Source: Butyrivibrio sp. AC2005 | GTDB lineage: Bacteria > Bacillota > Clostridia > Lachnospirales > Lachnospiraceae | Assembly (NCBI RefSeq): GCF_000424145.1 | Contig: NZ_AUJI01000034.1 | Span: 1 to 64,000, forward strand | Direction: 5' to 3' | DNA: 64,000 bases | Part shown: in pieces, positions 1-64,000 of the stretch | Layout: every line of letters starts with the position of its first letter | Numbering within the stretch: position 1 is the first letter of the stretch | The notes under the pieces: generated by a model | Database searches by the model: none | Told to the model about the DNA's origin: nothing | The model's input: only the letters and a program-made list of their open reading frames with translations | Position numbers and translations under genes: made by a program

Positions 1-92
1 TTTAATAGGAAATTTCGCCTTGGCGGCGAACCCTTGAATTAAAAGGCCCGGCAAGACCGGGCCACGCAAAGCGGAGGTATGTTGGTTTTGAA

Positions 93-257
93 TTACCAAT
101 CTACCTCATCAAAGAATTCATCATCTTCATGCATAAAGTAATCCATGTCGAGAAGGTCTTCATCATCCATCTCGCGGATTTCATTCGCCGACATGCCTTC
201 CGGCGGGTTTTGGATGTATTTCTCTCTAAGCTTTGCTATTAGTTCTTTACTGGCCAT
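93..257 (-). CDS. Small acidic 54-aa protein downstream of the IS91 transposase
   Basis: I do not recognise this family. The 54-residue protein starts MASKELIAKLREKY and ends in a run very rich in Asp/Glu (DDEDLLDMDYFMHEDDEFFDEVD). Its start is fixed by a strong AGGAGG at 265-270, seven bases upstream of the ATG at 257. A longer reading frame reaches further upstream into the transposase tail but has no comparable ribosome site. Its place directly after the transposase on the same strand suggests an accessory or passenger gene of the insertion element; the extreme C-terminal acidity could mimic DNA or bind a basic partner (inference). Confidence 0.6.
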   Translation of the reverse strand: MASKELIAKLREKYIQNPPEGMSANEIREMDDEDLLDMDYFMHEDDEFFDEVDW

Positions 258-282
258 GGCTGTTCCTCCTAGCATGATTTTA

Positions 283-1500
283 TCATGCGCAGGAATACGA
301 GGGAACACTACTGATTTTTGAGGATGGAGCTCTGCTTTTGGGACGGCATTTTCCCATTGCCTTTTCATATAAGTCTTCGAGAGAAACACGTTTGTGGTTA
401 AAGCGCAATTCGAGAAATTTCATTGTGCTGCTGCACTTTGGACAACTCAATGGGTCATATCCGAATGCTGTCAGGATGCCTGAACGCCATTGAAGGAATG
501 ATTTAAAGAATGGTTTTTTGGAAGGGTGAATCAGCCGGTAAAGTTTTTTGTCTGATTCTCTATGGCGACCATATACACCATAGTAACGTATCATCTTAAA
601 GTCTTTTTCAGGTATGTGCTGGATAAGACGCTTGATGAATTCCATTGAAGGTATGGTCTCAGTGACAAGGAGTTCGTCTTCATGCCTGTTGTAGTGGAAA
701 GTAACAGTATCATGCTCTTTATCATAGGAGTCAATTCTTGAGAGACCGATTACAGGACGACCAAGGTAGCGACCTATATATTTTGATACTGTGCGTTTGT
801 CAGCGAGAGTGGGTTTACCATAGACATAGAAGCCTTCTTTCTGATTTTTGTAGGAGAGAGCTTTTTCTTTTTTAAACAATGCTTTCTTATTGGGATCAGT
901 AATACGATCTTCCATTAGATTCAGAAGAGCAGTCTGAAAAGCATGGCGCATATAGGGGTAACTGAAGAACTTTACTTTGCGCCAGAAGCCGGTGTCTCCA
1001 ACACCACCTTCAGATATGAGGCAGTGGATATGAGGATTCCATTCCAAAGGACGACCAAATGTGTGAAGAACAAGGATGTAACCAGGTGTAAAGTTCTGAC
1101 TCTTGTTGATTTTGTAGAACATCCGGTTAATAACACTGCTGGTAGCTTCAAAAAGACAGTTAAGAAGGTCGCGATCTTCGAGAAAGTAATGGCGTAATTC
1201 TTTTGATATGGTGAATACGCAGTGACGGTGCTGACAGTTTATGAGCTTAAATGACATAGCCTGAGCACGTTTTTGTGAATACATGGCACCACATGTAGGG
1301 CAGAATCTTGAATGACAACGAAAGGGAACAAATTTGAGAGTACCACAATCAGGGCAGCCGTACATAGCGCCGCCATAAGCAGGATCCCCGCAATTGATCA
1401 TCTTATCGATGTTTTCCATTTCGGTCTTGCGGGGATGAAGAGTATATTGAATTTCTTCATAATGATCGCGGAACAGATCTTGTAGAGTATTTCGTTTCAT
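283..1500 (-). CDS. IS91 family transposase (zinc-binding N-terminus, HUH nuclease)
   Basis: This 405-aa protein would carry out rolling-circle-type transposition. The N-terminal zinc-binding region has cysteines in CPDCG and CHSRFCPTCG (about residues 49-70). The HUH-type metal motif is PHIHC (His at about 157 and 159), and a conserved YIGRYLGRP segment near residue 240 probably carries the nicking tyrosine, as in IS91/IS801 transposases. The ATG at 1500 (MKRNTLQ) is preferred over an in-frame TTG at 1527; neither has a clear ribosome site. The reading frame is intact, so the element may still be active. A small acidic gene follows. Confidence 0.88.
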   Translation of the reverse strand: MKRNTLQDLFRDHYEEIQYTLHPRKTEMENIDKMINCGDPAYGGAMYGCPDCGTLKFVPFRCHSRFCPTCGAMYSQKRAQAMSFKLINCQHRHCVFTISKELRHYFLEDRDLLNCLFEATSSVINRMFYKINKSQNFTPGYILVLHTFGRPLEWNPHIHCLISEGGVGDTGFWRKVKFFSYPYMRHAFQTALLNLMEDRITDPNKKALFKKEKALSYKNQKEGFYVYGKPTLADKRTVSKYIGRYLGRPVIGLSRIDSYDKEHDTVTFHYNRHEDELLVTETIPSMEFIKRLIQHIPEKDFKMIRYYGVYGRHRESDKKLYRLIHPSKKPFFKSFLQWRSGILTAFGYDPLSCPKCSSTMKFLELRFNHKRVSLEDLYEKAMGKCRPKSRAPSSKISSVPSYSCA

Positions 1501-1529
1501 AAAATCATTATGAATGAGTTGAGGCAAAA

Positions 1530-1725
1530 AACAACCCCACCCCTCATGATTGAGGGGCAGGGGAGTTGAGGTGCCGTAGGCACTTTTTTATGATATAGGA
1601 AATTTCTCCGAAATTCCTATATCATAAAAAGCGCTCCGCTATGGATGCGCACTCGCGCGATAGGAATATGTTGCCTTCAGCAACCGCGCTCGGCGCGAGA
1701 ATGTCGCAAGCGACATTCTTTCTTG
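1530..1725. repeat. Hairpin-rich strip between the IS element and the sulfur/nitrogenase-like cluster
   Basis: Six consecutive hairpins are packed into about 200 bases: CCCCTCA/TGAGGGG (1540-1557), GTGCC/GGCAC followed by six T (1571-1589), a long near-perfect stem at 1590-1625, GTTGC/GCAAC (1670-1684), CGCG/CGCG (1685-1697), and AGAATGTCGC/GCGACATTCT followed by T-rich DNA (1698-1723). The second and last look like intrinsic terminators on the plus strand. The strip may contain the IS ori end plus a chromosomal terminator, insulating the downstream operon. Confidence 0.6.
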
Positions 1726-1772
1726 TATGGAACAATTATGACTTCAAATTATGAAAATAGATGAGGTTAAAT

Positions 1773-2948
1773 ATGAAGAATTATGACTTCGATGAAATAA
1801 TAGACAGAAAAAACACATCATCGCTTAAGTACGATTTTGGACCGGAGAGAAAAAAGCGCGATGATCTCCTGCCACTCTGGGTGGCGGATATGGATTTCAG
1901 GCTTCCGCCTGAGATTATTGAAGATATAGAAAAACGAGTAAGGCATGGAATTTTCGGATATACAGATCCTAAGGATGACTACAGAACTGCTTTAAGAAAC
2001 TGGTTTTTGCAAAGACATGGAGTTGTGATTAAAGACAATTGGAATGTAATTACTCCGGGGGTGGTATATGCGATTGCAACAGCAATAAGGGCATTAACCT
2101 ACGAGGGAGATGCGGTTATAATTCAGCAGCCTGTCTATTATCCATTTGCTGAGACGATAAAGCTTAATGGAAGAAAACTTGTTAATAACCAGCTTATTTA
2201 TAAGGATGGACGTTACGAGATCGATTTTGAGGATTTTGAAAATAAGATTGTATCGGAAAATGCAAAGCTATTTCTTCTATGCAGTCCTCATAATCCGGTA
2301 GGAAGAGTATGGACGAAGGAAGAACTGAAAAGGCTTGCGGATATCTGCAAGAAGCATGATGTGTATGTTTTTGCAGATGAAATTCATTCAGATTTTATCT
2401 ATAGAGGAGTTAAACATACTTCTTATCTTGAACTCGGTGAGGAGTATACAGAAAAACTGATTATCGGAACTTCACCAAGCAAGACATTTAATATTGCAGG
2501 ACTTCAGATTGCAAATATTATCATTCCGAATGAAGAAACAAGAAAGTCATTTCTGATTCATAATGAGGCAGCAGGCTATACTCAATGCAATGCAATTGGA
2601 CTGGCTGCCACCATATCGGCATACACTAAGGGGGCAGAGTGGCTAGATGAGTTGATCGAATATCTTGAAGATAATGTTACTTTTTTAAGGGAGTTTCTGG
2701 CAGAAAAACTTCCTAAAGTACGTCTTATAGAACCCGAAGGAACATATCTCGTATGGCTGGATTTTTCGGATGTTACTGATAGTCATAAGGAGCTTGAAAA
2801 GTTGATTGTTGATAAAGCACATCTATGGCTTGATTCGGGAATTATTTTTGGAAAAGAGACTGCTCTTTTCGAAAGGATAAACATTGCGTGTCCAAGAAAA
2901 GTGATTGCACAGGCCATGGATCAGTTGTATGAAGCAATCAACAATTAA
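1773..2948 (+). CDS. patB: PatB/MalY-type PLP C-S lyase (cystathionine beta-lyase)
   Basis: This 391-aa fold-type I aminotransferase-like enzyme belongs to the PatB/MalY branch, which cleaves the C-S bond of cystathionine or cysteine conjugates to a thiol, pyruvate and ammonia. Visible marks are the VADMDF segment near residue 38, the SPHNPVG motif near 171 and the PLP lysine in TSPSKTFN (Lys237). Length is normal for the family. The ATG at 1773 is chosen because GAGG precedes it by six bases; an upstream in-frame ATG at 1761 lies inside that ribosome site. It opens the sulfur part of the nitrogenase-like neighbourhood, with a DUF2292 peptide next. Confidence 0.85.
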   Translation: MKNYDFDEIIDRKNTSSLKYDFGPERKKRDDLLPLWVADMDFRLPPEIIEDIEKRVRHGIFGYTDPKDDYRTALRNWFLQRHGVVIKDNWNVITPGVVYAIATAIRALTYEGDAVIIQQPVYYPFAETIKLNGRKLVNNQLIYKDGRYEIDFEDFENKIVSENAKLFLLCSPHNPVGRVWTKEELKRLADICKKHDVYVFADEIHSDFIYRGVKHTSYLELGEEYTEKLIIGTSPSKTFNIAGLQIANIIIPNEETRKSFLIHNEAAGYTQCNAIGLAATISAYTKGAEWLDELIEYLEDNVTFLREFLAEKLPKVRLIEPEGTYLVWLDFSDVTDSHKELEKLIVDKAHLWLDSGIIFGKETALFERINIACPRKVIAQAMDQLYEAINN

Positions 2949-2991
2949 AGTGAAGCAGGCATGGTAATAGCTTGTAAGGGAGGAGATTATT

Positions 2992-3144
2992 ATGGCAAAA
3001 GTTGGCGAGGAAAAGGAAGTTTCAAAAGAAGTATGGGACAAAATAAAAAAACAGGTTGAGAGCCTGAAATTCGGAACGGTAACAATTACTGTCCATGATG
3101 GCAGAATAACTCAGGTTGAGACTAGTTCAAAAGTAAGATTTTAA
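2992..3144 (+). CDS. DUF2292/YezD-like 50-aa protein
   Basis: This is a 50-residue protein with a good ribosome site (AGGGAGGAG, ending 8 bases before the ATG). It has a helical N-terminal half (VSKEVWDKIKKQVESLKFG) and a beta C-terminal half (VTITVHDGRITQVE), matching my memory of the DUF2292/YezD family, which is often found beside sulfur-assimilation genes. Function is unknown. It sits 43 bases after the C-S lyase and 25 before the next PLP enzyme, so it is probably co-transcribed with them. Confidence 0.75.
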   Translation: MAKVGEEKEVSKEVWDKIKKQVESLKFGTVTITVHDGRITQVETSSKVRF

Positions 3145-3169
3145 TGACTAAAAAGAGGAGTGTTGAAAT

Positions 3170-4357
3170 ATGGATTGTAGTGGTTGCAATAAATGTACGG
3201 ATGTAAATTGCAGTATAGAGACTAAATGTCAGCAGCTTGATAGAAACTTGCTGGATAAATGGGGAGCCATCAGTTTCCCTATTTATCAGACGGCGACCTT
3301 TGCCCACCCTGGACTTGGGGACAGCACCGGATTCGATTATACGAGAATGCAGAATCCAACGAGGCAGCAGCTTGAGTCTATAGTTGCCTACCTTGAGAAC
3401 GGAAAAGATGCTATAGCTTTCTCGAGCGGTATGGCTGCGATTGCCACTATTATGGAGTTGTTTAAACCCGGAGATCATTTCATCATAGATGAAGATCTGT
3501 ATGGCGGAAGTATACGTCTTTTCAACGAGATAAGCATAAAGAACGGCCTGGAGTATACAGCAGTAAGTCTTAGCAGTGAGGATATAAGGCCATATATAAA
3601 GGAAAACACAAAGGCAGTTTATCTTGAGACTCCAACAAATCCCATGATGAATGTGACAGATATTGCGAGGCTTACAGAGGTGACAAAGGAAAGAGGAATA
3701 TTACTGATAGTGGATAATACTTTTTTGTCACCCTACTTTCAGAATCCTCTCAACCTTGGAGCAGATATAGTAATTCATTCCGGAACAAAATTCCTTGGTG
3801 GACACCACGATACCATAGGAGGCTTTGTTGTAGTTAAGGATGAGAAATTGGATGAGAGATTGAGATTTATCTACAAGACAACCGGTGCAGGGCTGTCGCC
3901 CTTCGACAGCTGGCTCATACTTCGAGGTATCAGGACATTGGCGGTTAGATTGGACAGAGCTCAGGATAATGCACTGGCACTTGCCAAATTTCTGAAGACT
4001 AACAAGCATGTGACAAAGGTTATATATCCGGGACTCCACGAACATCCCGGATATGAGATTATGAAAAAGCAGGCGAGAGGCTTTGGAGCAATGCTTACGT
4101 TTGAAGTAGACAGTGCAGAGTTTGCGCACTCAATTTTGAATAATGTTCAGCTTATCTATTTTGCTGAGAGTCTTGGAGGAACAGAGACTTTGATTACCTA
4201 TCCGATTACTCAGACTCATGCGGATGTGCCAAAGGATCTCCTTGAAAAGAATGGAATTAATGACAGAGTGCTTAGGCTCTCTGTAGGTATCGAAGGGATA
4301 GCTGACCTTATCTGTGAGTTTAACCGCGTTTTTGCAATAGCAGAAAAAGAGGCATAA
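3170..4357 (+). CDS. Cys/Met metabolism PLP enzyme with Cys-rich N-terminal extension
   Basis: This 395-aa protein belongs to the trans-sulfuration family (cystathionine gamma-synthase, cystathionine lyases, methionine gamma-lyase, O-acylhomoserine sulfhydrylase). It shows the substrate/PLP segment YTRMQNPT near residue 57, ETPTNPMM near 153, VDNTF near 181 and the PLP lysine in HSGTKFLGG (Lys207). It is odd in starting with five cysteines in the first 20 residues (C3, C6, C9, C14, C20), absent from ordinary members, which could bind a metal or Fe-S cluster or dock a partner. AGAGGAG lies nine bases upstream of the ATG. Which reaction it performs cannot be read from sequence alone. Confidence 0.85.
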   Translation: MDCSGCNKCTDVNCSIETKCQQLDRNLLDKWGAISFPIYQTATFAHPGLGDSTGFDYTRMQNPTRQQLESIVAYLENGKDAIAFSSGMAAIATIMELFKPGDHFIIDEDLYGGSIRLFNEISIKNGLEYTAVSLSSEDIRPYIKENTKAVYLETPTNPMMNVTDIARLTEVTKERGILLIVDNTFLSPYFQNPLNLGADIVIHSGTKFLGGHHDTIGGFVVVKDEKLDERLRFIYKTTGAGLSPFDSWLILRGIRTLAVRLDRAQDNALALAKFLKTNKHVTKVIYPGLHEHPGYEIMKKQARGFGAMLTFEVDSAEFAHSILNNVQLIYFAESLGGTETLITYPITQTHADVPKDLLEKNGINDRVLRLSVGIEGIADLICEFNRVFAIAEKEA

Positions 4358-4457
4358 GGTAGAAGATTTTATTATACCCAGCCATAAGTAATAATTGATT
4401 TTCCGGAGTCGGTCTCTGTGCTAGAATTCATCTAACCTTAAAGATAACCGACCGGTC

Positions 4458-4523
4458 AACCGGAGGTTTACAAACACTTCATCTCATATGTGGAGTGCGT
4501 TGTAAGCCTCCGGTTTTCTTTTT
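4458..4523 (+). terminator. Intrinsic terminator after the first PLP gene block
   Basis: A 16-bp stem (AACCGGAGGTTTACAA, pairing with TTGTAAGCCTCCGGTT with one G-T pair) encloses a 26-base loop that can itself fold, and is followed by a T-rich tract. It separates the patB-DUF2292-PLP block from the nitrogenase-like genes, so two transcripts or an attenuation point are likely. Confidence 0.8.
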
Positions 4524-4579
4524 CGAAAAAGGTAATTGTAGAGGGACATTGTTTTATAAAAAAGTGAGAACTATAGAAA

Positions 4580-5179
4580 ATGATTATCAAGGCAGATTTT
4601 TTCAAGGGTTATGAAAACACAAAAGATCCGGAGATGGATTTTCGCAGAAGGGAAAGAGAAAAGGTCAGATTTTATAAATCAGGAAAGATAAGAACAGTTT
4701 ATCTGAACGAGCAGACAACGTTCGAGACCATGTACGGTGAAATACCGGCGGAACTGATAACCTTCTACGAGGATGGGAATATAAAAAGAATCTTTCCCAG
4801 GTATGGAAAAATCGGAGCCTATTGGACCGAAAGAAACGAAGCTGAGATTACAGAGTTCATGAATTTGAAGGTGGGACAAAACACATACAGATGCAGGCCG
4901 CAATGTTTACATTTTTATCCTGACGGAAAGCTGAAAAGTATAACAATTTATAACAATGACAATCTGGTAATAAGGACGAAATATGGAGAGGTCAAAACTA
5001 ATATAGGAGTTTCCTTCTATAGATCAGGGAAAGTTAGAAGTATAGAACCTGCTTTCAAAACTGAAATCGAATATAAGGGAAAGAAAATAAGACCCTTCAA
5101 TTTTTTTGCAGATGGGATGCATGCGGATAACAACTCACTTGTCTTTGATGAGGAGGGCTACATCCTAAGTTACATATAA
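4580..5179 (+). CDS. Protein with FYxDGK beta-hairpin (MORN-like/YwqK-like) repeats
   Basis: I do not recognise this 199-aa protein as a named family. It carries about five degenerate repeats of the form aromatic-Tyr-x-x-Gly-Lys-hydrophobic: FYKSGKIRTV, FYEDGNIKRI, FYPDGKLKSI, FYRSGKVRSI and FFADG, spaced 30-40 residues apart. These resemble MORN_2/YwqK-type hairpins, and the protein should form an elongated beta-sheet. There is no signal peptide. The stop is 7 bases before the next possible start of the NifB-like gene, so it belongs to that operon and may be a scaffold or cofactor-assembly partner (inference). No clear ribosome site precedes its ATG. Confidence 0.7.
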   Translation: MIIKADFFKGYENTKDPEMDFRRREREKVRFYKSGKIRTVYLNEQTTFETMYGEIPAELITFYEDGNIKRIFPRYGKIGAYWTERNEAEITEFMNLKVGQNTYRCRPQCLHFYPDGKLKSITIYNNDNLVIRTKYGEVKTNIGVSFYRSGKVRSIEPAFKTEIEYKGKKIRPFNFFADGMHADNNSLVFDEEGYILSYI

Positions 5180-5186
5180 GGAATAA

Positions 5187-6155
5187 ATGTACGACCAAAC
5201 TTATATATATAAGTATGGAATGGCACATAAAAAGGGAGCAATGGAAATGGACAACAATACAAACACATTACAGGAATTAAACGATCCTCTGGAGCATATC
5301 TCGAATCAGCATCCCTGCTTTGGTAAAGGACCAAATCTTAATAAAGGAAGAATTCATCTTCCGGTAAGTCCTTCCTGCAATATACAGTGTGCTTTTTGTA
5401 ACAGGACAAGGAATAAGGAAGAAAAAAGGCCGGGTGTAACTTCGGAAATACTTACTCCAAATGAGGCAGCAAAAATACTTGATAAGGCTTTGGAACTTTG
5501 TCCGCAGATAACTGTAGCCGGAATTGCAGGTCCGGGAGATACGCTGGCATCGGATTATGCGATTGAGACTTTTAGACTCATAAAAGAAAAACATCCGGAG
5601 CTTATAAATTGCCTGAGTACAAACGGACTATTGCTGGAGGAAAGAGCAGAGGAGCTTATAGAGGCAGGTGTAAAGACTGTAACGGTTACAGTTAATGCCG
5701 TTGATCCTGAGGTGTTAAAGCATATATGTCTCTGGATAGTGAAGGATGGAATAACTTACACAGGTGTGGAAGGGGCAAGAATTCTTATTGAGGCGCAGCT
5801 ACGAGGCATTAAAAAGATAAAAGAACTCGGAGCAATGGTAAAGGTTAACACAGTTCTTTGCCCTGGAATAAATGATGACCATGTTGAAGAGGTTGCCAAA
5901 ACCGTGTCTGAGCTTGGAGCAGATTTCATGAACATTATCCCGCTAATACCTACACATAAGCTGTCACATTTGCAGGAACCGGATTGTATGATGCTCCATG
6001 AGGCCAGAACCAAGGCAGAAAAATATATAAGGGTTTTCAGACATTGCCAGAGATGTAGAGCAGATGCGGCAGGCATTCCCGGCAAGGTTGAGATATCAGA
6101 TCAGCTATATGACATAAAGAAGCTTAACGTTAACAATACATTTTCACATGGATAA
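5187..6155 (+). CDS. NifB-like radical SAM cofactor-biosynthesis enzyme
   Basis: It probably builds the carbide-containing Fe-S core (NifB-co) of a nitrogenase-type cofactor. The radical SAM motif is CNIQCAFC (C64, C68, C71 from this start). Other NifB marks are HPCF (C44), the EEKRP motif, AGPGD, TVNAVDPE, KVNTVLCPGIND, and the C-terminal HCQRCRAD cysteine pair. Unlike many NifB proteins it has no fused NifX domain, and stand-alone NifX genes follow. The start is ambiguous: 5187 has AAGGA upstream, and 5247 (MDNNTNT) has GGGAG eight bases upstream. Confidence 0.9.
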   Translation: MYDQTYIYKYGMAHKKGAMEMDNNTNTLQELNDPLEHISNQHPCFGKGPNLNKGRIHLPVSPSCNIQCAFCNRTRNKEEKRPGVTSEILTPNEAAKILDKALELCPQITVAGIAGPGDTLASDYAIETFRLIKEKHPELINCLSTNGLLLEERAEELIEAGVKTVTVTVNAVDPEVLKHICLWIVKDGITYTGVEGARILIEAQLRGIKKIKELGAMVKVNTVLCPGINDDHVEEVAKTVSELGADFMNIIPLIPTHKLSHLQEPDCMMLHEARTKAEKYIRVFRHCQRCRADAAGIPGKVEISDQLYDIKKLNVNNTFSHG

Positions 6156-6165
6156 GGGGACATAG

Positions 6166-6507
6166 ATGAAATACAGGATAGCGCTGGCAACATACAGCGG
6201 GGAGACAATAGATCTCCATTTTGGGAGATGTACAAGGTTCCAGGTGGCAGAAGTTACAGACAATATCTCTTGGGATTACATAGATGAAATAGATACAGGT
6301 ATTGCCTGCATAGGAGAGTGTGATCATGAGAATATCTCAAGGGTAGCTGAACAATTAAGTTCCTGCAAATATGTTCTGGCATCGAGAATTGGCCCCGGAG
6401 CAGCAAGAATCCTCTTGAATAACGGAGTTAAGGCTCTCGAAATAGAGAATGAGATTGAGAATGCAATAGAAAAGCTCATGGCGTATGACAAAGTGCGTAG
6501 TGCCTGA
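6166..6507 (+). CDS. NifX/NafY-like iron-molybdenum-cofactor-binding domain protein (first copy)
   Basis: This 113-aa protein has the dinitrogenase FeMo-cofactor-binding fold. The opening MKYRIALATYSGETIDLHFG with DLHFGRCTRFQV is the usual NifX/NifB-C-terminal signature, and the late IGPGAARILLNNGVKAL matches the family's second conserved block. Family members carry NifB-co or finished cofactor between maturation proteins. It starts ten bases after the NifB-like stop with AAGGGG as ribosome site. Two cysteines (GIACIGEC) mid-protein could help hold a cluster. Confidence 0.87.
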   Translation: MKYRIALATYSGETIDLHFGRCTRFQVAEVTDNISWDYIDEIDTGIACIGECDHENISRVAEQLSSCKYVLASRIGPGAARILLNNGVKALEIENEIENAIEKLMAYDKVRSA

Positions 6508-6523
6508 TACGAAAGGATAGCAG

Positions 6524-6952
6524 ATGAGTTATAAGGTGGCAGTAACAAGTAGTGATGGAAAGCAGGTTGATCTGCATTTTGGAGAAGCTGACAAATTTCT
6601 GATTTATACGGTATCGGATGACGAGAGTATTACCTTTTCAGAAACAAGAATATATGACGAGAGTAAGAAATCAGACGGAGAATTACATGAGGTAACGGCA
6701 GGTAATTGTGCAGGATCCGGCACAGGATGCAGAGGTGGTAATGATAAAAAAATCGAGCTGATAAAGGACTGCAGGGTAGTTCTTTCCGGGAAGATAGGTT
6801 TTGGTATTGCCAAGAGACTGGAGCTTAACAGGATCAGGCATTTTGAAATAGATGGTGACATTGAAAAGAATCTTAGGGCTATTACTGATTATCTGGGTAA
6901 GCAGGACAGGCATGAGAGCCTTAGGAGAAGTAAGGAAGGTAGCACGCTTTAA
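6524..6952 (+). CDS. NifX/NafY-like protein (second, diverged copy)
   Basis: This 142-aa paralogue of the preceding protein also starts with SDGKQVDLHFGEADKFLIY and carries the late SGKIGFGIAKRLELNRI block. It differs by a central Cys/Gly-rich insertion (NCAGSGTGCRGG) and a charged C-terminal tail. Two adjacent single-domain NifX genes suggest separate roles, for example NifB-co carriage versus chaperoning of the apo-reductase (inference). AAGGA lies upstream of the ATG. Same operon as nifB and nifH. Confidence 0.87.
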   Translation: MSYKVAVTSSDGKQVDLHFGEADKFLIYTVSDDESITFSETRIYDESKKSDGELHEVTAGNCAGSGTGCRGGNDKKIELIKDCRVVLSGKIGFGIAKRLELNRIRHFEIDGDIEKNLRAITDYLGKQDRHESLRRSKEGSTL

Positions 6953-6960
6953 TAGCATAA

Positions 6961-7827
<867 letters not shown>

Positions 7828-7849
7828 GAAAGACCTATGGAGATTGACT

Positions 7850-8602
7850 ATGCTGAAAATAGATGGGCTTAAGAAAAGCTTTGGAGATAATCGGGTTTTA
7901 AAAGGGGTATCTCTCGAAGTTGATAAGGGGGATGTAATCGTTATTTTGGGGCCTTCAGGTTCCGGTAAGACAACGCTTCTCCGCTGCCTTGATTTTCTGG
8001 AGTATGCAGATGAGGGGAAAATGGAATTCGATGATATAAACGTAAACCTTAATCACATATCCAGAAAAGATATAAAGAAAATAAGAAATAAGCTTACCTT
8101 TGTTTTCCAAAATTATAATCTGTTTGCCAATAAGACTGCACTCGAGAATGTCACTGAGGGACTTATTTATGGAAGAAAAGTACCAAAGCAGGAGGCTATA
8201 GAGATTGGGAAGCAGATGCTGGATAAGGTAGGACTTAGTGAGAGATATAACTACTATCCCAGTCAGCTCTCAGGGGGGCAGCAGCAGAGAATCGGGATAG
8301 CGAGAGCAATGGCTCTAAAACCGGATGTAATTCTTTTTGATGAACCTACTTCTGCTCTTGATCCTGAACTGATAGGTGAAGTGTTAAGCGTAATGAAAAA
8401 GCTGGCAAAAGAAGGAACAACGATGGTTGTTGTAACGCATGAGATGAACTTTGCGCAGGATGTTGCTAATAAGATTATTTTCATGGATGGCGGAGTTGTT
8501 CTGGAAGAGGGAACACCAAAGGAGATATTTACCTGTCCTAAGGAGGAGAGAACCAAGCAGTTCCTTAAGAGGATACTGCCTGAAGATGATTATGTAATTT
8601 GA
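7850..8602 (+). CDS. Polar amino-acid ABC importer ATPase (HisP/GlnQ/TcyC type)
   Basis: This is the 250-aa nucleotide-binding subunit of an amino-acid importer. Walker A is GPSGSGKT, the Q-loop region VFQNYNLF, the signature [14 protein letters not shown], Walker [15 protein letters not shown] and the switch VVTHEM. GGAG sits seven bases before the ATG at 7850; a longer in-frame start at 7775 lies inside nifH. It lies between nifH and nifD, while its binding protein and permeases come after nifK. Transport and reduction are therefore tied in one operon, and the family suggests cystine, cysteine or similar substrates. Confidence 0.9.
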
Positions 8603-8637
8603 CTTTGGCTGATTATAGCCAATTGAGCGGAGGAGCA

Positions 8638-10122
8638 ATGAGTATAAATTTAAACATATCAGCAGTAGAGATGAGAGATAAAAGACTAGGCGCTATTACT
8701 TCTTATCATGGTGATGCGCAGACTCTTCTTGAATTGTCTGAGGATAAAAAAGTACCTGTCACAACAAGATCCTATAGTCAGTGTAGTGCCTGTTCTGAAG
8801 GATGCGCAGCTACTCTTACATACTATGTGAGAGGAGCAGCAATAGTAGCACATGCACCTATCGGGTGTGATGCACAGATTGCAAGTCAGAACTATGCCGC
8901 AAAAGCAGCATCAATTAACAGACACATTGAAGAAATCCATGCAATCAAATTTTTGAGTACGAATATCAAGGAAAAAGACACGATTTATGGTGGCCTGGAG
9001 AAGCTTAGGAATGCTATTCAGGAAGCTTATGACAGATTTAATCCGGAGGTTATTTTCGTAACATCATCCTGTGCATCCGGAATTGTAGGAGACGATATAG
9101 AAAGTGTTGCAGATGAGAAGGAAAGTGAACTGGGAATACCGATTGTACCAATATTTTGTGAAGGCTTTAAGTCAAGAGTATGGACTACAGGCTTTGATGC
9201 TGCATATCACGGAATCTTAAGAAAAATCGTAAAGGATCCCAAGAAGAAACAGGAGAATCTTGTGAATATTTTCAATTTCCAGGGGATTCCGAGCTTTAAC
9301 GATCTTCTTGGAAAACTGGGACTTATCCCGAATTATCTCATCCCTATGGCTACGGTAAAACAGCTCGAGGAGATGTCGGAAGCAGCGATATCGGTTCATA
9401 TGTGTGAAACGCTTGGAACATATGTATCCGCAGTATTAGAAGAAAAGTACGGCGTACCAGAGGTAAAGGCACCTGCACCTTTTGGTATTAAGTGGACAGA
9501 TGAATGGTTAAGGGCTGTGGCAAAAGCTACAGGTAAGAGTGATCTGGTAGAGAATCTGATTGAGAGTGAGCATAAGAAGATTGAGAAGGAACTTGCGGAA
9601 GTAAGGGAAAAACTTAAAGGAAAGAAAGTATATGTATATGCAGGTGATTCTTTTGCACATAGTATAGGTAATCTTGTGCAGGATCTTGGAATGACACTGG
9701 TTGGAATGACGACTCTGCACCATGATCAGAAGGTTGATAATGAAAATAAGGAAAGATTAAATACACTGAAAAATCTTATTGATGAGAGAGGTAATATTCC
9801 TGAGTTTTCTGTATGTAATCAGCAACCTTATGAAGTTATAAAGATTTTAAGGAGGCTAAAACCTGACTTTATGATTGCAAGACATCAGGGACTAACACCT
9901 CTTGGAACTAAACTTGGAATACCAACAATAAACGAGGGAGATGTAAATGCAAGTGTTGGCTATGAAGGCCTGGTGAATTTGGGAAAGAGAATTATTGAGG
10001 CAGGAAGAACATCTAAATTTGAGCAGAACATAGCAAAGCATGCAAAGTTTCCATACAGCAAATGGTGGCTGGATGAGGAACCGGATCCATTCTATTTTGA
10101 AAGGGAGAATAAAGCGAAATGA
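8638..10122 (+). CDS. NifD-like catalytic subunit of a nitrogenase-like reductase
   Basis: This 494-aa oxidoreductase/nitrogenase component 1 family member should hold the active-site cofactor. P-cluster ligands appear as C52 (in SQCSACSEGC, with extra C49 and C56), C77 (APIGC) and C145 (SSCASGIVGDD). The cofactor cysteine (Azotobacter C275) is kept as C256 in VHMCETLGTYVSAVLEEKYG. In contrast, Gln191 and His195 equivalents are Trp182 and Phe186 (CEGFKSRVWTTGF), and the His442 position after KLGIP is Gly434. It is therefore probably not a dinitrogen reducer. GGAGGAG upstream fixes the ATG at 8638. Confidence 0.88.
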   Translation: MSINLNISAVEMRDKRLGAITSYHGDAQTLLELSEDKKVPVTTRSYSQCSACSEGCAATLTYYVRGAAIVAHAPIGCDAQIASQNYAAKAASINRHIEEIHAIKFLSTNIKEKDTIYGGLEKLRNAIQEAYDRFNPEVIFVTSSCASGIVGDDIESVADEKESELGIPIVPIFCEGFKSRVWTTGFDAAYHGILRKIVKDPKKKQENLVNIFNFQGIPSFNDLLGKLGLIPNYLIPMATVKQLEEMSEAAISVHMCETLGTYVSAVLEEKYGVPEVKAPAPFGIKWTDEWLRAVAKATGKSDLVENLIESEHKKIEKELAEVREKLKGKKVYVYAGDSFAHSIGNLVQDLGMTLVGMTTLHHDQKVDNENKERLNTLKNLIDERGNIPEFSVCNQQPYEVIKILRRLKPDFMIARHQGLTPLGTKLGIPTINEGDVNASVGYEGLVNLGKRIIEAGRTSKFEQNIAKHAKFPYSKWWLDEEPDPFYFERENKAK

Positions 10123-11474
10123 GTGTATTTATAGAACAACCAAGATTTTCCTGTGCTCTTGCAGCACAGCAGACAGTGCTTGCAATACCGGGTGCTGTTC
10201 CTGTAATACATGCGGGACCGGGATGCTCTGCCAAAGCACATAGATCTATAGCAACAGAGGCAGGCTACCAGGGAGAAGGCTTTTGCGGAGGTAATGCTGT
10301 TTCATCAAGCAACACTGGTGAAAAAGAAGTTGTTTTCGGTGGTGAAGGAAGACTTAGAGAAACAATAGACGGAGCACTTAAGGTCCTGGATGCAGATTTA
10401 TACGTAGTTCTTTCAGGGTGCACTGCAGGAATTGTAGGAGATGACAGTGTACATGTGGCAGAAGAATTCAGACGAAAAGGATATCCGGTGATTGGAACGG
10501 AGACAGCCGGTTTCAAGGGGAATAACTACGCAGGACATGAAATTATTGTAAAGGGGATAATAAATAAATTTCTGGAGGAGGAAATAGAACCTCAGGTCAG
10601 GAAAGGTCTTGTGAATGTCTTTTCCGTAGTGCCATATCAGGATCCCTACTGGAGGGGAGATCTTCATGAGATAAAGGCACTTTTGGAAAAGTTGGGACTT
10701 GAAGTGAACATTCTTTTTGGCTACGAATCCAAGGGAGTTGCAGAGTGGAAGGATATTCCAAATGCGGAGTTTAACCTCATTATTTCTCCTTGGGTAGGAA
10801 AAAGTGTAGGCGAATTATTACAAAGAAAGTTCGGAACCCCTTTTCTTCACTATCCTGTTTTCCCTGTTGGCGCAATAGAAACAAGTAAGTTTATCAGAGA
10901 GGTTGGTGAGTTTGCCAAAATACCAAAAGAAGTATATGAGGGAGTGATTGAAAAGGAGGAAGATGTTTTTTATCAGTATCTTATTTCCTTAGCTGACTTT
11001 ATAGCAGAGTTTAGAAATAGTCTGCCCCATGAGTTTTTTGCGGTAGGAGACAGCCTGTATACTCTTGGTGCCGCAAGGTTTCTTACAGAGGAGCTCGGTT
11101 TTATTCCTAAGGGAATTTATGCAATAGATGATGTCCAGAATAAAAAAGCAAAGCAGCTTGATGAACTTGTAGCTTCTCTTGGAGATGAATATAAGGATGT
11201 ATTTGTACAGGAGTCTGACGGTGGTCTTATTGTAGCTGACATTAAGGATAAGCTTGATAAAGACAAGAAGACTCTGTTACTTGGAAGTATTTGGGAGAGG
11301 GATATTGCAGATGAATATAAGTTCCCTCATGTATACCTGAGTTACCCTGTTTATGCGCATGTTGTAGTAAACAAATCCTATTTTGGATATAAGGGGGGAC
11401 TTAATCTATTGGAGGATGTATATGATTCCGTTTTCAAGAAGGGAATTGTTACAAGAACAACAATAAGTGTTTGA
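10119..11474 (+). CDS. NifK-like beta subunit of the nitrogenase-like reductase
   Basis: This 451-aa partner of the NifD-like subunit has all three P-cluster cysteines: C12 (RFSCAL), C36 (AGPGC) and C101 (LSGCTAGIVGDD). It lacks the N-terminal arm of true NifK (about 520 aa) and starts almost at the first ligand, as in short nitrogenase-like proteins. Its ATG overlaps the nifD stop by four bases (ATGA), so translation is coupled and a 1:1 complex is expected. No separate NifE or NifN pair is present, so cofactor maturation may be simpler than in diazotrophs. Confidence 0.88.
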   Translation: MSVFIEQPRFSCALAAQQTVLAIPGAVPVIHAGPGCSAKAHRSIATEAGYQGEGFCGGNAVSSSNTGEKEVVFGGEGRLRETIDGALKVLDADLYVVLSGCTAGIVGDDSVHVAEEFRRKGYPVIGTETAGFKGNNYAGHEIIVKGIINKFLEEEIEPQVRKGLVNVFSVVPYQDPYWRGDLHEIKALLEKLGLEVNILFGYESKGVAEWKDIPNAEFNLIISPWVGKSVGELLQRKFGTPFLHYPVFPVGAIETSKFIREVGEFAKIPKEVYEGVIEKEEDVFYQYLISLADFIAEFRNSLPHEFFAVGDSLYTLGAARFLTEELGFIPKGIYAIDDVQNKKAKQLDELVASLGDEYKDVFVQESDGGLIVADIKDKLDKDKKTLLLGSIWERDIADEYKFPHVYLSYPVYAHVVVNKSYFGYKGGLNLLEDVYDSVFKKGIVTRTTISV

Positions 11475-11494
11475 GAAAAAGGAGGAGAAAAATT

Positions 11495-12496
11495 ATGAAG
11501 AACAGAATTGTTGCAGGAATTATCACAGGAACACTTACATTATCTACGGTGCTTGCCGGTTGCGGAGCACAGAGTGCAGGAGCTGCTAATAATGAAGCAG
11601 TAAGTGCTGATTCTGATAGCGCAGAGGATTCTAGTGTAGAGGATGCAGGAGCAGAGGAGGAAGTAACAGAAGCTGATGATAAGGCAGAGACAGAGGGCCA
11701 GGGTGATGTAAGAAAGATACAGATCGCCTTTGCACAGGCCGGAGTTCCATTCAGCTATGTTGACGAGGATGGAAACTATACAGGTTATGATATCGAAGTT
11801 TTAAGAAAGGCCGACGAGCTTATTCCGGAATATGAATTCGAGTTTGTTCCAAGTGAGAGTGGTGAGGCCAGAACCGGAGCGCTGGAAGGCAAGTATCAGA
11901 TAGCAATAACAAACAGCTTTTGGACACAGGAAAGAGCAGATAACTATATTCTTCCGGAGCAGTTTCTGGGAGCATCGATTACAGCTCTTATTGTAAGAAA
12001 GGAAGACGCGGATGTTACTACATTCGAGCAGGTATCTGATAAGGGATATAAGCTGGCACCTATCCAGGCAGGAGATGGAATGCTCTATGTTGTTCAGGAA
12101 TACAATGATAATCATCCGGATCAGCAGGTAGAGATAACCATAGTTGATAAGATAGATTCTGCAACAAATTACAGCTATCTTGCAGAGGGTAGATATGATG
12201 CCCATATAGGTGTTTATTCAAGTTATGAGAAGACCATCGCTAATGAGGATGGTGAGCTTCACGAAGCATATGGCGATATTCTTACAGCATCACCTTATAT
12301 CGCAGTTAAGACATATACACTGATCAACAAGCAGGAAACAGACCTTGCGGAGAAGCTTGAAGCTGCATTAAAGACTCTTTATGAAGATGGAACTTATGCT
12401 GAAATTTCAACTCAGTTCTATGGAGAGGATGTATTTGCATATCTTCCTGAGAATGAGGATGCGGACAGAGTATATGTAAATGAGAAAAAAGACTAA
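11495..12496 (+). CDS. Amino-acid ABC transporter substrate-binding lipoprotein
   Basis: This is a 333-aa family 3 solute-binding protein. The lipoprotein signal ends LAGC with the lipid cysteine at 23, followed by a long acidic Ala/Ser/Glu linker (about 30-70) and the binding domain (IQIAFAQAGVPFSYVDEDGNYTGYDIEVL onward). AGGAGGAG precedes the ATG at 11495; an upstream in-frame ATG at 11471 overlaps the nifK end and lacks this site. It should deliver a polar or sulfur amino acid to the two permeases that follow. Confidence 0.9.
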   Translation: MKNRIVAGIITGTLTLSTVLAGCGAQSAGAANNEAVSADSDSAEDSSVEDAGAEEEVTEADDKAETEGQGDVRKIQIAFAQAGVPFSYVDEDGNYTGYDIEVLRKADELIPEYEFEFVPSESGEARTGALEGKYQIAITNSFWTQERADNYILPEQFLGASITALIVRKEDADVTTFEQVSDKGYKLAPIQAGDGMLYVVQEYNDNHPDQQVEITIVDKIDSATNYSYLAEGRYDAHIGVYSSYEKTIANEDGELHEAYGDILTASPYIAVKTYTLINKQETDLAEKLEAALKTLYEDGTYAEISTQFYGEDVFAYLPENEDADRVYVNEKKD

Positions 12497-12516
12497 TAGA
12501 TGGTAAGGGATAAAAA

Positions 12517-13221
12517 ATGATTGGCTTCAACATAACAAGGTTTTTTGATACGTTTCAAAAATTAATAAAGTATATTCCACCAACACTGATGATACTTTTA
12601 TTTTCTCTTTTGTTTGCATTTATACTTACACCATTGTTGGTGTGGATGAAGCTTGGAAAAAACAGGATATTACGGAAATTTTCCAACGGCTTTACGACAG
12701 TTATGCGATGCACTCCGGTTTTGGTTATGCTGTTTCTGGTCTATTACGGACTTCCAAAGCTCTTTAGTGTGTTTGGCATTGACCTTAATAAATTAAGCAG
12801 ATTTGTATTTGTGGTGATTACTTTTTCAATCCTATATGCAGGTTTGTTTTCTGAAATTGCAAGGAGTGCATATGAAGCTATTCCTCATGGACAGGAAGAG
12901 GCTGCTCTTTCTGTAGGTCTTTCAAAATTCTGTACCATTAGGAGAATCATTTTCCCGCAGGCGCTGGTAATTGCAATTCCCAATTTGGGTAATGCAATTA
13001 TCGCGCTACTTAAGAATTCATCGTTGGCATTTACTATAGGCTTTATGGAACTTATGGGGGGAACAGAACAGATATTAGCACTGAGATTCGGAACTTTTCC
13101 TCTCGAAGCATATACGGCACTTGCACTTATTTATTGGGGCATATGCATTTTGCTGGAGAGAGTTTTTAAGTGGTGTGAAGAAATTACTGAAAGAAAGATG
13201 AAAAGGAGCTATATGTCATGA
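12517..13221 (+). CDS. Amino-acid ABC transporter permease (first)
   Basis: This 234-aa inner-membrane protein of the HisM/GlnP type has about five membrane helices. The EAA loop that docks the ATPase is EEAALSVGLSKFCTIRRIIF, close to the family consensus. It overlaps the second permease by four bases, so both should be made together. With the binding protein and the ATPase near nifH it completes an importer. Confidence 0.9.
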   Translation: MIGFNITRFFDTFQKLIKYIPPTLMILLFSLLFAFILTPLLVWMKLGKNRILRKFSNGFTTVMRCTPVLVMLFLVYYGLPKLFSVFGIDLNKLSRFVFVVITFSILYAGLFSEIARSAYEAIPHGQEEAALSVGLSKFCTIRRIIFPQALVIAIPNLGNAIIALLKNSSLAFTIGFMELMGGTEQILALRFGTFPLEAYTALALIYWGICILLERVFKWCEEITERKMKRSYMS

Positions 13222-13922
13222 ACCTGCAGTTTATGTCTAGAACGTTTATTGCTTGCCTTAAAGGTATACCGACAACTTTGATTATTGTTTCATTGACAAT
13301 CCTTATTTCAACTCCTTTGGCAATACTGGTCGGAATAGCAAGATATAAAAAGATAAAGGTGCTTCATCAGATTCTTAGTGTTTACACTTCTTTTATAAGA
13401 GGTACACCGAGCATTCTTCAGATATATCTTGTATATAATACGGTTCCGAGTATGCTTGCTATTTTCTTAAAAAACATAGGGAGTGAAGTAAACGTATTTG
13501 ACCTTAATCCAATTATTTATGCTCTTATTGTTTTTGTTCTAAACATCACTGCGACTTTTTCAGAAATAGTAAGATCGGCTCTTATGACGGTTGATAAGGG
13601 ACAATATGAGGCGGCACAGACAGTAGGGCTTTCCAGACTCAGAACATATCAGAGGATTATATTTCCACAAGCTATAGTTTCAGCCATTCCTAACATATGC
13701 ACGCTTATAGTGGGACTTATAAAAATGACATCTCTTGCTTTTGCCATGACCGTTCAGGACATTATGGCTATAGCAAAGATTGAGGCCGGAAACAGCTATA
13801 ACTATATTGAAGCTTATATTGATGTATTCATTATTTATTTTGTTCTTTGTATTTTAATTGAGGCAATTTTCAAGCGAATTGAAGTAAGAACAAAAAGATT
13901 TAAATTCCAGACAGCTACTTGA
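13218..13922 (+). CDS. Amino-acid ABC transporter permease (second)
   Basis: This second permease has the same length as the first (234 aa) and the same layout. The EAA loop is YEAAQTVGLSRLRTYQRIIF. Its start overlaps the upstream stop by four bases. Two different permeases imply a heterodimeric channel, as in HisQM. The next gene, a Cys/Met PLP enzyme, begins 14 bases later with GGAGG between, supporting import of a sulfur amino acid or its relative (inference). Confidence 0.9.
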   Translation: MNLQFMSRTFIACLKGIPTTLIIVSLTILISTPLAILVGIARYKKIKVLHQILSVYTSFIRGTPSILQIYLVYNTVPSMLAIFLKNIGSEVNVFDLNPIIYALIVFVLNITATFSEIVRSALMTVDKGQYEAAQTVGLSRLRTYQRIIFPQAIVSAIPNICTLIVGLIKMTSLAFAMTVQDIMAIAKIEAGNSYNYIEAYIDVFIIYFVLCILIEAIFKRIEVRTKRFKFQTAT

Positions 13923-13936
13923 TTTAGGAGGAAGAC

Positions 13937-15097
13937 ATGTCAAATGAAAACAGTCCCTGTACAGTCAGGGAAAACACGCTTATAGCGAGGGGAAGTGGTG
14001 CTTTTGATGAGACAGGCAGTATAAGTGTTCCTATATACAGAAGTGCAACTTATACACATAACACCCTGGAACACAGAAAGGATGCTTTCTACTATTCAAG
14101 ATGTAATACTCCTACCAGAAGAGCGTTGGAAAAACAGGTGGCAGCTCTTGAACATGGTAAGGATGCTCTTGCAGTGACCATTGGTCTTGCGGCTATGGAT
14201 ATAGTAATAAGACTCTTTGAACCCGGAGATCGTGTGATTGTATCAAGTGACCTTTACGGTGGAAGCTACAGATTGTTCAGCGAAGTATATAAAAAGTATG
14301 GTATTGATTTTGATTACGTGGATACCTGGGATATAGATAGTGTGAAGAGGGCTGTTACAGAAAAGACGAAGGGCTTTTTTGTTGAGACTCCGTCAAATCC
14401 GATGCTAAGAATAAGCGACATCAGGGCAATTTCCAAAATAGCAAAAGAGAACAATGCACTTCTTATTGTGGATAATACATTTCTTTCGCCTCTTTTTCAA
14501 AAGCCGATAGATTTAGGAGCAGACATTGTAATACATAGTGCGACAAAATTCCTCGCAGGACATAACGATGTTCTTGCGGGGATTATTGTAACTGCTACTG
14601 AAGAACTTAGGGAAAAGCTTTATTTCTATGTGATGTCAGTAGGAAATGCTCTGTCACCGGATGATTCCTGGCTTACGCTAAGGGGAATAGAAACATTATC
14701 GGTAAGATTGGAGAGACAACAGAAAAATGCATGTTCATTGGTGGTTTTTTTAAAAACGATTCCTTCGGTTAAAAAAGTATATTATCCGGGTGATAAAAAT
14801 CATCCGGATCATGAACTTGCGAAGACACAGCAAAGCGGTTTTGGAAGTATGATTTCTTTTGAAATAAAGGATGCAGATAAGGCATCTGAATATTTTGAAA
14901 AATTCAAGATTATATACCAGGCCGGAAGTCTGGGAGGGGTTCAGTCACTAATAAATATTCCAAATGCATCTCTGCAATGTCCCATTCCGGAAGAACAAAG
15001 GGCACATACCGGTGTCTCGGATGCTATTTTCAGATTATCGGTTGGAATTGAAGATATTGATGACTTGAAAGAGGATTTGGCACAGGCTCTTAAATAA
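13937..15097 (+). CDS. Cys/Met metabolism PLP enzyme (second copy)
   Basis: This 386-aa trans-sulfuration-family enzyme is a paralogue of the one at 3170-4357 but lacks its Cys-rich N-terminus. Visible motifs are YYSRCNTPT near residue 52, ETPSNPML near 150, VDNTFLSPLF near 178 and the PLP lysine in HSATKFLAGHND (Lys204). Candidate reactions are gamma-lyase, gamma-synthase or O-acylhomoserine sulfhydrylase. It sits between the importer and a serine-dehydratase-like enzyme, so its substrate is probably the imported compound or a product of the reductase. Confidence 0.87.
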   Translation: MSNENSPCTVRENTLIARGSGAFDETGSISVPIYRSATYTHNTLEHRKDAFYYSRCNTPTRRALEKQVAALEHGKDALAVTIGLAAMDIVIRLFEPGDRVIVSSDLYGGSYRLFSEVYKKYGIDFDYVDTWDIDSVKRAVTEKTKGFFVETPSNPMLRISDIRAISKIAKENNALLIVDNTFLSPLFQKPIDLGADIVIHSATKFLAGHNDVLAGIIVTATEELREKLYFYVMSVGNALSPDDSWLTLRGIETLSVRLERQQKNACSLVVFLKTIPSVKKVYYPGDKNHPDHELAKTQQSGFGSMISFEIKDADKASEYFEKFKIIYQAGSLGGVQSLINIPNASLQCPIPEEQRAHTGVSDAIFRLSVGIEDIDDLKEDLAQALK

Positions 15098-15129
15098 TTA
15101 CCTGAGAATTACTATTGGAGGAGAGATAT

Positions 15130-16746
15130 ATGGCGAAAATTTTTTATCCCGATTTTTTTAATGATGTGTTTGGACCAATAATGCAACCGGGATCTTCAGG
15201 AGGCTTTGCGGGGCCTACAAGGATTGGAAATGTCGCATCACATCTTATTGATGAGAAAATAAATAGAGTAACCTTTTCTTTTCAGAAAAGTGATATTGGA
15301 AAGTTTCAGTCCTTGGGGAATTTTATGACAGATAGAGGGTATCTGGGTGGAACCCTTGGATTTGCCACAGATGACCCAAGGCTCTTTGATGCGCATAAGC
15401 TAGCCAGAGAAGAGGGGCTTTCCTATGAATTCAGACTTGAAGATCACGATTATGGCTACGAGAGAGGGGTGAAAATAAACGTAGAGGGAAAAGACAGAAG
15501 AGGAGAGCTTATCGGTGCTTCCGTCGGAGGCGGAATGATAAGGATATATGAGGCTGGCGGATACTATCTCAACTGGCAGGCGGATACCTATGGGGTATTG
15601 ATAAAGGATGCAACCGATTCGGAGCGTGCAGAGTTTTCAGAGCTTCTTAAGAAAAATTATGGTGAAAGTGTTGTAGATATAAGAACGGTCAGTGTGAAAA
15701 ATGAGAGAGTAGGCCTTTTTGCAGAGATCGACAGGGATATATCAGAGGATAAAAGCATTTTTGAGGATAAGCAGGAGGATGTACTTTTCCTTCCTGCAGT
15801 ACTTCCGGTTGTTACTAAAAAGACAAAGAAAGCGCAGCTTTTTTCGACTGTAGAGGAGTGGAGAAATTATGCTGCCTACAAAAATATCTCCTTCCTTCAG
15901 GCTGCAATCGATTATGAGAAGAGTTCATCAGGTTGGACAGAGGAGGAGATTTGGGACTATTTCAGAAAAATAAGAGACATTTTTGATAAGCAGATACATA
16001 GTCTTGAGGACAGGAATTATGATGCTGAGGATACGCCAACACTGCCAATTTATGGAAAAAAATGGAAGGAATATCTGGATAAGGGAAATGTGATTTCGGA
16101 TGGACTTACAAGACATATTCTGACACATGCTTATGCGACGAATGCTAAGATTCCCGGAGTTATAATAGTTCCCGGCCCCATGGGGACAGGAGGAGGATAT
16201 TTGTATTCAGCTCTTGATGCGGTGAGAGAGGACAGGGGGTATAGCAGGGAAAAGGAACTGGAAGCACTTGTTATAGCTGCAGCCCTGGGGGCTCTTGCTT
16301 ATACTCATACGAATGCGTCGGGTGACAGAGGATGTATTGGCGAATCAGGAGTGTGCAATGCCATGGCAGCGGGTGCAATAGCATATATGGTTACACCGGA
16401 GAATCCTATAGTAGAGGTTGGAGTTGCAGTGGAAAGAGCAGCCTCTATGGCACTGCAGGCAAGCATGGGGCTTGTATGTGATCCTATTCCCGGAGGGCTT
16501 GAATTTCCCTGCATAACCCGTACTCTTCGTGCGGCAGTAACAGCACCGATGTATGCGGAGATGGCAATAATAGGAATTGATCCCTTGATTCCTTACCATG
16601 AATGCCTTCAGGCCATGGAGCGCCATTACAATTTGGTTCCCCATAAGCTGTTGTGTGGAAGCGATTGCGGAACCTGCACGACACCTGCTGCTTTGAAGTG
16701 CAAGAGATTTCTGACGGATCTTATGGCAGAAAATTTAGCCGGTTGA
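15130..16746 (+). CDS. L-serine dehydratase-like 4Fe-4S lyase, fused beta-alpha form, substrate unknown
   Basis: This 538-aa protein reads as an SdaAB-like domain (DVFGPIMQPGSSGG, about residues 12-25) joined to an SdaAA-like domain (from about 300). Likely cluster cysteines are C402 (RGCIGESG), C450 (LVCDPI) and C461 (FPCITR), with a further group C509, C513, C516 and C523 near the end. The usual serine-binding GPSSSHT is altered to QPGSSGGFAGPT, and TAPTNGACG to VPGPMGTGGG. It may act on another beta- or gamma-substituted amino acid such as a cysteine derivative (inference). The start at 15130 follows GGAGGAG. Confidence 0.78.
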   Translation: MAKIFYPDFFNDVFGPIMQPGSSGGFAGPTRIGNVASHLIDEKINRVTFSFQKSDIGKFQSLGNFMTDRGYLGGTLGFATDDPRLFDAHKLAREEGLSYEFRLEDHDYGYERGVKINVEGKDRRGELIGASVGGGMIRIYEAGGYYLNWQADTYGVLIKDATDSERAEFSELLKKNYGESVVDIRTVSVKNERVGLFAEIDRDISEDKSIFEDKQEDVLFLPAVLPVVTKKTKKAQLFSTVEEWRNYAAYKNISFLQAAIDYEKSSSGWTEEEIWDYFRKIRDIFDKQIHSLEDRNYDAEDTPTLPIYGKKWKEYLDKGNVISDGLTRHILTHAYATNAKIPGVIIVPGPMGTGGGYLYSALDAVREDRGYSREKELEALVIAAALGALAYTHTNASGDRGCIGESGVCNAMAAGAIAYMVTPENPIVEVGVAVERAASMALQASMGLVCDPIPGGLEFPCITRTLRAAVTAPMYAEMAIIGIDPLIPYHECLQAMERHYNLVPHKLLCGSDCGTCTTPAALKCKRFLTDLMAENLAG

Positions 16747-16808
16747 TCCTCAGACTTGTATGAAATCTTACAATAAATGATATGCAGCAATGGGATAATT
16801 TAGCCATA

Positions 16809-16854
16809 TGGCCGATTAACAGTATGATTAGTACTGTTAATCAGCCATTTTTTT
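16809..16854 (+). terminator. Intrinsic terminator ending the nitrogenase-like operon
   Basis: A perfect 11-bp stem (GATTAACAGTA pairing TACTGTTAATC) is extended by TGGC/GCCA and followed by seven T. It lies about 60 bases after the serine-dehydratase-like gene. An extended -10 promoter begins in its T tract. Confidence 0.88.
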
Positions 16855-16902
16855 GCTATAATGAAGAAACAATTAAGCTCTCAGGAAGAATTTCTGAGAG
16901 CT
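16854..16902 (+). promoter_or_regulatory. Extended -10 promoter and 5' leader hairpin of the rhodanese-like gene
   Basis: TGCTATAAT (16854-16862) is an extended -10 element; the -35 region is weak (CTGTTA at 16834-16839, spacing 17). Downstream, AGCTCTCAG (16876-16884) pairs perfectly with CTGAGAGCT (16894-16902) in the predicted leader, without a T tract. The hairpin could stabilise the mRNA or serve as a regulatory site. Confidence 0.5.
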
Positions 16903-16939
16903 AATATTGGAAATCAATGTATATATACATAGTAGGTGA

Positions 16940-17188
16940 ATGGCAATAATGAAAGAAATAACGTATGAAGAACTTTTAAAGATGCCAAAAGATTCCTTTG
17001 AGCTGGTTGATATCAGGGATGAAGGTCTTGTTCTCTATGGAATGATACCGGGGGCTGTGAATATCAGTCTTGAAGAGCTTGAATTTGTTGAGGCAAATAT
17101 ATTTAAGAGCGTCGAAAATGTAAATCTTTCAACTATAGTGGCATATAAAAAGGATGGAGTAAGACATAGCTTTTTGGATGAGTATTAA
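16940..17188 (+). CDS. Short rhodanese-like protein lacking the catalytic cysteine, possibly decayed
   Basis: The first 50 residues read like a rhodanese domain (EITYEELLKMP, FELVDIRDEG, GMIPGAVNISLEEL). The expected active-site loop with Cys after the central strand is missing: the sequence becomes TIVAYKKDGVRHSFLDEY and stops at 82 residues, versus about 100-110 for a full domain. It is therefore a truncated or non-catalytic version. The start may be 16940 or the ATG at 16949; the ribosome site (AGGTG) is poor. Rhodaneses fit the sulfur theme of the upstream operon. Confidence 0.6.
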   Translation: MAIMKEITYEELLKMPKDSFELVDIRDEGLVLYGMIPGAVNISLEELEFVEANIFKSVENVNLSTIVAYKKDGVRHSFLDEY

Positions 17189-17319
17189 GGATTATCGAAT
17201 TTTAGCATTATAAATTATGTAGATTTCAACTATCGGGTATAGTACAATTTTACATAAAATATTGATATACCTCGGTTTATGAAGTGAAAACAGGATGGAG
17301 CCCGGGGAGGGTGGTGCTT

Positions 17320-17547
17320 ATGGAAAGAAAATCTATTCTGATCAAAGATACAACAAGGCAAGAGCGTGAACAAATAGTTAAGAACTCCCTTGATTGTGGA
17401 GGCGGATGTGAGAACTGCTCATCATGCTGGCTTGGTGGTGGAAGTCCGTGGGATATATATCAGGACTACATTGACGGCAAGAAAGAAATCCGCGAAATAA
17501 ACATGGAGTACATGGAAAAATATCGCCAGGACAGACAGATTCATTGA
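17320..17547 (+). CDS. Small Cys-rich protein (first of a tandem pair)
   Basis: I cannot name this 75-aa protein. The central segment CGGGCENCSSC has four cysteines in CxxxCxxCxxC spacing, followed by a shared tail motif YQDYIDGKKEIREINMEYM. This looks like a small Fe-S or zinc site with a helical tail. GGGAGG lies nine bases before the ATG at 17320. The next gene has the same architecture, so this is a tandem duplication linked to the end of the nitrogenase-like cluster. Confidence 0.6.
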   Translation: MERKSILIKDTTRQEREQIVKNSLDCGGGCENCSSCWLGGGSPWDIYQDYIDGKKEIREINMEYMEKYRQDRQIH

Positions 17548-17562
17548 GAGGATTTATGGCTT

Positions 17563-17760
17563 ATGGGAAGTGCACCTGAGATAAATAATTCTACAATTGA
17601 AGAGCGAAGAGCATATATAAAAGAGCGTTTTCCATGCATTGCTGACTGCGATATGTGTGGACTTTGCAAGGTGTTTCGTGGAAAAGATGCTGAGACGGCT
17701 TATGCTGATTACATTGATGGAAACAGAGATTTTACGGAAGTGTCAGCTGACTATAAGTAA
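17563..17760 (+). CDS. Small Cys-rich protein (second of a tandem pair)
   Basis: This 65-aa paralogue of the previous protein has the cysteine set PCIADCDMCGLC and the matching tail AYADYIDGNRDFTEVSADYK. The common pattern of both is CxxxCxxCxxC, a gap, then Y-x-DYIDG and a helix. GAGAGGA lies ten bases upstream of the ATG. It could be an electron carrier or metal-binding accessory to the cluster (inference). The frame ends exactly where a truncated acetyltransferase remnant begins in another frame. Confidence 0.62.
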   Translation: MGSAPEINNSTIEERRAYIKERFPCIADCDMCGLCKVFRGKDAETAYADYIDGNRDFTEVSADYK

Positions 17761-17767
17761 AAGAAGG

Positions 17768-18166
17768 GGAAAGAACGCTGCTTATCTGGCAGAGAACCAC
17801 GATTTTTCAAATATATTTGGAGACAGCTCTCCAATTGGAAAGCTCTATGAACTTGACGGGAAAGTTCTGCTGATAGGTGTGGATTATGACAAGAATACCT
17901 CCATTCATCTGGCAGATGTTCGTGCTGACTATCCGGGAAAGCATAACTGCATAGAACATAGTGCGGTTATGGAAAATGGAGAGCGTGTTTGGAAGGCATA
18001 TGAAACGCTTTATGTTGATGGAGAGGATTTCGTAGATATAGGAGCTGCCTTTGAGGCGGCACATAATGTAAACAAATGCACGCTCGGAGAGGCTGGACTA
18101 AAGCTTATGAAACAGCGTGAATTAGTAGACTTTGCCGTTGAATGGATTGAGAAAAACAGAAAGTAG
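17768..18166 (+). pseudogene. 5'-truncated aminoglycoside N(3)-acetyltransferase remnant
   Basis: The frame encodes about 132 residues matching the C-terminal half of AAC(3)-type acetyltransferases as I know them (GKNAAYL, NHDFSNIFGDSSPIGKLYELDGKVLLIGV, then GEDFVDIGAAFE to the end). The N-terminal half, including the acetyl-CoA site, is absent, and homology starts eight bases after the upstream Cys-rich gene. The frame stays open upstream only as an overlap with that gene. This is best read as a deletion scar. Confidence 0.8.
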
Positions 18167-18192
18167 TTTTTAAGCACTAAGGTATTTGCACC

Positions 18193-18843
18193 TCAAAGAA
18201 GTTTAAAATGACTCTTTCTATATTCTATAAGTCCTTCATCTTTCATGTGTGAGAGTTCTTTAGACATGTTGGTTCTTTCAAGGTTAAGGTAATCAGCCAA
18301 TTGTTGTCTGTTGAAGGGAATATCAAATTCTTTTGAGCCTGTCTGGAGTGCAATGGAATTGAGATATGACAAAAGACGCCCACGGCAGCTCTTCGGAGAA
18401 GTGTGAAAACTACGTCCGGAGAGGATAAGGTTTTTCTGCGATGAAATAATGAGTATGTTTTTTAAGAGCTTTTCCTTCCAAGAAGAGCTCTTTTTGCTGT
18501 CATTAAGGAGATTTCTGATATTGCAAAAGAGAATGCTGCAGTCTTCATTTGCCCTGACATCAACCAGAAGAACCTCGCCAAGAAGAGCATAGGTTTCGGC
18601 GAAGTACTGGTTTTTTCCTACATGACTTAAGACAGTGCAGTTGCCCCATACGTCGTTACTTTCTATAGTAACGCTGCCTGAGAGCACCATTCCTATATTG
18701 GAAGTTTGATCCCCGGCATGGAGAATTACATCATCTTTTCTATATTTCTTTTCCCTGGCATCAAGTGATTCAAGGCATGAGGACAGCTCTCTCGATGTCA
18801 TTCCCAGGAACAGTCTGCTTTTTTCTAATACACTAATTTCCAT
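18193..18843 (-). CDS. Crp/Fnr family transcription regulator
   Basis: This 216-aa protein has an N-terminal cyclic-nucleotide-type sensor fold (YRKDDVILHAGDQTSNIGMVLSGSVTI, about residues 34-63) and a C-terminal winged helix (FNRQQLADYLNLERTNMSKELSHMKDEGLI). No clear FNR-type four-cysteine cluster signature is visible, so the signal is unknown. The ATG at 18843 is chosen over an upstream TTG at 18852; the ribosome site is weak. It is transcribed away from a ferredoxin gene with a perfect palindrome between them. Crp/Fnr-ferredoxin pairs often serve nitrosative or redox stress, and it might also control the upstream operon (inference). Confidence 0.85.
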   Translation of the reverse strand: MEISVLEKSRLFLGMTSRELSSCLESLDAREKKYRKDDVILHAGDQTSNIGMVLSGSVTIESNDVWGNCTVLSHVGKNQYFAETYALLGEVLLVDVRANEDCSILFCNIRNLLNDSKKSSSWKEKLLKNILIISSQKNLILSGRSFHTSPKSCRGRLLSYLNSIALQTGSKEFDIPFNRQQLADYLNLERTNMSKELSHMKDEGLIEYRKSHFKLL

Positions 18844-18883
18844 AATTTTCAAAATGTGGTTTAAACAACATACTTGTTATAGA

Positions 18884-18898
18884 CAGTATATTATACTG
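18884..18898. promoter_or_regulatory. Perfect 7-1-7 palindrome, candidate Crp/Fnr-type operator
   Basis: CAGTATA-T-TATACTG lies in the roughly 100-base region between the divergent regulator and ferredoxin genes. It is a perfect inverted repeat, and a second palindrome, GTTTAAAC, lies about 20 bases away. The spacing is tighter than the classic Crp 5-6-5 site, so assignment to this regulator is inference. Confidence 0.5.
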
Positions 18899-18942
18899 AC
18901 ATCATCAGAACAAGAACAAAGGCAAAAAAGAGAGGTCTAAAG

Positions 18943-19713
18943 ATGGTCAGAAAAATAATAAAGATTGATGAAGAAAAGTGCAATGGATGTGGCATATGTG
19001 CAAATGCATGCCATGAAGGGGCCATTGATATTGTAAATGGAAAGGCAAAACTGGTAAGAGAAAATTTTTGTGATGGATTTGGAGATTGTCTGCCGGGATG
19101 TCCTATGGGAGCAATATCTTTTGAAGAGAGAGAAGCGCCTGCTTATGATGAAGCTGCAGTAAAGGCAGCTCAAGAGAAGAAAGGAATGGTAAACGATATG
19201 CATCAGTGCGAGAACAGGATGATGAAAGAAATGGAGCAGCATGTCGCAGGACATGGATGTCCGGGTTCAAGATTTATGACACTTAAGAGTAACGGTCAGG
19301 AGGACAATAATCCCGGACAGGATATGATTGGGGGAATGAGTTCACACCCTTCAAGACTGATGCAATGGCCTTGCCAGATAAAGCTTTTGCCAACACAGGC
19401 AGATTTTTATAACGGCGCCAAGCTCCTTATTGCAGCTGACTGTACAGCATACGCCTACGCGAACATGCATGAGGAATTCATGAAGGGTAAAGTCACAATG
19501 ATTGGATGTCCCAAGCTTGACGAAGGCGATTATACCGAGAAGCTTACGGAGATTATTTCAAACAATGATATTGCCAGTGTGACAATTGTAAGGATGGAGG
19601 TTCCCTGCTGCGGAGGCCTACAGAGGGCAGCTGAGAATGCAATAAAAAACAGTGGAAAATTCTTACCCTGGCAGGTTGTAACCATCTCCCGCAACGGAGA
19701 GGTAATTGATTAA
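18943..19713 (+). CDS. 4Fe-4S ferredoxin-domain protein
   Basis: This 256-aa protein has an N-terminal double-cluster ferredoxin region: CNGCGICANAC (about residues 12-22) and CDGFGDCLPGCP (about 42-53). It is followed by a linker rich in Met/His/Cys and a C-terminal domain with conserved cysteines (PCQIK, ADCTAYA, GCPKLD, PCCGG). Proteins of this layout often accompany hydroxylamine reductase (Hcp) and a Crp/Fnr regulator, but no hcp gene is visible here. It is likely an electron-transfer or redox-sensing partner. Confidence 0.82.
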   Translation: MVRKIIKIDEEKCNGCGICANACHEGAIDIVNGKAKLVRENFCDGFGDCLPGCPMGAISFEEREAPAYDEAAVKAAQEKKGMVNDMHQCENRMMKEMEQHVAGHGCPGSRFMTLKSNGQEDNNPGQDMIGGMSSHPSRLMQWPCQIKLLPTQADFYNGAKLLIAADCTAYAYANMHEEFMKGKVTMIGCPKLDEGDYTEKLTEIISNNDIASVTIVRMEVPCCGGLQRAAENAIKNSGKFLPWQVVTISRNGEVID

Positions 19714-19797
19714 ATTTCCCAGTAAGCGGATATTTCATAGCTTTTACGAGAAGTAAGTTTATACTGAATGTAGTGAGAAAAGATAAGGAGGCATATC

Positions 19798-20745
19798 ATG
19801 GCAGCACTTAATGAAAGAAAAGTAGCAGTAGTAGGTTGTGGATTTGTTGGTTCGGCATCGGCATTTGCGCTTATGGAGAGCGGGCTTTTTTCCGAGATGG
19901 TGCTGATAGATGTGAATAAAGAGAAGGCTGAAGGTGAAGCTCTTGATATCAGTCACGGACTTCCTTTTGCTAAACCGATGCAGATATATGCAGGTAATTA
20001 TAAGGATGCCGGGGATGCGGCAGTTGTGGTTGTTACTGCAGGGGCAGGGCAGAAGCCCGGAGAGACAAGACTCGATCTTGTAAAAAAGAACGTAGGCATC
20101 TTTAAATCTATTATCCCTGAGATTGCAAAATATAACAAAAAAGGAATTCTGCTTATCGTGGCTAATCCTGTTGATATACTTACATATACTGCAGCTAAGC
20201 TCAGCGGCTTTTCGGAGAATAGAGTGTTTGGCTCCGGAACAGTGCTCGATACGGCAAGGTTTAAGTATCTTTTGGGCGAGCACCTTAGTGTGGACAGCCG
20301 CTCTGTACATGCTTTTATTATTGGTGAGCATGGAGACAGTGAGATTGCAGCATGGAGCAGTGCTAATGTTTCTGGCATTCCTATCCATGATTTCTGCGAG
20401 ATGAGAGGACATTTTGAACATGAAAAGGCAATGAAAGAAATTGCTGAAAATGTTAAGAATAGTGCATATGAGATCATTGAGAAAAAGGGCGCTACATATT
20501 ACGGTATAGCTATGAGTGTAAGGCGTATCTGTGAGGCCATCATTCGTGATGAAAAGTCAATCCTTCCGATTTCCAGTATCCAGCATGGTGAGAATGGTAT
20601 TGACGGAGTAGCTCTTAGCATGCCGGCTATTGTCGGAAGAGACGGAGTTGAGGGTGCTGTGCCTATCAGGCTAAGTGAACAGGAAAAGGCTGCTCTCATG
20701 AAGTCTGCAGAAACATTGAAGGCTGTACTGGATGAATCTCTTTGA
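19798..20745 (+). CDS. ldh: L-lactate dehydrogenase
   Basis: This 315-aa enzyme reduces pyruvate to L-lactate with NADH, regenerating NAD in fermentation. The NAD-binding motif is VGCGFVGSASAFAL, the loop residue region GQKPGETRLDLV carries the substrate arginine, VANPVDILT carries the conserved Asn, and the catalytic His is in IIGEHGDSE. Length is typical. A strong AAGGAGG lies eight bases before the ATG. A terminator follows, so it is probably a single-gene transcript. Confidence 0.95.
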   Translation: MAALNERKVAVVGCGFVGSASAFALMESGLFSEMVLIDVNKEKAEGEALDISHGLPFAKPMQIYAGNYKDAGDAAVVVVTAGAGQKPGETRLDLVKKNVGIFKSIIPEIAKYNKKGILLIVANPVDILTYTAAKLSGFSENRVFGSGTVLDTARFKYLLGEHLSVDSRSVHAFIIGEHGDSEIAAWSSANVSGIPIHDFCEMRGHFEHEKAMKEIAENVKNSAYEIIEKKGATYYGIAMSVRRICEAIIRDEKSILPISSIQHGENGIDGVALSMPAIVGRDGVEGAVPIRLSEQEKAALMKSAETLKAVLDESL

Positions 20746-20779
20746 GTAGTAGAGAAATTTTACACATTTAGAAATTTTC

Positions 20780-20826
20780 AAAGACTACAAATAATGGTAT
20801 TGTTTAACTATTATTTGTAGTCTTTT
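20780..20826. terminator. Intrinsic terminator after ldh
   Basis: A perfect 16-bp stem, AAAGACTACAAATAAT with ATTATTTGTAGTCTTT, encloses a 14-base loop. T-rich DNA follows. Confidence 0.9.
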
Positions 20827-20848
20827 AATTTTGTTTGAGAGGATTTTT

Positions 20849-21430
20849 ATGTGCTGCAGGTACTACTATGCTGACAAAACTGCATATGCTGTGGAAAAAG
20901 AATTGGAACTGCCGGAGAGAATGCTGACACTTCCTGCTGGTGATGTTGTGCCGGGGATGTCAGCAGGGGCACTTGTTTTTGGAAAAGAGAAGGCAGATAT
21001 AACAGTCAGCGACCTTTATTGGGGACTTAGAACCAGGGACAAAAAGCTGGTGATAAATGCCAGGGCGGAATCTGTTCTGGAAAAGCCGATGTTTTCTGAA
21101 AGTATAAGGTCAAGGCGATGCATTCTTCCGGCATTGGGATTCTATGAGTGGGATAGTGACAAGACTAAATACACATTTACAAGAAAAGATGGTAGTCCAT
21201 TATACCTTGCAGGCTTATATGACATGAGCGATAACAGGGACAGCTTCGTGATACTTACTACAGAAGCTAACAGCTCAATGAGTCCTGTTCATGACAGGAT
21301 GCCTGTGATCATAGATGGAAATAATGTCAGGGAGTATCTGCGTGAGAGTAATGCAGCACTTGACATGATCAGGGAAAAAATGCCTGAGCTTGAAAGAAAA
21401 TGTGATTATGAACAGCTAAGTCTGTTCTGA
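20849..21430 (+). CDS. SOS response-associated peptidase (SRAP/YedK/HMCES family)
   Basis: This 193-aa protein of the family forms a thiazolidine cross-link with abasic sites in single-stranded DNA. The mature N-terminus is Cys2 (MCCRYYYAD), used for the cross-link, and other active-site marks are NARAES (Asn), GFYEWD (Glu) and HDRMPVI (His). The start at 20849 follows GAGAGG; Cys2 at this start supports it over the upstream in-frame TTG at 20831. Confidence 0.9.
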   Translation: MCCRYYYADKTAYAVEKELELPERMLTLPAGDVVPGMSAGALVFGKEKADITVSDLYWGLRTRDKKLVINARAESVLEKPMFSESIRSRRCILPALGFYEWDSDKTKYTFTRKDGSPLYLAGLYDMSDNRDSFVILTTEANSSMSPVHDRMPVIIDGNNVREYLRESNAALDMIREKMPELERKCDYEQLSLF

Positions 21431-21489
21431 CAGAGAACCACAATTTCCCAACAAGCATTCGGGATATTACCTTTGGGAGGACATGAAAA

Positions 21490-22941
21490 ATGGCACGGGA
21501 ACAAAAAGGATTTGTATATAAAGAGTTTGAAAAATGGATTGACGAACACAGAAATGAGATATTGGATAAGCTTCGCGGACTTGTTGCAATAAAGAGTGTA
21601 TCGGCTCCGGATGATTCAACATATCCATTTGGAAAAGGAGTGAACGACGTCCTTGAGAAGATGCTTGAACTGGGGAAGGAAAATCTTCTGGAGACAGAAA
21701 ACTATGAGAGCTATTTGGGAAGTATAGAATGGCATGTAGGCGGAGATGAGACGAACACGATAGGAATTTGGGCTCATCTGGATGTGGTTCCGGAGGGAAG
21801 TTCTGATGAATGGAAATATCCGCCCTATGAGATGACAGAGGATAATGGCTGGCTTTATGGAAGAGGTGTCGCTGATAATAAAAATGCAGCTGTAGGTGCG
21901 CTGTATATTCTGAAAGGACTTCGTGAATCAGGCTATGTTCCGAAACACAACCTGAAACTGTATTTGGGAACTAATGAAGAAGTCGGAATGAAAGATATTT
22001 CTTTTTACAGAGAAAAATATAGTACACCTTTTGTTTCCATTGTTCCCGATTCGGGTTTCCCGGGAAGCAGCGGTGAGTTTGGAAGGCTGGAGTTTGACCT
22101 GATTTCACAAAATAAACTGAGTAACAGATTTTTGGAATTACAGGGCGGCACAGTTTCTAACGTAGTTCCCGGTGAGAGCAGTGCTGACATAAGGATTCTT
22201 AATGAGGATGAAAAAGCAGCTGTAAAGGGAGTTCTTGAAAAAACAGATAATATAAGCATTTCATGGACTAATGATGTTGCGCATATTGTGGCCACAGGAA
22301 AACAGAGTCATGCAGCGATTCCGCAGATGGGAGTAAATGCAAACAAGATCCTTACAGATGCTATCTTACAGCTGCCATTCTTAGATCAGAATGACAGAAA
22401 TATTTTTGAATTTATATCAAATGTAAATAAGGATGTTTTCGGAACCTTCCTTGGAATAGACGGTGAGGATGAGATATCAGGGCAAACTGTCTCCGGTGGA
22501 AATGTTCTGTCTCTGTCAGATGGATATATTCATCTCGTTAATGATTGTCGTTTTAACGTATCAGACACATCAGCCAGGTTAACTGAGAATATCAGAAAGA
22601 TAGCTTCTGAGAATGGTTTTAATGCAGAATTTAATTCTGTAAAGGAGCCGTCTTTTGTGAATCAAGACAGTCCTATACTTGGTATTTTGAAGAATGCATA
22701 TCAGGACTATACAGGTGAAGAGGCGACGTTCCCTATCGGTAAGGGCGGAACCTATGCTGGTAAATTACCAAACGCTATAGCAACAGGAATCTGTAAGAGG
22801 AAATACACGGATTTCCCGGAGGGTATAAAGCCGGGGCATGGCAGTGTACATCAGCCTGATGAGTGCATGCCGGTTGAGGGGTATTTCGAAGGAATAAAGC
22901 TACTTGCTTTTCTTCTGACAGAGCTGGATAAAGCATTATAA
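21490..22941 (+). CDS. M20 family metallodipeptidase (PepV/Sapep-like)
   Basis: This 483-aa zinc exopeptidase probably cleaves dipeptides in the cytoplasm. Metal and catalytic segments are WAHLDVVPEG (His/Asp), GRGVADNKNA (bridging Asp), LGTNEEVGMKD (catalytic Glu pair), PDSGFPG, and KPGHGSVHQPDE near the C-terminus. A lid-type dimerisation domain is inserted in the middle. It lies 60 bases after the SRAP gene with TGGGAGGA before the ATG. Possible uses are peptide nutrition or cysteinyl-dipeptide turnover. Confidence 0.9.
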   Translation: MAREQKGFVYKEFEKWIDEHRNEILDKLRGLVAIKSVSAPDDSTYPFGKGVNDVLEKMLELGKENLLETENYESYLGSIEWHVGGDETNTIGIWAHLDVVPEGSSDEWKYPPYEMTEDNGWLYGRGVADNKNAAVGALYILKGLRESGYVPKHNLKLYLGTNEEVGMKDISFYREKYSTPFVSIVPDSGFPGSSGEFGRLEFDLISQNKLSNRFLELQGGTVSNVVPGESSADIRILNEDEKAAVKGVLEKTDNISISWTNDVAHIVATGKQSHAAIPQMGVNANKILTDAILQLPFLDQNDRNIFEFISNVNKDVFGTFLGIDGEDEISGQTVSGGNVLSLSDGYIHLVNDCRFNVSDTSARLTENIRKIASENGFNAEFNSVKEPSFVNQDSPILGILKNAYQDYTGEEATFPIGKGGTYAGKLPNAIATGICKRKYTDFPEGIKPGHGSVHQPDECMPVEGYFEGIKLLAFLLTELDKAL

Positions 22942-22982
22942 AAGGCATCATAAAAAGGCGCGCTACTAATATAGCACTGACC

Positions 22983-23028
22983 GGGCAGTATACATTCATT
23001 TGTGAATAGTATGCTGCCTGTTTTATTT
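22983..23028 (+). terminator. Terminator-like hairpin after the dipeptidase gene
   Basis: GGGCAGTATACATTCA can pair with TGAATAGTATGCTGCC with small mismatches around a four-base loop. TGTTTTATTT follows. Confidence 0.65.
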
Positions 23029-23440
23029 CTATAACTTTTGTAGAAACTACTAAAAGGTGATTGCTGCAGCGCAGATTTTGCAAAGAGTAATTGAGAAGAT
23101 GGTATTGTAATAGTGCATTCCATCATATTATTGGTGGGGATTATCTGCTGTATAATTAGAAAAATTAAATAGCGGCAGTTTATTTTAAATAAAGAAGGCT
23201 GCTGCAAATACGAATATTCAAAATTGCGGTAGGAATTATTAAGATGAAAAATCTGCTGCAAACACAATCATTCATATTTGCAGCAGGAGCTTTTGAGATA
23301 AATCATCTGCTGCAAAAGAGAAAGATCCAAAAAGCGATAGAAAATTGATGTGAAAAGTGACTGTCGTAATTTGAGAAAATGAAAATTGAGGAAGAAGATG
23401 ATGGTCAAAATGGTCTGCCGCAAAATGTATTACATGAAAT

Positions 23441-23500
23441 AACAGCAAAAATCCCACTGGATTTACAAAGAACAGCAGAAATCTCACTAAATCTACAAAG
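23441..23500 (+). repeat. Tandem duplication of a 30-base unit upstream of carB
   Basis: Unit one is 23441-23470 and unit two 23471-23500. Both begin AACAGCA, contain AAATC-CACT, and end TACAAAG; they differ at about five positions. Two copies without spacers rule out a CRISPR array. Confidence 0.75.
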
Positions 23501-23652
23501 AATATAGCATAATTGCACTTATAAAGTCTTGATCAATTTTAATCCATAAAAAGTAAATTGATAAATAGAGTTTGAATAAAATTTCCACTTGTTTTCTTCT
23601 CTCATGAATAATAAAATCTTTAGAAAGAAATTTTAAGGAATGGGAGAGGAAC

Positions 23653-26600
23653 ATGGCACAGAGAACAGATATTCACAAGGTACTAATAATCGGCTCAGGC
23701 CCCATTGTTATTGGACAGGCTTGCGAATTTGACTATTCGGGAACACAGGCTTGTAAGGCCCTTAGGAGTCTTGGCTATGAAATCGTCCTGGTTAATTCCA
23801 ATCCGGCTACTATCATGACAGATCCGGAGATGGCTGACAGGACTTATATTGAACCCTTAAATGTGGACCGCGTAGCGGCTGTAATTGAAAAAGAAAGACC
23901 GGATGCCCTTTTGCCCAATTTGGGAGGACAATCTGGTCTTAATTTGTGTTCAGAGCTTTATAAGGCAGGCGTTCTTGATAAGTATAATGTCAAGGTTATA
24001 GGTGTCCAGGTTGATGCCATAGAGCGCGGTGAGGACAGAACAGAGTTCAAGAAGACCATGGATATGCTGGGCATAGAGATGGCAAGATCAAAGGCCTGCT
24101 ACAGCATTGAAGAGGCCCTGGCAGAAGCTGATGAGCTTGGATATCCTGTTGTATTGCGCCCTGCATATACTATGGGCGGCGCAGGTGGCGGCCTTGTTTA
24201 CAACAAAGAAGAACTGCAGACAGTTTGTGCAAGAGGTCTAGCTGCATCAATTATCCATCAGGTTCTTGTTGAGGAGTCAATCCTTGGCTGGGAGGAGCTC
24301 GAGCTTGAGGTTGTAAGGGATAAGGACAACAATATGATCACGGTCTGCTTCATAGAGAATGTTGATCCTGTCGGAGTCCACACAGGTGATTCCTTCTGTA
24401 CTGCACCTATGCTCACAATAGATGAGGAACTTCAGAAGGAGCTTCAGCGTCAGGCATATAAGATTGTAGAGCATATCGGAGTTATCGGTGGCACAAACGT
24501 GCAGTTTGCACATGACCCTAAGACAGGCAGAATAGTTGTAATTGAGATCAATCCCAGAACCTCAAGATCATCTGCACTTGCAAGTAAGGCAACAGGTTTC
24601 CCGATTGCCCTTGTATCAGCAAAGCTTGCAACCGGTTTGACTCTGGCTGAGCTTCCTGACTCCAAGTTCGGAACTCTGGATAAGTATGTTCCAAACGGAG
24701 ACTATGTGGTCGTGAAGTTTGCGCGCTGGGCGTTCGAGAAATTCCGCGGTGTTGAGGATAAGCTTGGAACACAGATGAGAGCTGTTGGTGAAGTTATGTC
24801 CATCGGTAAGAATTTCAAGGAAGCTTTCCAGAAGGCTATCAGGTCTCTTGAGAAGGGCAGATACGGACTTGGAAATGTACAAAAATATGAGGAGATGGAC
24901 AAAGAGGAAATTCTTCATCTTTTAAAGGATGCTTCTTCAGAGAGATATTTCCTTATTTATGAGGCCTTCAAAAAGGGAGTTACTGTTGACGAGATTTTTG
25001 ATATCACAAAGGTTAAGCACTATTTCCTTAATGAAATAAAGGAGCTTGTTGAGGAAGAGGCAGCAATTGTGAAGGAGTTTTCAGGAAAGGTTCCTTCAAA
25101 GGAAGTACTCGTAAAGGCAAAGGAGGACGGCTTTGCAGACCGTTATCTTTCAGGACTTCTTAATGTATCTGAGGATGATATCAGAAATACAAGAGAAGAA
25201 TACGGTCTCCTTGAGAGCTGGGACGGCGTTCATGTATATGGAACAGAAGGAGCAGCATATTACTACTCTACTTACAAGACTGATGTACAGCTTGAGAACC
25301 CCAAGGATATGTCTTCTACTAACAAAAAGATAATGATCCTCGGAGGCGGTCCCAACAGAATCGGACAGGGTATTGAGTTTGACTACTGCTGCGTACATGC
25401 AGCACTTGCTCTGAAAAAGCTGGGCTTTGAGACAATAATCGTAAACTGCAATCCAGAGACAGTATCAACTGACTACGACACCTCAGATACACTTTACTTC
25501 GAACCACTTACTCTTGAGGATGTTCTTCAGATTTATAAAAAGGAAAAGCCCGTAGGCGTTATCGCTCAGTTCGGTGGACAGACACCTCTTAACCTTGCGG
25601 CAAAGCTTAAGGAAGAGGGTGTAAATATTCTTGGAACAACACCTGAGGTGATTGATCTTGCAGAGGACAGAGACCAGTTCCGTATGATGATGGAAAAACT
25701 GGATATTCCCATGGCTGAGTCAGGAATGGCTTCAGATGTCGAGGAAGCAAAGGCTATCGCAGCAAGAATCGGATATCCTGTAATGGTTCGTCCTTCCTTC
25801 GTACTTGGCGGAAGAGGAATGGAGATTGTCCGCGATGAAGAGAGCATGGAGGGATACATGAGGGCAGCAGTCGGTGTTACACCTGACAGACCTATCCTTA
25901 TAGACAGATTCCTTCACAACGCTCTTGAGTGTGAGGCAGATGCGATCAGTGACGGTGAGAGAGCTTTTGTTCCTGCGGTGATGGAGCATATCGAGCTCGC
26001 AGGTATTCACTCAGGTGACTCGGCCTGCATTATTCCTTCAAAGCATATCTCTGAAAAGCACTTAAAGACAATCGAGGAGTACACCAGAAAAATTGCGGTG
26101 GAAATGAATGTTGTGGGACTTATGAATATGCAGTATGCAATCGAGGATGATACGGTTTATGTACTTGAGGCAAATCCCAGAGCTTCACGTACAGTGCCGC
26201 TTGTATCCAAGGTTTGCGGTATCAGTATGGTTCCTGTTGCAACAGATATTATCACAGCACAGCTTACAGGAAGACCGTCACCTGTGCAGGCACTTATAGA
26301 TGCTAAGAAGAATACTGAGCCTGAATACTATGGCGTAAAGGAAGCTGTATTCCCCTTCAATATGTTCCCGGAGGTTGATCCTGTACTTGGACCTGAAATG
26401 CGTTCAACAGGTGAGGTACTTGGACTTGCAAAGACTCCCGGTGAAGCCTTCTTCAAGGCAGAGGAGGCAGCAAATGCAGCACTTCCGTTAGAGGGTGCGG
26501 TTCTCATTTCTCTTAACGATGAGGACAAGCCGCACGCAGCAGAGCTGGCAGAGGCTTTCTCAAAAGAGGGATTCAAAATCTATGCTACTGGTAAGACCTG

Positions 26601-26892
26601 TGAGAAGATAAACGGAGCCGGAATCGAGGCATCCAGAATCCTAAAGATCTTTGAGGGTGGAAGACCTAATGTTGAGGATTATATTAAAAACGGAGATATT
26701 CAGCTCGTTATAAACACACCCATCGGAAAGGGAGCAAAGTACGACGATGCATACCTTCGCCGTGCAGCTATTAAAGCCCGCATCCCCTACATAACCACTG
26801 TTGCTGCGGCTAAGGCAGCAGCCCAGGGAATTAGTGAAGTGAAGAAGGACGGCTGCGGAAACATCAAGTCGCTGCAGGAGTACCATAGTTAA
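23653..26892 (+). CDS. carB: Carbamoyl-phosphate synthase large subunit
   Basis: This 1079-aa enzyme makes carbamoyl phosphate for pyrimidine and arginine synthesis. It has two ATP-grasp halves: the first begins near residue 1 with GSGPIVIGQACEFDYSG, the second near 557 with GGGPNRIGQGIEFDYCC. A C-terminal MGS-like allosteric domain (EAFSKEGFKIYATGKTCE onward) completes it. Length is standard. The small subunit gene carA is not next to it, which is unusual. The AGGAATGGGAGAGGAAC leader gives a good ribosome site. Confidence 0.97.
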   Translation: MAQRTDIHKVLIIGSGPIVIGQACEFDYSGTQACKALRSLGYEIVLVNSNPATIMTDPEMADRTYIEPLNVDRVAAVIEKERPDALLPNLGGQSGLNLCSELYKAGVLDKYNVKVIGVQVDAIERGEDRTEFKKTMDMLGIEMARSKACYSIEEALAEADELGYPVVLRPAYTMGGAGGGLVYNKEELQTVCARGLAASIIHQVLVEESILGWEELELEVVRDKDNNMITVCFIENVDPVGVHTGDSFCTAPMLTIDEELQKELQRQAYKIVEHIGVIGGTNVQFAHDPKTGRIVVIEINPRTSRSSALASKATGFPIALVSAKLATGLTLAELPDSKFGTLDKYVPNGDYVVVKFARWAFEKFRGVEDKLGTQMRAVGEVMSIGKNFKEAFQKAIRSLEKGRYGLGNVQKYEEMDKEEILHLLKDASSERYFLIYEAFKKGVTVDEIFDITKVKHYFLNEIKELVEEEAAIVKEFSGKVPSKEVLVKAKEDGFADRYLSGLLNVSEDDIRNTREEYGLLESWDGVHVYGTEGAAYYYSTYKTDVQLENPKDMSSTNKKIMILGGGPNRIGQGIEFDYCCVHAALALKKLGFETIIVNCNPETVSTDYDTSDTLYFEPLTLEDVLQIYKKEKPVGVIAQFGGQTPLNLAAKLKEEGVNILGTTPEVIDLAEDRDQFRMMMEKLDIPMAESGMASDVEEAKAIAARIGYPVMVRPSFVLGGRGMEIVRDEESMEGYMRAAVGVTPDRPILIDRFLHNALECEADAISDGERAFVPAVMEHIELAGIHSGDSACIIPSKHISEKHLKTIEEYTRKIAVEMNVVGLMNMQYAIEDDTVYVLEANPRASRTVPLVSKVCGISMVPVATDIITAQLTGRPSPVQALIDAKKNTEPEYYGVKEAVFPFNMFPEVDPVLGPEMRSTGEVLGLAKTPGEAFFKAEEAANAALPLEGAVLISLNDEDKPHAAELAEAFSKEGFKIYATGKTCEKINGAGIEASRILKIFEGGRPNVEDYIKNGDIQLVINTPIGKGAKYDDAYLRRAAIKARIPYITTVAAAKAAAQGISEVKKDGCGNIKSLQEYHS

Positions 26893-26922
26893 GGACTTCA
26901 AATGTTGAATGCCCCTACTAAA

Positions 26923-26958
26923 GCCTTCCCCCTCAGGGGGAAGCTGACGGATGAGGGT
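26923..26958 (+). repeat. Dispersed intergenic element, copy 1
   Basis: GCCTTCCCCCTCAGGGGGAAG followed by a GACGGATGAGGGT tail matches elements at 28796, 42964, 43028 and 45004. The CTTCCCCC/GGGGGAAG arm forms a hairpin. Confidence 0.75.
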
Positions 26959-27009
26959 GATAGCATATATTTATATGCAACTACAAGTTTTGCATATTTT
27001 ACACTAATA

Positions 27010-27064
27010 AGGCGTTAGCGGATAATGGTATCGTAAGATACAAAATCTGTTAACGCTTTTTCTT
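27010..27064 (+). terminator. Hairpin terminator before the SGNH hydrolase gene
   Basis: AGGCGTTAGCGGAT pairs with ATCTGTTAACGCTT, with a small inner TATC/GATA hairpin, followed by TTTCTTT. It lies in the carB-hydrolase gap. Confidence 0.65.
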
Positions 27065-27079
27065 TATGAGGTACGATTT

Positions 27080-27703
27080 ATGGCAAACATTCTTGCATTT
27101 GGGGATTCAAACACATGGGGACTTATTCCGGGAACAAAGGAACGCTATCCCTGGGGTATAAGATGGACAAGTCTTGTTCAGGAAAAACTGCATGATGGAA
27201 GGATTATCGAGGATGGCCTTTGCGGAAGGACGACAGTTTTTGATGACCAGCTTCGCCCCTTCAGAAAGGGTGCGGAGATTCTGCCTCTGAGTATTGAGAG
27301 TAATTATCCGCTGGATGCGGCGATCATTATGCTTGGTACAAACGACTGCAAAACGGTTTTCAATGCCAGCTCCCATATCATAGGAAAAGGGTTGGAGCTG
27401 TGCCTTGATGAACTGGAAAAATACATTGCTCCGGACAAAATTTTGGTAGTTTCACCCATTAAACTTGGTGATGAAGTTTATCTGCCTGAAAAGGATCCGG
27501 AATTTGATACGGCTTCTGTAAATACCAGCAAGAGATTAAAGTCAGAGTACGAGCAGATAGCAAGACGCCGCGGTAATCAGTTTCTTGCTGCCTCAGATTT
27601 TGCAGATCCCAGTTCCGTTGACGATGAGCATTTGGATGAGAGGGGACATAAGAACCTCTCTGAGGCAATAGTAAATAAGCTTGAAGAAATGAAGATAGCA
27701 TAA
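27080..27703 (+). CDS. SGNH/GDSL-family hydrolase (esterase or acyltransferase)
   Basis: This 207-aa protein has the four SGNH blocks: GDSNTWG (nucleophile Ser9), GLCGRTT (oxyanion Gly), MLGTNDCK (Asn) and DDEHLDERGHKNL (Asp/His). It resembles the GDSL esterase/acyltransferase subgroup that includes the Mycobacterium smegmatis arylesterase. No signal peptide is seen, so it acts inside the cell. The substrate is unknown. GAGG lies about 8 bases upstream of the ATG. Confidence 0.87.
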   Translation: MANILAFGDSNTWGLIPGTKERYPWGIRWTSLVQEKLHDGRIIEDGLCGRTTVFDDQLRPFRKGAEILPLSIESNYPLDAAIIMLGTNDCKTVFNASSHIIGKGLELCLDELEKYIAPDKILVVSPIKLGDEVYLPEKDPEFDTASVNTSKRLKSEYEQIARRRGNQFLAASDFADPSSVDDEHLDERGHKNLSEAIVNKLEEMKIA

Positions 27704-27731
27704 AGTTAACTTTAGCGATTGCGTTAGGAAA

Positions 27732-27758
27732 AGAATGTCGTGAGTGGCATTCTTTTTT
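27732..27758 (+). terminator. Intrinsic terminator after the SGNH hydrolase
   Basis: AAGAATGTC pairs with GGCATTCTT around GTGAGT, followed by T residues. The AAGAATGTC/GCATTCTT sequence resembles the hairpin at 1698-1723, suggesting a shared terminator family. Confidence 0.8.
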
Positions 27759-27790
27759 GATTTTATAAGATGTTTTTCGTCATGGATGGG

Positions 27791-27805
27791 TGGTATGATA
27801 TAAGC
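27791..27805 (+). promoter_or_regulatory. Extended -10 promoter directly before the LytTR start codon
   Basis: TGGTATGAT (27791-27799) is an extended -10 element lying only six bases before the ATG at 27806. The -35 region is weak. If used, transcription would start at or next to the start codon, giving a leaderless mRNA. Confidence 0.45.
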
Positions 27806-28246
27806 ATGAAAATAGATATACAGAAGATTACGGATGGCGAAGAGAGTCTTGTGATACGCTACAAGGAACCGAATCCCACCGTGAAAAAAATAATAGAAAT
27901 AATAGACGGAGCCGATAATAAACTGTGGGGGAGAACTGATTCCGGAAGTATGAGCGTGGAGCTTTCGCAGGTTCTATATTTAGAGACGGTTGATGATAAG
28001 GTTTTTGCTTACACTCCGGATAAGGTACTTAAAATTGATGGTTCCCTGCATTCATTCTTGAACAGTGTGGATGATGATAACTTCTTTAGGTGCAGCAAAT
28101 CCATGGTTATAAATATTGGAAAGGTGAGGGGCTTGAAAAGCCTTTCCTCCAATCGAATAGATGCAACCATGGAGAGCGGCGAACATATCATGATTTCAAG
28201 GCGCTATGCTGTGGAATTCAGAAGACTGCTAAGGGGGGATAAGTAA
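27806..28246 (+). CDS. LytTR-type DNA-binding protein
   Basis: This 146-aa stand-alone LytTR protein has no receiver domain. The DNA-binding fold runs from about residue 48 to the end (VLYLETVDDKVFAYTPDKVL, FLNSVDDDNFFRCSKSMVINIGKVRGL, ISRRYAVEFRRLL). Such proteins are commonly paired with a DUF3021 membrane protein, as here, and regulate the adjacent operon. The start at 27806 has no ribosome site and lies just after a -10 element. The next gene begins right after its stop. Confidence 0.85.
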   Translation: MKIDIQKITDGEESLVIRYKEPNPTVKKIIEIIDGADNKLWGRTDSGSMSVELSQVLYLETVDDKVFAYTPDKVLKIDGSLHSFLNSVDDDNFFRCSKSMVINIGKVRGLKSLSSNRIDATMESGEHIMISRRYAVEFRRLLRGDK

Positions 28247-28708
28247 ATGAAGGATAAAAACAGAGTAACCTTGTGGGAGCTATATCTTACAAAAGAAATC
28301 GGAATCGAATTCAAGTCCTGCCTGTATTTTTTCTCAATACTGTTTTTTTATTGTGTTTATCGAATGATCGGTGGAAGCTTTGTTGCAGATATCCTGCATA
28401 TGACAGAGATGATCCTGACCTGTTACGTAATAGGTTATCTCCAGGTATATGTTTTCTGGAATTTCGATGAAGCCGAAGCACTAGGCTTAAAAGAGTGCGC
28501 GGGTATGCTGATATGCACGTTGATATATATAGTAACTTCATACCTGTTTTTCTGGTTTGAGAAAAATATATTGGCAACTGTTTTGTTTGCGGCATACATT
28601 CTTCTTGTATATGTCTGTGTATTTTTAATCTACAAATCAAAGCGAAGAATTGATGACAAACGACTAAACGAGGATCTTCGACTTTTCCAGTCAGAGCATA
28701 AAAAGTGA
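28247..28708 (+). CDS. DUF3021-type membrane protein
   Basis: This 153-aa protein has four predicted membrane helices (about residues 24-42, 50-70, 85-103 and 107-128). It starts directly after the LytTR stop codon. LytTR-DUF3021 pairs recur in Firmicutes, where the membrane protein is thought to restrain or signal to the LytTR partner. A terminator follows, closing this two-gene unit before the ABC transporter. Confidence 0.8.
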   Translation: MKDKNRVTLWELYLTKEIGIEFKSCLYFFSILFFYCVYRMIGGSFVADILHMTEMILTCYVIGYLQVYVFWNFDEAEALGLKECAGMLICTLIYIVTSYLFFWFEKNILATVLFAAYILLVYVCVFLIYKSKRRIDDKRLNEDLRLFQSEHKK

Positions 28709-28734
28709 ATCATAGAGGTAAATAAGTGCACCTT

Positions 28735-28764
28735 GCGGGAACAGATATTGTTCCCGCTTTTTTG
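28735..28764 (+). terminator. Intrinsic terminator after DUF3021
   Basis: GCGGGAAC pairs perfectly with GTTCCCGC around a seven-base loop, followed by six T and further T-rich DNA. Confidence 0.9.
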
Positions 28765-28795
28765 TTTTGTTATTTATAAGGTAGAAGATAGCAAA

Positions 28796-28890
28796 GCCTT
28801 CCCCCTGGGGGCGCTAATCGTCCGGGGACGATTGCTTAGCGCGGACCGAAGCGGAGCGTAGACAGGTGGCACGTAGTGCCGGATGAGGGG
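28796..28890 (+). repeat. Dispersed intergenic element, copy 2 (with internal insertion)
   Basis: It begins GCCTTCCCCCTGGGGG and ends GCCGGATGAGGGG like the shorter copies, but carries about 60 extra bases that include GCGCTAATCGTCC/GGACGATTGCTTAGCGC and GGCAC/GTGCC hairpins. It lies immediately before the ABC ATPase ribosome site. Confidence 0.75.
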
Positions 28891-28911
28891 ACATACAGAA
28901 GGAGAGAGACT

Positions 28912-29595
28912 ATGAAAAATGTAGTGGAAATCAGAAATTTAACAAAGACCTATGGAAAAAACAGAGGAGTCACAAACGTATCCCTAAGTATCGGGCAGGG
29001 TGATATTTTTGGGTTCCTCGGACCGAACGGAGCAGGCAAATCTACGACTATACGATCCATGCTTGGCTTTTTGAAAATAAACAGTGGAAGCATAAAAATA
29101 TTGGGAATGGACAGCGTAAAGGACCATGCGAAAATTCTTGAGAATGTGGGATACATGCCCTCCGAGAGCTGGTTTTATTCCTCAATGAAGGTAAAGGATG
29201 TAATCAAATACGCTGCCGATGTGAGAGGAATTGACTGCACAGGCGAAGCAGAAAAACTATGCGAGAGACTAAAGGTTGACAGGGATAAGAGAATAAAGGA
29301 ACTATCTTACGGCAATAGAAAAAAGGTCAGCATAGTATGTGCCATGCAGCATAAACCCAGGCTTTTCATTTTTGATGAGCCTACGGGCGGGCTTGATCCT
29401 CTTATGCAGAGAACCTTCTTTGATCTGATTGAAGAATATGTAAATGAGGGAGCAACCTGCCTGTTATCAACACATGTGTTGTCGGAGGTTAACAAATATT
29501 GCAGGCACGGAGCAATAATGCGGGAGGGTGAGCTCACAATGCTTGATTCGGTTTTGATAGATGATGACACGTTCCTCAGATTTTACGAAGAATAA
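28912..29595 (+). CDS. ABC transporter ATP-binding protein
   Basis: This 227-aa exporter-type ATPase has Walker A GPNGAGKST, the signature in degenerate form LSYGNRKKV, Walker B LFIFDEPTGGLDP, and the switch STHVLSE. AAGGAGAG precedes the ATG at 28912; a longer frame from 28876 lies in the repeat element. With the following permease it forms an ABC-2 exporter, likely controlled by the upstream LytTR/DUF3021 pair. Confidence 0.88.
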   Translation: MKNVVEIRNLTKTYGKNRGVTNVSLSIGQGDIFGFLGPNGAGKSTTIRSMLGFLKINSGSIKILGMDSVKDHAKILENVGYMPSESWFYSSMKVKDVIKYAADVRGIDCTGEAEKLCERLKVDRDKRIKELSYGNRKKVSIVCAMQHKPRLFIFDEPTGGLDPLMQRTFFDLIEEYVNEGATCLLSTHVLSEVNKYCRHGAIMREGELTMLDSVLIDDDTFLRFYEE

Positions 29596-29599
29596 ATAT

Positions 29600-29620
29600 G
29601 CCTTCCCCTTGGGGGATTAA
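29600..29620 (+). repeat. Truncated copy of the dispersed intergenic element
   Basis: GCCTTCCCCTTGGGGG lies between the ABC ATPase and permease genes and matches the CTTCCCCC/GGGGGAAG core of the other copies. The GGATGAGGG tail is absent. Confidence 0.5.
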
Positions 29621-29642
29621 CAAAATCGAGAAAGGAAACATT

Positions 29643-30434
29643 ATGAAAACAATTCTAGTAAGAGAGATAAAACTAAACTTCAAAAACTTTTTAATCTGGT
29701 CCATATCAGTAGGTCTCATGGGGCTATCCTGCATACTCCTTTACCAAAGCATGGAGGGTGACATGAAGGACATGGCAGACATGTTCTCCAATATGGGAGC
29801 ATTCTCAGATGCCTTCGGAATGAGCACGCTAAGCATCGCCACCTTAACAGGATATTTTGCAACTGAGGTAGGGACGGTTCACAGCCTTGGAAGTGCCATG
29901 TTTGCCGCTATTCTCTCGATTGATATTCTGTCAAAGGAAGAGGATAAGCACACAGGAGAATTCTTATTTTCGCTGCCTGTTTCCAGAAGCAGGATTGTGG
30001 CAGCCAAAGGAATATGTATAACAATTTTACTTGTCCTGTTTACATTGATCTGCGCACTTTTTTACATAGCAGGATTCATATACTTAAAAGAAGAATTACC
30101 TGCCACGGAGTTTACCCTGTTTATGACAAGACAGCTCTTGATGAATCTTGAAATTGCAGCAATGTGCTTTGGAATCTCTGCTATCTCAGGGAAAAGCAGA
30201 ATGGGAATGGGACTTGGAATTGCGCTTATGTTTTATGTATATGACCTTATTGGACGAGTGGTACCTGATCTGAAGGATTACCTTTTCATAGGCCCCTATT
30301 CATACGCAAATGCTTCTGAAATTTTCTCGGGAATTGAAGCCGGCATAAGTGCCTTTATAATGGCTGCTGTAGTTATGATTATTGCCGTACTGTTCGCATT
30401 TGCTTTTTATGAAAAAAGAGATTTGGCCAGCTAA
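29643..30434 (+). CDS. ABC-2 type exporter permease
   Basis: This 263-aa membrane protein has about six helices and a conserved cytoplasmic segment KEEDKHTGEFLFSLPVSRSR, a mark of ABC-2 permeases. GAAAGGAAAC precedes the ATG at 29643, and the longer frame upstream is part of a repeat. It partners the ATPase 47 bases upstream. Substrates of such exporters are often antimicrobial peptides or lipids; none can be deduced here. Confidence 0.87.
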   Translation: MKTILVREIKLNFKNFLIWSISVGLMGLSCILLYQSMEGDMKDMADMFSNMGAFSDAFGMSTLSIATLTGYFATEVGTVHSLGSAMFAAILSIDILSKEEDKHTGEFLFSLPVSRSRIVAAKGICITILLVLFTLICALFYIAGFIYLKEELPATEFTLFMTRQLLMNLEIAAMCFGISAISGKSRMGMGLGIALMFYVYDLIGRVVPDLKDYLFIGPYSYANASEIFSGIEAGISAFIMAAVVMIIAVLFAFAFYEKRDLAS

Positions 30435-30552
30435 AGCGGATATTCAGATATTATTAAATTTTAAGATTCTTCTCACGTGAGTTTTATTTTTGTTTTTTAT
30501 AATCATCTATATACTGTTTATTCTTTCTTTTAAGTGAGGGGAGATTATATCT

Positions 30553-31941
30553 ATGAAAAATCACGTGATTAAATATTTATGCGTACAGATGGTTGTATTA
30601 AGCATGGTTACAGGGCTCTGCGGATTCAAGGCTTCTGCATATGCCTCGACAAAGGAAGCAACCAAAAAAGAAATCGATCTTGACAACACGACAGCCTATG
30701 CATTTGATGAAGAGGGCATAACGCTATATCTTCCGCCTGAGTATCTCGATACGAAGGGCATTATCGAATACTCTGCTACGGATCTGACCTCCGGTGATGG
30801 ACTTTACCTGATAGAGGCCACTTATCGCGGAATGACCCCGGAGAATGTTGAGAAACTGATGGAAAATCCAACAGAGGAAGGGACTGCCAAATATAGAAAC
30901 AGCACGGCGATGCTTTTCGGAATTATTGGAATTGATAAAAACAGAAACGCTTCAGATATTGTCAGCATCGTAAATGCGCAGTTACTCGAGTATGGTGCGG
31001 ATGAAGATAGTCTTCTAAAGGAAAGTGACATAACAGAGGTTACTACCTATGAGGACTGTACCTACTATAAAGCAAAATTACCTGAAGAAAATAATTACGA
31101 TAATCTTGAACCTGAATTCCAGGAGGAATTTGATCTGCTACTTTCATATGCAGATTCTATAATTGAAAATGCAGATTACCATGAAGCTTTGGGAATGTTC
31201 CCGGGAGTAGTCGGATCCAAGGTTTCGTTTGAGACAACAGATATTGACGGTAATCCGATAACCAGTGATGAGATTTTTGCTAAGAACGATATTACAATGG
31301 TCAATGTATGGGCTACCTGGTGCGGCTGGTGTGTTAAGGAGCTTCCTGAACTTGAGGAGATTAACAACAAACTTGCAAAGAAAAACTGTGCAATTGTAGG
31401 TCTATTGGGCGATGGAATGAATGATGGTGCAATAGAAGATGCTAAAGCCTTACTCGATGATGCAGGATGCACATATACATGCATTATGCCTTTTGATGGA
31501 TGGCAGGATCAATTCAATATGGACAATGGATGGCCGACATCATTCCTTGTTGATTCTACAGGTACTATCGTTGCAGCTCCGATAGTAGGAGCACAGGTTA
31601 AAAAATATGAGGAGGCAATAGAAAAAGCTTTAGCAGGAAAAACTGATGAATCCTATAACGATCCCGGCTACAACTCAGTAAAGAACAATGAAGGTGCGTA
31701 TAGGATTTTCGTAGTTGATAATGACTCTAAACCGGTTGAAGGTACAATGATTCAGTTCTGCTCTGACGATACCTGCAACATGGGTGCAACTGATAAGGAT
31801 GGTATTGCAACTTTTGAAAAGCCTGAGGGCGTATATGAGGTTCATGTGTTGAAGGCACCTAAGGGGTATAAGGCTAATGATGATGTTTATCTTACGATCA
31901 ATGAATATTCTGATCTGACTATAGTCCTTGAAAAAGAGTAA
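30553..31941 (+). CDS. Secreted thioredoxin-fold protein with C-terminal CnaB-like domain
   Basis: This 462-aa protein has a signal peptide (about 1-32, ending near ASAYA). A variable N-terminal region leads to a TlpA/ResA-type thioredoxin domain (about 215-370) with active site WATWCGWC (C257, C260). The last 85 residues resemble a prealbumin/CnaB-type beta domain (GTMIQFCSDDTCNMGATDKDG, YEVHVLKAPKGYKA). It probably acts as an extracellular disulfide reductase or isomerase. GAGGGGAG lies eight bases before the ATG. Confidence 0.85.
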   Translation: MKNHVIKYLCVQMVVLSMVTGLCGFKASAYASTKEATKKEIDLDNTTAYAFDEEGITLYLPPEYLDTKGIIEYSATDLTSGDGLYLIEATYRGMTPENVEKLMENPTEEGTAKYRNSTAMLFGIIGIDKNRNASDIVSIVNAQLLEYGADEDSLLKESDITEVTTYEDCTYYKAKLPEENNYDNLEPEFQEEFDLLLSYADSIIENADYHEALGMFPGVVGSKVSFETTDIDGNPITSDEIFAKNDITMVNVWATWCGWCVKELPELEEINNKLAKKNCAIVGLLGDGMNDGAIEDAKALLDDAGCTYTCIMPFDGWQDQFNMDNGWPTSFLVDSTGTIVAAPIVGAQVKKYEEAIEKALAGKTDESYNDPGYNSVKNNEGAYRIFVVDNDSKPVEGTMIQFCSDDTCNMGATDKDGIATFEKPEGVYEVHVLKAPKGYKANDDVYLTINEYSDLTIVLEKE

Positions 31942-32080
31942 TAGCTGCTCTTTTAGGCATTGAATTTGTTCCTTTTTTGTAGCTGATTTGATATAATTAG
32001 TGTAAGAAAATAGAGACGAAAAAAAGATTATCTATAAGAAGAGATGTAGTAATAAATCTAATTTTTAGGAGGTAACTGAC

Positions 32081-32257
32081 ATGGCTATTATAGATAAGAT
32101 TTTCGGGGAACACAAAGGCGTGTATAATTCCCCTTCAGAGGATGAACTCCAGATGGAGCAGACCGGCACTAAGGAAAAAAAGCCGAAGGCTGAGATATCC
32201 GAACAGGATACGGTTAAGTTCACGGAGCATGACAGATTTTGGGAGGGAATGAAGTAG
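32081..32257 (+). CDS. Small charged 58-aa protein of unknown function
   Basis: It is 58 residues long, starting MAIIDKIFGEHKGVYN and ending KFTEHDRFWEGMK, rich in Glu and Lys with a Lys/Pro patch (KEKKPKAE). AGGAGG lies eight bases before the ATG, the best evidence that it is real. No family is recognised. It stands alone between the thioredoxin gene and the lysine riboswitch. Confidence 0.6.
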   Translation: MAIIDKIFGEHKGVYNSPSEDELQMEQTGTKEKKPKAEISEQDTVKFTEHDRFWEGMK

Positions 32258-32375
32258 ACCATTACAATCGTTAGATATTTTATGATTATGTAAAATCATT
32301 GGTTTAGTTAGCTTGCTTTTATTACGTTGACACTGCACTGCGATAGTGTTATGATTTTACAAAATTTATATTAAA

Positions 32376-32536
32376 GATAGAGGTTGCGTATTCTATCAGT
32401 ACGAATTCTGATGCGACAGGCGCATGAGATGGATTCGGAAAGGACAATACGCCGAAGGATGAGTTTTCCTGACGAACTCAGACCTGGGCATACAGTGAAT
32501 AATTGTATGACTGTCATCGCAAGATGGGGAGCTATC
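32376..32536 (+). ncRNA. Lysine riboswitch (L-box)
   Basis: The aptamer sits upstream of dapA. P1 is GATAG (32376-32380) pairing CTATC (32532-32536). Core signatures are AGAGGTTGCG near the 5' side, GGAAAGGACAATACGCCGAAGG in the middle region, CCTGGGCATACAGT and ACTGTCATCGC near the 3' side, matching the L-box consensus as I know it. High lysine should favour the downstream terminator and switch off dapAB. Confidence 0.92.
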
Positions 32537-32565
32537 AGTTTTTATTGATCAATGATGATTCTGCG

Positions 32566-32600
32566 AAGCTAACTCTCCGGGCGATGAGTTAGCTTTCGTT
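32566..32600 (+). terminator. Expression-platform hairpin of the lysine riboswitch
   Basis: AAGCTAACTC pairs with GAGTTAGCTT around a GC-rich loop, directly after the aptamer and 29 bases before dapA. The following T tract is short (TTTCGTTATG), so termination may be modest. Confidence 0.7.
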
Positions 32601-32628
32601 ATGTATGAATAGTTAAAGGAGACATTTT

Positions 32629-33513
32629 ATGGCAGTTTTTAAGGGAGCGGGAGTTGCGATTGCAACACCATTTTATGAAGATGGATCAGTCAATTATGAC
32701 GAGTTTAAGAGACTGATTGATTTCCAAATCGACAATGGAACAGATGCCATTATCGTATGCGGAACCACAGGTGAGAGTGCTACTATGACAGAAGAGGAGC
32801 ACATGGAGGTTTCCAGGTTCTGTATCGAATATGTAAATAAGCGTGTTCCTGTAATTGCGGGAGCAGGTTCTAACTGCACAAAGACAGCAGTTGATCTCTC
32901 CATAGACGCAGCTAAGGCAGGTGCTGACGGAATTCTTTCAGTTACTCCTTATTACAACAAGGCAACTCAGGATGGTCTTTTACAGCATTTCACAGCTGTT
33001 GCCAAGTCAGTGGATATTCCGATTATTCTTTACAATGTTCCCAGCCGCACAGGCTGCAACATTCAGGCTGCAACTGCAGCTAAGCTTTGCAAGGAAGTTG
33101 ATAACATTGTAGGTATCAAGGATGCTACAGGTAATCTTGCCCAGACTACCAAGATGATGCAACTCGCTGAGGGTGCTGTGGATCTTTATTCAGGAGAGGA
33201 TGGACTTGTTGTTCCGATTATGTCACTTGGCGGACTTGGTGTTATTTCGGTTCTTTCAAACGTAGCACCTAAGGAGACTCACGAGATGTGCCAGAAGGCA
33301 CTAGATGGTGATTTTGCCGGAGCTACCGAGATACAGCTTAGAGCGCTTCCTCTTATTGATGCACTTTTCTCAGAGGTTAATCCTATTCCTGTTAAGGCAG
33401 CACTTGAGATGATCGGCTTCAAGGCAGGCCCGCTTCGTCTTCCTCTTACAACAATGACTGATGCGAACAAAGAAGTACTTGAGAGAGAACTTAAGAAGTT
33501 TTTAGGTAAATAA
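32629..33513 (+). CDS. dapA: 4-Hydroxy-tetrahydrodipicolinate synthase
   Basis: This 294-aa enzyme condenses pyruvate and aspartate semialdehyde, the first committed step of lysine/diaminopimelate synthesis. Motifs are GTTGESATM, the tyrosine segment VTPYYNKATQDG, YNVPSRTG, and the Schiff-base lysine in GIKDATGN. Length is normal. AAAGGAGAC lies before the ATG. It is under the lysine riboswitch and followed 19 bases later by dapB. Confidence 0.96.
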   Translation: MAVFKGAGVAIATPFYEDGSVNYDEFKRLIDFQIDNGTDAIIVCGTTGESATMTEEEHMEVSRFCIEYVNKRVPVIAGAGSNCTKTAVDLSIDAAKAGADGILSVTPYYNKATQDGLLQHFTAVAKSVDIPIILYNVPSRTGCNIQAATAAKLCKEVDNIVGIKDATGNLAQTTKMMQLAEGAVDLYSGEDGLVVPIMSLGGLGVISVLSNVAPKETHEMCQKALDGDFAGATEIQLRALPLIDALFSEVNPIPVKAALEMIGFKAGPLRLPLTTMTDANKEVLERELKKFLGK

Positions 33514-33532
33514 GGGCACAAGGAGGATACGT

Positions 33533-34285
33533 ATGATTAAAGCTATTATGCACGGCTGCAATGGCCGTATGGGACACGTTATTGTTGACCTTGCTTCCAA
33601 AGATGAGAATATTGAGATTGTTGCAGGTGTTGATGCATTTGGCGAGAACACCTATAAGTTCCCGGTTTTTGATTCTATAGAAAAATGCGATGTTGATGCA
33701 GATGTTGTAATAGATTTTTCAAATGCATCAGCAGTAGATAAGCTTCTTGATGTTTGTACAGATAAGAATTTACCGGTGGTTTTATGTACTACAGGTCTTT
33801 CTGATGAACAGCTCTCCAAGGTAAAGAGTACTTCTGAGAAGGTAGCAGTTCTTAAATCTGCAAACATGTCAGTTGGAATTAATATGCTCATGAAGGTTCT
33901 TAAGGAGATTTCTCCTACACTTGATGCAGCAGGTTTTGATATCGAGATAGTTGAAAAGCATCATAATCAGAAGCTTGATGCTCCCAGTGGAACAGCACTT
34001 GCACTTGCTGACAGCGTTAACGAATCACTTTCTGAGAAGTGTGAGTATGTTTATGACAGAAGCGCAAGGCGAGAGAAGAGACCTAGAAAGGAAATCGGTA
34101 TTTCTGCAGTTCGCGGTGGAACAATAGTTGGAGATCACGACGTGATTTTTGCAGGAACTGATGAAGTTATCACTCTTTCACACAGAGCATATTCAAGATC
34201 TGTTTTTGCAAAGGGTGCTATAGAAGCAGCTAAATTCCTCGCCGGTAAGGGTGCAGGAATGTACGATATGAGTGATGTAATCTAA
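33533..34285 (+). CDS. dapB: 4-Hydroxy-tetrahydrodipicolinate reductase
   Basis: This 250-aa reductase is the second enzyme of the pathway. It has a dinucleotide motif near the start (MHGCNGRMGHVI), VVIDFSNASA, the CTTGLS segment, the catalytic EKHHNQKLDAPSGTAL with paired His and Lys, and the VRGGTIVGDHDVIF motif. AAGGAGGA lies upstream of the ATG. It forms an operon with dapA and ends before a terminator. Confidence 0.96.
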   Translation: MIKAIMHGCNGRMGHVIVDLASKDENIEIVAGVDAFGENTYKFPVFDSIEKCDVDADVVIDFSNASAVDKLLDVCTDKNLPVVLCTTGLSDEQLSKVKSTSEKVAVLKSANMSVGINMLMKVLKEISPTLDAAGFDIEIVEKHHNQKLDAPSGTALALADSVNESLSEKCEYVYDRSARREKRPRKEIGISAVRGGTIVGDHDVIFAGTDEVITLSHRAYSRSVFAKGAIEAAKFLAGKGAGMYDMSDVI

Positions 34286-34300
34286 AGAAATATGTATTTA

Positions 34301-34335
34301 AAAGCGGTTATGTAATAATGCAGAACCGCTTTTTC
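34301..34335 (+). terminator. Intrinsic terminator after dapB
   Basis: AAAGCGGTT pairs with AACCGCTTT around a 14-base loop, then TT and further bases. It ends the dapAB transcript. Confidence 0.82.
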
Positions 34336-34366
34336 AATACATCTTAACGGATGTGAAGAGGGATAT

Positions 34367-35206
34367 ATGAGATTCAGACCTTGCATAGATATTCATAACG
34401 GACAGGTAAAACAGATAGTTGGCAGCAGTCTTAAGGATATGGGAGATCAGGCTACGGAGAACTTTGTGTCTGATCAGGATGCTGCCTTTTTTGCACACAT
34501 GTATAAGGAAAAGGGGCTTCACGGCGGACATATTATTGTGCTTAATTCGGCTGACAGCGCATACTATGAAGCATCGGTTAATCAGGCCTTGTCTGCTCTG
34601 CGCAAGACTCCCGGATACTTACAGGTAGGCGGCGGAATAACAGCTGAGAATGCCTGGCAGTATCTTGAAGCAGGTGCATCCCATGTTATAGTTACAAGCT
34701 ATGTTTTCAAGGATGGGAAGGTGAACTATGACAATCTTCATAAGCTTGTGAATGAGGTTGGTAAAGAGCATCTGGTGCTTGATTTGTCCTGTCGGAAGGG
34801 GAGTAAGTTGAATATTGGTACCGTATCGGATGATACCTTGGCATGTGGAGATGGTGCTGATGAAAAGTACTATATAGTTACCGACAGATGGCAGAAGATG
34901 ACTTCTGTGGAGGTTAATTCTGATTCACTTGATGAGCTTTCAGCCTACTGCGATGAATTCCTTATCCACGCGGTTGATGTCGAAGGAAAGCAGTCTGGAA
35001 TCGAATCAGATCTTGCAACGCTGCTTGGCAGTTGGGGCAAGATTCCAATAACTTATGCGGGTGGAGTTCATTCCTTTGATGATCTCGACTTACTTCGCAG
35101 CTGTGCTGATGGTAAGCTTGACGTGACTATTGGAAGCGCCTTGGATATATTCGGTGGGAATATGTCATTTGAAAAACTATTGGAATATTTAAAGAGTCAA
35201 GATTGA
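34367..35206 (+). CDS. hisA: Eukaryotic-type HisA (ProFAR isomerase, HIS6-like)
   Basis: This 279-aa TIM barrel catalyses the Amadori isomerisation of histidine synthesis. It resembles fungal HIS6 rather than ordinary bacterial HisA: CIDIHNGQVKQIVG, NFVSDQDAAFFA, YLQVGGGI, HVIVTSYVF, LVLDLSCRK, EFLIHAVDVEGKQSGI, ITYAGGVHSFDDL and GSALDIFGGN all have close counterparts in yeast His6 as I remember it. No other his genes are near. AGAGGGA lies upstream of the ATG. Confidence 0.85.
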   Translation: MRFRPCIDIHNGQVKQIVGSSLKDMGDQATENFVSDQDAAFFAHMYKEKGLHGGHIIVLNSADSAYYEASVNQALSALRKTPGYLQVGGGITAENAWQYLEAGASHVIVTSYVFKDGKVNYDNLHKLVNEVGKEHLVLDLSCRKGSKLNIGTVSDDTLACGDGADEKYYIVTDRWQKMTSVEVNSDSLDELSAYCDEFLIHAVDVEGKQSGIESDLATLLGSWGKIPITYAGGVHSFDDLDLLRSCADGKLDVTIGSALDIFGGNMSFEKLLEYLKSQD

Positions 35207-35223
35207 TATAGTCTATTAAAACA

Positions 35224-35313
35224 GATTCCCCGGGATTGTATGTGTTCAGATCCAATCGATTATACGCGAAGCGTAACGAGATTGGAGATGAATACATACA
35301 ATCCTGGGGAATC
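35224..35313. terminator. Long interrupted hairpin, bidirectional terminator candidate
   Basis: A 20-bp outer stem with one mismatch (35224-35243 with 35294-35313, GATTCCCC to GGGGAATC) encloses CCAATC/GATTGG and TACGC/GCGTA inner stems. It lies between the convergent hisA and chemoreceptor genes. The internal CGATTATA...TAACGAG motif recurs at 40862-40882. Confidence 0.7.
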
Positions 35314-35341
35314 GTACGTATTAGAAAAATTTTACGGGCTT

Positions 35342-37147
35342 TTATAATGTGAACTTTGCTACGAAATCCTGAAGCTCCTGAGCATTCTGTGCGAGTCTGT
35401 CGGATGCTTCTGCAACCTCATGGGTTGATGCAGTCTGTTGCTCTGATGCAGCAGATACGTTCTGGGTCTCATCAGCAACGCTGACACTCATCTGTTCAAT
35501 CTTCTGAATGTTGTCAGCAATAGTAGTGGTTCCACCGGAGAGCTGATCTACGATTTCACTCATGCGGGCACTCTGTTCAGATACTGAATGAACCTTATTA
35601 ACGATTTCGTTGAAGGTATTACCTGCCTCATTAACAACCTGTGAACCTTCAATAACGCTCTGAGCACCTTCACGCATGGATTCAACTGCTTCTTCGGAAC
35701 TCTTTGAAATATCTTCGATAAGTACTGTAATGTTGTTTGCAGCTTCATTTGACTGATCTGCTAGTTTGCTGATTTCACTTGCAACAACTGCGAAGCCTTT
35801 ACCCATTTCACCGGCTCTTGCAGCCTCGATACTTGCATTAAGTGACAGGAGGTTGGTCTGGCTGGCGATTTCTGCGATAGTATCAACGAAGGAATCGATG
35901 TTCTTAAGCTTGTCACCAAGACCTTCTACCATTGTAGCTGTGTTTTCAACAGAATCTTTTATGGTTTCCATCATTGTGGTTGCGCGTGTCATGTCTGCTG
36001 CACCCTTGGTGGCTGCTTCATTTGTTGCGTTAATCATATCGGTGGAAGCAACGATTGCATGCTGGAATTCTGCCATGTTGCTTACAAATGCCTGAGTCTC
36101 ATCACTTGCTCCTGAAACTGCTGTGATCTGACCGCTGCAGGAATTAGCAACGTTTGTACAGGAGTTAGCTACCATTTCACTGGCTTGAGCGGACTGTGAA
36201 GCACTTGCTGAAAGCTCTTCTGATGCAGATGCCACATAAGCGGTTGTATCTGAAATCTTGCCCATTAGTTCTCGTATATTATGGTGGAGAGTATTGAGGG
36301 CTTCGGATATAAGTCCAATCTCATTTTTGCTCTTTGCAAGAGGACGAATCTTACGCATGGATTCGTTGTCGCTGAAATCGCTGTTGGACATCTTTTCCAT
36401 TTCGTCTGCGATGAGAATAATGGGGCCTGTGATTCTCTTACCAATGTAGAATGCTACGATAAGACCGATAATACACATTACAACAAGCACGATAATAGAT
36501 TTAAGAATGCTATTGGTAAGTGCTGTGTTAGCATGCTCAGCATACTCAGCTTCAAGAGCATCAATGTGGTCTACCCATACACCGGTACCCATAACCCAGT
36601 CAAAAGGCTTGTAGTAAGCTGTATAGTTGATCTTGGGAAGGGGCTCAGTTTCATTTGGCTTTGCGAACATAAGCTCTGTGTATCCACCACCATCCTGCAT
36701 ACCGTTTTTGATCATTTCCTGAATGAACTTGGTACCATTGGGGTCTACAGAATCCCATCGGGACTGTCCTTCGGTATCACGACCTAGCAGAACAACGTTT
36801 ATACCTGAAGAAGTATCTACCCAGAAATAGCCGGAGCCATCGTTATATTTCAATTCTCTTATGATGTCAGCAGCTTCCTTCATGGCTTCTTCTTTTGACA
36901 TAAGACCTGCTTCGTACCTGGAATTCATGATTTCACATACACTCATGGCTTCCTGAGTCTCATTTTTTAGCTCAGTCTTTATATCCTCAAGGAGTCTTCC
37001 TCTATACTGTGCGGTCTGTTCTTTTGTTGTTGCGATTGTGCTATTAATTGTGAAAAGTTCTACGATTAAGCCTGTAAGAACAACAGCGCCTCCTATTGCG
37101 ATTAGTAATGAATACAATAGAGACATATTTCTGGTAGGTCTGCCCAT
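35342..37147 (-). CDS. Methyl-accepting chemotaxis protein with Cache sensor
   Basis: This 601-aa inner-membrane receptor has TM1 (about 8-32), a periplasmic single-Cache domain (about 45-205) with [13 protein letters not shown] and the [13 protein letters not shown] end, TM2 (about 213-237), HAMP and a C-terminal signalling domain. The hairpin tip reads [33 protein letters not shown], the universal MCP core. GAGGAGGG upstream fixes the start. The ligand is unknown; sCache domains often bind small acids. No che genes are adjacent. Confidence 0.94.
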
Positions 37148-37285
37148 TTGTTATCCCTCCTCTATGACGGGTATGGCTTTTTGATTGTACACATCCTAAA
37201 TATAGCATTGGGGGTATGGAATAACAATTAATAGAGTATTAAAATTTAGTAAAGAGTTAGTGGTAAAGCGGAGAATAATAGTATT

Positions 37286-37411
37286 ACAGAGTCATATTCG
37301 GAATCCTGCGGATTCCTCATTGTGGCGTATCCGCCACATAATCAAGAAAGCAAAGGTATCCCAATGTGTGAACACAGGGATATCTTTGCTTTCTTGATTG
37401 CATGACTCTGT
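37286..37411. repeat. Four-stem (cloverleaf-like) inverted-repeat element
   Basis: An outer stem of ACAGAGTCAT (37286-37295) with ATGACTCTGT (37402-37411) closes three hairpins: GAATCC/GGATTC (37301-37315), TGTGGC/GCCACA (37321-37338) and a 23-bp stem with one G-T pair, 37340-37362 with 37377-37399. All stems are nearly perfect, so this is a conserved structure or a small non-autonomous mobile element. Confidence 0.7.
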
Positions 37412-37419
37412 ACGTACTC

Positions 37420-37447
37420 AAAAAACCCATCCGTTACCGGATGGGTT
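37420..37447 (-). terminator. Intrinsic terminator of the cold-shock gene
   Basis: On the minus strand AACCCATCCG pairs with CGGATGGGTT around a four-base loop, followed by four T. It lies about 80 bases after the cold-shock stop codon. Confidence 0.8.
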
Positions 37448-37529
37448 CTTGATTAATCATTTGTACATTTGCTGATTCTATATATTAAGAATAAGGCACA
37501 TTGTAGTCTTGATTAAATGTTGCCGCTAA

Positions 37530-37730
37530 TTAAAGCTTGTTTACGTTAACGGCCTGGGGTCCCTTTTCGCCCTGGATTACGTCATAATCAACTGCAGCGC
37601 CTTCGTCGAGAGACTTGAAGCCCTCCATGTTGAGTCCTGAATAATGTACGAATACATCATTGCCTGCCTCATCAGAAATGAAGCCGTAACCCTTCTGGTT
37701 GTTGAACCACTTAACTGTACCCTTGTTCAT
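37530..37730 (-). CDS. Cold-shock domain protein
   Basis: This 66-aa single-stranded nucleic-acid-binding OB-fold protein acts as an RNA chaperone. RNP1 is KGYGFIS (about residues 13-19) and RNP2 is VFVHYS (about 26-31); the usual VFVHFS is slightly changed. GGAGGTAAGC lies upstream of the ATG at 37730. A long AT-rich leader precedes it, as is common in cold-shock genes. Confidence 0.95.
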
Positions 37731-38059
37731 AGCTTACCTCCACTAAAAAATAAAAAATAGTTCTTATCGTCAAACGAGTACATCTATTGACGATATGTTG
37801 TATTAAAACAACATAATTAGGATATCACAGAGAGTGCTAAAAGTAAAGGAATTATTAAAATATTCGCGAAAAAAATCACAATTTATCTGTGCTTATGTCG
37901 AATCTCTTTACTTTAACTGTTTAGTGTGTTAAAATATGCAAGCAGTGAAGTAAATTAACGAAATTATGTAAACATTAATAATATTACGTTTTGACAAAAC
38001 TGCTTTTTGCTTTTATTATTAGGGAACTGCAAAAGACGTTTTAGTTTACGGAGGGTAAC
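37731..38059. other. 329-bp divergent regulatory region between csp and the TrpR-like gene
   Basis: Only AT-rich DNA is seen, serving the divergent cold-shock (minus) and TrpR-like (plus) genes. The cold-shock leader probably occupies the first 80-100 bases. No riboswitch or gene was recognised. Confidence 0.5.
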
Positions 38060-38359
38060 ATGAATAAAAAAATTCGTACAGAAGCGGTGGATCATTTATT
38101 CGAGGCCATTCTGTCACTTGAGGATAAGGAAGAATGTTATAGTTTTTTTGAAGATCTTTGCACAGTTAATGAGCTTATGTCACTTTCTCAGAGGTTTGAA
38201 GTGGCAGCAATGCTGAGAAAACATAAGACTTATCTTGAGATTGCAGAGAAGACAGGAGCTTCAACAGCCACAATCAGCAGAGTTAATCGTTCTTTGAACT
38301 ATGGTGATGATGGTTACGCACTGGTATTTTCAAAGATGAAGGAAACCTCAAACTCATAA
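38060..38359 (+). CDS. YerC/YecD family TrpR-like regulator
   Basis: This 99-aa all-helical protein of the TrpR-repressor fold has a DNA-binding helix-turn-helix in TYLEIAEKTGASTATISRVNRSLN. The N-terminus (HLFEAILSLEDKEECYSFFEDLCTVNELMSLSQRFEVA) is typical of YerC/YecD proteins, which lack a known ligand. GGAGGGTAAC lies upstream. A terminator follows, so it is a single-gene unit. Confidence 0.9.
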   Translation: MNKKIRTEAVDHLFEAILSLEDKEECYSFFEDLCTVNELMSLSQRFEVAAMLRKHKTYLEIAEKTGASTATISRVNRSLNYGDDGYALVFSKMKETSNS

Positions 38360-38375
38360 TAATCTTTACACGGGA

Positions 38376-38402
38376 AACGCGGACCTGGTTCCGCGTTTTT
38401 TG
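38376..38402 (+). terminator. Intrinsic terminator after the TrpR-like gene
   Basis: AACGCGG pairs with CCGCGTT around an eight-base loop, followed by a T tract. Confidence 0.87.
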
Positions 38403-38471
38403 TTGCAATAAAGGAAAAATACATATAAACTGTTCTAAATTTGTTCATTATTTTAACGAGGGGATGAAAAA

Positions 38472-40811
38472 GTGAGGGGACAAAAAAAGGCGGGCATAAT
38501 TCTACTTGCTCTGGAATTTATAATTATTTTTCTTATTTGTGGTGCGAGGATAAAGCATAACAGCGACGATAGCATTACATTTTCTTCAGATCAGTTAAAC
38601 TACGCAGCAGACACTAATGAAAATACAGGCGATGGCAGGGCTTCCACAGGTGCACAAATACTTGGAGGTCTGGACCAGGGTATGAACAGAAGGCTGGTAA
38701 CACCTGAGTGCCACCTTTATCCCGGAGTCTATCAGGCGGATATTTCATATAATACGAATATTCCCGCAGGCTCTACTGTGGGGGCAGTTTTGGCGGCATA
38801 TGATAAGGAAGATGCCAAAAGAATCAGATCAGAATCTGTTCTGCTTACGGGGAAGGGTACAGCTGCTCATTTTTATATCTATGTCAGTGATGAGTGCGAT
38901 GCGGTACTAAGACTTGTCATGGATGATGGAGTAACTTCGGACATCACTGCCGACAGGATTATTGTCACAAGACAGGCTGCTAAATCAGTGCTCCCGGCCT
39001 TACTTGGACTGATGTGCCTGTTTCTTATAGTAGATTTTTCATTATTTTTTATAGTAAATAGAAAAAAGGATACTGATAAAAATAAAAAGCATATTCTTGC
39101 AGTGATATTTATGGCAGTGGCGCTGGTATCTTCAATTCCGTTATTTTCCGGTAGCCTTTTAAAGGGCTATGATATGCGATTCCACTTTTACAGGGTATAT
39201 GCTCTGGCAGAAGGCTTAAGGAGCGGGCAGTTTCCTGTCTATGTGTATCCTGAGTATTCAAATAATTACGGCTACGCTGTGGGGATTTTTTATCCGGATC
39301 TGTTTTTATATATTCCTGCAATGCTTTATCTTATCGGAGTCAGGCTTGAGACTGCCTACATGCTGCTGATGGGGGCAATTAATATTGCAACGGTGCTTGT
39401 ATCGTATTATTCATTTAATAGGATTACTAAGGAAAAAAACAGTGCAATAGTGGGAACCGTAATTTACAGCATGGCATTGCCAAGGCTGGTTGCGCTTTAT
39501 ACAAGAGGCGCTCTTGGGGCAGCAATTGCTTATGTTTTCGCTCCTCTTTTGGCGCTGGGACTGATGGAAATGATAAGCGGCGATGATGATGAAGAACGTT
39601 ACTCATGGGTACATGTTGCGATAGGAATGAGCGGTATACTTGCTTCTCATCTGCTTGGAAGTATTATGGCGTTTGGATTTGCGGTTCTTTTTGCTGTTCT
39701 TAATATAAAGAAGGTAATCAGGAAAAACGTTCTTTTTAATATTGCAAAGTCAGTTGTGGCAACGGCGCTTTTTTCAGCGTATTTTCTTGTGCCGTTCATA
39801 TCGGGAATGCTGGGGATCGATATCAATTCCAAAGCAAATGCCACAAATATTGCCGATTATGCGGCGTTCCCGGCACAGCTTTTTTCGGGAAGATTCAATA
39901 TGACAGGGGATGTCAACGCGGATATTGCGGGAATGCTTGGCGATATGCCTATGACTCTTGGCCTGGCAGGGCTGGGAGCAGGGATGCTCATCATAGTATT
40001 TATTATGAATGGAAATATTTCCATAAAAAACAGGATGACCGGCTCTATATCATTGGTTTTTGCAGTTTCCTTATGGATGTCATCCACAATTTTCCCTTAC
40101 AGGTGGATGAGCTTTCATATGAAGAAGGCATATGATTTTGTATCAAGGTTTCAGTTTGCGTACAGATTCCTGGCGGTGGCAGTGCTTGCAGGCGCAATTA
40201 TTGTGAGCTTTGCCTGCAAAAACATGACAGTAAAGAAGGATATGAAAAAGATACTGATGTTTATTACCGTGTTTGCCTTCATGTATCAGGGAATTGACGC
40301 GTTAAATGCTTACTCGAATGAGATGACTCCCTTTGAGTTTTCGGATTCATATAGGAATCTTGATGTCAGTGCTTTATACACAAAGGAATATCTGCCGAAA
40401 GGCTTTGATACGGATGATTTATCAGGTGATATAGCCTGTGAGGATCTGATTGAAAGCGGTGGATACTTTAATGTCACAGGAATCCGCGGAATATCTATGC
40501 AGGCAGATGTATACAATCCTTCCGATGAGGACATAAACGTTACTCTGCCAAGGGCATATTATAAGGGATATGCTGTGAAAACAGAAGAGGGTAGCCTGAA
40601 GGTAAAGGCTTCGAAGAAAGGAAAAGTGGTTGTGACTATTCCGGCAGGCTTTGACGGAACAGTAAGCTTAAGCTACAAGCCGTTTATATCATGGATGGTT
40701 GCTAATGTAATATCGTTACTTGCGGTTATTATACTGACGGCCTTGTATATAAACAAAAAGCTTGTGAGATTGGATATTCGCGACAGGATAGAAGAGAAAC
40801 AAGCTGCATGA
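38472..40811 (+). CDS. Large polytopic membrane protein, glycosyltransferase-like (YfhO/GT-C style)
   Basis: This 779-aa protein has one N-terminal helix, an extracellular beta-rich domain (about 30-165), then about a dozen membrane helices and a C-terminal soluble beta domain (about 620-745) before a last helix. The loop DMRFHFYRVYALAEGLRSGQFPVYVYP after the second helix resembles the acidic first loop of GT-C membrane glycosyltransferases and 6-pyruvoyl/YfhO-like proteins. It may add sugars to wall or lipid polymers; the assignment is tentative. It starts with GTG after GAGGGG. Confidence 0.65.
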   Translation: MRGQKKAGIILLALEFIIIFLICGARIKHNSDDSITFSSDQLNYAADTNENTGDGRASTGAQILGGLDQGMNRRLVTPECHLYPGVYQADISYNTNIPAGSTVGAVLAAYDKEDAKRIRSESVLLTGKGTAAHFYIYVSDECDAVLRLVMDDGVTSDITADRIIVTRQAAKSVLPALLGLMCLFLIVDFSLFFIVNRKKDTDKNKKHILAVIFMAVALVSSIPLFSGSLLKGYDMRFHFYRVYALAEGLRSGQFPVYVYPEYSNNYGYAVGIFYPDLFLYIPAMLYLIGVRLETAYMLLMGAINIATVLVSYYSFNRITKEKNSAIVGTVIYSMALPRLVALYTRGALGAAIAYVFAPLLALGLMEMISGDDDEERYSWVHVAIGMSGILASHLLGSIMAFGFAVLFAVLNIKKVIRKNVLFNIAKSVVATALFSAYFLVPFISGMLGIDINSKANATNIADYAAFPAQLFSGRFNMTGDVNADIAGMLGDMPMTLGLAGLGAGMLIIVFIMNGNISIKNRMTGSISLVFAVSLWMSSTIFPYRWMSFHMKKAYDFVSRFQFAYRFLAVAVLAGAIIVSFACKNMTVKKDMKKILMFITVFAFMYQGIDALNAYSNEMTPFEFSDSYRNLDVSALYTKEYLPKGFDTDDLSGDIACEDLIESGGYFNVTGIRGISMQADVYNPSDEDINVTLPRAYYKGYAVKTEEGSLKVKASKKGKVVVTIPAGFDGTVSLSYKPFISWMVANVISLLAVIILTALYINKKLVRLDIRDRIEEKQAA

Positions 40812-40830
40812 TATTGATTTAAATAAAGAA

Positions 40831-40913
40831 GCCCGCTATACATGTATTTGAGATTTTAAAGCGATTATAGCTTTGCTAACGAGCGCGAAATATCAAATGC
40901 ATGTATGGCGGGC
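40831..40913. terminator. Long interrupted hairpin, bidirectional terminator candidate
   Basis: An outer stem of about 20 bp (GCCCGCTATACATG to CATGTATGGCGGGC) lies between convergent genes. The interior holds CGATTATA and TAACGAG spaced as in the 35224-35313 hairpin, plus an AAAGC/GCTTT inner stem. Confidence 0.7.
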
Positions 40914-40936
40914 GTTCTAGTTTTTAGGGATTAGGA

Positions 40937-41350
40937 TTAATTTGCTGCAGCACGTTCCTTTGCAGTCTCAGCAGAAGTCTTCTCAGCTGTCATCTGACAT
41001 TGACCCTGGAATACAGCATTTTCATCGATGACGAGTGTCTTTGCGGACAAATCTCCGATGAGCTTACCGGTGTCGCTGATCTCTACCTTACCCGTGCTTG
41101 CGTTTACATTACCGTTGATTTCGCCTGCAAGAAAGAGGTTTGTTACAGATACGGCTCCGTTTATTTTCCCTTCCTGACCAACTATGAGCGAACCGTTTAC
41201 GGATACATTTCCATTGATGGTTCCATCCACACGAGTGCTCTCCTTGGCAGTGAAGGGGCCGTCCAGTATAGCTCCTGCTGCGATGAAAGAAGTGATCGGT
41301 TCAGCAGCTATGTCCACACCGTTCTCTGACTTGTTGTTAAAAAGTGCCAT
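40937..41350 (-). CDS. Bactofilin (polymer-forming cytoskeletal protein)
   Basis: This 137-aa protein has the right-handed beta-helix core of bactofilins (about 22-115): repeating GTINGNVSVNGSLIVGQEGKINGAVSV units with regular hydrophobic spacing and disordered Ala-rich ends. It polymerises without nucleotides and scaffolds wall enzymes. It is the second gene of a two-gene unit, 15 bases after an M23-fold membrane protein, with AAGGAGG before its ATG. That pairing matches bactofilin-peptidase shape modules known in other bacteria. Confidence 0.92.
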   Translation of the reverse strand: MALFNNKSENGVDIAAEPITSFIAAGAILDGPFTAKESTRVDGTINGNVSVNGSLIVGQEGKINGAVSVTNLFLAGEINGNVNASTGKVEISDTGKLIGDLSAKTLVIDENAVFQGQCQMTAEKTSAETAKERAAAN

Positions 41351-41365
41351 TGTTTGTTGCCTCCT

Positions 41366-42220
41366 TTATCCGTTTATCTCAATAAGATCCTCTGGATTTA
41401 TAAATGCTCCCTCTTTCTTTAGCTGGAATCCCAACTTGGTGTTGTCACTACCGACAACGAAGAGCGTTGCTCCCTTCAAAACGGTGTCGCCTTCATGAAC
41501 AAGGCTTTCACCTGCGTTTCTGTATATGGAAATATAACCATTACCATGGTCAATTGTTACTGAATTGCCGTATTTTACATCACCTGCCACGGTGGTTACC
41601 GTACCGGATCCGGCAGCTGTAATGGTTGAACCCTCTTCTGTAGTGAGGATAAGGATTGGATCAAATGCTGAGGTATCAACTGCTGTAGCTTCAGCATTTT
41701 CCTCACCGCCATTATCACCATCCGCTTCAGCTGTAACAGCATTGCCATCGCCATCGATGAGACCTTCTATTGCAATTTCGCTGGAAGCAGGATCGTCAAA
41801 GCTTGCAATCATGGCAGCTGTGCCGGTTATGGGCAGCTGTGTGGGAATGCTCTGCTGCTCAGCCTCGGCAGCTGTCTGAGCTTCAGCCTCTACCTTCTGA
41901 TTCAAGGCCTGACTCAGCTGTGTTACTTCATTTTGGAGTTCTGAATTTGCCTGTGTAAGAGCCTTGTTCTCATCGTCAAGTTCGGCAATCTTCAAATCCT
42001 GTTGAATAGAGTACTTTTTTAATGATGAAACTGTGATTCCCGAATGGACAAGAAAGCATACCAATGCAAGAAAAATCCCGAATATAGTAAATGCAAGAAC
42101 CTGAGTAGCCACATGCCCGAGATGAAAGCCCCCGCTGCTACCGTCCGAATCACCGGATATAATCATGAATGTGTAGTGGCGTTTATGCCTGTGTTTTTTT
42201 GGTTTATTTAAATCTGCCAT
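41366..42220 (-). CDS. M23-fold membrane protein with degenerate active site
   Basis: This 284-aa protein has a basic cytoplasmic start (KKHRHKRHYTF), one membrane helix (about 38-60), a coiled coil (about 70-112), an acidic linker and a LytM/M23-like domain (about 190-284). The fold signature GNSVTIDHGNGYISIY is present, but the zinc residues are lost: the usual YxHL gives YRNAGESL and the HxH motif becomes LGFQL. It is probably a non-catalytic activator like EnvC/NlpD. The bactofilin gene follows. Confidence 0.85.
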   Translation of the reverse strand: MADLNKPKKHRHKRHYTFMIISGDSDGSSGGFHLGHVATQVLAFTIFGIFLALVCFLVHSGITVSSLKKYSIQQDLKIAELDDENKALTQANSELQNEVTQLSQALNQKVEAEAQTAAEAEQQSIPTQLPITGTAAMIASFDDPASSEIAIEGLIDGDGNAVTAEADGDNGGEENAEATAVDTSAFDPILILTTEEGSTITAAGSGTVTTVAGDVKYGNSVTIDHGNGYISIYRNAGESLVHEGDTVLKGATLFVVGSDNTKLGFQLKKEGAFINPEDLIEING

Positions 42221-42445
42221 AAAAAACCCCCATTAAAATTCAACTAATATTACCATAAATTATGTAAAAATCCAATATCTAGTTGTTGATTAATTACAAA
42301 CCGCAAAATCTGCTATTTTGATAAAGGAATCCACAAAATATGCCAAACGTTTACAATGAATCTAAAAGATAATATAATATGAAAGATTATGACATGTAGT
42401 GCATGTCCATATAGAAATACAAATTTTTAAAAGTGAGGTTACATT

Positions 42446-42955
42446 ATGGCATTATTAGAACAGTGGCGCGGTATGGCTTATTCAGAAAAGGCTGATAAGG
42501 CACAGCTGCAGAAACTTTGGACTGATTATTTTCAGAAGGAAAAGGACATCTATGCAGAACTTCTTAAGAATCCCGATGAAGTTGTAAAGGGAACAGTTAA
42601 GGAGCTTGCTGACAAATATAACATTGATATCATGACAATGACAGGCTTCCTTGATGGAATCAATGATTCACTTAAGGAGCAGAATCCTATCGAGGAGATG
42701 GAAGAGGATACTGAGGTTCAGCTTGGATTTGACAAGGAACTTCTTTACAAGAACATGGTAGCAGCAGGTGCTGACTGGCTCTATGGTCTTACTGAGTGGA
42801 ATGATATCTTCTCAGAGGAGAAGCAGAAAGAGCTTTACAAGGAGCAGAAGGCTTCTCAGACAGTACGTAAGGAGAACAAGGTATATCCTAACGATCCCTG
42901 TCCGTGTGGAAGTGGCAAGAAGTATAAGAAGTGCCACGGTAAAGGAAAGTTCTAA
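42446..42955 (+). CDS. SEC-C motif domain protein
   Basis: This 169-aa soluble protein has a helical N-terminal domain (about 1-130) of unknown role and a C-terminal zinc-binding SEC-C motif, [17 protein letters not shown], as found at the end of SecA and many helper proteins. The first domain resembles a widespread small clostridial family beginning [20 protein letters not shown] lies upstream of the ATG. Its stop is followed by an inverted pair of dispersed repeats. Confidence 0.88.
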
Positions 42956-42963
42956 GTGAACTA

Positions 42964-43072
42964 ACCCTCATCCGTCCGCTGATGCGGACACCTTCCCCCT
43001 GAGGGGGAAGGCATTTTTTATTTTTTTGGCCTTCCCCCTTTGGGGGAAGGTGCCCGAAGGGCGGATGAGGGT
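42964..43072. repeat. Head-to-head pair of dispersed intergenic elements (large inverted repeat)
   Basis: The left arm (42964-43012) and right arm (43028-43072) are near-complementary copies of ACCCTCATCCG...CACCTTCCCCC...GGGGGAAGGC. Each arm contains its own CTTCCCCC/GGGGGAAG hairpin, and a 15-base T-rich centre separates them. It lies just before thrS and could act as a terminator in either direction or as a non-autonomous element. Confidence 0.82.
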
Positions 43073-43119
43073 AAAAATATAATAACTGTGCCCGGTTGGC
43101 ACGGAAAAGGAGAAAAATC

Positions 43120-44997
43120 ATGACAAAAGAAGAATTCAAAGAAGTGTACCGCCATTCATTGGCACACATCCTTGCAAAAGCCGTAATCGAGATTTATGGT
43201 AAGGAGACACAGTACGCAATTGGTCCGCAGGTGGCAGACGGTTGCTACTATGATTTCGTTTTGCCAAAGGCTGTGACAGAGGATGATTTCAAGGCCATCG
43301 AGGATAAGATGCGTGAGATCATCAAGAGAAGAGAGGACTGGACAAGAAAAGAGGTTTCAAAGGAAGAAGCCCTCGAGATCTTTAAAGATCAGAAGTTTAA
43401 GACAGAGCTTATAAATGATCTTCCTGACGGAGAAACTATCACTACTTATAACACAGGTGATGATTTCATCGATCTCTGCCGTGGACCTCACGTTGAGAAC
43501 TCTCAGGAGCTGATGAATGTTTCATATAAAATCAAGGCAGTATCAGGTGCTTACTGGAGAGGCGATGAGAAGAGAGATTCCATGACAAGAATCTATCTCT
43601 ATGCTTTCCCGAGCAAGGATGAGCTTAAGGCTCACCTCAAGATGATCCAGGAAGCTTTGGAGCGTGATCACAAGAAGATCGGTGCTCAGCTTGATCTTTT
43701 CATGTTTGACGAGACAGCTCCCGGAATGCCTTACTGGCTTCCCAGAGGCTGGAGAATGTACCAGAAGCTCCTCAAGTTCTCAAGAGATATTCAGGAGAGA
43801 CATGGTTATACAGAGATCGCAGCTCCTCTGATTGATAACAAGAAGCTGTGGCTTATCAGTGGACACTGGGCTCATTACATCAACAACATGTTCATCGTAC
43901 CAGGAATCGCAGGTCATGTTCAGGCTGACACAACTATTCCTGATGTAGCAGAGAGCATGGATGAGGATGCAGCTAAGACTCCTGTTAAGATCGAGAGAGG
44001 CTCTGTTATCTACAACAGAGAGGCCCTTGATACAATGGGTGCTAAGCCTATGAACTGCCCTAATGCTATGATGACCTATAAGAGAACTGTTCATTCCTAC
44101 AAAGAGCTTCCTATCCGCTACAGCGAGTATGATGTTCTTCACAGAAAAGAGAAATCCGGTCAGATGAACGGACTTTTCCGTGTTCAGGAGTTCAGACAGG
44201 ACGATGACCATACATTCGTTATGGAGTCACAGATCCAGGATGAGATTGCAGATATCATCTCAATCGCAGACGAGATCTACAAGACATTCGGTGTTACATA
44301 CAGAGCAGAGTTCTCAACCCGTCCCGATGATTTCATGGGTGATATCGAGGTTTGGAACAGAGCAGAGGCCGCTATTAAGAGCATTCTTGATAAGAAATAT
44401 GGCGAAGGTGGCTATGAGATCAACGAGGGCGACGGCGCTTTCTATGGTCCTAAGATCGACCTTCAGATCAAGGACGCACTTGGAAGAGAGTGGCAGTGCG
44501 GTACAGTACAGCTTGACTACCAGCTTCCTCACAACTTCGGCCTTACATATCAGGCTCAGGACGGAAGCCTTGAGATGCCTGTTGTTATCCACAGAGCTAT
44601 CTATGGCTCACTTGAGAGATTCATCGGTATCATCATCGAGAACTTCAAGGGTGCGTTCCCGTTCTGGCTCAGCCCTTATCAGGTAGGTATCGTTCCTATC
44701 CGTGTTGAGCACAACGAGTATGCTAAGAAGGTTGCTGACCTTCTCTTCGAGAACGGCATCGATGTTGAGGCTGATTACTCCGACAACAACATGAAGGAGA
44801 AGATCAAGAAGTTCAAGAACTACAAGGATCCTTATATCATCGTTCTTGGTGATAAGGAGGCAGCAGAGAACACTGTTTCAATCAATGTTCGTGGTTCTAA
44901 CAAGCAGATTCAGAATGTACCTCTTGATAAGTTTGTCGAGATGTGCAAGAAGATGAATGCAGAGCACACACTTGAGCTGATCGATAGCATTGATTAA
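43120..44997 (+). CDS. thrS: Threonyl-tRNA synthetase lacking the TGS domain
   Basis: This 625-aa class II synthetase starts directly at the editing domain (YRHSLAHILAKAVIEIY, about residues 10-26) with the N-terminal TGS domain missing. Motif 2 region VLHRKEKSGQMNGLFRVQEFRQDDDHTF and motif 3 HRAIYGSLERFIGI are clear. The zinc Cys is in MNCPNAMM (usually MNCPGHM). About 40 extra residues lie between SGHWAHY and that motif. The start at 43120 follows AAGGAG. No T-box leader is seen. Codon use is strongly biased, as in highly expressed genes. Confidence 0.93.
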   Translation: MTKEEFKEVYRHSLAHILAKAVIEIYGKETQYAIGPQVADGCYYDFVLPKAVTEDDFKAIEDKMREIIKRREDWTRKEVSKEEALEIFKDQKFKTELINDLPDGETITTYNTGDDFIDLCRGPHVENSQELMNVSYKIKAVSGAYWRGDEKRDSMTRIYLYAFPSKDELKAHLKMIQEALERDHKKIGAQLDLFMFDETAPGMPYWLPRGWRMYQKLLKFSRDIQERHGYTEIAAPLIDNKKLWLISGHWAHYINNMFIVPGIAGHVQADTTIPDVAESMDEDAAKTPVKIERGSVIYNREALDTMGAKPMNCPNAMMTYKRTVHSYKELPIRYSEYDVLHRKEKSGQMNGLFRVQEFRQDDDHTFVMESQIQDEIADIISIADEIYKTFGVTYRAEFSTRPDDFMGDIEVWNRAEAAIKSILDKKYGEGGYEINEGDGAFYGPKIDLQIKDALGREWQCGTVQLDYQLPHNFGLTYQAQDGSLEMPVVIHRAIYGSLERFIGIIIENFKGAFPFWLSPYQVGIVPIRVEHNEYAKKVADLLFENGIDVEADYSDNNMKEKIKKFKNYKDPYIIVLGDKEAAENTVSINVRGSNKQIQNVPLDKFVEMCKKMNAEHTLELIDSID

Positions 44998-45003
44998 ATA
45001 TTT

Positions 45004-45020
45004 GGCAGACGGATGAGGGG
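45004..45020 (+). repeat. Partial dispersed intergenic element supplying a ribosome site
   Basis: GGCAGACGGATGAGGGG matches the 3' tail of the dispersed element. Its GAGGGG lies six bases before the ATG at 45025, so the repeat tail acts as Shine-Dalgarno sequence. Confidence 0.6.
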
Positions 45021-45024
45021 AATA

Positions 45025-46614
45025 ATGGAACTCCTTAACTATTCAAAAAAAGCATGGGACAAAATGCAGATTGTCTGCGGAATTCTTTTATATCTTCTTT
45101 CAGCAGGTATGATAGTCTATGCAGTTTATCTGTGCTTTAGTCCTGACATATGGTACGACGAGCTTTACAGCATACAGTTTGCGTTAAAGCCGGTATCGGA
45201 AATGATTAAATTAACAGCGGCGGATGTACACCCGCCGCTGTATTATGTTATCGTGCATTTCATGATAGAGGCATGTGGCACATCAGCAGGGAATATGCCT
45301 GTTATCTATGCAAAAATTGTAAGTGTCATTCCACTGGTAATTCTATTGTTGTACGGATTAACTATCATTAGAAAACGCTATGGAATTCTCACAGGCGGAC
45401 TCTTTTCATGTGTTGTGATCGCCATGCCCCAGATGGCTGATTATTCCGTTGAAATAAGAATGTATAGCTGGGTTATGCTTTTTGTGACAGCACTTTGTAT
45501 TCATGCGGAGCCTTTTCTTCAGACTGACAAGGATAAGCAGGTACGCGGCTTAAAGTGGGGAAAGGCATTACCTGTTTTTCTCTATGGTCTTTTTGCATGC
45601 TACACACAGTATTATGCGGCAGTTTCAGTGGCTGCGATTTATCTTTTGCTGATTGTGTGGTCTGTTAGAAAAAATATCTATCAGCTAGGAATTCTTCTTA
45701 TCAGTGCAAATTTAACAGCGGTGTGCTATGTTCCATGGATTGGGGTAGTGCTATCGCAGGCGCGGTCTGTGTCATCTAATTACTGGATACAATCACTCAG
45801 CCTCAGAAGCTTCGGCGGAATAATTAAGTTCCTGATGAAGCCCGGATTCTTCAATGAAAAGCTGGCAACAATTCTTGCGGTAGTAATGTTTGTACTTGTT
45901 GTAATTGTTGTCTTGGCAAATTTCAGGGATGTGTATATGTGGCTGTGTTTTATGCCTGTAATAGGAATCATAGCCTTTGGCTTTGCTGCATCAATGCTTC
46001 TCAGACCTGTTTTTACATACAGATATATGATTCCGGGTATGGGTGCGATGTGGTTTGGAGTGCTTCTTGGTGCAAGAAAGCTTCTGCAGAATAAAAGCAA
46101 ATTGATGATTGCCGGCTTTTTGCTTACAGTACTTATGATTGTTTTCTGTATAAGAGATTTTTGGGCTTTTCGTGGAAATGAGTTATACAAACGTGTTAAT
46201 ATGGTGGAAACGGAAAAATTCTGGAATGAAATAAATGATTCAAATTCCGGGGAAAATACAATACTCATTTGTAATTTTGACCAGGTGTCTGCGCTGACTC
46301 TGTACTATGCAAATGGAATGAGAGATGTGACAGGTGATGCAGGAAAAGAACCCCCTGTAACTGTTTATTTATATGGCGCCATGACTGACGCAGTTTTGGA
46401 GAATACATTTCCGGGAATACTAACCATCAGCGAATACTGGGAGGTTCAGGAGCTTATAGACAGTGGGGCCAGAGTCCTGTTTCTTGGAAGCTTTAATTCA
46501 AGGGAGGATATCCTGAAGGATTGGAAGGAATCTCCTGCTAAAATCGGAAACAGGAATATAGGAAGCTATCTGCATGAGAGATACTGGTTTGACGTATTTG
46601 AGTTATCCAGATAA
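45025..46614 (+). CDS. Membrane glycosyltransferase-like protein (GT39/GT-C style)
   Basis: This 529-aa protein has about 11 membrane helices. The first extracellular loop CFSPDIWYDELYSIQFA has the Asp-Glu pair of GT-C transferases, and ADVHPPLYYVIVHF is a second hallmark of the PMT/GT39 family. It probably transfers sugar from a lipid-linked donor to a surface molecule. The ATG at 45025 is preferred; an upstream ATG at 45013 lies inside the ribosome site. Gene order thrS, this, then a secreted protein. Confidence 0.8.
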   Translation: MELLNYSKKAWDKMQIVCGILLYLLSAGMIVYAVYLCFSPDIWYDELYSIQFALKPVSEMIKLTAADVHPPLYYVIVHFMIEACGTSAGNMPVIYAKIVSVIPLVILLLYGLTIIRKRYGILTGGLFSCVVIAMPQMADYSVEIRMYSWVMLFVTALCIHAEPFLQTDKDKQVRGLKWGKALPVFLYGLFACYTQYYAAVSVAAIYLLLIVWSVRKNIYQLGILLISANLTAVCYVPWIGVVLSQARSVSSNYWIQSLSLRSFGGIIKFLMKPGFFNEKLATILAVVMFVLVVIVVLANFRDVYMWLCFMPVIGIIAFGFAASMLLRPVFTYRYMIPGMGAMWFGVLLGARKLLQNKSKLMIAGFLLTVLMIVFCIRDFWAFRGNELYKRVNMVETEKFWNEINDSNSGENTILICNFDQVSALTLYYANGMRDVTGDAGKEPPVTVYLYGAMTDAVLENTFPGILTISEYWEVQELIDSGARVLFLGSFNSREDILKDWKESPAKIGNRNIGSYLHERYWFDVFELSR

Positions 46615-46635
46615 ATATTTAAAGGAGTAGATGGA

Positions 46636-47319
46636 TTGCGTATAAAGAGACTGATTTCAATAGTATGTGTGCTTGGTTTGTTTACAGTAGCTGAATATAG
46701 AACGCAGGTCATCGCATCAGTTGGAGCAAATGCGGCTCTTGAGGAAATAATAAAAGGTGGGAGCGACGGGGAAAATTCGGAAATGAGTGAGAGCACACCC
46801 GAGGGAATGTCAAAGCTACCCGAATCACTCACCTGCTCCTTTGTGGTGCCGGAAGGCTTTAAAACATCCGGAGATCCCGGGGTGTATGTAAATGAATTTT
46901 ATCCACTGGAGTCAGCGAACGTTACTTATGCCGTAACTAAAATTCCTGAGAAAAAGGTCCTGACAAATGCCCAGAGGACAGCAGGCGAGACGGAAGACGA
47001 TAATGTAGAATACAGGTATGATGAGCTTACAGCGGATATGTACGAGAGTGCTCAGAAGGCAAACTATGAGAGCCTCTACGGCGAGAATATCGGATTTACT
47101 CTCGAAGCCTTTGAAAGTCAGGAATATGACGGTTTTCCGGGATATATGATAAGGACATCTTTTACTCCTGAGAATTCACAGACAATCCATCAGGTTACAG
47201 TAATAGTCCTGTCAAAAAATAAGGTTTATACGATTGTATATTCAAGAGCAGAGGATGATGATTTTGAAGATGCAATTGCAGAAAGTATTTCAACTATTCA
47301 TGTAATTTCCAAAAATTGA
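46636..47319 (+). CDS. Secreted protein of unknown function
   Basis: This 227-aa protein begins with TTG after AAGGAG. A signal peptide (about 1-30) is followed by a Ser/Glu-rich linker and a beta-rich domain (about 60-227, LTCSFVVPEGFKTSG, YDGFPGYMIRTSF, VTVIVLSKNKVYTIVYSRA) resembling PsbP/LpqN-like secreted domains in style only. No family is assigned. It follows the glycosyltransferase by 21 bases and may share its transcript. A terminator follows. Confidence 0.7.
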   Translation: MRIKRLISIVCVLGLFTVAEYRTQVIASVGANAALEEIIKGGSDGENSEMSESTPEGMSKLPESLTCSFVVPEGFKTSGDPGVYVNEFYPLESANVTYAVTKIPEKKVLTNAQRTAGETEDDNVEYRYDELTADMYESAQKANYESLYGENIGFTLEAFESQEYDGFPGYMIRTSFTPENSQTIHQVTVIVLSKNKVYTIVYSRAEDDDFEDAIAESISTIHVISKN

Positions 47320-47338
47320 AGAAATATGATACAATTAA

Positions 47339-47387
47339 GTCGCGCGTGTCTTGAGGATGAACAAGACTATGCGCGGCTATTTTTGTG
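47339..47387 (+). terminator. Intrinsic terminator after the secreted protein
   Basis: CGCGCGTGTCTT pairs with AAGACTATGCGCG with a small bulge around a ten-base loop, followed by CTATTTTTG. Confidence 0.75.
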
Positions 47388-47464
47388 TTCAGCGTTTGAA
47401 TCAAAGCTGATATGCAGGAAAAAATATTGGAAAAAGGGAACGGTATGAAAGGAGACAGATTTTT

Positions 47465-48334
47465 ATGAACACATCAAAGGGGAACAAATTTTCAACAGTA
47501 CTAAAAGCATTTGGGATATTGCTGGCATTTATGGCTTTGCTGAATCTGATAGTGATGGTGATAGGCGGAGCACAGACCATTTTGGCAGTAGCAAATGGGG
47601 TTGTAGCTAATGATCAGATAGAGCTGACAAACTATTTTATTAGTACTATGGCAGTTGCACAGTTTATTGCTGAGATAATCTGTATAGTAGTTTTGGGATT
47701 CTGGTATTACAAGGCATTTGTAAAGAAGGCTAAGAGTCAGGGAACTTATGAGTCAGGCTTTAAGAAAATTGCAAGCATTAAAGATATAGCATTTATTGTG
47801 TCGATGACACTTACATTCTATTTTCTGGATTCTGTAATCGCGAGCGTAGTTATGACTCTTGTTCCTGGAAGCGGAGAACTCTTTGGAACTTTGATGAACT
47901 CTATTACAAGTGGCAATGTGATTGCTGGAATGCTGACAGTTATGCTTCTTGGTCCTATAGCTGAAGAGCTTGCATTCAGAGGAGTTATGCTTCAGACAAC
48001 AAAGAAGGGCTTTGGAATAGTTGGATGTATTGTTGTGACAGCAATAATGTTTGGAATCATGCATATGAATCCGGTTCAGAGCATATATGCAATTCCGATA
48101 GGTGCAGCACTGGCTTTTATTGCTTACAAATATAATTCACTAGTTCCTGCCATGATCGCACATGTTTTGAATAACAGTTTATCTGTTATCCTCTCAAAGT
48201 TGGTAAGTGAATTAAATGAAGTAGTATGTGTGGTTATGATTGTAGTATTTGGTGCTTTATCAATTTTCCTGTACAAGCAGCTCCCTGCAAGACAGGAGAA
48301 GACTACAGAACAGGATTCAAGAATTTCTGCATAA
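47465..48334 (+). CDS. CPBP family intramembrane metalloprotease
   Basis: This 289-aa protein has about eight helices. The three CPBP (Abi/CAAX-type) motifs are present: LGPIAEELAFRG (Glu-Glu...Arg), FGIMHMNPVQ (His) and AHVLNNSL (His/Asn). Family roles include bacteriocin self-immunity and peptide processing. AGGAGACAG lies upstream of the ATG. No bacteriocin gene is seen nearby. Confidence 0.87.
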   Translation: MNTSKGNKFSTVLKAFGILLAFMALLNLIVMVIGGAQTILAVANGVVANDQIELTNYFISTMAVAQFIAEIICIVVLGFWYYKAFVKKAKSQGTYESGFKKIASIKDIAFIVSMTLTFYFLDSVIASVVMTLVPGSGELFGTLMNSITSGNVIAGMLTVMLLGPIAEELAFRGVMLQTTKKGFGIVGCIVVTAIMFGIMHMNPVQSIYAIPIGAALAFIAYKYNSLVPAMIAHVLNNSLSVILSKLVSELNEVVCVVMIVVFGALSIFLYKQLPARQEKTTEQDSRISA

Positions 48335-48340
48335 AAATAT

Positions 48341-48390
48341 AAAAAACGTCAGGATACATAATGTCTGCGATATGTACCCTGACGTTTTTT
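48341..48390. terminator. Bidirectional intrinsic terminator
   Basis: ACGTCAGGATACATA pairs with TATGTACCCTGACGT (14 of 15 bases), with A-run before and T-run after. It serves the convergent CPBP and FeoB-associated genes. Confidence 0.88.
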
Positions 48391-48420
48391 GTTTAAATAC
48401 TTTTATAAATTTCGCAGTAG

Positions 48421-48579
48421 TTACTTCTTGACTGCAGGAGTGCAAGAGCACGATTTCTTATGGCAGGCACCGGCTGAAGGACAACCGATACAGCCGCCCT
48501 GCTTCTTCTTTTTTATAATGTAGCGAATATCGAAGATTAATATCGCTGCAATTATCAAAATTATTATTACGTTTGTCAT
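48421..48579 (-). CDS. FeoB-associated Cys-rich membrane protein
   Basis: This 52-aa protein has one membrane helix (MTNVIIILIIAAILIFDI) and a basic, Cys-rich tail with CIGC, CHKKSCSC and a final TPAVKK. It belongs to the small FeoB-associated family (short membrane anchor plus CxxC tail), thought to aid ferrous iron transport. No feoA or feoB lies nearby. A Fur-like box lies 26-40 bases upstream of the start. AGGAAG is present before the ATG. Confidence 0.85.
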   Translation of the reverse strand: MTNVIIILIIAAILIFDIRYIIKKKKQGGCIGCPSAGACHKKSCSCTPAVKK

Positions 48580-48604
48580 TTGAATCACTTCCTAAAAAAC
48601 AATT

Positions 48605-48619
48605 TGAGAATCGTTCTCA
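48605..48619. promoter_or_regulatory. Fur-like box upstream of the FeoB-associated gene
   Basis: TGAGAATCGTTCTCA fits the 7-1-7 Fur consensus TGATAATNATTATCA at most positions. Its place just upstream of an iron-uptake-type gene supports iron-responsive control. Confidence 0.65.
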
Positions 48620-48685
48620 TTTGCTATGAGTATAGTACCGACCAAATGAAAAGTCAAGCGATTATGTTAGCAATGGCAAACATGA

Positions 48686-49237
48686 TCAAATAATATCCTT
48701 TATTCTGGAATAGCTTTCTTCTGTAGGAATTCTGTGGATGGCGGTATCTGTAAAGACATTGGCCTTAAGCAGATCCTGTTTGTCCGGATGGTTTTGCCCC
48801 TCATCAAAAACCGCTATCATTCTGTCGATCATCTCATCATCATATTTTCCGCGCATGGCTTCATAGCGGTCGCGGATAATAAGCGGCATACTTCCCTGGC
48901 AGAAGAATGAACCAAGAAATACGTTATCCGAAGCAAGCCAGACCTTGCCTATGGATTCCATGGATCTATAGTAGGCAGGATCATTTCCCATACCACAGGT
49001 TCCAAAAAAGGCGACATTTTTTCCATGAAGAGAGGTGATCAGATCGATGATTTCAAGAGAGCAGGTGCCTCTGTTGACCCAGTAACCTATGAAATAGGTT
49101 TCGGCATCATGCCTGCCGTTCCAGCTTCTGATGTTGATTTCTTCCTTGGAATCAGAAGGGAGGGCATAGAAAATCTCATCCGCTATTTTCTTTGTATTTC
49201 CTGTTTCACTTGCATAAACAACTAAATACTTCAGCAT
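48686..49237 (-). CDS. Flavodoxin-family protein
   Basis: This 183-aa FMN-binding protein has the phosphate loop VVYASETGNTKKIADEI at the N-terminus and the aromatic loop regions GYWVNRGTCS and FGTCGMGNDPAYY. Length and order suit long-chain or BilS-like flavodoxins. It may replace ferredoxin under low iron, in line with the neighbouring Fur-like box. The ATG at 49237 (MLKYLVVYAS) is preferred to an upstream TTG at 49255. Confidence 0.85.
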   Translation of the reverse strand: MLKYLVVYASETGNTKKIADEIFYALPSDSKEEINIRSWNGRHDAETYFIGYWVNRGTCSLEIIDLITSLHGKNVAFFGTCGMGNDPAYYRSMESIGKVWLASDNVFLGSFFCQGSMPLIIRDRYEAMRGKYDDEMIDRMIAVFDEGQNHPDKQDLLKANVFTDTAIHRIPTEESYSRIKDII

Positions 49238-49264
49238 GCGTCCCTCTGGTTCCAATAATGACTG

Positions 49265-49669
49265 TCAGGACTTTTTCAGAAAGGTGTTGCCACACTTTGG
49301 ACATCTTATTTCAATCCGGCCCTTACCACGCGGCACTCTGATTTTTTGACTGCAATTAGGGCATTTATAGATATGAAAAGCTTTATTCTGTGTCCAGGTG
49401 TCCTTAAAGTTTCTGAAGAAGTCCAGAAATTTATCAGTAAATTTTACAAAAATCTCATTCTCGCGATAACGGGCAGGAATATTCTTGGAAAACAGACGGA
49501 AATAGCTGTAAAACAGCATTACGACAGCTACATAATATAAAATCCCAAGCGGTGACGTGAAAGACAACACAAGTAGAATTACTGCAACCACAAGGCTGCA
49601 CTTTGTAAGTCTGTCAGTTCCGTACGCTCCGTATCTTCCCTGAAAAAAGCGATAGAGAAAATTTTTCAT
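49265..49669 (-). CDS. Small membrane protein with C-terminal zinc ribbon
   Basis: This 134-aa protein has a basic start (MKNFLYRFFQGRYG), two close membrane helices (about 20-60), a helical linker and a C-terminal zinc ribbon CPNCSQKIRVPRGKGRIEIRCPKCG (two CxxC). Function is unknown; such proteins are common in Lachnospiraceae. It ends 27 bases before the flavodoxin start on the same strand, so the two may be co-transcribed. Confidence 0.8.
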   Translation of the reverse strand: MKNFLYRFFQGRYGAYGTDRLTKCSLVVAVILLVLSFTSPLGILYYVAVVMLFYSYFRLFSKNIPARYRENEIFVKFTDKFLDFFRNFKDTWTQNKAFHIYKCPNCSQKIRVPRGKGRIEIRCPKCGNTFLKKS

Positions 49670-49864
49670 TAAGTACGCTCCATGGTTCGCTTTTGGCATT
49701 ATACAAAAGACGAACTGTTAACAACAGTGAACTCGCTGACAAACCCCCTCAATATAGGGAAAGTATAATTTTTATTAAGTGAAAATACAATTAATCCGAT
49801 ATAAATTTATCTTAAAAATCCATTAATGTCTTATAACGCAAACATCAACAAAAATAAAGAAAAG

Positions 49865-49873
49865 TGTTATAAT
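49865..49873 (+). promoter_or_regulatory. Extended -10 promoter of trkA
   Basis: TGTTATAAT lies 34 bases before the trkA ATG, with the ribosome site GGAGG between them. The -35 hexamer is weak, as expected with an extended -10. Confidence 0.6.
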
Positions 49874-49906
49874 GTGATGTATTTATTTTTTATTTGGAGG
49901 CATTTT

Positions 49907-51268
49907 ATGCAAATTATCATAGTTGGCTGCGGAAATGTTGGTGCAGCACTAACTGAGCAGCTTTCGGGCGAAGGCCATGATGTTACGGTTATTGAGGAAA
50001 AACGTGATGTCATTCAGAGTCTTGTTAACAATTTCGACGTTATGGGAATTGTGGGTAACGGTGCAAGTTATCTGGTAATGAAGGATGCAGGTATTGAGTA
50101 TGCAGACCTTATGATTGCGGTTACCGGTAATGATGAGCTTAACCTCCTCTGCTGCCTTATTGCGAGGAAGGCCGGACATTGCAACACTATAGCAAGAGTC
50201 AAGAACCCGATCTACAAGAGAGAGATCAGCTTTATTAAGGAGGAGCTTGGACTTTCACTTGTTGTGAATCCCGAGGAGCTTTCAGCGGCTGAGGCTGCGA
50301 GATTACTTAAGTTCCCGGCTGCTACAAAGATAGAGACCTTTGCGAGAGGCCGTGCAGAGATTGTTCATATGACGGTTGACGAGGACAGCAGAATCTGCAA
50401 CAAATCGCTTAAGACAATTCAGTCAGAAATCAGAAGTAAAGTGCTTATTGCTGTTGTAAACAGAGCGGATGAAGTTTTCATCCCCAACGGTGATTTTGTA
50501 CTTAGAGCAAACGATGAACTTACAATTGTGGGTGCTTCCAGAAGCATAGCAGAGTTTTTCAGAAAAATAGGTCTTCCTACAGCAAGAGTTCACTCCGCTA
50601 TGATAATCGGTGGTGGTGCCACATCCTACTATCTTGCACAGCAGCTGATTTCCTTCGGAATAGATGTGAAAATATTTGATAAGGATCTTGAGCGTTGCAA
50701 GACTCTCTCTGATCTGTTGCCGCAGGCACTTATTATAAATGCTGACGGAACAGACAAGGATGCACTCATGGAAGAGGGGCTTGTAGGAACAGAGTCTTTC
50801 GTTGCCATGACCAACCTTGATGAAGAGAACATAATGCTCTCAATGTATGTAAAAAGTATTAACCCCAAGGCAAAGCTTATCACCAAGGTGCACAGGGTTA
50901 ACTATGGTGAAATAATTGATTCACTTCAGATAGGAAGTATTGTTTATCCCAAGAACGTAACTGCGCAGCGTATTGTACAGTACGTCCGCGGTATCAGCAA
51001 TTCCATGGGAAGCAATAATATAGAAGCTTTGTATAAGATGAATGACGGAAAGGTTGAGGCGCTGGAATTTTTCGTTGATGAGAAGGCCCCTGTTATCGGA
51101 AAACCGCTGCAGGAGATGCATCTGAAAAAGGGAATCCTTGTTGCACTTATCAACCGCAAGGGTGAGATCATATCCCCTACCGGACAGAGTGTTATCGAGG
51201 CAGGTGATACGGTTGTTATCATCACCAGCCAGCTAGGACTTTTGGATATTTCGGATATCATTGCTTGA
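49907..51268 (+). CDS. trkA: Trk potassium uptake regulatory protein
   Basis: This 453-aa cytoplasmic protein gates TrkH by NAD(H)/nucleotide binding. It has two RCK halves, each with a Rossmann motif (IIVGCGNVGAALTEQL at 1-20; MIIGGGATSYYLAQQL near 230) and a TrkA-C domain. GGAGG lies six bases before the ATG at 49907; a longer frame from 49826 has no ribosome site. trkH follows after 51 bases, giving the classical pair. Confidence 0.95.
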   Translation: MQIIIVGCGNVGAALTEQLSGEGHDVTVIEEKRDVIQSLVNNFDVMGIVGNGASYLVMKDAGIEYADLMIAVTGNDELNLLCCLIARKAGHCNTIARVKNPIYKREISFIKEELGLSLVVNPEELSAAEAARLLKFPAATKIETFARGRAEIVHMTVDEDSRICNKSLKTIQSEIRSKVLIAVVNRADEVFIPNGDFVLRANDELTIVGASRSIAEFFRKIGLPTARVHSAMIIGGGATSYYLAQQLISFGIDVKIFDKDLERCKTLSDLLPQALIINADGTDKDALMEEGLVGTESFVAMTNLDEENIMLSMYVKSINPKAKLITKVHRVNYGEIIDSLQIGSIVYPKNVTAQRIVQYVRGISNSMGSNNIEALYKMNDGKVEALEFFVDEKAPVIGKPLQEMHLKKGILVALINRKGEIISPTGQSVIEAGDTVVIITSQLGLLDISDIIA

Positions 51269-51319
51269 ATTAACTCATATTTTTTTGCGAGGGGAATTCT
51301 ATTTTTTAGGGAGTTATTT

Positions 51320-52765
51320 ATGAACTATAAAATGATCCGTTTTCTGCTGTCACGAGTTTTACAGATTACGGGAATACTAATGCTGCTGCCGCTTATTGTT
51401 GCAGCCATATATAAAGAATGGTTTTGCGCAAAAATGTTTATCCTGGTGATTGTGGGATGCATGGTCATAGGATCGATCGGCGCACATTTTAAACCGAAAA
51501 ACGTGGCAATCTATGCCAGAGAGGGATTTGTTGCCACAGCGCTTACATGGATTCTAATAAGTGCTGTCGGAGCTCTTCCATTTGTCCTCACAGGGGTTAC
51601 GAAGAGTTACGTCGATGCTTTATTTGAAACTATATCAGGTCTTACAACCACAGGATCAACGATTCTGTCAGATGTCGAGATGTACTACAGTGTTCAGTTC
51701 TGGCGTACCTTTACTCACTGGATCGGTGGAATGGGAGTACTGGTTTTCATTCTTGCTATCATGCCGATGGCGGGCGGCTACAGCATGCATCTTATGAGAG
51801 CTGAGTCACCGGGACCTTCCGTTGGCAAAATCGTACCCAAGGTTCGCGAGACAGCGAAGATCCTGTATCTTATTTACATAGGAATTACGGTCAGCCAGGT
51901 AATACTGCTGCTTGTGACAGGCCTTAATCTCTTTGAAGCTTTAACTACTACCTTTGCTACAGTTGGTACCGGAGGATTCGGTATAACAAACGCCGGAGCC
52001 AATCAGTTTTCAACAGCTTCACAGATCGTTATTACGATTTTCATGATCATGTGTGGTATTAACTTCAGTGTGTACTATTACCTCATAACCATGAGACCCA
52101 AGGAAGCCTTCAAGAATGATGAGGTTAAACTTTATCTTGGATTGATGTTTGCATCAGCTATTCTTATTGCGCTGATGATACATACCGACGGAATTACGAA
52201 ATCTCCGTTTATGGCGTTCCATCATTCACTGTTTACAGTGGCATCGATTATGACCACAACAGGTTTTGCAACCCTGGATTTCAATAAGTGGCCGCAGCTG
52301 TGTAAGACACTTCTTGCATGCCTTATGCTACTTGGAGCCTGCGCAGGTTCTACGGGAGGCGGATTTAAGCTGTCACGTCTCCTTATTCTTCTTAAGGCTA
52401 TGAAAAATGAACTTATTTACATCGTTCATCCCAAGTCAGTTAAGAAGGTTTACATGGATGACCACTCAATTGACTCAACAGTTGTTAAGTCAGTGTCCGC
52501 TTACCTTAGCATGTATGTTGTAATTTTTATCTTTTCAATTCTTATCATCTCAATTGATGAGTTTGACTATGAGACGAACTTCACAGCTGTTGCAGCGACA
52601 CTGAATAACATAGGTCCCGGTCTTAGTATGGTCGGTCCCACCGGTAACTTTGGTGCATATTCGGATCTGTCCAAACTGGTGCTGATGTTCGATATGCTTG
52701 CAGGACGACTGGAGCTCCTGCCTATGCTGATATTGTTCTCTCCCAGAACCTGGAGTAAGAGATAA
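51320..52765 (+). CDS. trkH: Trk potassium channel subunit
   Basis: This 481-aa membrane protein has four pore repeats with selectivity signatures: SGLTTTGSTI (about 106), TVGTGGFGI, MTTTGFATLD and NNIGPGLSM. TWIGGMGVLVFILAIMPMAGG is also typical. Length is normal. It should import potassium with TrkA as regulator. A good AGGGAGTT site is present upstream. Confidence 0.95.
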   Translation: MNYKMIRFLLSRVLQITGILMLLPLIVAAIYKEWFCAKMFILVIVGCMVIGSIGAHFKPKNVAIYAREGFVATALTWILISAVGALPFVLTGVTKSYVDALFETISGLTTTGSTILSDVEMYYSVQFWRTFTHWIGGMGVLVFILAIMPMAGGYSMHLMRAESPGPSVGKIVPKVRETAKILYLIYIGITVSQVILLLVTGLNLFEALTTTFATVGTGGFGITNAGANQFSTASQIVITIFMIMCGINFSVYYYLITMRPKEAFKNDEVKLYLGLMFASAILIALMIHTDGITKSPFMAFHHSLFTVASIMTTTGFATLDFNKWPQLCKTLLACLMLLGACAGSTGGGFKLSRLLILLKAMKNELIYIVHPKSVKKVYMDDHSIDSTVVKSVSAYLSMYVVIFIFSILIISIDEFDYETNFTAVAATLNNIGPGLSMVGPTGNFGAYSDLSKLVLMFDMLAGRLELLPMLILFSPRTWSKR

Positions 52766-52785
52766 AAAGTGCGGAGGAAATACGC

Positions 52786-53001
52786 ATGGAAAAATACATT
52801 GTTTCAAAACGCATATGTGATAAACCGGTTGATATTCTGAGGGTTGATAGCAGGATTCTTGCGCACCTGAAGGAACAAAAGATTGAGACAATCAGGGATG
52901 TTATAAATAATCAGGACAAGATTCCACCCAAAGATCTGGATGTGATAAAAACTAAAATCAAGTATCTGGTATTGGCGATGGATAAACGCGGTTTGAAATA
53001 A
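52786..53001 (+). CDS. 71-aa protein resembling an RNA polymerase alpha CTD-like helix-hairpin domain
   Basis: This small protein has a helical segment VDSRILAHLKEQKIETIRDVINNQDKIPPKDLDVIKTKI, close in pattern to the helix-hairpin-helix of the alpha C-terminal domain (xxxLxxxGIxTIxDLL). There is no full alpha subunit. GGAGGAA upstream supports the start. It lies 20 bases after trkH and 19 before the inositol phosphatase. A DNA- or polymerase-binding role is only inference. Confidence 0.6.
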   Translation: MEKYIVSKRICDKPVDILRVDSRILAHLKEQKIETIRDVINNQDKIPPKDLDVIKTKIKYLVLAMDKRGLK

Positions 53002-53020
53002 ACTGCCAGGAGGATATGAC

Positions 53021-53788
53021 TTGAAAATCGAAGATATAATTGCCGTTGCAAAGGATGCCGGCGAGATTATGCTTGGTGCCAAAAGACCTAAAATTATGGA
53101 GAAGGCCGGGCATGCGAATTTCTGTACGGAGACGGATGAGAAGATACAGAAGTTTTTGATCGAGAGGCTGCAAAAGGTTCTGCCTGAGGCAGCTTTTCTT
53201 GGGGAAGAGGATGGTCATGACGTCTTTTCGGAGAAGATGAAAAGCGGCTACTGTTTCGTTATAGACCCCATTGACGGTACTTCAAATTTTATCTATGAAT
53301 ACAGACCTTCTGTGATTTCCATCGGATTACTGAAGGATGGAAAACCGTATATGGCGGTTGTCTACAATCCTTATGATGATATGATGTTTTCTGCTACAAA
53401 AGGGCAGGGAGCTTATATGAACGGTGAGAAGATTATGTCAGCCGATACGCCGCTGTCAGATTCCCTTGCAGTATTCGGAACAGCACCATATTATACTGAG
53501 CTCCAGGACAGGACCTTTGATATTGCCAAAAAGATCCTTCCTCTGTGTGTTGATCTCAGAAGATCAGGAACTGCTGCCTGGGATTTGTGCTGCGTAGCAC
53601 TTGGAAGAGTAAATCTCTATTTTGAACTCAGAGTACAGCTTTGGGATTATGCGGCAGCAGCACTTATCGCTGAGGAGGCCGGCTGTATTGTAACTGATAT
53701 AGAGGGAAATCCTCTTGGCTACGATGGCAAGACCTCAGCTTTGTGCAGAGCGAGAGGGGTTAAGGAAATACCGGAGTGCTTTAAGTGA
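53021..53788 (+). CDS. Inositol monophosphatase family protein
   Basis: This 255-aa magnesium-dependent phosphatase has motifs FLGEEDG (metal Glu), DPIDGTSNF (Asp-Asp) and WDYAAAALIAEEAG (last Asp). The natural substrate could be inositol phosphate, fructose bisphosphate or PAP; the family is mixed, and PAP turnover would fit the sulfur theme but is not shown. It starts with TTG at 53021 after AGGAGG. Confidence 0.9.
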   Translation: MKIEDIIAVAKDAGEIMLGAKRPKIMEKAGHANFCTETDEKIQKFLIERLQKVLPEAAFLGEEDGHDVFSEKMKSGYCFVIDPIDGTSNFIYEYRPSVISIGLLKDGKPYMAVVYNPYDDMMFSATKGQGAYMNGEKIMSADTPLSDSLAVFGTAPYYTELQDRTFDIAKKILPLCVDLRRSGTAAWDLCCVALGRVNLYFELRVQLWDYAAAALIAEEAGCIVTDIEGNPLGYDGKTSALCRARGVKEIPECFK

Positions 53789-53853
53789 TAAAAATTAAAT
53801 AAAGTGCTTTGTTGTTTTCTGAAGTTGGAAATACACTTTTGTAATGACATAGT

Positions 53854-53896
53854 AAAAGCCTTATGCCAATCAGATGAATCGGCATAGGGCTTTTTG
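53854..53896. terminator. Intrinsic terminator between the phosphatase and GH13 genes
   Basis: AAAAGCCTTATGCC pairs with GGCATAGGGCTTTT around a 13-base loop, then T. It serves convergent genes. Confidence 0.88.
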
Positions 53897-53948
53897 TATA
53901 TGAATGTGAGATTTTATTATATGTGTCTGAGTTATGGATGTTGCTTTG

Positions 53949-55517
53949 TTATCTATATACAGCAAATGACTGGGCGCCAAGAATAAGCTCATCACTGCTT
54001 AATTCGGCGGTGCCGATACCATAAATCAATTTGCCTGCTACTATGTCCATAATATTTCCTTCAAAATCAGAGGTGTTCACGCGGACTTCTTCGCCGCCCG
54101 GATTAACAGCCAGGAGCAGGTCACCTCTTCTGTAAACAAGAATTCGCTCGCCTTTTGCTGAATATACTTTTTGAAAATCGGCATCTGCCTGAAGGTCCTC
54201 GTACTCGTGTCTTAAGTTTATAAGACCCTTTACTGTATGATAAATGGAATCAGGATCATTTTCCGCGTCGCTTACGCTTGGAGCATCTGCTGAGGAATCC
54301 ATTGAAATATAAAGATTTTCTGCCGGAGCATCGGAGAATCCAAAGTTCTTTTCATTCTTATCCCACTGCATGGGAGAGCGGGATCCTGTCCTCTGGAAAC
54401 CACCTTCCTTAGTCCTGACATTTTCAAGATACTTCATGCCAATCTCATCACCATAATATAGGAAAGGCACACCGGGCATTGTGAAGAAAAATGCGTAGGC
54501 AAGCTTTATCTCAGAAATATTCAGAGCTTTTGTTACTCTGGGCGTATCGTGATTGCAGGTGATAAAGCTGATGTAACCGTATTTTTTGGAACCTTCATAT
54601 CTGGGAAGATAATCAGCAAGGAACCTCTCCGGATCATCTCCGCCATCCTTTTTGAAGTAGCTGTGGTCACCACCCTCGGTTTCGCAGTCTCTTACAAGTA
54701 CGTTGTAGCCATTACCGTGGTGATCAAGATAAAAGTCAGCATGGAAACCATATTTTAACGCACACTGAGGATTGCACCATTCTGAAATGAGTGCCGCATC
54801 AGGATAGTCCTTATCCATCATTTTTCTGATATCTGTCCAGACTGCACCGGTAGCGCTCTTTACATCATCATCCTCCTTAACAAGTGAATCAGCCATGTCA
54901 ACGCGGAAACCATCGCAGCCCTTATCAAGCCAGAAGCGCATGATGTCTTTTAGAGCTTCTCTGGTTTCTATGCAGGAGGGGTGATCAGGGGCAAGCTGCC
55001 ATTTTTCAGTCCTGTTTAAAACACCGTAATTCAGTGCAGGCTGACACTTGAAAAAGTTCAGCATATAGCAGCCCTCGCGTTCAGCTTCACCGCCGATGTA
55101 GGGATGGCCTGCAATTCCGCAGAAGGCACTATCGGTCCAGATGTATCGGTCTGAAAATTCATTCCTTTCAGGCTCGCAGCTCTTCTTAAACCATTCGTGT
55201 TCCTCGGAGGTGTGCCCCGGAACGAGGTCGAGTAGTATTTTTATATCCTTTTTATGGGCTTCATCAAAAAGACGCACCAAATCGTCATTGGTGCCGTATC
55301 TCTCAGCTACCTTCCTGTAATCACGTACATCGTAGCCCGCATCCTTGAAGGGTGAATCAAATAGTGGATTCAGCCAAATGGCATTACAGCCAAGGCTCTT
55401 TACATAATCAAGTTTCTCGATGATGCCCTCAATATCACCGATTCCATCACTGTTGGTGTCATTAAATGACTGTGGGTAAATCTCATAAAAAACTGCATCA
55501 GATAACCATGCCGGCAT
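53949..55517 (-). CDS. GH13 family glycoside hydrolase (alpha-amylase superfamily)
   Basis: This 522-aa enzyme has the usual (beta/alpha)8 barrel with catalytic nucleophile D207 (GFRVDMAD), acid/base E246 (LISEWC) and D324 (CNHDTPRV), plus DLVPGHTS. The N-terminus WLSDAVFYEIYPQSFNDTNSDGIGD is that of oligo-1,6-glucosidase/trehalose-synthase-like members. No signal peptide is present, so it degrades imported oligosaccharides inside the cell. GGGAGGACT upstream fixes the ATG. Confidence 0.9.
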   Translation of the reverse strand: MPAWLSDAVFYEIYPQSFNDTNSDGIGDIEGIIEKLDYVKSLGCNAIWLNPLFDSPFKDAGYDVRDYRKVAERYGTNDDLVRLFDEAHKKDIKILLDLVPGHTSEEHEWFKKSCEPERNEFSDRYIWTDSAFCGIAGHPYIGGEAEREGCYMLNFFKCQPALNYGVLNRTEKWQLAPDHPSCIETREALKDIMRFWLDKGCDGFRVDMADSLVKEDDDVKSATGAVWTDIRKMMDKDYPDAALISEWCNPQCALKYGFHADFYLDHHGNGYNVLVRDCETEGGDHSYFKKDGGDDPERFLADYLPRYEGSKKYGYISFITCNHDTPRVTKALNISEIKLAYAFFFTMPGVPFLYYGDEIGMKYLENVRTKEGGFQRTGSRSPMQWDKNEKNFGFSDAPAENLYISMDSSADAPSVSDAENDPDSIYHTVKGLINLRHEYEDLQADADFQKVYSAKGERILVYRRGDLLLAVNPGGEEVRVNTSDFEGNIMDIVAGKLIYGIGTAELSSDELILGAQSFAVYR

Positions 55518-55632
55518 AATCTAGTCCTCCCTTTTTTCATTTAGTAAGTTATCTCCATTGTGTCAGGTTGTCTAGGAAATCGTTTTCCTATAGCATTATG
55601 GCACACTTTACTTAGGAAAAAAAGATAATTTT

Positions 55633-55661
55633 TTGACCTTTTGCGTCAGGCATCTTATAAT
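55633..55661 (+). promoter_or_regulatory. Near-consensus promoter directly before the traX-like start codon
   Basis: TTGACC (55633-55638) and TATAAT (55656-55661) are separated by exactly 17 bases. The ATG at 55668 begins six bases after the -10, so the predicted mRNA has no leader. Confidence 0.75.
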
Positions 55662-55667
55662 TTTTTC

Positions 55668-56534
55668 ATGAATACTAAAGAACAGAATATATTTTCTTCA
55701 CTTCAAAAATTTCAATTTGTAAATGCGGATTGCTTAAAGATTATCTCGATAGTCTGCATGCTGATAGACCATATAGGAGCGGGGATTCTGCTTTATCTTA
55801 TCAGAAGCAGTATTTATCCCTTTGGCATGAATTTTGACCAGTCTGCAGAGCTCTATCACTGGCTTCGGCATATTGGGAGACAGGCATTTCCTATTTATTG
55901 TTTTCTCATAGTTGAGGGACTTATTCATACCAGGAGTGTTCCTAAGTATCTGATGAATCTGGGGATTTTCGGTGTAATATCTGAGCCGTTTTTTGATATA
56001 GCGGTTAAGGTAAAAAATGAGGTCTTTTCGACGGATATTAAGACTTTGTATGCAGTAAACAAGGAGATTTTGTTAACACATAGAAATGTTTACTTTACGC
56101 TGCTTATAGGACTTTTTGTCATATGGGTAATGCAATATGTGGAGAGTAATCTTTTTACTGAAAATCCTGCGTCGCTACTTGGCATGAATGCTGATAATCC
56201 ATTGCATGTGCTTATCTATACCATGCCGGTTGTTGCAGGTGCGGCTCTTGCCCAGGTGATAGACTCCGACTACAGATGGTGGGGCGTATGCCTCATAGCA
56301 ATCTTTTTTGTTTTCAGGAGAACAAGGCTTTTGGCATGCATCGCCGGTTACTTATTTTTTATGAATATGGGAACTGAAGTCTGGTCACTCCCGGCATTTA
56401 TTCTGATTGCTGCCTATAATGGAACGCAGGGAAGTATCAGTAAGAAATTCAAATATGCATTCTACGCATTCTATCCGGTACATCTGCTGGTTATATATCT
56501 GCTCAGGTGTTATCTGTATGTGGTGATGCAGTAA
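55668..56534 (+). CDS. TraX family membrane protein
   Basis: This 288-aa protein with about eight helices opens with NADCLKIISIVCMLIDHIGAG and HWLRHIGRQAFPIYCFLIVEG, the signature of TraX/acyltransferase-like proteins (TraX acetylates F-pilin). Chromosomal homologues probably modify surface polymers. No ribosome site precedes the ATG, consistent with the leaderless promoter. An upstream TTG at 55641 is less likely, since it lies within the promoter spacer. Confidence 0.83.
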   Translation: MNTKEQNIFSSLQKFQFVNADCLKIISIVCMLIDHIGAGILLYLIRSSIYPFGMNFDQSAELYHWLRHIGRQAFPIYCFLIVEGLIHTRSVPKYLMNLGIFGVISEPFFDIAVKVKNEVFSTDIKTLYAVNKEILLTHRNVYFTLLIGLFVIWVMQYVESNLFTENPASLLGMNADNPLHVLIYTMPVVAGAALAQVIDSDYRWWGVCLIAIFFVFRRTRLLACIAGYLFFMNMGTEVWSLPAFILIAAYNGTQGSISKKFKYAFYAFYPVHLLVIYLLRCYLYVVMQ

Positions 56535-56703
56535 AAGTGCAGTTATCCGAAATTTACAGTTCTCGGACGAGGAGATGATTTTCAAAATTTAATAAAAATG
56601 GATATCGACTGTCCCGAACGAACGAGAGAGGAGATATCCATTTTTTTATAATTTTAGAAAATCACGACGCAGACGTAAACGTAAATTTCGGATAACTGCA
56701 CTT
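56535..56703. repeat. 169-base palindromic element with 23-bp perfect inverted ends and internal terminator
   Basis: The ends 56535-56557 and 56681-56703 are perfect 23-bp inverted repeats (AAGTGCAGTTATCCG to CGGATAACTGCACTT). Inside lies a 13-bp perfect hairpin (56594-56606 with 56633-56645) flanked by A-run and T-run, a strong bidirectional terminator. Further near-complementary DNA continues between these stems. It begins on the base after the traX-like stop codon. Confidence 0.8.
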
Positions 56704-56716
56704 ATACGGGCGTTAT

Positions 56717-56944
56717 TTATTCAAACCTTGCTACCGAAAGGAAAATTGCAAACAGAACAAGCAACACGAAAATCAGGAAGATAAATTCTATTATCTTCGC
56801 AAAAATGCTGAAGTGTTTGAAGTCGCCGCTGAAGAATAAAAATCTTACAAGGACGAGGAAAAAGATCAGCTCTGCTATGACTATTATTGCGTCAAAAATA
56901 ATTGACATAAGGGCTATAGAAGCCATTACCGGAGGTATGAACAT
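56717..56944 (-). CDS. Small hydrophobic membrane protein
   Basis: This 75-aa protein has two predicted helices (about 8-34 and 47-70) joined by a short FFSGDFKHF loop. AGAGGA lies about ten bases upstream of the ATG. It has no recognisable family. It converges on the traX-like gene across the palindromic element. The hydrophobic composition gives some chance that it is a chance frame. Confidence 0.5.
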   Translation of the reverse strand: MFIPPVMASIALMSIIFDAIIVIAELIFFLVLVRFLFFSGDFKHFSIFAKIIEFIFLIFVLLVLFAIFLSVARFE

Positions 56945-57173
56945 TTCTTGGAATTCCTCTAATACATAATCGAATATTTTATTATTTTGCCTAATTATGG
57001 ATGATTATATTTTACCACCAAAGATATCTCAAATTAAATGTGTATACCGCATTTTTAAGCCATTTTTAATATCTACTTAATAGAATTGTCATTGTTATTA
57101 TGATAGACTAAATCCGAATTATCATAAAGTTATGATGGTGTAGTATATGCTGTAAGTTTTTGGAGATGATCTT

Positions 57174-60080
57174 ATGAAGAAAAAAGGCATGACTCTCACT
57201 ATACAGCTGGTCATAATAGTGTCCGCTATCCTTCTCATTGGCGATATGCTGATGGGAATAATTCTCATGAAACAATCCCAAAATTCAATCAAAACAATTA
57301 TAAACGGAAGAATGCTTGATATAGCCAATACCGCTGCTGCCATGCTTGATGGGGATATTATGGAAAAGCTGACGGCAGAGGATGAGGGGACGGAGGAATA
57401 TGAGTCCCAGATGAGGAATCTAAAGGCTTTTCAGGACAGTATCGAGCTTAAATACATCTACTGTGTTAATGATGAGGGTAACAAGCATTTTACCTTTTCG
57501 ATTGATCCGACTGTTCTTGATCCGGCGCCTTTTGGGGCAGATGTGGTCTATACGGATGCTCTTTATACAGCAAGCCTGGGTACGCCGGCTGTTGATGAGG
57601 TGCCCTATCAGGACGAGTGGGGAAGTTTTTACAGTGCCTACAGCCCCGTTTTTAATTCCAAGGGTGAGGTTGCGGCCATTGTAGCGGTGGACTTTTCAGC
57701 AAAATGGTATGAGGATCAGATTTCAAGACTTGCAAGAACCATAATGTTTTTTGTCATCGCTTCCGTAAGCATGGGTGCAATTATTGTGATTGTGGCGATG
57801 GGTGGAATCCGTAAAAATTTCCATGACATCAGTAGCGAAATAACTGATCTTGAGAAAGATGTTGATGATATCACACGGGAAATTGCAAATTCGGTGCAGG
57901 GGGATAATCCGCTGTTTGACCAGGCAGAGAGTGATCTCTCCGGGGATACGGCGGGAAATCCGGATGAAAATCATGCAAATAATGTTGAGTATGATATCAA
58001 GGAGATGGGGGAGAAAATACATGCTGTTCACAGTGGTATTAGGAATTACCTGGACCATGCACAGAGACGCGCCAACAGTATGATAACAGCCCTGGCTTCC
58101 GATTATAAAAGTGTTTATTATGTCAATCTCGATAGGGACGAAGGTATTTGCTACAGGTCCCATTCCAGTCTGGAATATGGGCTTCAGGAGGGTGAGCAGT
58201 TTGTTTTCAGCGATACCTTTGAAAAGTATGCCTATGAGTATGTCTCTGAAAAATACAGGCAGGGGTTCCTCGATTTTATTGATCCTGAAGTTATTAGAAA
58301 AAGCCTTGAAACAGATGCGATCATTGCCTACAGATATCTGGTTGAGAGGGATGGAAAAGAGTATTATGAGATGCTCAGAATGGCTGGTGTCAGAAGAGCT
58401 GAGGACAGGGATGACCATATAGTTCACTCGATCGGTGTTGGTTTTACTGATGTTGATACGGAGATGAGACGGTCTCTTGATCAGAGTCAGGCGTTAAGTG
58501 ATGCACTTGTTGTTGCAGAAGAGGCCAGCAAGGCGAAGACAGCTTTCCTTTCAAGTATGAGCCATGAGATCAGAACTCCCATGAATGCCATTATAGGCCT
58601 TGACAGGATTGCCTTAAGTGATCCCGATATTTCGGATAAGACAAGGGATTACCTTGAGCAGATCGGAAGCTCTGCCAATCATCTTTTGAAGATAATCAAC
58701 GATATACTTGATATGTCCAGAATTGAATCAGGACGCATGATAATCAAGCATGAGGAGTTTTCATTTAAAAAGCTCCTTGGGCAGATTAACACCATTATTG
58801 GAAGTCAGTGTAGTGATAAGGGGCTTACCTATCATACTGAGATAAAGGGTGAAATCGATAATTACTACATTGGCGATGATATGAAGCTTAAGCAGGTTAT
58901 CATCAATATTCTTGGGAACTCAGTTAAATTTACGGAACGCGGTGGAAACGTCAGTCTTGAGATAAAGCGTATCGCACGCTTTGATGGCAAGTCTACTTTG
59001 AGATTTAAAATGAAGGATGATGGAATCGGAATGGATGAAGAGTTTATTCCGAGGCTTTTTGCCCCCTTCAGCCAGGAGGATTCCTCCAGTACCAATAAGT
59101 ATGGAAGTACCGGACTTGGCATGGCTATTACGAAGAGCATCGTTGAGATGATGAACGGCAAGATTGAGGTTAGGAGTAAAAAGGGCTCTGGCACAGAATT
59201 TACTGTGACTGTAACACTTATGGAATCCGAAAGAAAGGATACTCATGAGGATGAGAGTGAAGTAAATCCTTATGAGCTTTCGGTTTTGATAATTGATGAT
59301 GACAATATTGCAAGTGAGCATGCATCTGTAGAACTGGAAAAACTCGGAATAGAGGCTGAGATAGCTCATTCCGGTCAGGAAGCTGTTGATATGGTAAGGC
59401 TACGGCACGCAAGAAGAGAGCCTTACAATCTGATTCTTGTCGACTGGAAAATGCCTGAAATGGATGGAATTGAGACTACAAAGAGAATCAGGGAAATTAT
59501 CGGTGATGACTCAGTAATTATTATCCTTACAGGGCAGCAGTGGGATGATATCCTTGAAGATGCTGTGAATTCAGGCGTTGACAGCTTCATGTCAAAGCCG
59601 CTTAATTCGGCTTTTGTTATGGAGCAGTTCAAGGAAGCTCTGATCCAGAAAAATATGAAGAGCTCTGCGAATACTGAGAAAGTGCCGCTTGAGGGACGCA
59701 AAATACTTCTCGCTGAGGATATTCTGGTGAACGCTAAGATCATGATGAAGGTTTTGTCCATGAAGAGCATTGAGGTCGACCATGCTGAGAATGGAAAGAT
59801 TGCGGTTGAGATGTTTGAGTCTCATCCGGAGTGGTATTATGATGCAATTTTGATGGATATGAGAATGCCTGAGATGGATGGTCTTACTGCCGCTTCGGCG
59901 ATTAGAGCACTGGATAGAAAAGATGCGAAGAAGATTCCTATCATTGCACTTACTGCCAATGCTTTTGATGAAGATGTGCAGAGAAGCCTCCAGGCTGGCC
60001 TTAACGCGCACCTTAGCAAGCCTGTCAAGCCGGAAGTGGTATTCGATACTCTCGAGAGTTTGATCAGTGATGAGAGATAG
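57174..60080 (+). CDS. Hybrid sensor histidine kinase with two receiver domains
   Basis: This 968-aa inner-membrane signalling protein has TM1 (about 8-30), an extracellular Cache-like sensor (about 35-180), TM2 (about 188-212), a coiled/PAS-like region (about 275-430), HisKA with SHEIRTPMN (His464), HATPase (NILGNSVKFTERGG, DDGIGMDEEF, STGLGMAI), then receiver 1 (phospho-acceptor D757, VDWKMPEMDG) and receiver 2 (D895, LMDMRMPEMDG). No HPt domain or output partner lies nearby. TGGAGATGA precedes the ATG. Confidence 0.93.
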   Translation: MKKKGMTLTIQLVIIVSAILLIGDMLMGIILMKQSQNSIKTIINGRMLDIANTAAAMLDGDIMEKLTAEDEGTEEYESQMRNLKAFQDSIELKYIYCVNDEGNKHFTFSIDPTVLDPAPFGADVVYTDALYTASLGTPAVDEVPYQDEWGSFYSAYSPVFNSKGEVAAIVAVDFSAKWYEDQISRLARTIMFFVIASVSMGAIIVIVAMGGIRKNFHDISSEITDLEKDVDDITREIANSVQGDNPLFDQAESDLSGDTAGNPDENHANNVEYDIKEMGEKIHAVHSGIRNYLDHAQRRANSMITALASDYKSVYYVNLDRDEGICYRSHSSLEYGLQEGEQFVFSDTFEKYAYEYVSEKYRQGFLDFIDPEVIRKSLETDAIIAYRYLVERDGKEYYEMLRMAGVRRAEDRDDHIVHSIGVGFTDVDTEMRRSLDQSQALSDALVVAEEASKAKTAFLSSMSHEIRTPMNAIIGLDRIALSDPDISDKTRDYLEQIGSSANHLLKIINDILDMSRIESGRMIIKHEEFSFKKLLGQINTIIGSQCSDKGLTYHTEIKGEIDNYYIGDDMKLKQVIINILGNSVKFTERGGNVSLEIKRIARFDGKSTLRFKMKDDGIGMDEEFIPRLFAPFSQEDSSSTNKYGSTGLGMAITKSIVEMMNGKIEVRSKKGSGTEFTVTVTLMESERKDTHEDESEVNPYELSVLIIDDDNIASEHASVELEKLGIEAEIAHSGQEAVDMVRLRHARREPYNLILVDWKMPEMDGIETTKRIREIIGDDSVIIILTGQQWDDILEDAVNSGVDSFMSKPLNSAFVMEQFKEALIQKNMKSSANTEKVPLEGRKILLAEDILVNAKIMMKVLSMKSIEVDHAENGKIAVEMFESHPEWYYDAILMDMRMPEMDGLTAASAIRALDRKDAKKIPIIALTANAFDEDVQRSLQAGLNAHLSKPVKPEVVFDTLESLISDER

Positions 60081-60780
60081 GGGCATAATCTTGTACGTGT
60101 TTCCGTTTTTGCATGTAATCAGTCAGTATTTGGTATTTCATTTGTATTGACGTAATCGATTTTTATGGGGTAGCCCAATAATTCCATTATTGCACTTTTA
60201 GACTGATTCGTTTTGGAATGCGGCAATTATGTACCCTGCATGAGTTAAGTCTGTTCGCGAACAATTATGAAATTAGACGTAAGCGAATTTTTGCCGTTAT
60301 TCCAACATGGGAATTCTGCTGATTATTGACGTAAATGTTTAGAGTTGAAAAAAACTTTATTCTATTCATTTTACGTCTATTTACAATGATAGTATCGCAT
60401 TGGTATAAGGCTCTAATATTGTGGTAGCCCAGTATCTGCTTTTACAACTCTATTGACTGAATTCTCCGAACTTATGGAAACTTATTTATTCAACGAGTTA
60501 CGTCTATTCGCGAAATATTTAGCATTTAGGAATAACCACCATTTTAGGTTTAAATCAATACACTCTCAAAAACAATTTCTGACGTATGATTTTTTCCTTT
60601 TAAGTTCAATTTAGGTTTTCATGTAATAATCCTAAACATAGAAACAAGAAATGCAACAAAATACAGCCTGCTTCATTAGACAGATTAAAACGAATAATAT
60701 GACTTATGCTGAAACAACAGTTGCAAGAAAGAGACAATTACAACAAAGGAAAGTTGTAATACAAAAAGGAGATTATTGAA
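60081..60780. other. 700-bp AT-rich non-coding region with repeated GACGTAA words
   Basis: No gene is supported. GACGTAA occurs at 60149, 60276 and 60328, and its complement TTACGTC at 60371 and 60498, with a GACGTAT at 60581. GGTAGCCCA occurs twice (60169 and 60423), and TTCGCGAA twice (60254 and 60507). The last 100 bases hold the promoter and ribosome site (AAAAAGGAG) of the lipoprotein gene. Confidence 0.6.
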
Positions 60781-62463
60781 ATGAAAAAACAGATTCTTGT
60801 TTATCTTGGAATTGGACTTATATGCTTTGCACTCACAGGATGTGGAGGGACAACAGGTACGATATCCGGCGATACAGCTCAGGGTACTGAAAGCGTTAAC
60901 GCTGAGGATGGCGCAAACAATGAAGATGCTGACGGAGCAGATGGCGCCGAAAACATTGATGATGAGAATGCACCTACAGGTGGTGCACCAAACGGAGAAA
61001 ATGCAAATGGCGAGAACCAGGGAAATCCACCAGATGGCGAGAAGCCTGATGGAGAGGCTCCAAACGGCGAAGCTCCGAACGGTGAAGCGCCTAATGGCGA
61101 GGCTCCCGGAAATCCGCCTGATGGGCAGGCTCCCGATGGAGAAGCACCCGGAAATCCACCTGATGGTGAAAAGCCTGACGGAGAAGCTCCGGGAAACCCA
61201 CCTGATGGTGCACCTGGAGGCTTTGGCGGTACCGGACAGAGCAGTGCTGACATAGATTACGAGGCTGCTACTACAATTACAGCAGCTGTGGAATCAGATG
61301 GACAAACTTACGAAACTGAAATTGCAGATGAGAGTGCACTTTTAATATCAACAAATGAAGAAGTTACTATTTCAAATGCGACAGTTACTAAAACAGGTGA
61401 TTCCGATGGCGGTGACAACTGTAATTTTTATGGCTTGAATGCAGCTGTGCTGGTAAAGGACGGATCAACAACCACTATCACAGGTGCAACCATTACATCT
61501 GATGCGGATGGAGCAAACGGAGTCTTCTCCTATGGTGGAAACGGCGGTAAGAACGGAGCTGATGGTGACGGTACAACAGTAAATATTTCAGATTCGACCA
61601 TTACAACAACAGGTGATGGCTCCGGTGGAATAATGACAACAGGCGGTGGTGTGACAAATGCCAAGAACCTGACAATAGAGACAAGCGGAAGATCTTCAGC
61701 AGCAATAAGAACAGACAGAGGTGGCGGAACAGTAACGGTTGATGGTGGAGAATATACCACTAACGGACTTGGTTCACCTGCGATTTATTCAACTGCTGAC
61801 ATCACAGTTTCAAATGCAACGCTTACATCTACACAGTCAGAGGGTGTCTGCATTGAGGGTATGAATTCTATTACTCTTAGTGACTGCGATATGACTGTTG
61901 AAAATACCAACATGAATGGTAACGCAACATTTCTTGACTCTATTATGATTTATCAGTCTATGTCAGGAGATGCAGACAGCGGTACCTCAACATTTTCAAT
62001 GAGTGGTGGCTCACTTACAAGTAAGAACGGACATGTCTTCCATGTGACTAACACAAATGCAGTAATTAATTTATCAGATGTGACCATAAAGAACTTTGAT
62101 TCTGAAGATATTCTTATGTCTGTCTGCGATGACGGCTGGAATGGTGCAGGAAATGTAGCAACAGTAAATGCTGATAATCAGGAGCTTAGCGGAACAATTC
62201 TTGTGGGAGATAATTCGGAGCTTACACTCAATCTCACAAACGGATCTGCCTTCAAGGGCAGCATAAGCGGCGAGATTACAAATGCTAAGGGCGAGACAGT
62301 TTCTACTGAAGTTGGAACAGTAGCAGTCAGCATAGATGCGGAATCTACCTGGACTCTTACGGAAGATACATATATAACATCCTTTGACGGCGATGCGTCC
62401 AGTGTTGTTTCCAACGGACATACACTCTATGTGAACGGAACAGCGCTTGAAGGAACAAATTAA
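60781..62463 (+). CDS. Lipoprotein with Pro/Gly/Asn repeat linker and beta-helix-like domain
   Basis: This 560-aa surface lipoprotein has a signal ending LTGC (Cys21). An acidic segment is followed by a repetitive linker (about 60-150) of NGEAP, GNPPDG and EKPDGEAP units, ending GGFGGTG. The rest (about 160-560) is Thr/Ser/Asn/Gly-rich with strand repeats (VTISNATVTK, TTITGATITSDAD, TVNISDSTITTTG, DITVSNATLTS), like a right-handed beta-helix of adhesins or carbohydrate-active proteins. No catalytic residues are recognised. It probably binds cell-surface or plant polysaccharide (inference). Confidence 0.8.
   Translation: MKKQILVYLGIGLICFALTGCGGTTGTISGDTAQGTESVNAEDGANNEDADGADGAENIDDENAPTGGAPNGENANGENQGNPPDGEKPDGEAPNGEAPNGEAPNGEAPGNPPDGQAPDGEAPGNPPDGEKPDGEAPGNPPDGAPGGFGGTGQSSADIDYEAATTITAAVESDGQTYETEIADESALLISTNEEVTISNATVTKTGDSDGGDNCNFYGLNAAVLVKDGSTTTITGATITSDADGANGVFSYGGNGGKNGADGDGTTVNISDSTITTTGDGSGGIMTTGGGVTNAKNLTIETSGRSSAAIRTDRGGGTVTVDGGEYTTNGLGSPAIYSTADITVSNATLTSTQSEGVCIEGMNSITLSDCDMTVENTNMNGNATFLDSIMIYQSMSGDADSGTSTFSMSGGSLTSKNGHVFHVTNTNAVINLSDVTIKNFDSEDILMSVCDDGWNGAGNVATVNADNQELSGTILVGDNSELTLNLTNGSAFKGSISGEITNAKGETVSTEVGTVAVSIDAESTWTLTEDTYITSFDGDASSVVSNGHTLYVNGTALEGTN
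61010..61215 (+). repeat. In-gene direct repeats encoding the lipoprotein linker
   Basis: Units of 15-30 bases such as GGAAATCCACCTGATGG and GGCGAAGCTCC recur, coding GNPPDG and NGEAP. Unit number can change by slippage without shifting frame, since unit lengths are multiples of three. Confidence 0.75.
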
Positions 62464-62812
62464 AATAATGAACTCAGGGAGCCGTGTTGCATCCGAAAAA
62501 CTAAGAAATAAAATGTAAATCATTCAAAGCGTGTGATGGGAATCTAATGTTTTCCATCACACGCTTATTTATTGGGCTTGTAAGATATTTTTTGCTTGTC
62601 AACGAGTTTGTTCATCTGAAATAACTTATCCATAAGATGTGATTGCAATGAGCAAAAGTATAAATTTTGATAACAATAATAAAATTAAAATATATTGCAA
62701 AATAAGCATGGCAATGTTATTTTTTTGTCTTTGGCGTGAAATATATTGGAAATTTAATAAAACTATAAGAAGCATGTAATAACAGTTATATTTGAATTAA
62801 AAGGGAGATTTT
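62464..62812. other. 349-bp intergenic region with terminator
   Basis: A terminator lies at 62529-62567; the remainder (62573-62790) is very AT-rich, with the GGGAGATTTT ribosome site of the next gene. No gene is recognised. Confidence 0.5.
62529..62567 (+). terminator. Intrinsic terminator after the beta-helix lipoprotein
   Basis: AAGCGTGTGATGG pairs with CCATCACACGCTT around a 13-base loop, followed by ATTTATT. Confidence 0.8.
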
Positions 62813-64000
62813 ATGAGCGGATATCAATCTATAAAAAGACCAGATGGTGTAAACATAGTTGGCACAGATGCGAGTGGCCTTGGAATTGGCAGTGATGGAA
62901 GAAGATACAATAATTCTGACTTTAGTGTCGAGACTTATTCGGAGAGAGAACAACGAGAGAGAAGAGCGACTTCAGGAACAGAGGCGGGAAGAATACGAAA
63001 GAGAGCGTGAAATTGAAGCTGCTAAGGCGGATCAGAGATACCTGCAGTTTGAAGATACAGTTATAAAAAACTTTCATGAGACCAATAGAAACATGCTGAT
63101 AGGGCTCTTGGCTTTAAGCCTTGCTTTTGCACTTTGTATGGGAGCATTTGCAGGAGTTATAATGACATCCCATGCAGCATCCAGTGCATATAATACTCTT
63201 AGCAGTGCTATAGTAAATGATGGTACTTAAATATATTTTAACGGATACCATCCTGATAACAACAGAGAACTGTTCTTACAGCTTTCAAGAGATGAGTGGA
63301 ATCAGCTCGTACAAGTTACTACTTACACAGATCCGTTTGGAACTGTAACATCAGCCATGATATATACATATGACGAATATCATGGCAATACAACTTCTGA
63401 CGGTAATCAGTCCGGAGATGACTCACAATCTGGTGGAGACACATCAGGTACACCTCAACAGAATAATACAACACCTGTCATTCCGGATCTTAAAACCGAA
63501 GATGATAAGGAAGCAGAGGCTGCAGCAGCGGCAACAGGATTTGTAGGGGCAAAGACAAGGCTCTCAGTCGGAACCACATTCACAGATTATGGTTCAGGTA
63601 TTACCTATCGTGTCACCAAACAAGCTTCATACAGAACTCTCGGTGAAGTAGAAATGGTAGGCTGAAGACATATCGATGCCGGAATGGGTTCAGACCAACA
63701 TCATATGTATGAATTTACAAGTGCAGGGACAATCAAACAATCAGGATTGGGTAAAATTACTACTTCAGAATGTATTTCCAAATATTTTTTCGGACATTGG
63801 AAAAACCCGTATGATACAAACAACATGAGTGGGGAAGAAGCCGGGCGTATTAACTCAGATCGTAATCTTAGGGAAGAATACGCCAAAAAGGCAGAAGAAT
63901 GGTATAACTCCAATAAAAATCAATACATGGAGCCCTATGAGAAAAAAGAAGCATATATGCTTCTTGACAGTTCATGGAAGAAAAAGAAATCCAAGAAGTC
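62813..64000 (+). pseudogene. Broken membrane/secreted protein gene, running off the window edge
   Basis: From the ATG at 62813 (AAAGGGAG upstream) the frame reads MSGYQSIKRPDGVNIVGTDA to the Glu/Arg-rich SEREQRERR, then needs a frame change near 62945-62970 to continue as EERLQEQRREEYERERE, a membrane helix (MLIGLLALSLAFALCMG) and an extracellular part. In this second frame only TAA at 63228-63230 and TGA at 63663-63665 interrupt coding to 64000. The segments between (NGYHPDNNRELFLQLSRDEW; Ser/Gly/Asp-rich linker; GSDQHHMYEFTSAGTIK) look protein-like. It is either one decayed gene or up to three short genes. No family is recognised. Confidence 0.55.

Follow-up and report, generated by a model that had tools for sequence, protein, structure and literature searches.

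Few nitrogenase-like enzymes have a known function. Methylthio-alkane reductase (Mar) converts methylthio-alkanes to methanethiol and a hydrocarbon. The Mar of Rhodospirillum rubrum, MarBHDK (PDB 9fmg, 9d9u; PMC12552129), has a NifB-like maturase, a NifH, the D/K ligands and an Arg-His loop, all of them found in the locus described here, and the scavenging of organic sulfur would be a further common trait. In Rhodobacter capsulatus, the isethionate reductase (Isr) system (IsrBHDK with SsuCAB; PMC11423573) combines nitrogenase-like C-S cleavage with its own ABC importer for sulfur. The importer has its counterpart in our locus, and the cleavage presumably does. However, IsrD is without the cofactor ligands and two of the P-cluster Cys, and IsrB does not resemble NifB, whereas all of these are present in our case. 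A link between Cys275-bearing homologues and sulfur genes was already known. Group IV nitrogenase-like genes adjoin cysteine synthase, O-acetylhomoserine sulfhydrylase or ABC transporters (Dos Santos 2012, PMC3464626), and MarHDK-like genes are found near type I MGCs (PMC10418091). In the parts of these two papers accessible to us, there is no description of the clade presented below or of a partnership with PatB, a polar amino-acid importer or a serine-dehydratase-like protein.

Gene content of the operon

The window analyzed is a stretch of 64,000 nucleotides (positions 1 to 64,000 of contig NZ_AUJI01000034.1) from Butyrivibrio sp. AC2005. Between positions 4580 and 16746 we found 13 genes, all on the + strand and with intergenic gaps of 38 bases at most. 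The same gene runs recur in many loci, so the arrangement is not due to chance. The initial annotation had placed here NifB-, NifX- (two), NifH-, D- and K-like genes together with a complete amino-acid importer, a Cys/Met PLP enzyme and a serine-dehydratase-like (SDH-like) protein, and every one of them was recovered on this strand. It had also described the importer as fused, which is right for the operon but not for the proteins, as no nitrogenase-type protein is a fusion. Likely internal ATG starts were preferred to the first TTG for the ATPase (7850), D (8641), the binding protein (11495) and the SDH-like protein (15133).

The run starts with the gene for a MORN_2-repeat protein of unassigned role (4580-5179; PF07661, 36.4 bits). 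In a deduplicated list, 11 D genes have such a gene no more than nine genes away. It was absent from the initial annotation, and the NifB-like gene begins only at 5187. This NifB/MarB-like radical SAM protein (5187-6155) scored 277 bits against TIGR01290, below the cut-off of 343.65, and consists of the radical-SAM core alone (model positions 8-278 of 441); the C-terminal domain of NifX type is missing. Two NifX-like cofactor carriers (6166-6507 and 6524-6952; PF02579, 54.6 and 56 bits) are encoded as separate ORFs. They are followed by the NifH/MarH-like Fe protein, the ATP-driven electron donor (6985-7827; TIGR01287, 461.7 bits against a cut-off of 394.35). Its 99% protein identity with the nifH of another locus (L052) goes with only 85% at the DNA level, which points to purifying selection; a recent horizontal transfer of nifH was not supported.

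The importer genes are interleaved with those of the reductase. The ATPase of a polar amino-acid ABC importer (7850-8602; PF00005) lies between nifH and nifD. The MarD-like catalytic alpha subunit, D (8641-10122), and the MarK-like beta subunit, K (10119-11474), come next, and after nifK (11495-13922) are an extracellular SBP_bac_3 binding protein (11495-12496; PF00497, 77 bits) and two BPD permeases (12517-13221 and 13218-13922; PF00528), completing a polar amino-acid importer. The run closes with CMP2, a second Cys/Met PLP enzyme (13937-15097; PF01053, 460 bits), and the SDH-like protein, a fused beta+alpha homologue of Fe-S serine dehydratase (15115-16746; PF03313, 90.5 bits). The stand-alone NifX pair, the dedicated amino-acid importer and the lyases set the operon apart from Mar. 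The PatB/PLP block announced upstream was also located, set off by gaps of about 220 bases. It comprises a PatB-family C-S beta-lyase (PLP; 1761-2948, +; TIGR04350, 458 bits, cut-off 340) and CMP1, a Cys/Met-metabolism PLP enzyme resembling cystathionine gamma-lyase/synthase (3170-4357, +; PF01053, 461 bits), whose best NCBIfam model, NF005810, gave 435 bits, below the cut-off of 594.

Catalytic subunits and their relation to Mar

The nearest solved relative of D and K was MarDK. D matched PF00148 (E 1.3e-82) and MarD 9fmg (E 1.8e-133), and K matched PF00148 (E 1.8e-62) and MarK 9d9u_C (E 2.5e-116). The predicted structure of D superimposed on 9fmg_A with TM values of 0.91/0.96. In a 73-row IQ-TREE, D fell outside the clade of R. 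rubrum MarD (support 100/100) and within a clade of its own, here called the E-clade (100/99), although the position of the window row inside it had a weak support of 60. The proposal that D and K are relatives of Mar rather than nitrogenases, in a group distinct from Mar, is thus sustained against the Mar, NifD and NifE rows of the tree, while Vnf, Anf, Bch and Cfb were compared by model scores and PDB matches only. The E-clade is a widespread and apparently uncharacterized sister group of Mar, and no assay of any of its enzymes was found in the literature searched.

The Mar ligand set (six P-cluster Cys, cofactor Cys270 and Arg428-His429) is complete. D has P-cluster Cys51, Cys76 and Cys144, cofactor Cys255 and Arg414-His415, and K has Cys at all three MarK positions (Cys32, Cys56 and Cys121) in the pair alignment with MarK. 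W195, F199 and H375 of Mar are also kept, and these three together with the Mar-type D ligands are found in all 68 E-clade D proteins. It is in the rest of the active site that the two differ. Where Mar has C73, Q74, H194 and Y271, the window D has T, L, V and E, the last being Glu256, next to the cofactor Cys. Across the E-clade, His194 and Cys73 are never kept (0/68 each) and Gln74 only in 5/68; Glu or Asp directly follows the cofactor Cys in 66/68, and an extra Cys stands three residues before a P-cluster Cys in 68/68. The four rows of the Mar clade all have His194 and Gln74; position 73 is Thr in one of them, and position 271 deviates in two.

These data bear on the simplest alternative, that this is an ordinary methylthio-alkane reductase acting on volatile methyl sulfides, with the importer serving general sulfur uptake. 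Kinship to MarDK and the conservation of every cluster ligand in D and K speak for it. However, the separate clade, the loss of His194, Cys73 and mostly Gln74, and importer genes interleaved with H, D and K, when volatile sulfides need no importer, make it unlikely.

Importers and lyases in the E-clade

We could assign the nearest importer type for 59 E-clade D genes: 34 were of the amino-acid type, 24 of the NMT1/Tau type and one of the Met type. The loci with amino-acid importers span Lachnospiraceae, treponemes, a Planctomycetota bin, a Deltaproteobacteria bin and others, and in most of them the ATPase is about 60-69% identical. Among cultured rumen Butyrivibrio, sp. INlla16 and VCB2006 are examples of strains carrying this type of operon. 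Among the 33 other D genes of the E-clade with amino-acid importers, PatB was nearby in 17, CMP1 in 16 and SDH in 5, against none of the 24 with NMT1 importers for any of the three. Fisher tests of the link with importer type gave p values of about 1e-5 (PatB) and 4e-5 (CMP1), shared ancestry being ignored. PatB and CMP1 also accompany D genes outside the E-clade, whichever of the two importer types is present, suggesting a general sulfur backbone, and the idea that they are specific to amino-acid importers was dropped. The expected co-occurrence of importer and PLP genes with the nif-like genes therefore holds across phyla for the importer and, for PatB and CMP1, at about half of the E-clade loci with amino-acid importers, but it is not uniform, given the 25 importers of other types and the scarcity of SDH, which just 8 of 67 other D genes have nearby.

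The predicted structure of the binding protein is nearest to GshT, TcyK/YtmK and a cystine receptor, that is, to glutathione/cystine-type receptors, and the protein lacks the amino-binding Asp. Fold comparisons of this protein and of D give no firm hint of the substrate. CMP2 has copies 77-78% identical beside SDH in two other loci (L056 and L110). The SDH-like protein shares beta- and alpha-type domains and three cluster Cys with type-1 Fe-S L-serine dehydratase, the cluster Cys being invariant in 8/8 aligned sequences. It differs in sitting with importers and in having SSGGF in place of SSSHT, which we take to be the L-serine dehydratase motif. Its scores against TIGR00718 and TIGR00719 (96 and 87 bits) were below the cut-offs (243 and 161), so it cannot be classed as an L-serine dehydratase, and a separate split SDH-type pair is encoded on another contig of this genome (C4). 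The subfamily without the SSSH motif was also found beside importer genes where there is no reductase.

This last observation and the variety of importers would fit a reductase that acts on another bond (e.g. C-N, C-O or C-Se) in an amino-acid-like compound taken up by the importer, in which case the sulfur genes would be linked to it for regulatory reasons only. Such an enzyme has a low probability, given that the neighborhood of D repeatedly contains CysK, CMP1, PatB and MetY-type genes and that C-S bonds are the target of the characterized relatives, Mar and Isr.

Sulfur and nitrogenase genes in the genome

Neither sulfite reductase (NIR_SIR) nor PAPS reductase was found in the genome of this strain, which fits a reduced-sulfur product. 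Of the 66 other D genes counted, 28 had a CysK gene in their vicinity; in this genome, a CysK with 91% identity is encoded elsewhere. No sulfur riboswitch or T-box reached gathering scores in the window, where the sole riboswitch was a lysine one (32370-32542), and 17 related loci (9 of the E-clade) had none either, only tRNAs.

An Isr-like sulfonate reductase, releasing sulfite from cysteate, taurine or another amino sulfonate, has the precedent of Isr itself, a nitrogenase-like enzyme with an ABC importer that assimilates sulfonates, and NMT1/Tau-type importers do occur within the same D clade. Besides, NIR_SIR was present in 2 of 9 relatives tested. However, both carriers were less than 75% complete, and the protein was absent from the six near-complete relatives among the nine as from this genome. 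Judged by the published description of Isr, the operon differs from it in having the cofactor Cys and a radical-SAM partner that fits NifB (TIGR01290) best. We consider this reading quite improbable.

There is no NifEN candidate: in this genome, listed as 100% complete, D and K are the only two proteins that match PF00148. NifH is likewise the single strong one (PF00142, 429 bits; none of the nine other matches exceeds 45 bits). A nitrogenase or alternative nitrogenase, for which the NifH score above the curated cut-off, the NifB- and NifX-like genes and the proposal of group IV proteins as nitrogenases elsewhere could be invoked, is hardly credible and was rejected, since a second D/K-type pair is missing, D lies outside NifD/NifE and Trp/Phe occupy the nitrogenase Gln191/His195 positions.

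Proposed function and significance

The operon thus probably serves C-S bond breaking rather than nitrogen fixation. We regard C-S bond chemistry as very likely and an amino-acid-type substrate as somewhat probable, and we lean, with similar confidence, towards a Mar-like reductase of the nitrogenase family specialized for a sulfur amino acid. In the best reading, an imported sulfur amino acid, or a thiol derived from it, is reductively cleaved with ATP for the supply of cysteine and methionine. Through the importer, the cell would take up a sulfur-containing compound resembling an amino acid. A cluster, putatively [Fe8S9C], would be made and carried by the NifB-like and NifX proteins and inserted into D/K without NifEN, as the genome has none. 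ATP hydrolysis by NifH would then drive electrons via the P-cluster to this cluster. There, reductive cleavage would take place at a C-S bond, either in the compound taken up or in a thiol or thioether freed from it beforehand by PatB, a CMP or the SDH-like enzyme. Sulfur would leave as thiol or sulfide and reach cysteine and methionine via CysK, CMP1/CMP2 and PatB. A bolder and rather doubtful version makes the E-clade an enzyme class of nitrogenase-like amino-acid C-S reductases, converting S-methylated amino acids (e.g. S-methylcysteine) to methane and cysteine, or lyase-freed methanethiol to methane and sulfide.

The operon ties a nitrogenase-like enzyme to a dedicated importer and lyases, a pairing that opens the substrate of this large clade to direct testing. 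The near-canonical nifH of this window could be miscounted as evidence of diazotrophy, a problem that PMC8597730 describes for Clostridia. If our reading is right, gut anaerobes without sulfite reductase would have a way to obtain sulfur from organic compounds, possibly giving off methane or other alkanes, and [Fe8S9C]-type chemistry would have a further branch alongside Mar. If the S-methyl amino acid or methanethiol version were true, rumen bacteria, and also termite-gut bacteria (a habitat deduced from bin names), would be a non-archaeal source of methane linked to sulfur scavenging.

A nitrogenase-like operon without NifEN

The operon consists of 13 same-strand genes (4580-16746) spaced by no more than 38 bases, with two small overlaps, these figures being based on internal ATG starts for D (8641), the importer ATPase (7850), the binding protein (11495) and the serine-dehydratase-like gene, SDH (15133). 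Its order is MORN_2, NifB-like, NifX, NifX, NifH, importer ATPase, D (8641-10122), K (10119-11474), binding protein, two permeases, the Cys/Met PLP enzyme CMP2 (13937-15097) and SDH (15115-16746). The C-S beta-lyase PatB (1761-2948) and a second Cys/Met PLP enzyme, CMP1 (3170-4357), lie upstream, each ending about 220 bases before the following gene. The gene list of the initial annotation was correct otherwise, but the gene at 4580 codes for a MORN protein and the NifB-like gene starts at 5187. This MORN_2-repeat protein (4580-5179) opens the operon, and across our deduplicated list 11 D genes have it no more than nine genes away. Downstream, 17639-18166 codes for a C-terminal portion of an aminoglycoside acetyltransferase-like protein (Antibiotic_NAT, profile positions 104-232 of 232), and then comes a divergent pair, a Crp/Fnr-type regulator (18193-18852, minus strand) and a ferredoxin-domain protein (18943-19713, plus strand). 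A lysine riboswitch was detected at 32370-32542 (109.6 bits).

The host genome (5.13 Mb, 74 contigs, listed as 100% complete) gave one strong NifH match to the PF00142 profile (429 bits) and nine more of at most 45 bits, presumably other P-loop ATPases. It holds no second D/K-type pair (NifEN), since the PF00148 search of the genome matched D and K and no other protein.

D and K belong to a clade distinct from Mar

The nearest solved relatives are the subunits of methylthio-alkane reductase (Mar), MarD for D (E 1.8e-133) and MarK for K (E 2.5e-116), and true NifD ranks behind MarD (7.5e-41). Modelled with AlphaFold (mean pLDDT 87.8), D superimposed on MarD (9fmg_A) with TM 0.91/0.96 and 1.9 A; nitrogenases reached at most 0.79 among the 50 matches listed. 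The Mar ligands that we mapped are Cys66, 91 and 158 of the P-cluster, Cys270 of the cofactor and the hallmark pair Arg428-His429 (PMC12552129; Mar numbering throughout). All are retained in the window D, together with Trp195, Phe199 and His375, and K retains MarK Cys32, 56 and 121. D differs from Mar, however, at Cys73, Gln74, His194 and Tyr271, replaced by Thr, Leu, Val and Glu.

From loci L050-L182 of relatives we collected D-like ORFs with lengths of 415-600 residues (162, plus the window, MarD, NifD and NifE), and 142 rows remained after removing near-copies, from which a FastTree was built. The loci came from one genome-collection scan (80 of 222 confirmed relatives kept) and from part of the hits among 397 family genomes, of which 103 gave some kind of match, and among 61 genus genomes, of which 33 did, so the gene counts below are not frequencies in nature. 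The 95-row Mar-related part was thinned at 78% identity to 61 rows and analyzed with 12 outgroup rows by IQ-TREE under a mixture model. In this tree, from which Vnf, Anf, Bch, Cfb, Nfa and Isr (isethionate reductase) were left out, the window fell in a clade of 42 rows (100/99), separate from Mar (4 rows, 100/100) and from a group B (15 rows, 85/90), which bears out the earlier view that D is distinct from Mar. The position of the window row inside its clade was weakly supported (60). On the 142-row list the groups comprise 68, 4 and 23 rows, respectively.

Trp195, Phe199, Cys270, His375, Arg428 and His429 are invariant in the three groups of this list. The Mar rows carry His194 and Gln74 (4/4 each), Cys73 (3/4) and Tyr271 (2/4); group B has Cys73 in 22/23 and Pro, Ser or Ala at 271. 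The clade of the window has neither Cys73 nor His194 (0/68 each) and Gln74 in 5/68; its position 271 holds Glu or Asp in 66/68 (the exceptions being Lys in L122 and Gln in L166), hence the name E-clade. All 91 E-clade and group B rows have an additional Cys three positions ahead of Cys66 (codon 48 of the window D), where the four Mar rows have Gly or Gln; an altered P-cluster is possible.

Importers and sulfur genes around D

The 68 E-clade D genes are spread over 64 loci, window included. Taking the nearest same-strand importer with two or more of its parts no further than seven genes from D, 34 were assigned a polar-amino-acid importer, 24 an NMT1/Tau-type, one a Met-type and nine none, in part because contigs end. 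Within nine genes of the 33 non-window amino-acid-importer D genes we found PatB at 17, CMP1 at 16, CysK at 16, MORN at 7, SDH at 5 and CMP2 (>50% identity) at 2. Near the 24 NMT1-type genes CysK appeared 10 times, and PatB, CMP1, CMP2, SDH and MORN never. The PatB/CMP1 linkage is not strict: one or the other accompanies 9/71 D genes outside the E-clade, with NMT1-type importers in three and amino-acid importers in four. PatB and CMP1 are therefore a general sulfur backbone, which belongs chiefly to Lachnospiraceae, with some treponemes (L143-L145, L149) having it too.

SDH was near none of these 71 genes, and within the sampled D loci it accompanies amino-acid importers only. Three of the nine unassigned E-clade D genes (L091, L095 and L105) have it nearby, with a binding-protein gene adjoining SDH or D in each, as does L147, a near-copy outside the deduplicated list. 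Over 36 labelled rows (three labels hand-set), importer type and SDH presence each require at least five changes on the tree.

Between the window (1700-20800) and the relative G407, PatB-CMP1, MORN-NifB and nifH DNA was 77-85% identical and D/K 65%, perhaps reflecting a D/K-importer cassette that can be exchanged while the backbone stays stable. Loci L177 and L178 have a single nifH and two different D/K pairs within the fetched stretch, and L146 (Candidatus Formimonas warabiya) combines its E-clade D with a second D/K pair and has two sets of polar-amino-acid importer genes.

The SDH-like protein and the importer

Like serine dehydratase, the SDH-like protein has the three Cys of the Fe-S cluster (invariant in 8/8 aligned), but it scores far below the serine-dehydratase cut-offs and has S-[SA]-[GS]-x-F at the site of SSSH in six other SDH homologues from the fetched loci. 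A separate split SDH-type pair is located elsewhere in the genome. Among 299 family genomes, only two besides the window's own had copies of >50% identity, and neither is among the family genomes with a D match. In G236 a binding protein, permease and ATPase precede the SDH-like gene; in G080 a permease, ATPase and M20-like gene do, with no binding protein called by the ORF finder. The 61 genus genomes added one copy (G434, the same as L056). Importer and SDH therefore make up a separate module, suggesting that the substrate of the SDH-like protein is the compound taken up or a close product. SDH-like and polar-amino-acid importer genes stand together in L183:9422-13584 and L184:6458-10715, stretches with no nitrogenase-like genes, and in L104:4793-5203 a 136-residue C-terminal piece of the SDH-like gene is all that is left between NifX and importer.

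Sulfur supply

Mar, with its structure (PMC12552129), and Isr (PMC11423573) have already been published. For Cys275-bearing homologues, Dos Santos 2012 reported a link to cysteine synthase and O-acetylhomoserine sulfhydrylase, and for other homologues one to ABC transporters (PMC3464626). MarHDK-like genes have been tied to methionine metabolism (PMC10418091), group-IV genes of a termite spirochete occur together with cysteine synthase (PMC13067680), and Mar homologues in heliobacteria have been discussed (PMC9147875). In a non-exhaustive literature search we recognised no description of a polar-amino-acid importer or SDH-like partner for such operons.

By Pfam search, NIR_SIR and PAPS reductase are both absent from the genome of the window (controls were positive in 11 of 14 and in all 14 genomes). 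Among nine relatives carrying a related D, NIR_SIR was found in two, both <75% complete, and in none of the six near-complete ones; PAPS reductase gave one weak match (27 bits, cut-off 22.5). In the organism of the window, a sulfite-releasing reductase would lead to a dead end. A CysK on another contig shares 91% identity with the copy that L056 carries in its operon.

The gene parts and their linkage are read from the sequence; the chemistry and substrate are drawn by analogy from Mar and Isr. In the most likely scheme, the NifB-like and NifX proteins would make and carry an [Fe8S9C] cluster, which we infer D takes up without NifEN, and NifH would deliver electrons to D/K driven by ATP. D/K would then reductively cleave a C-S bond, either in an S-substituted amino acid brought in by the importer or in the thiol that PatB, CMP or SDH frees from it. 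The released sulfur would go to cysteine and methionine.
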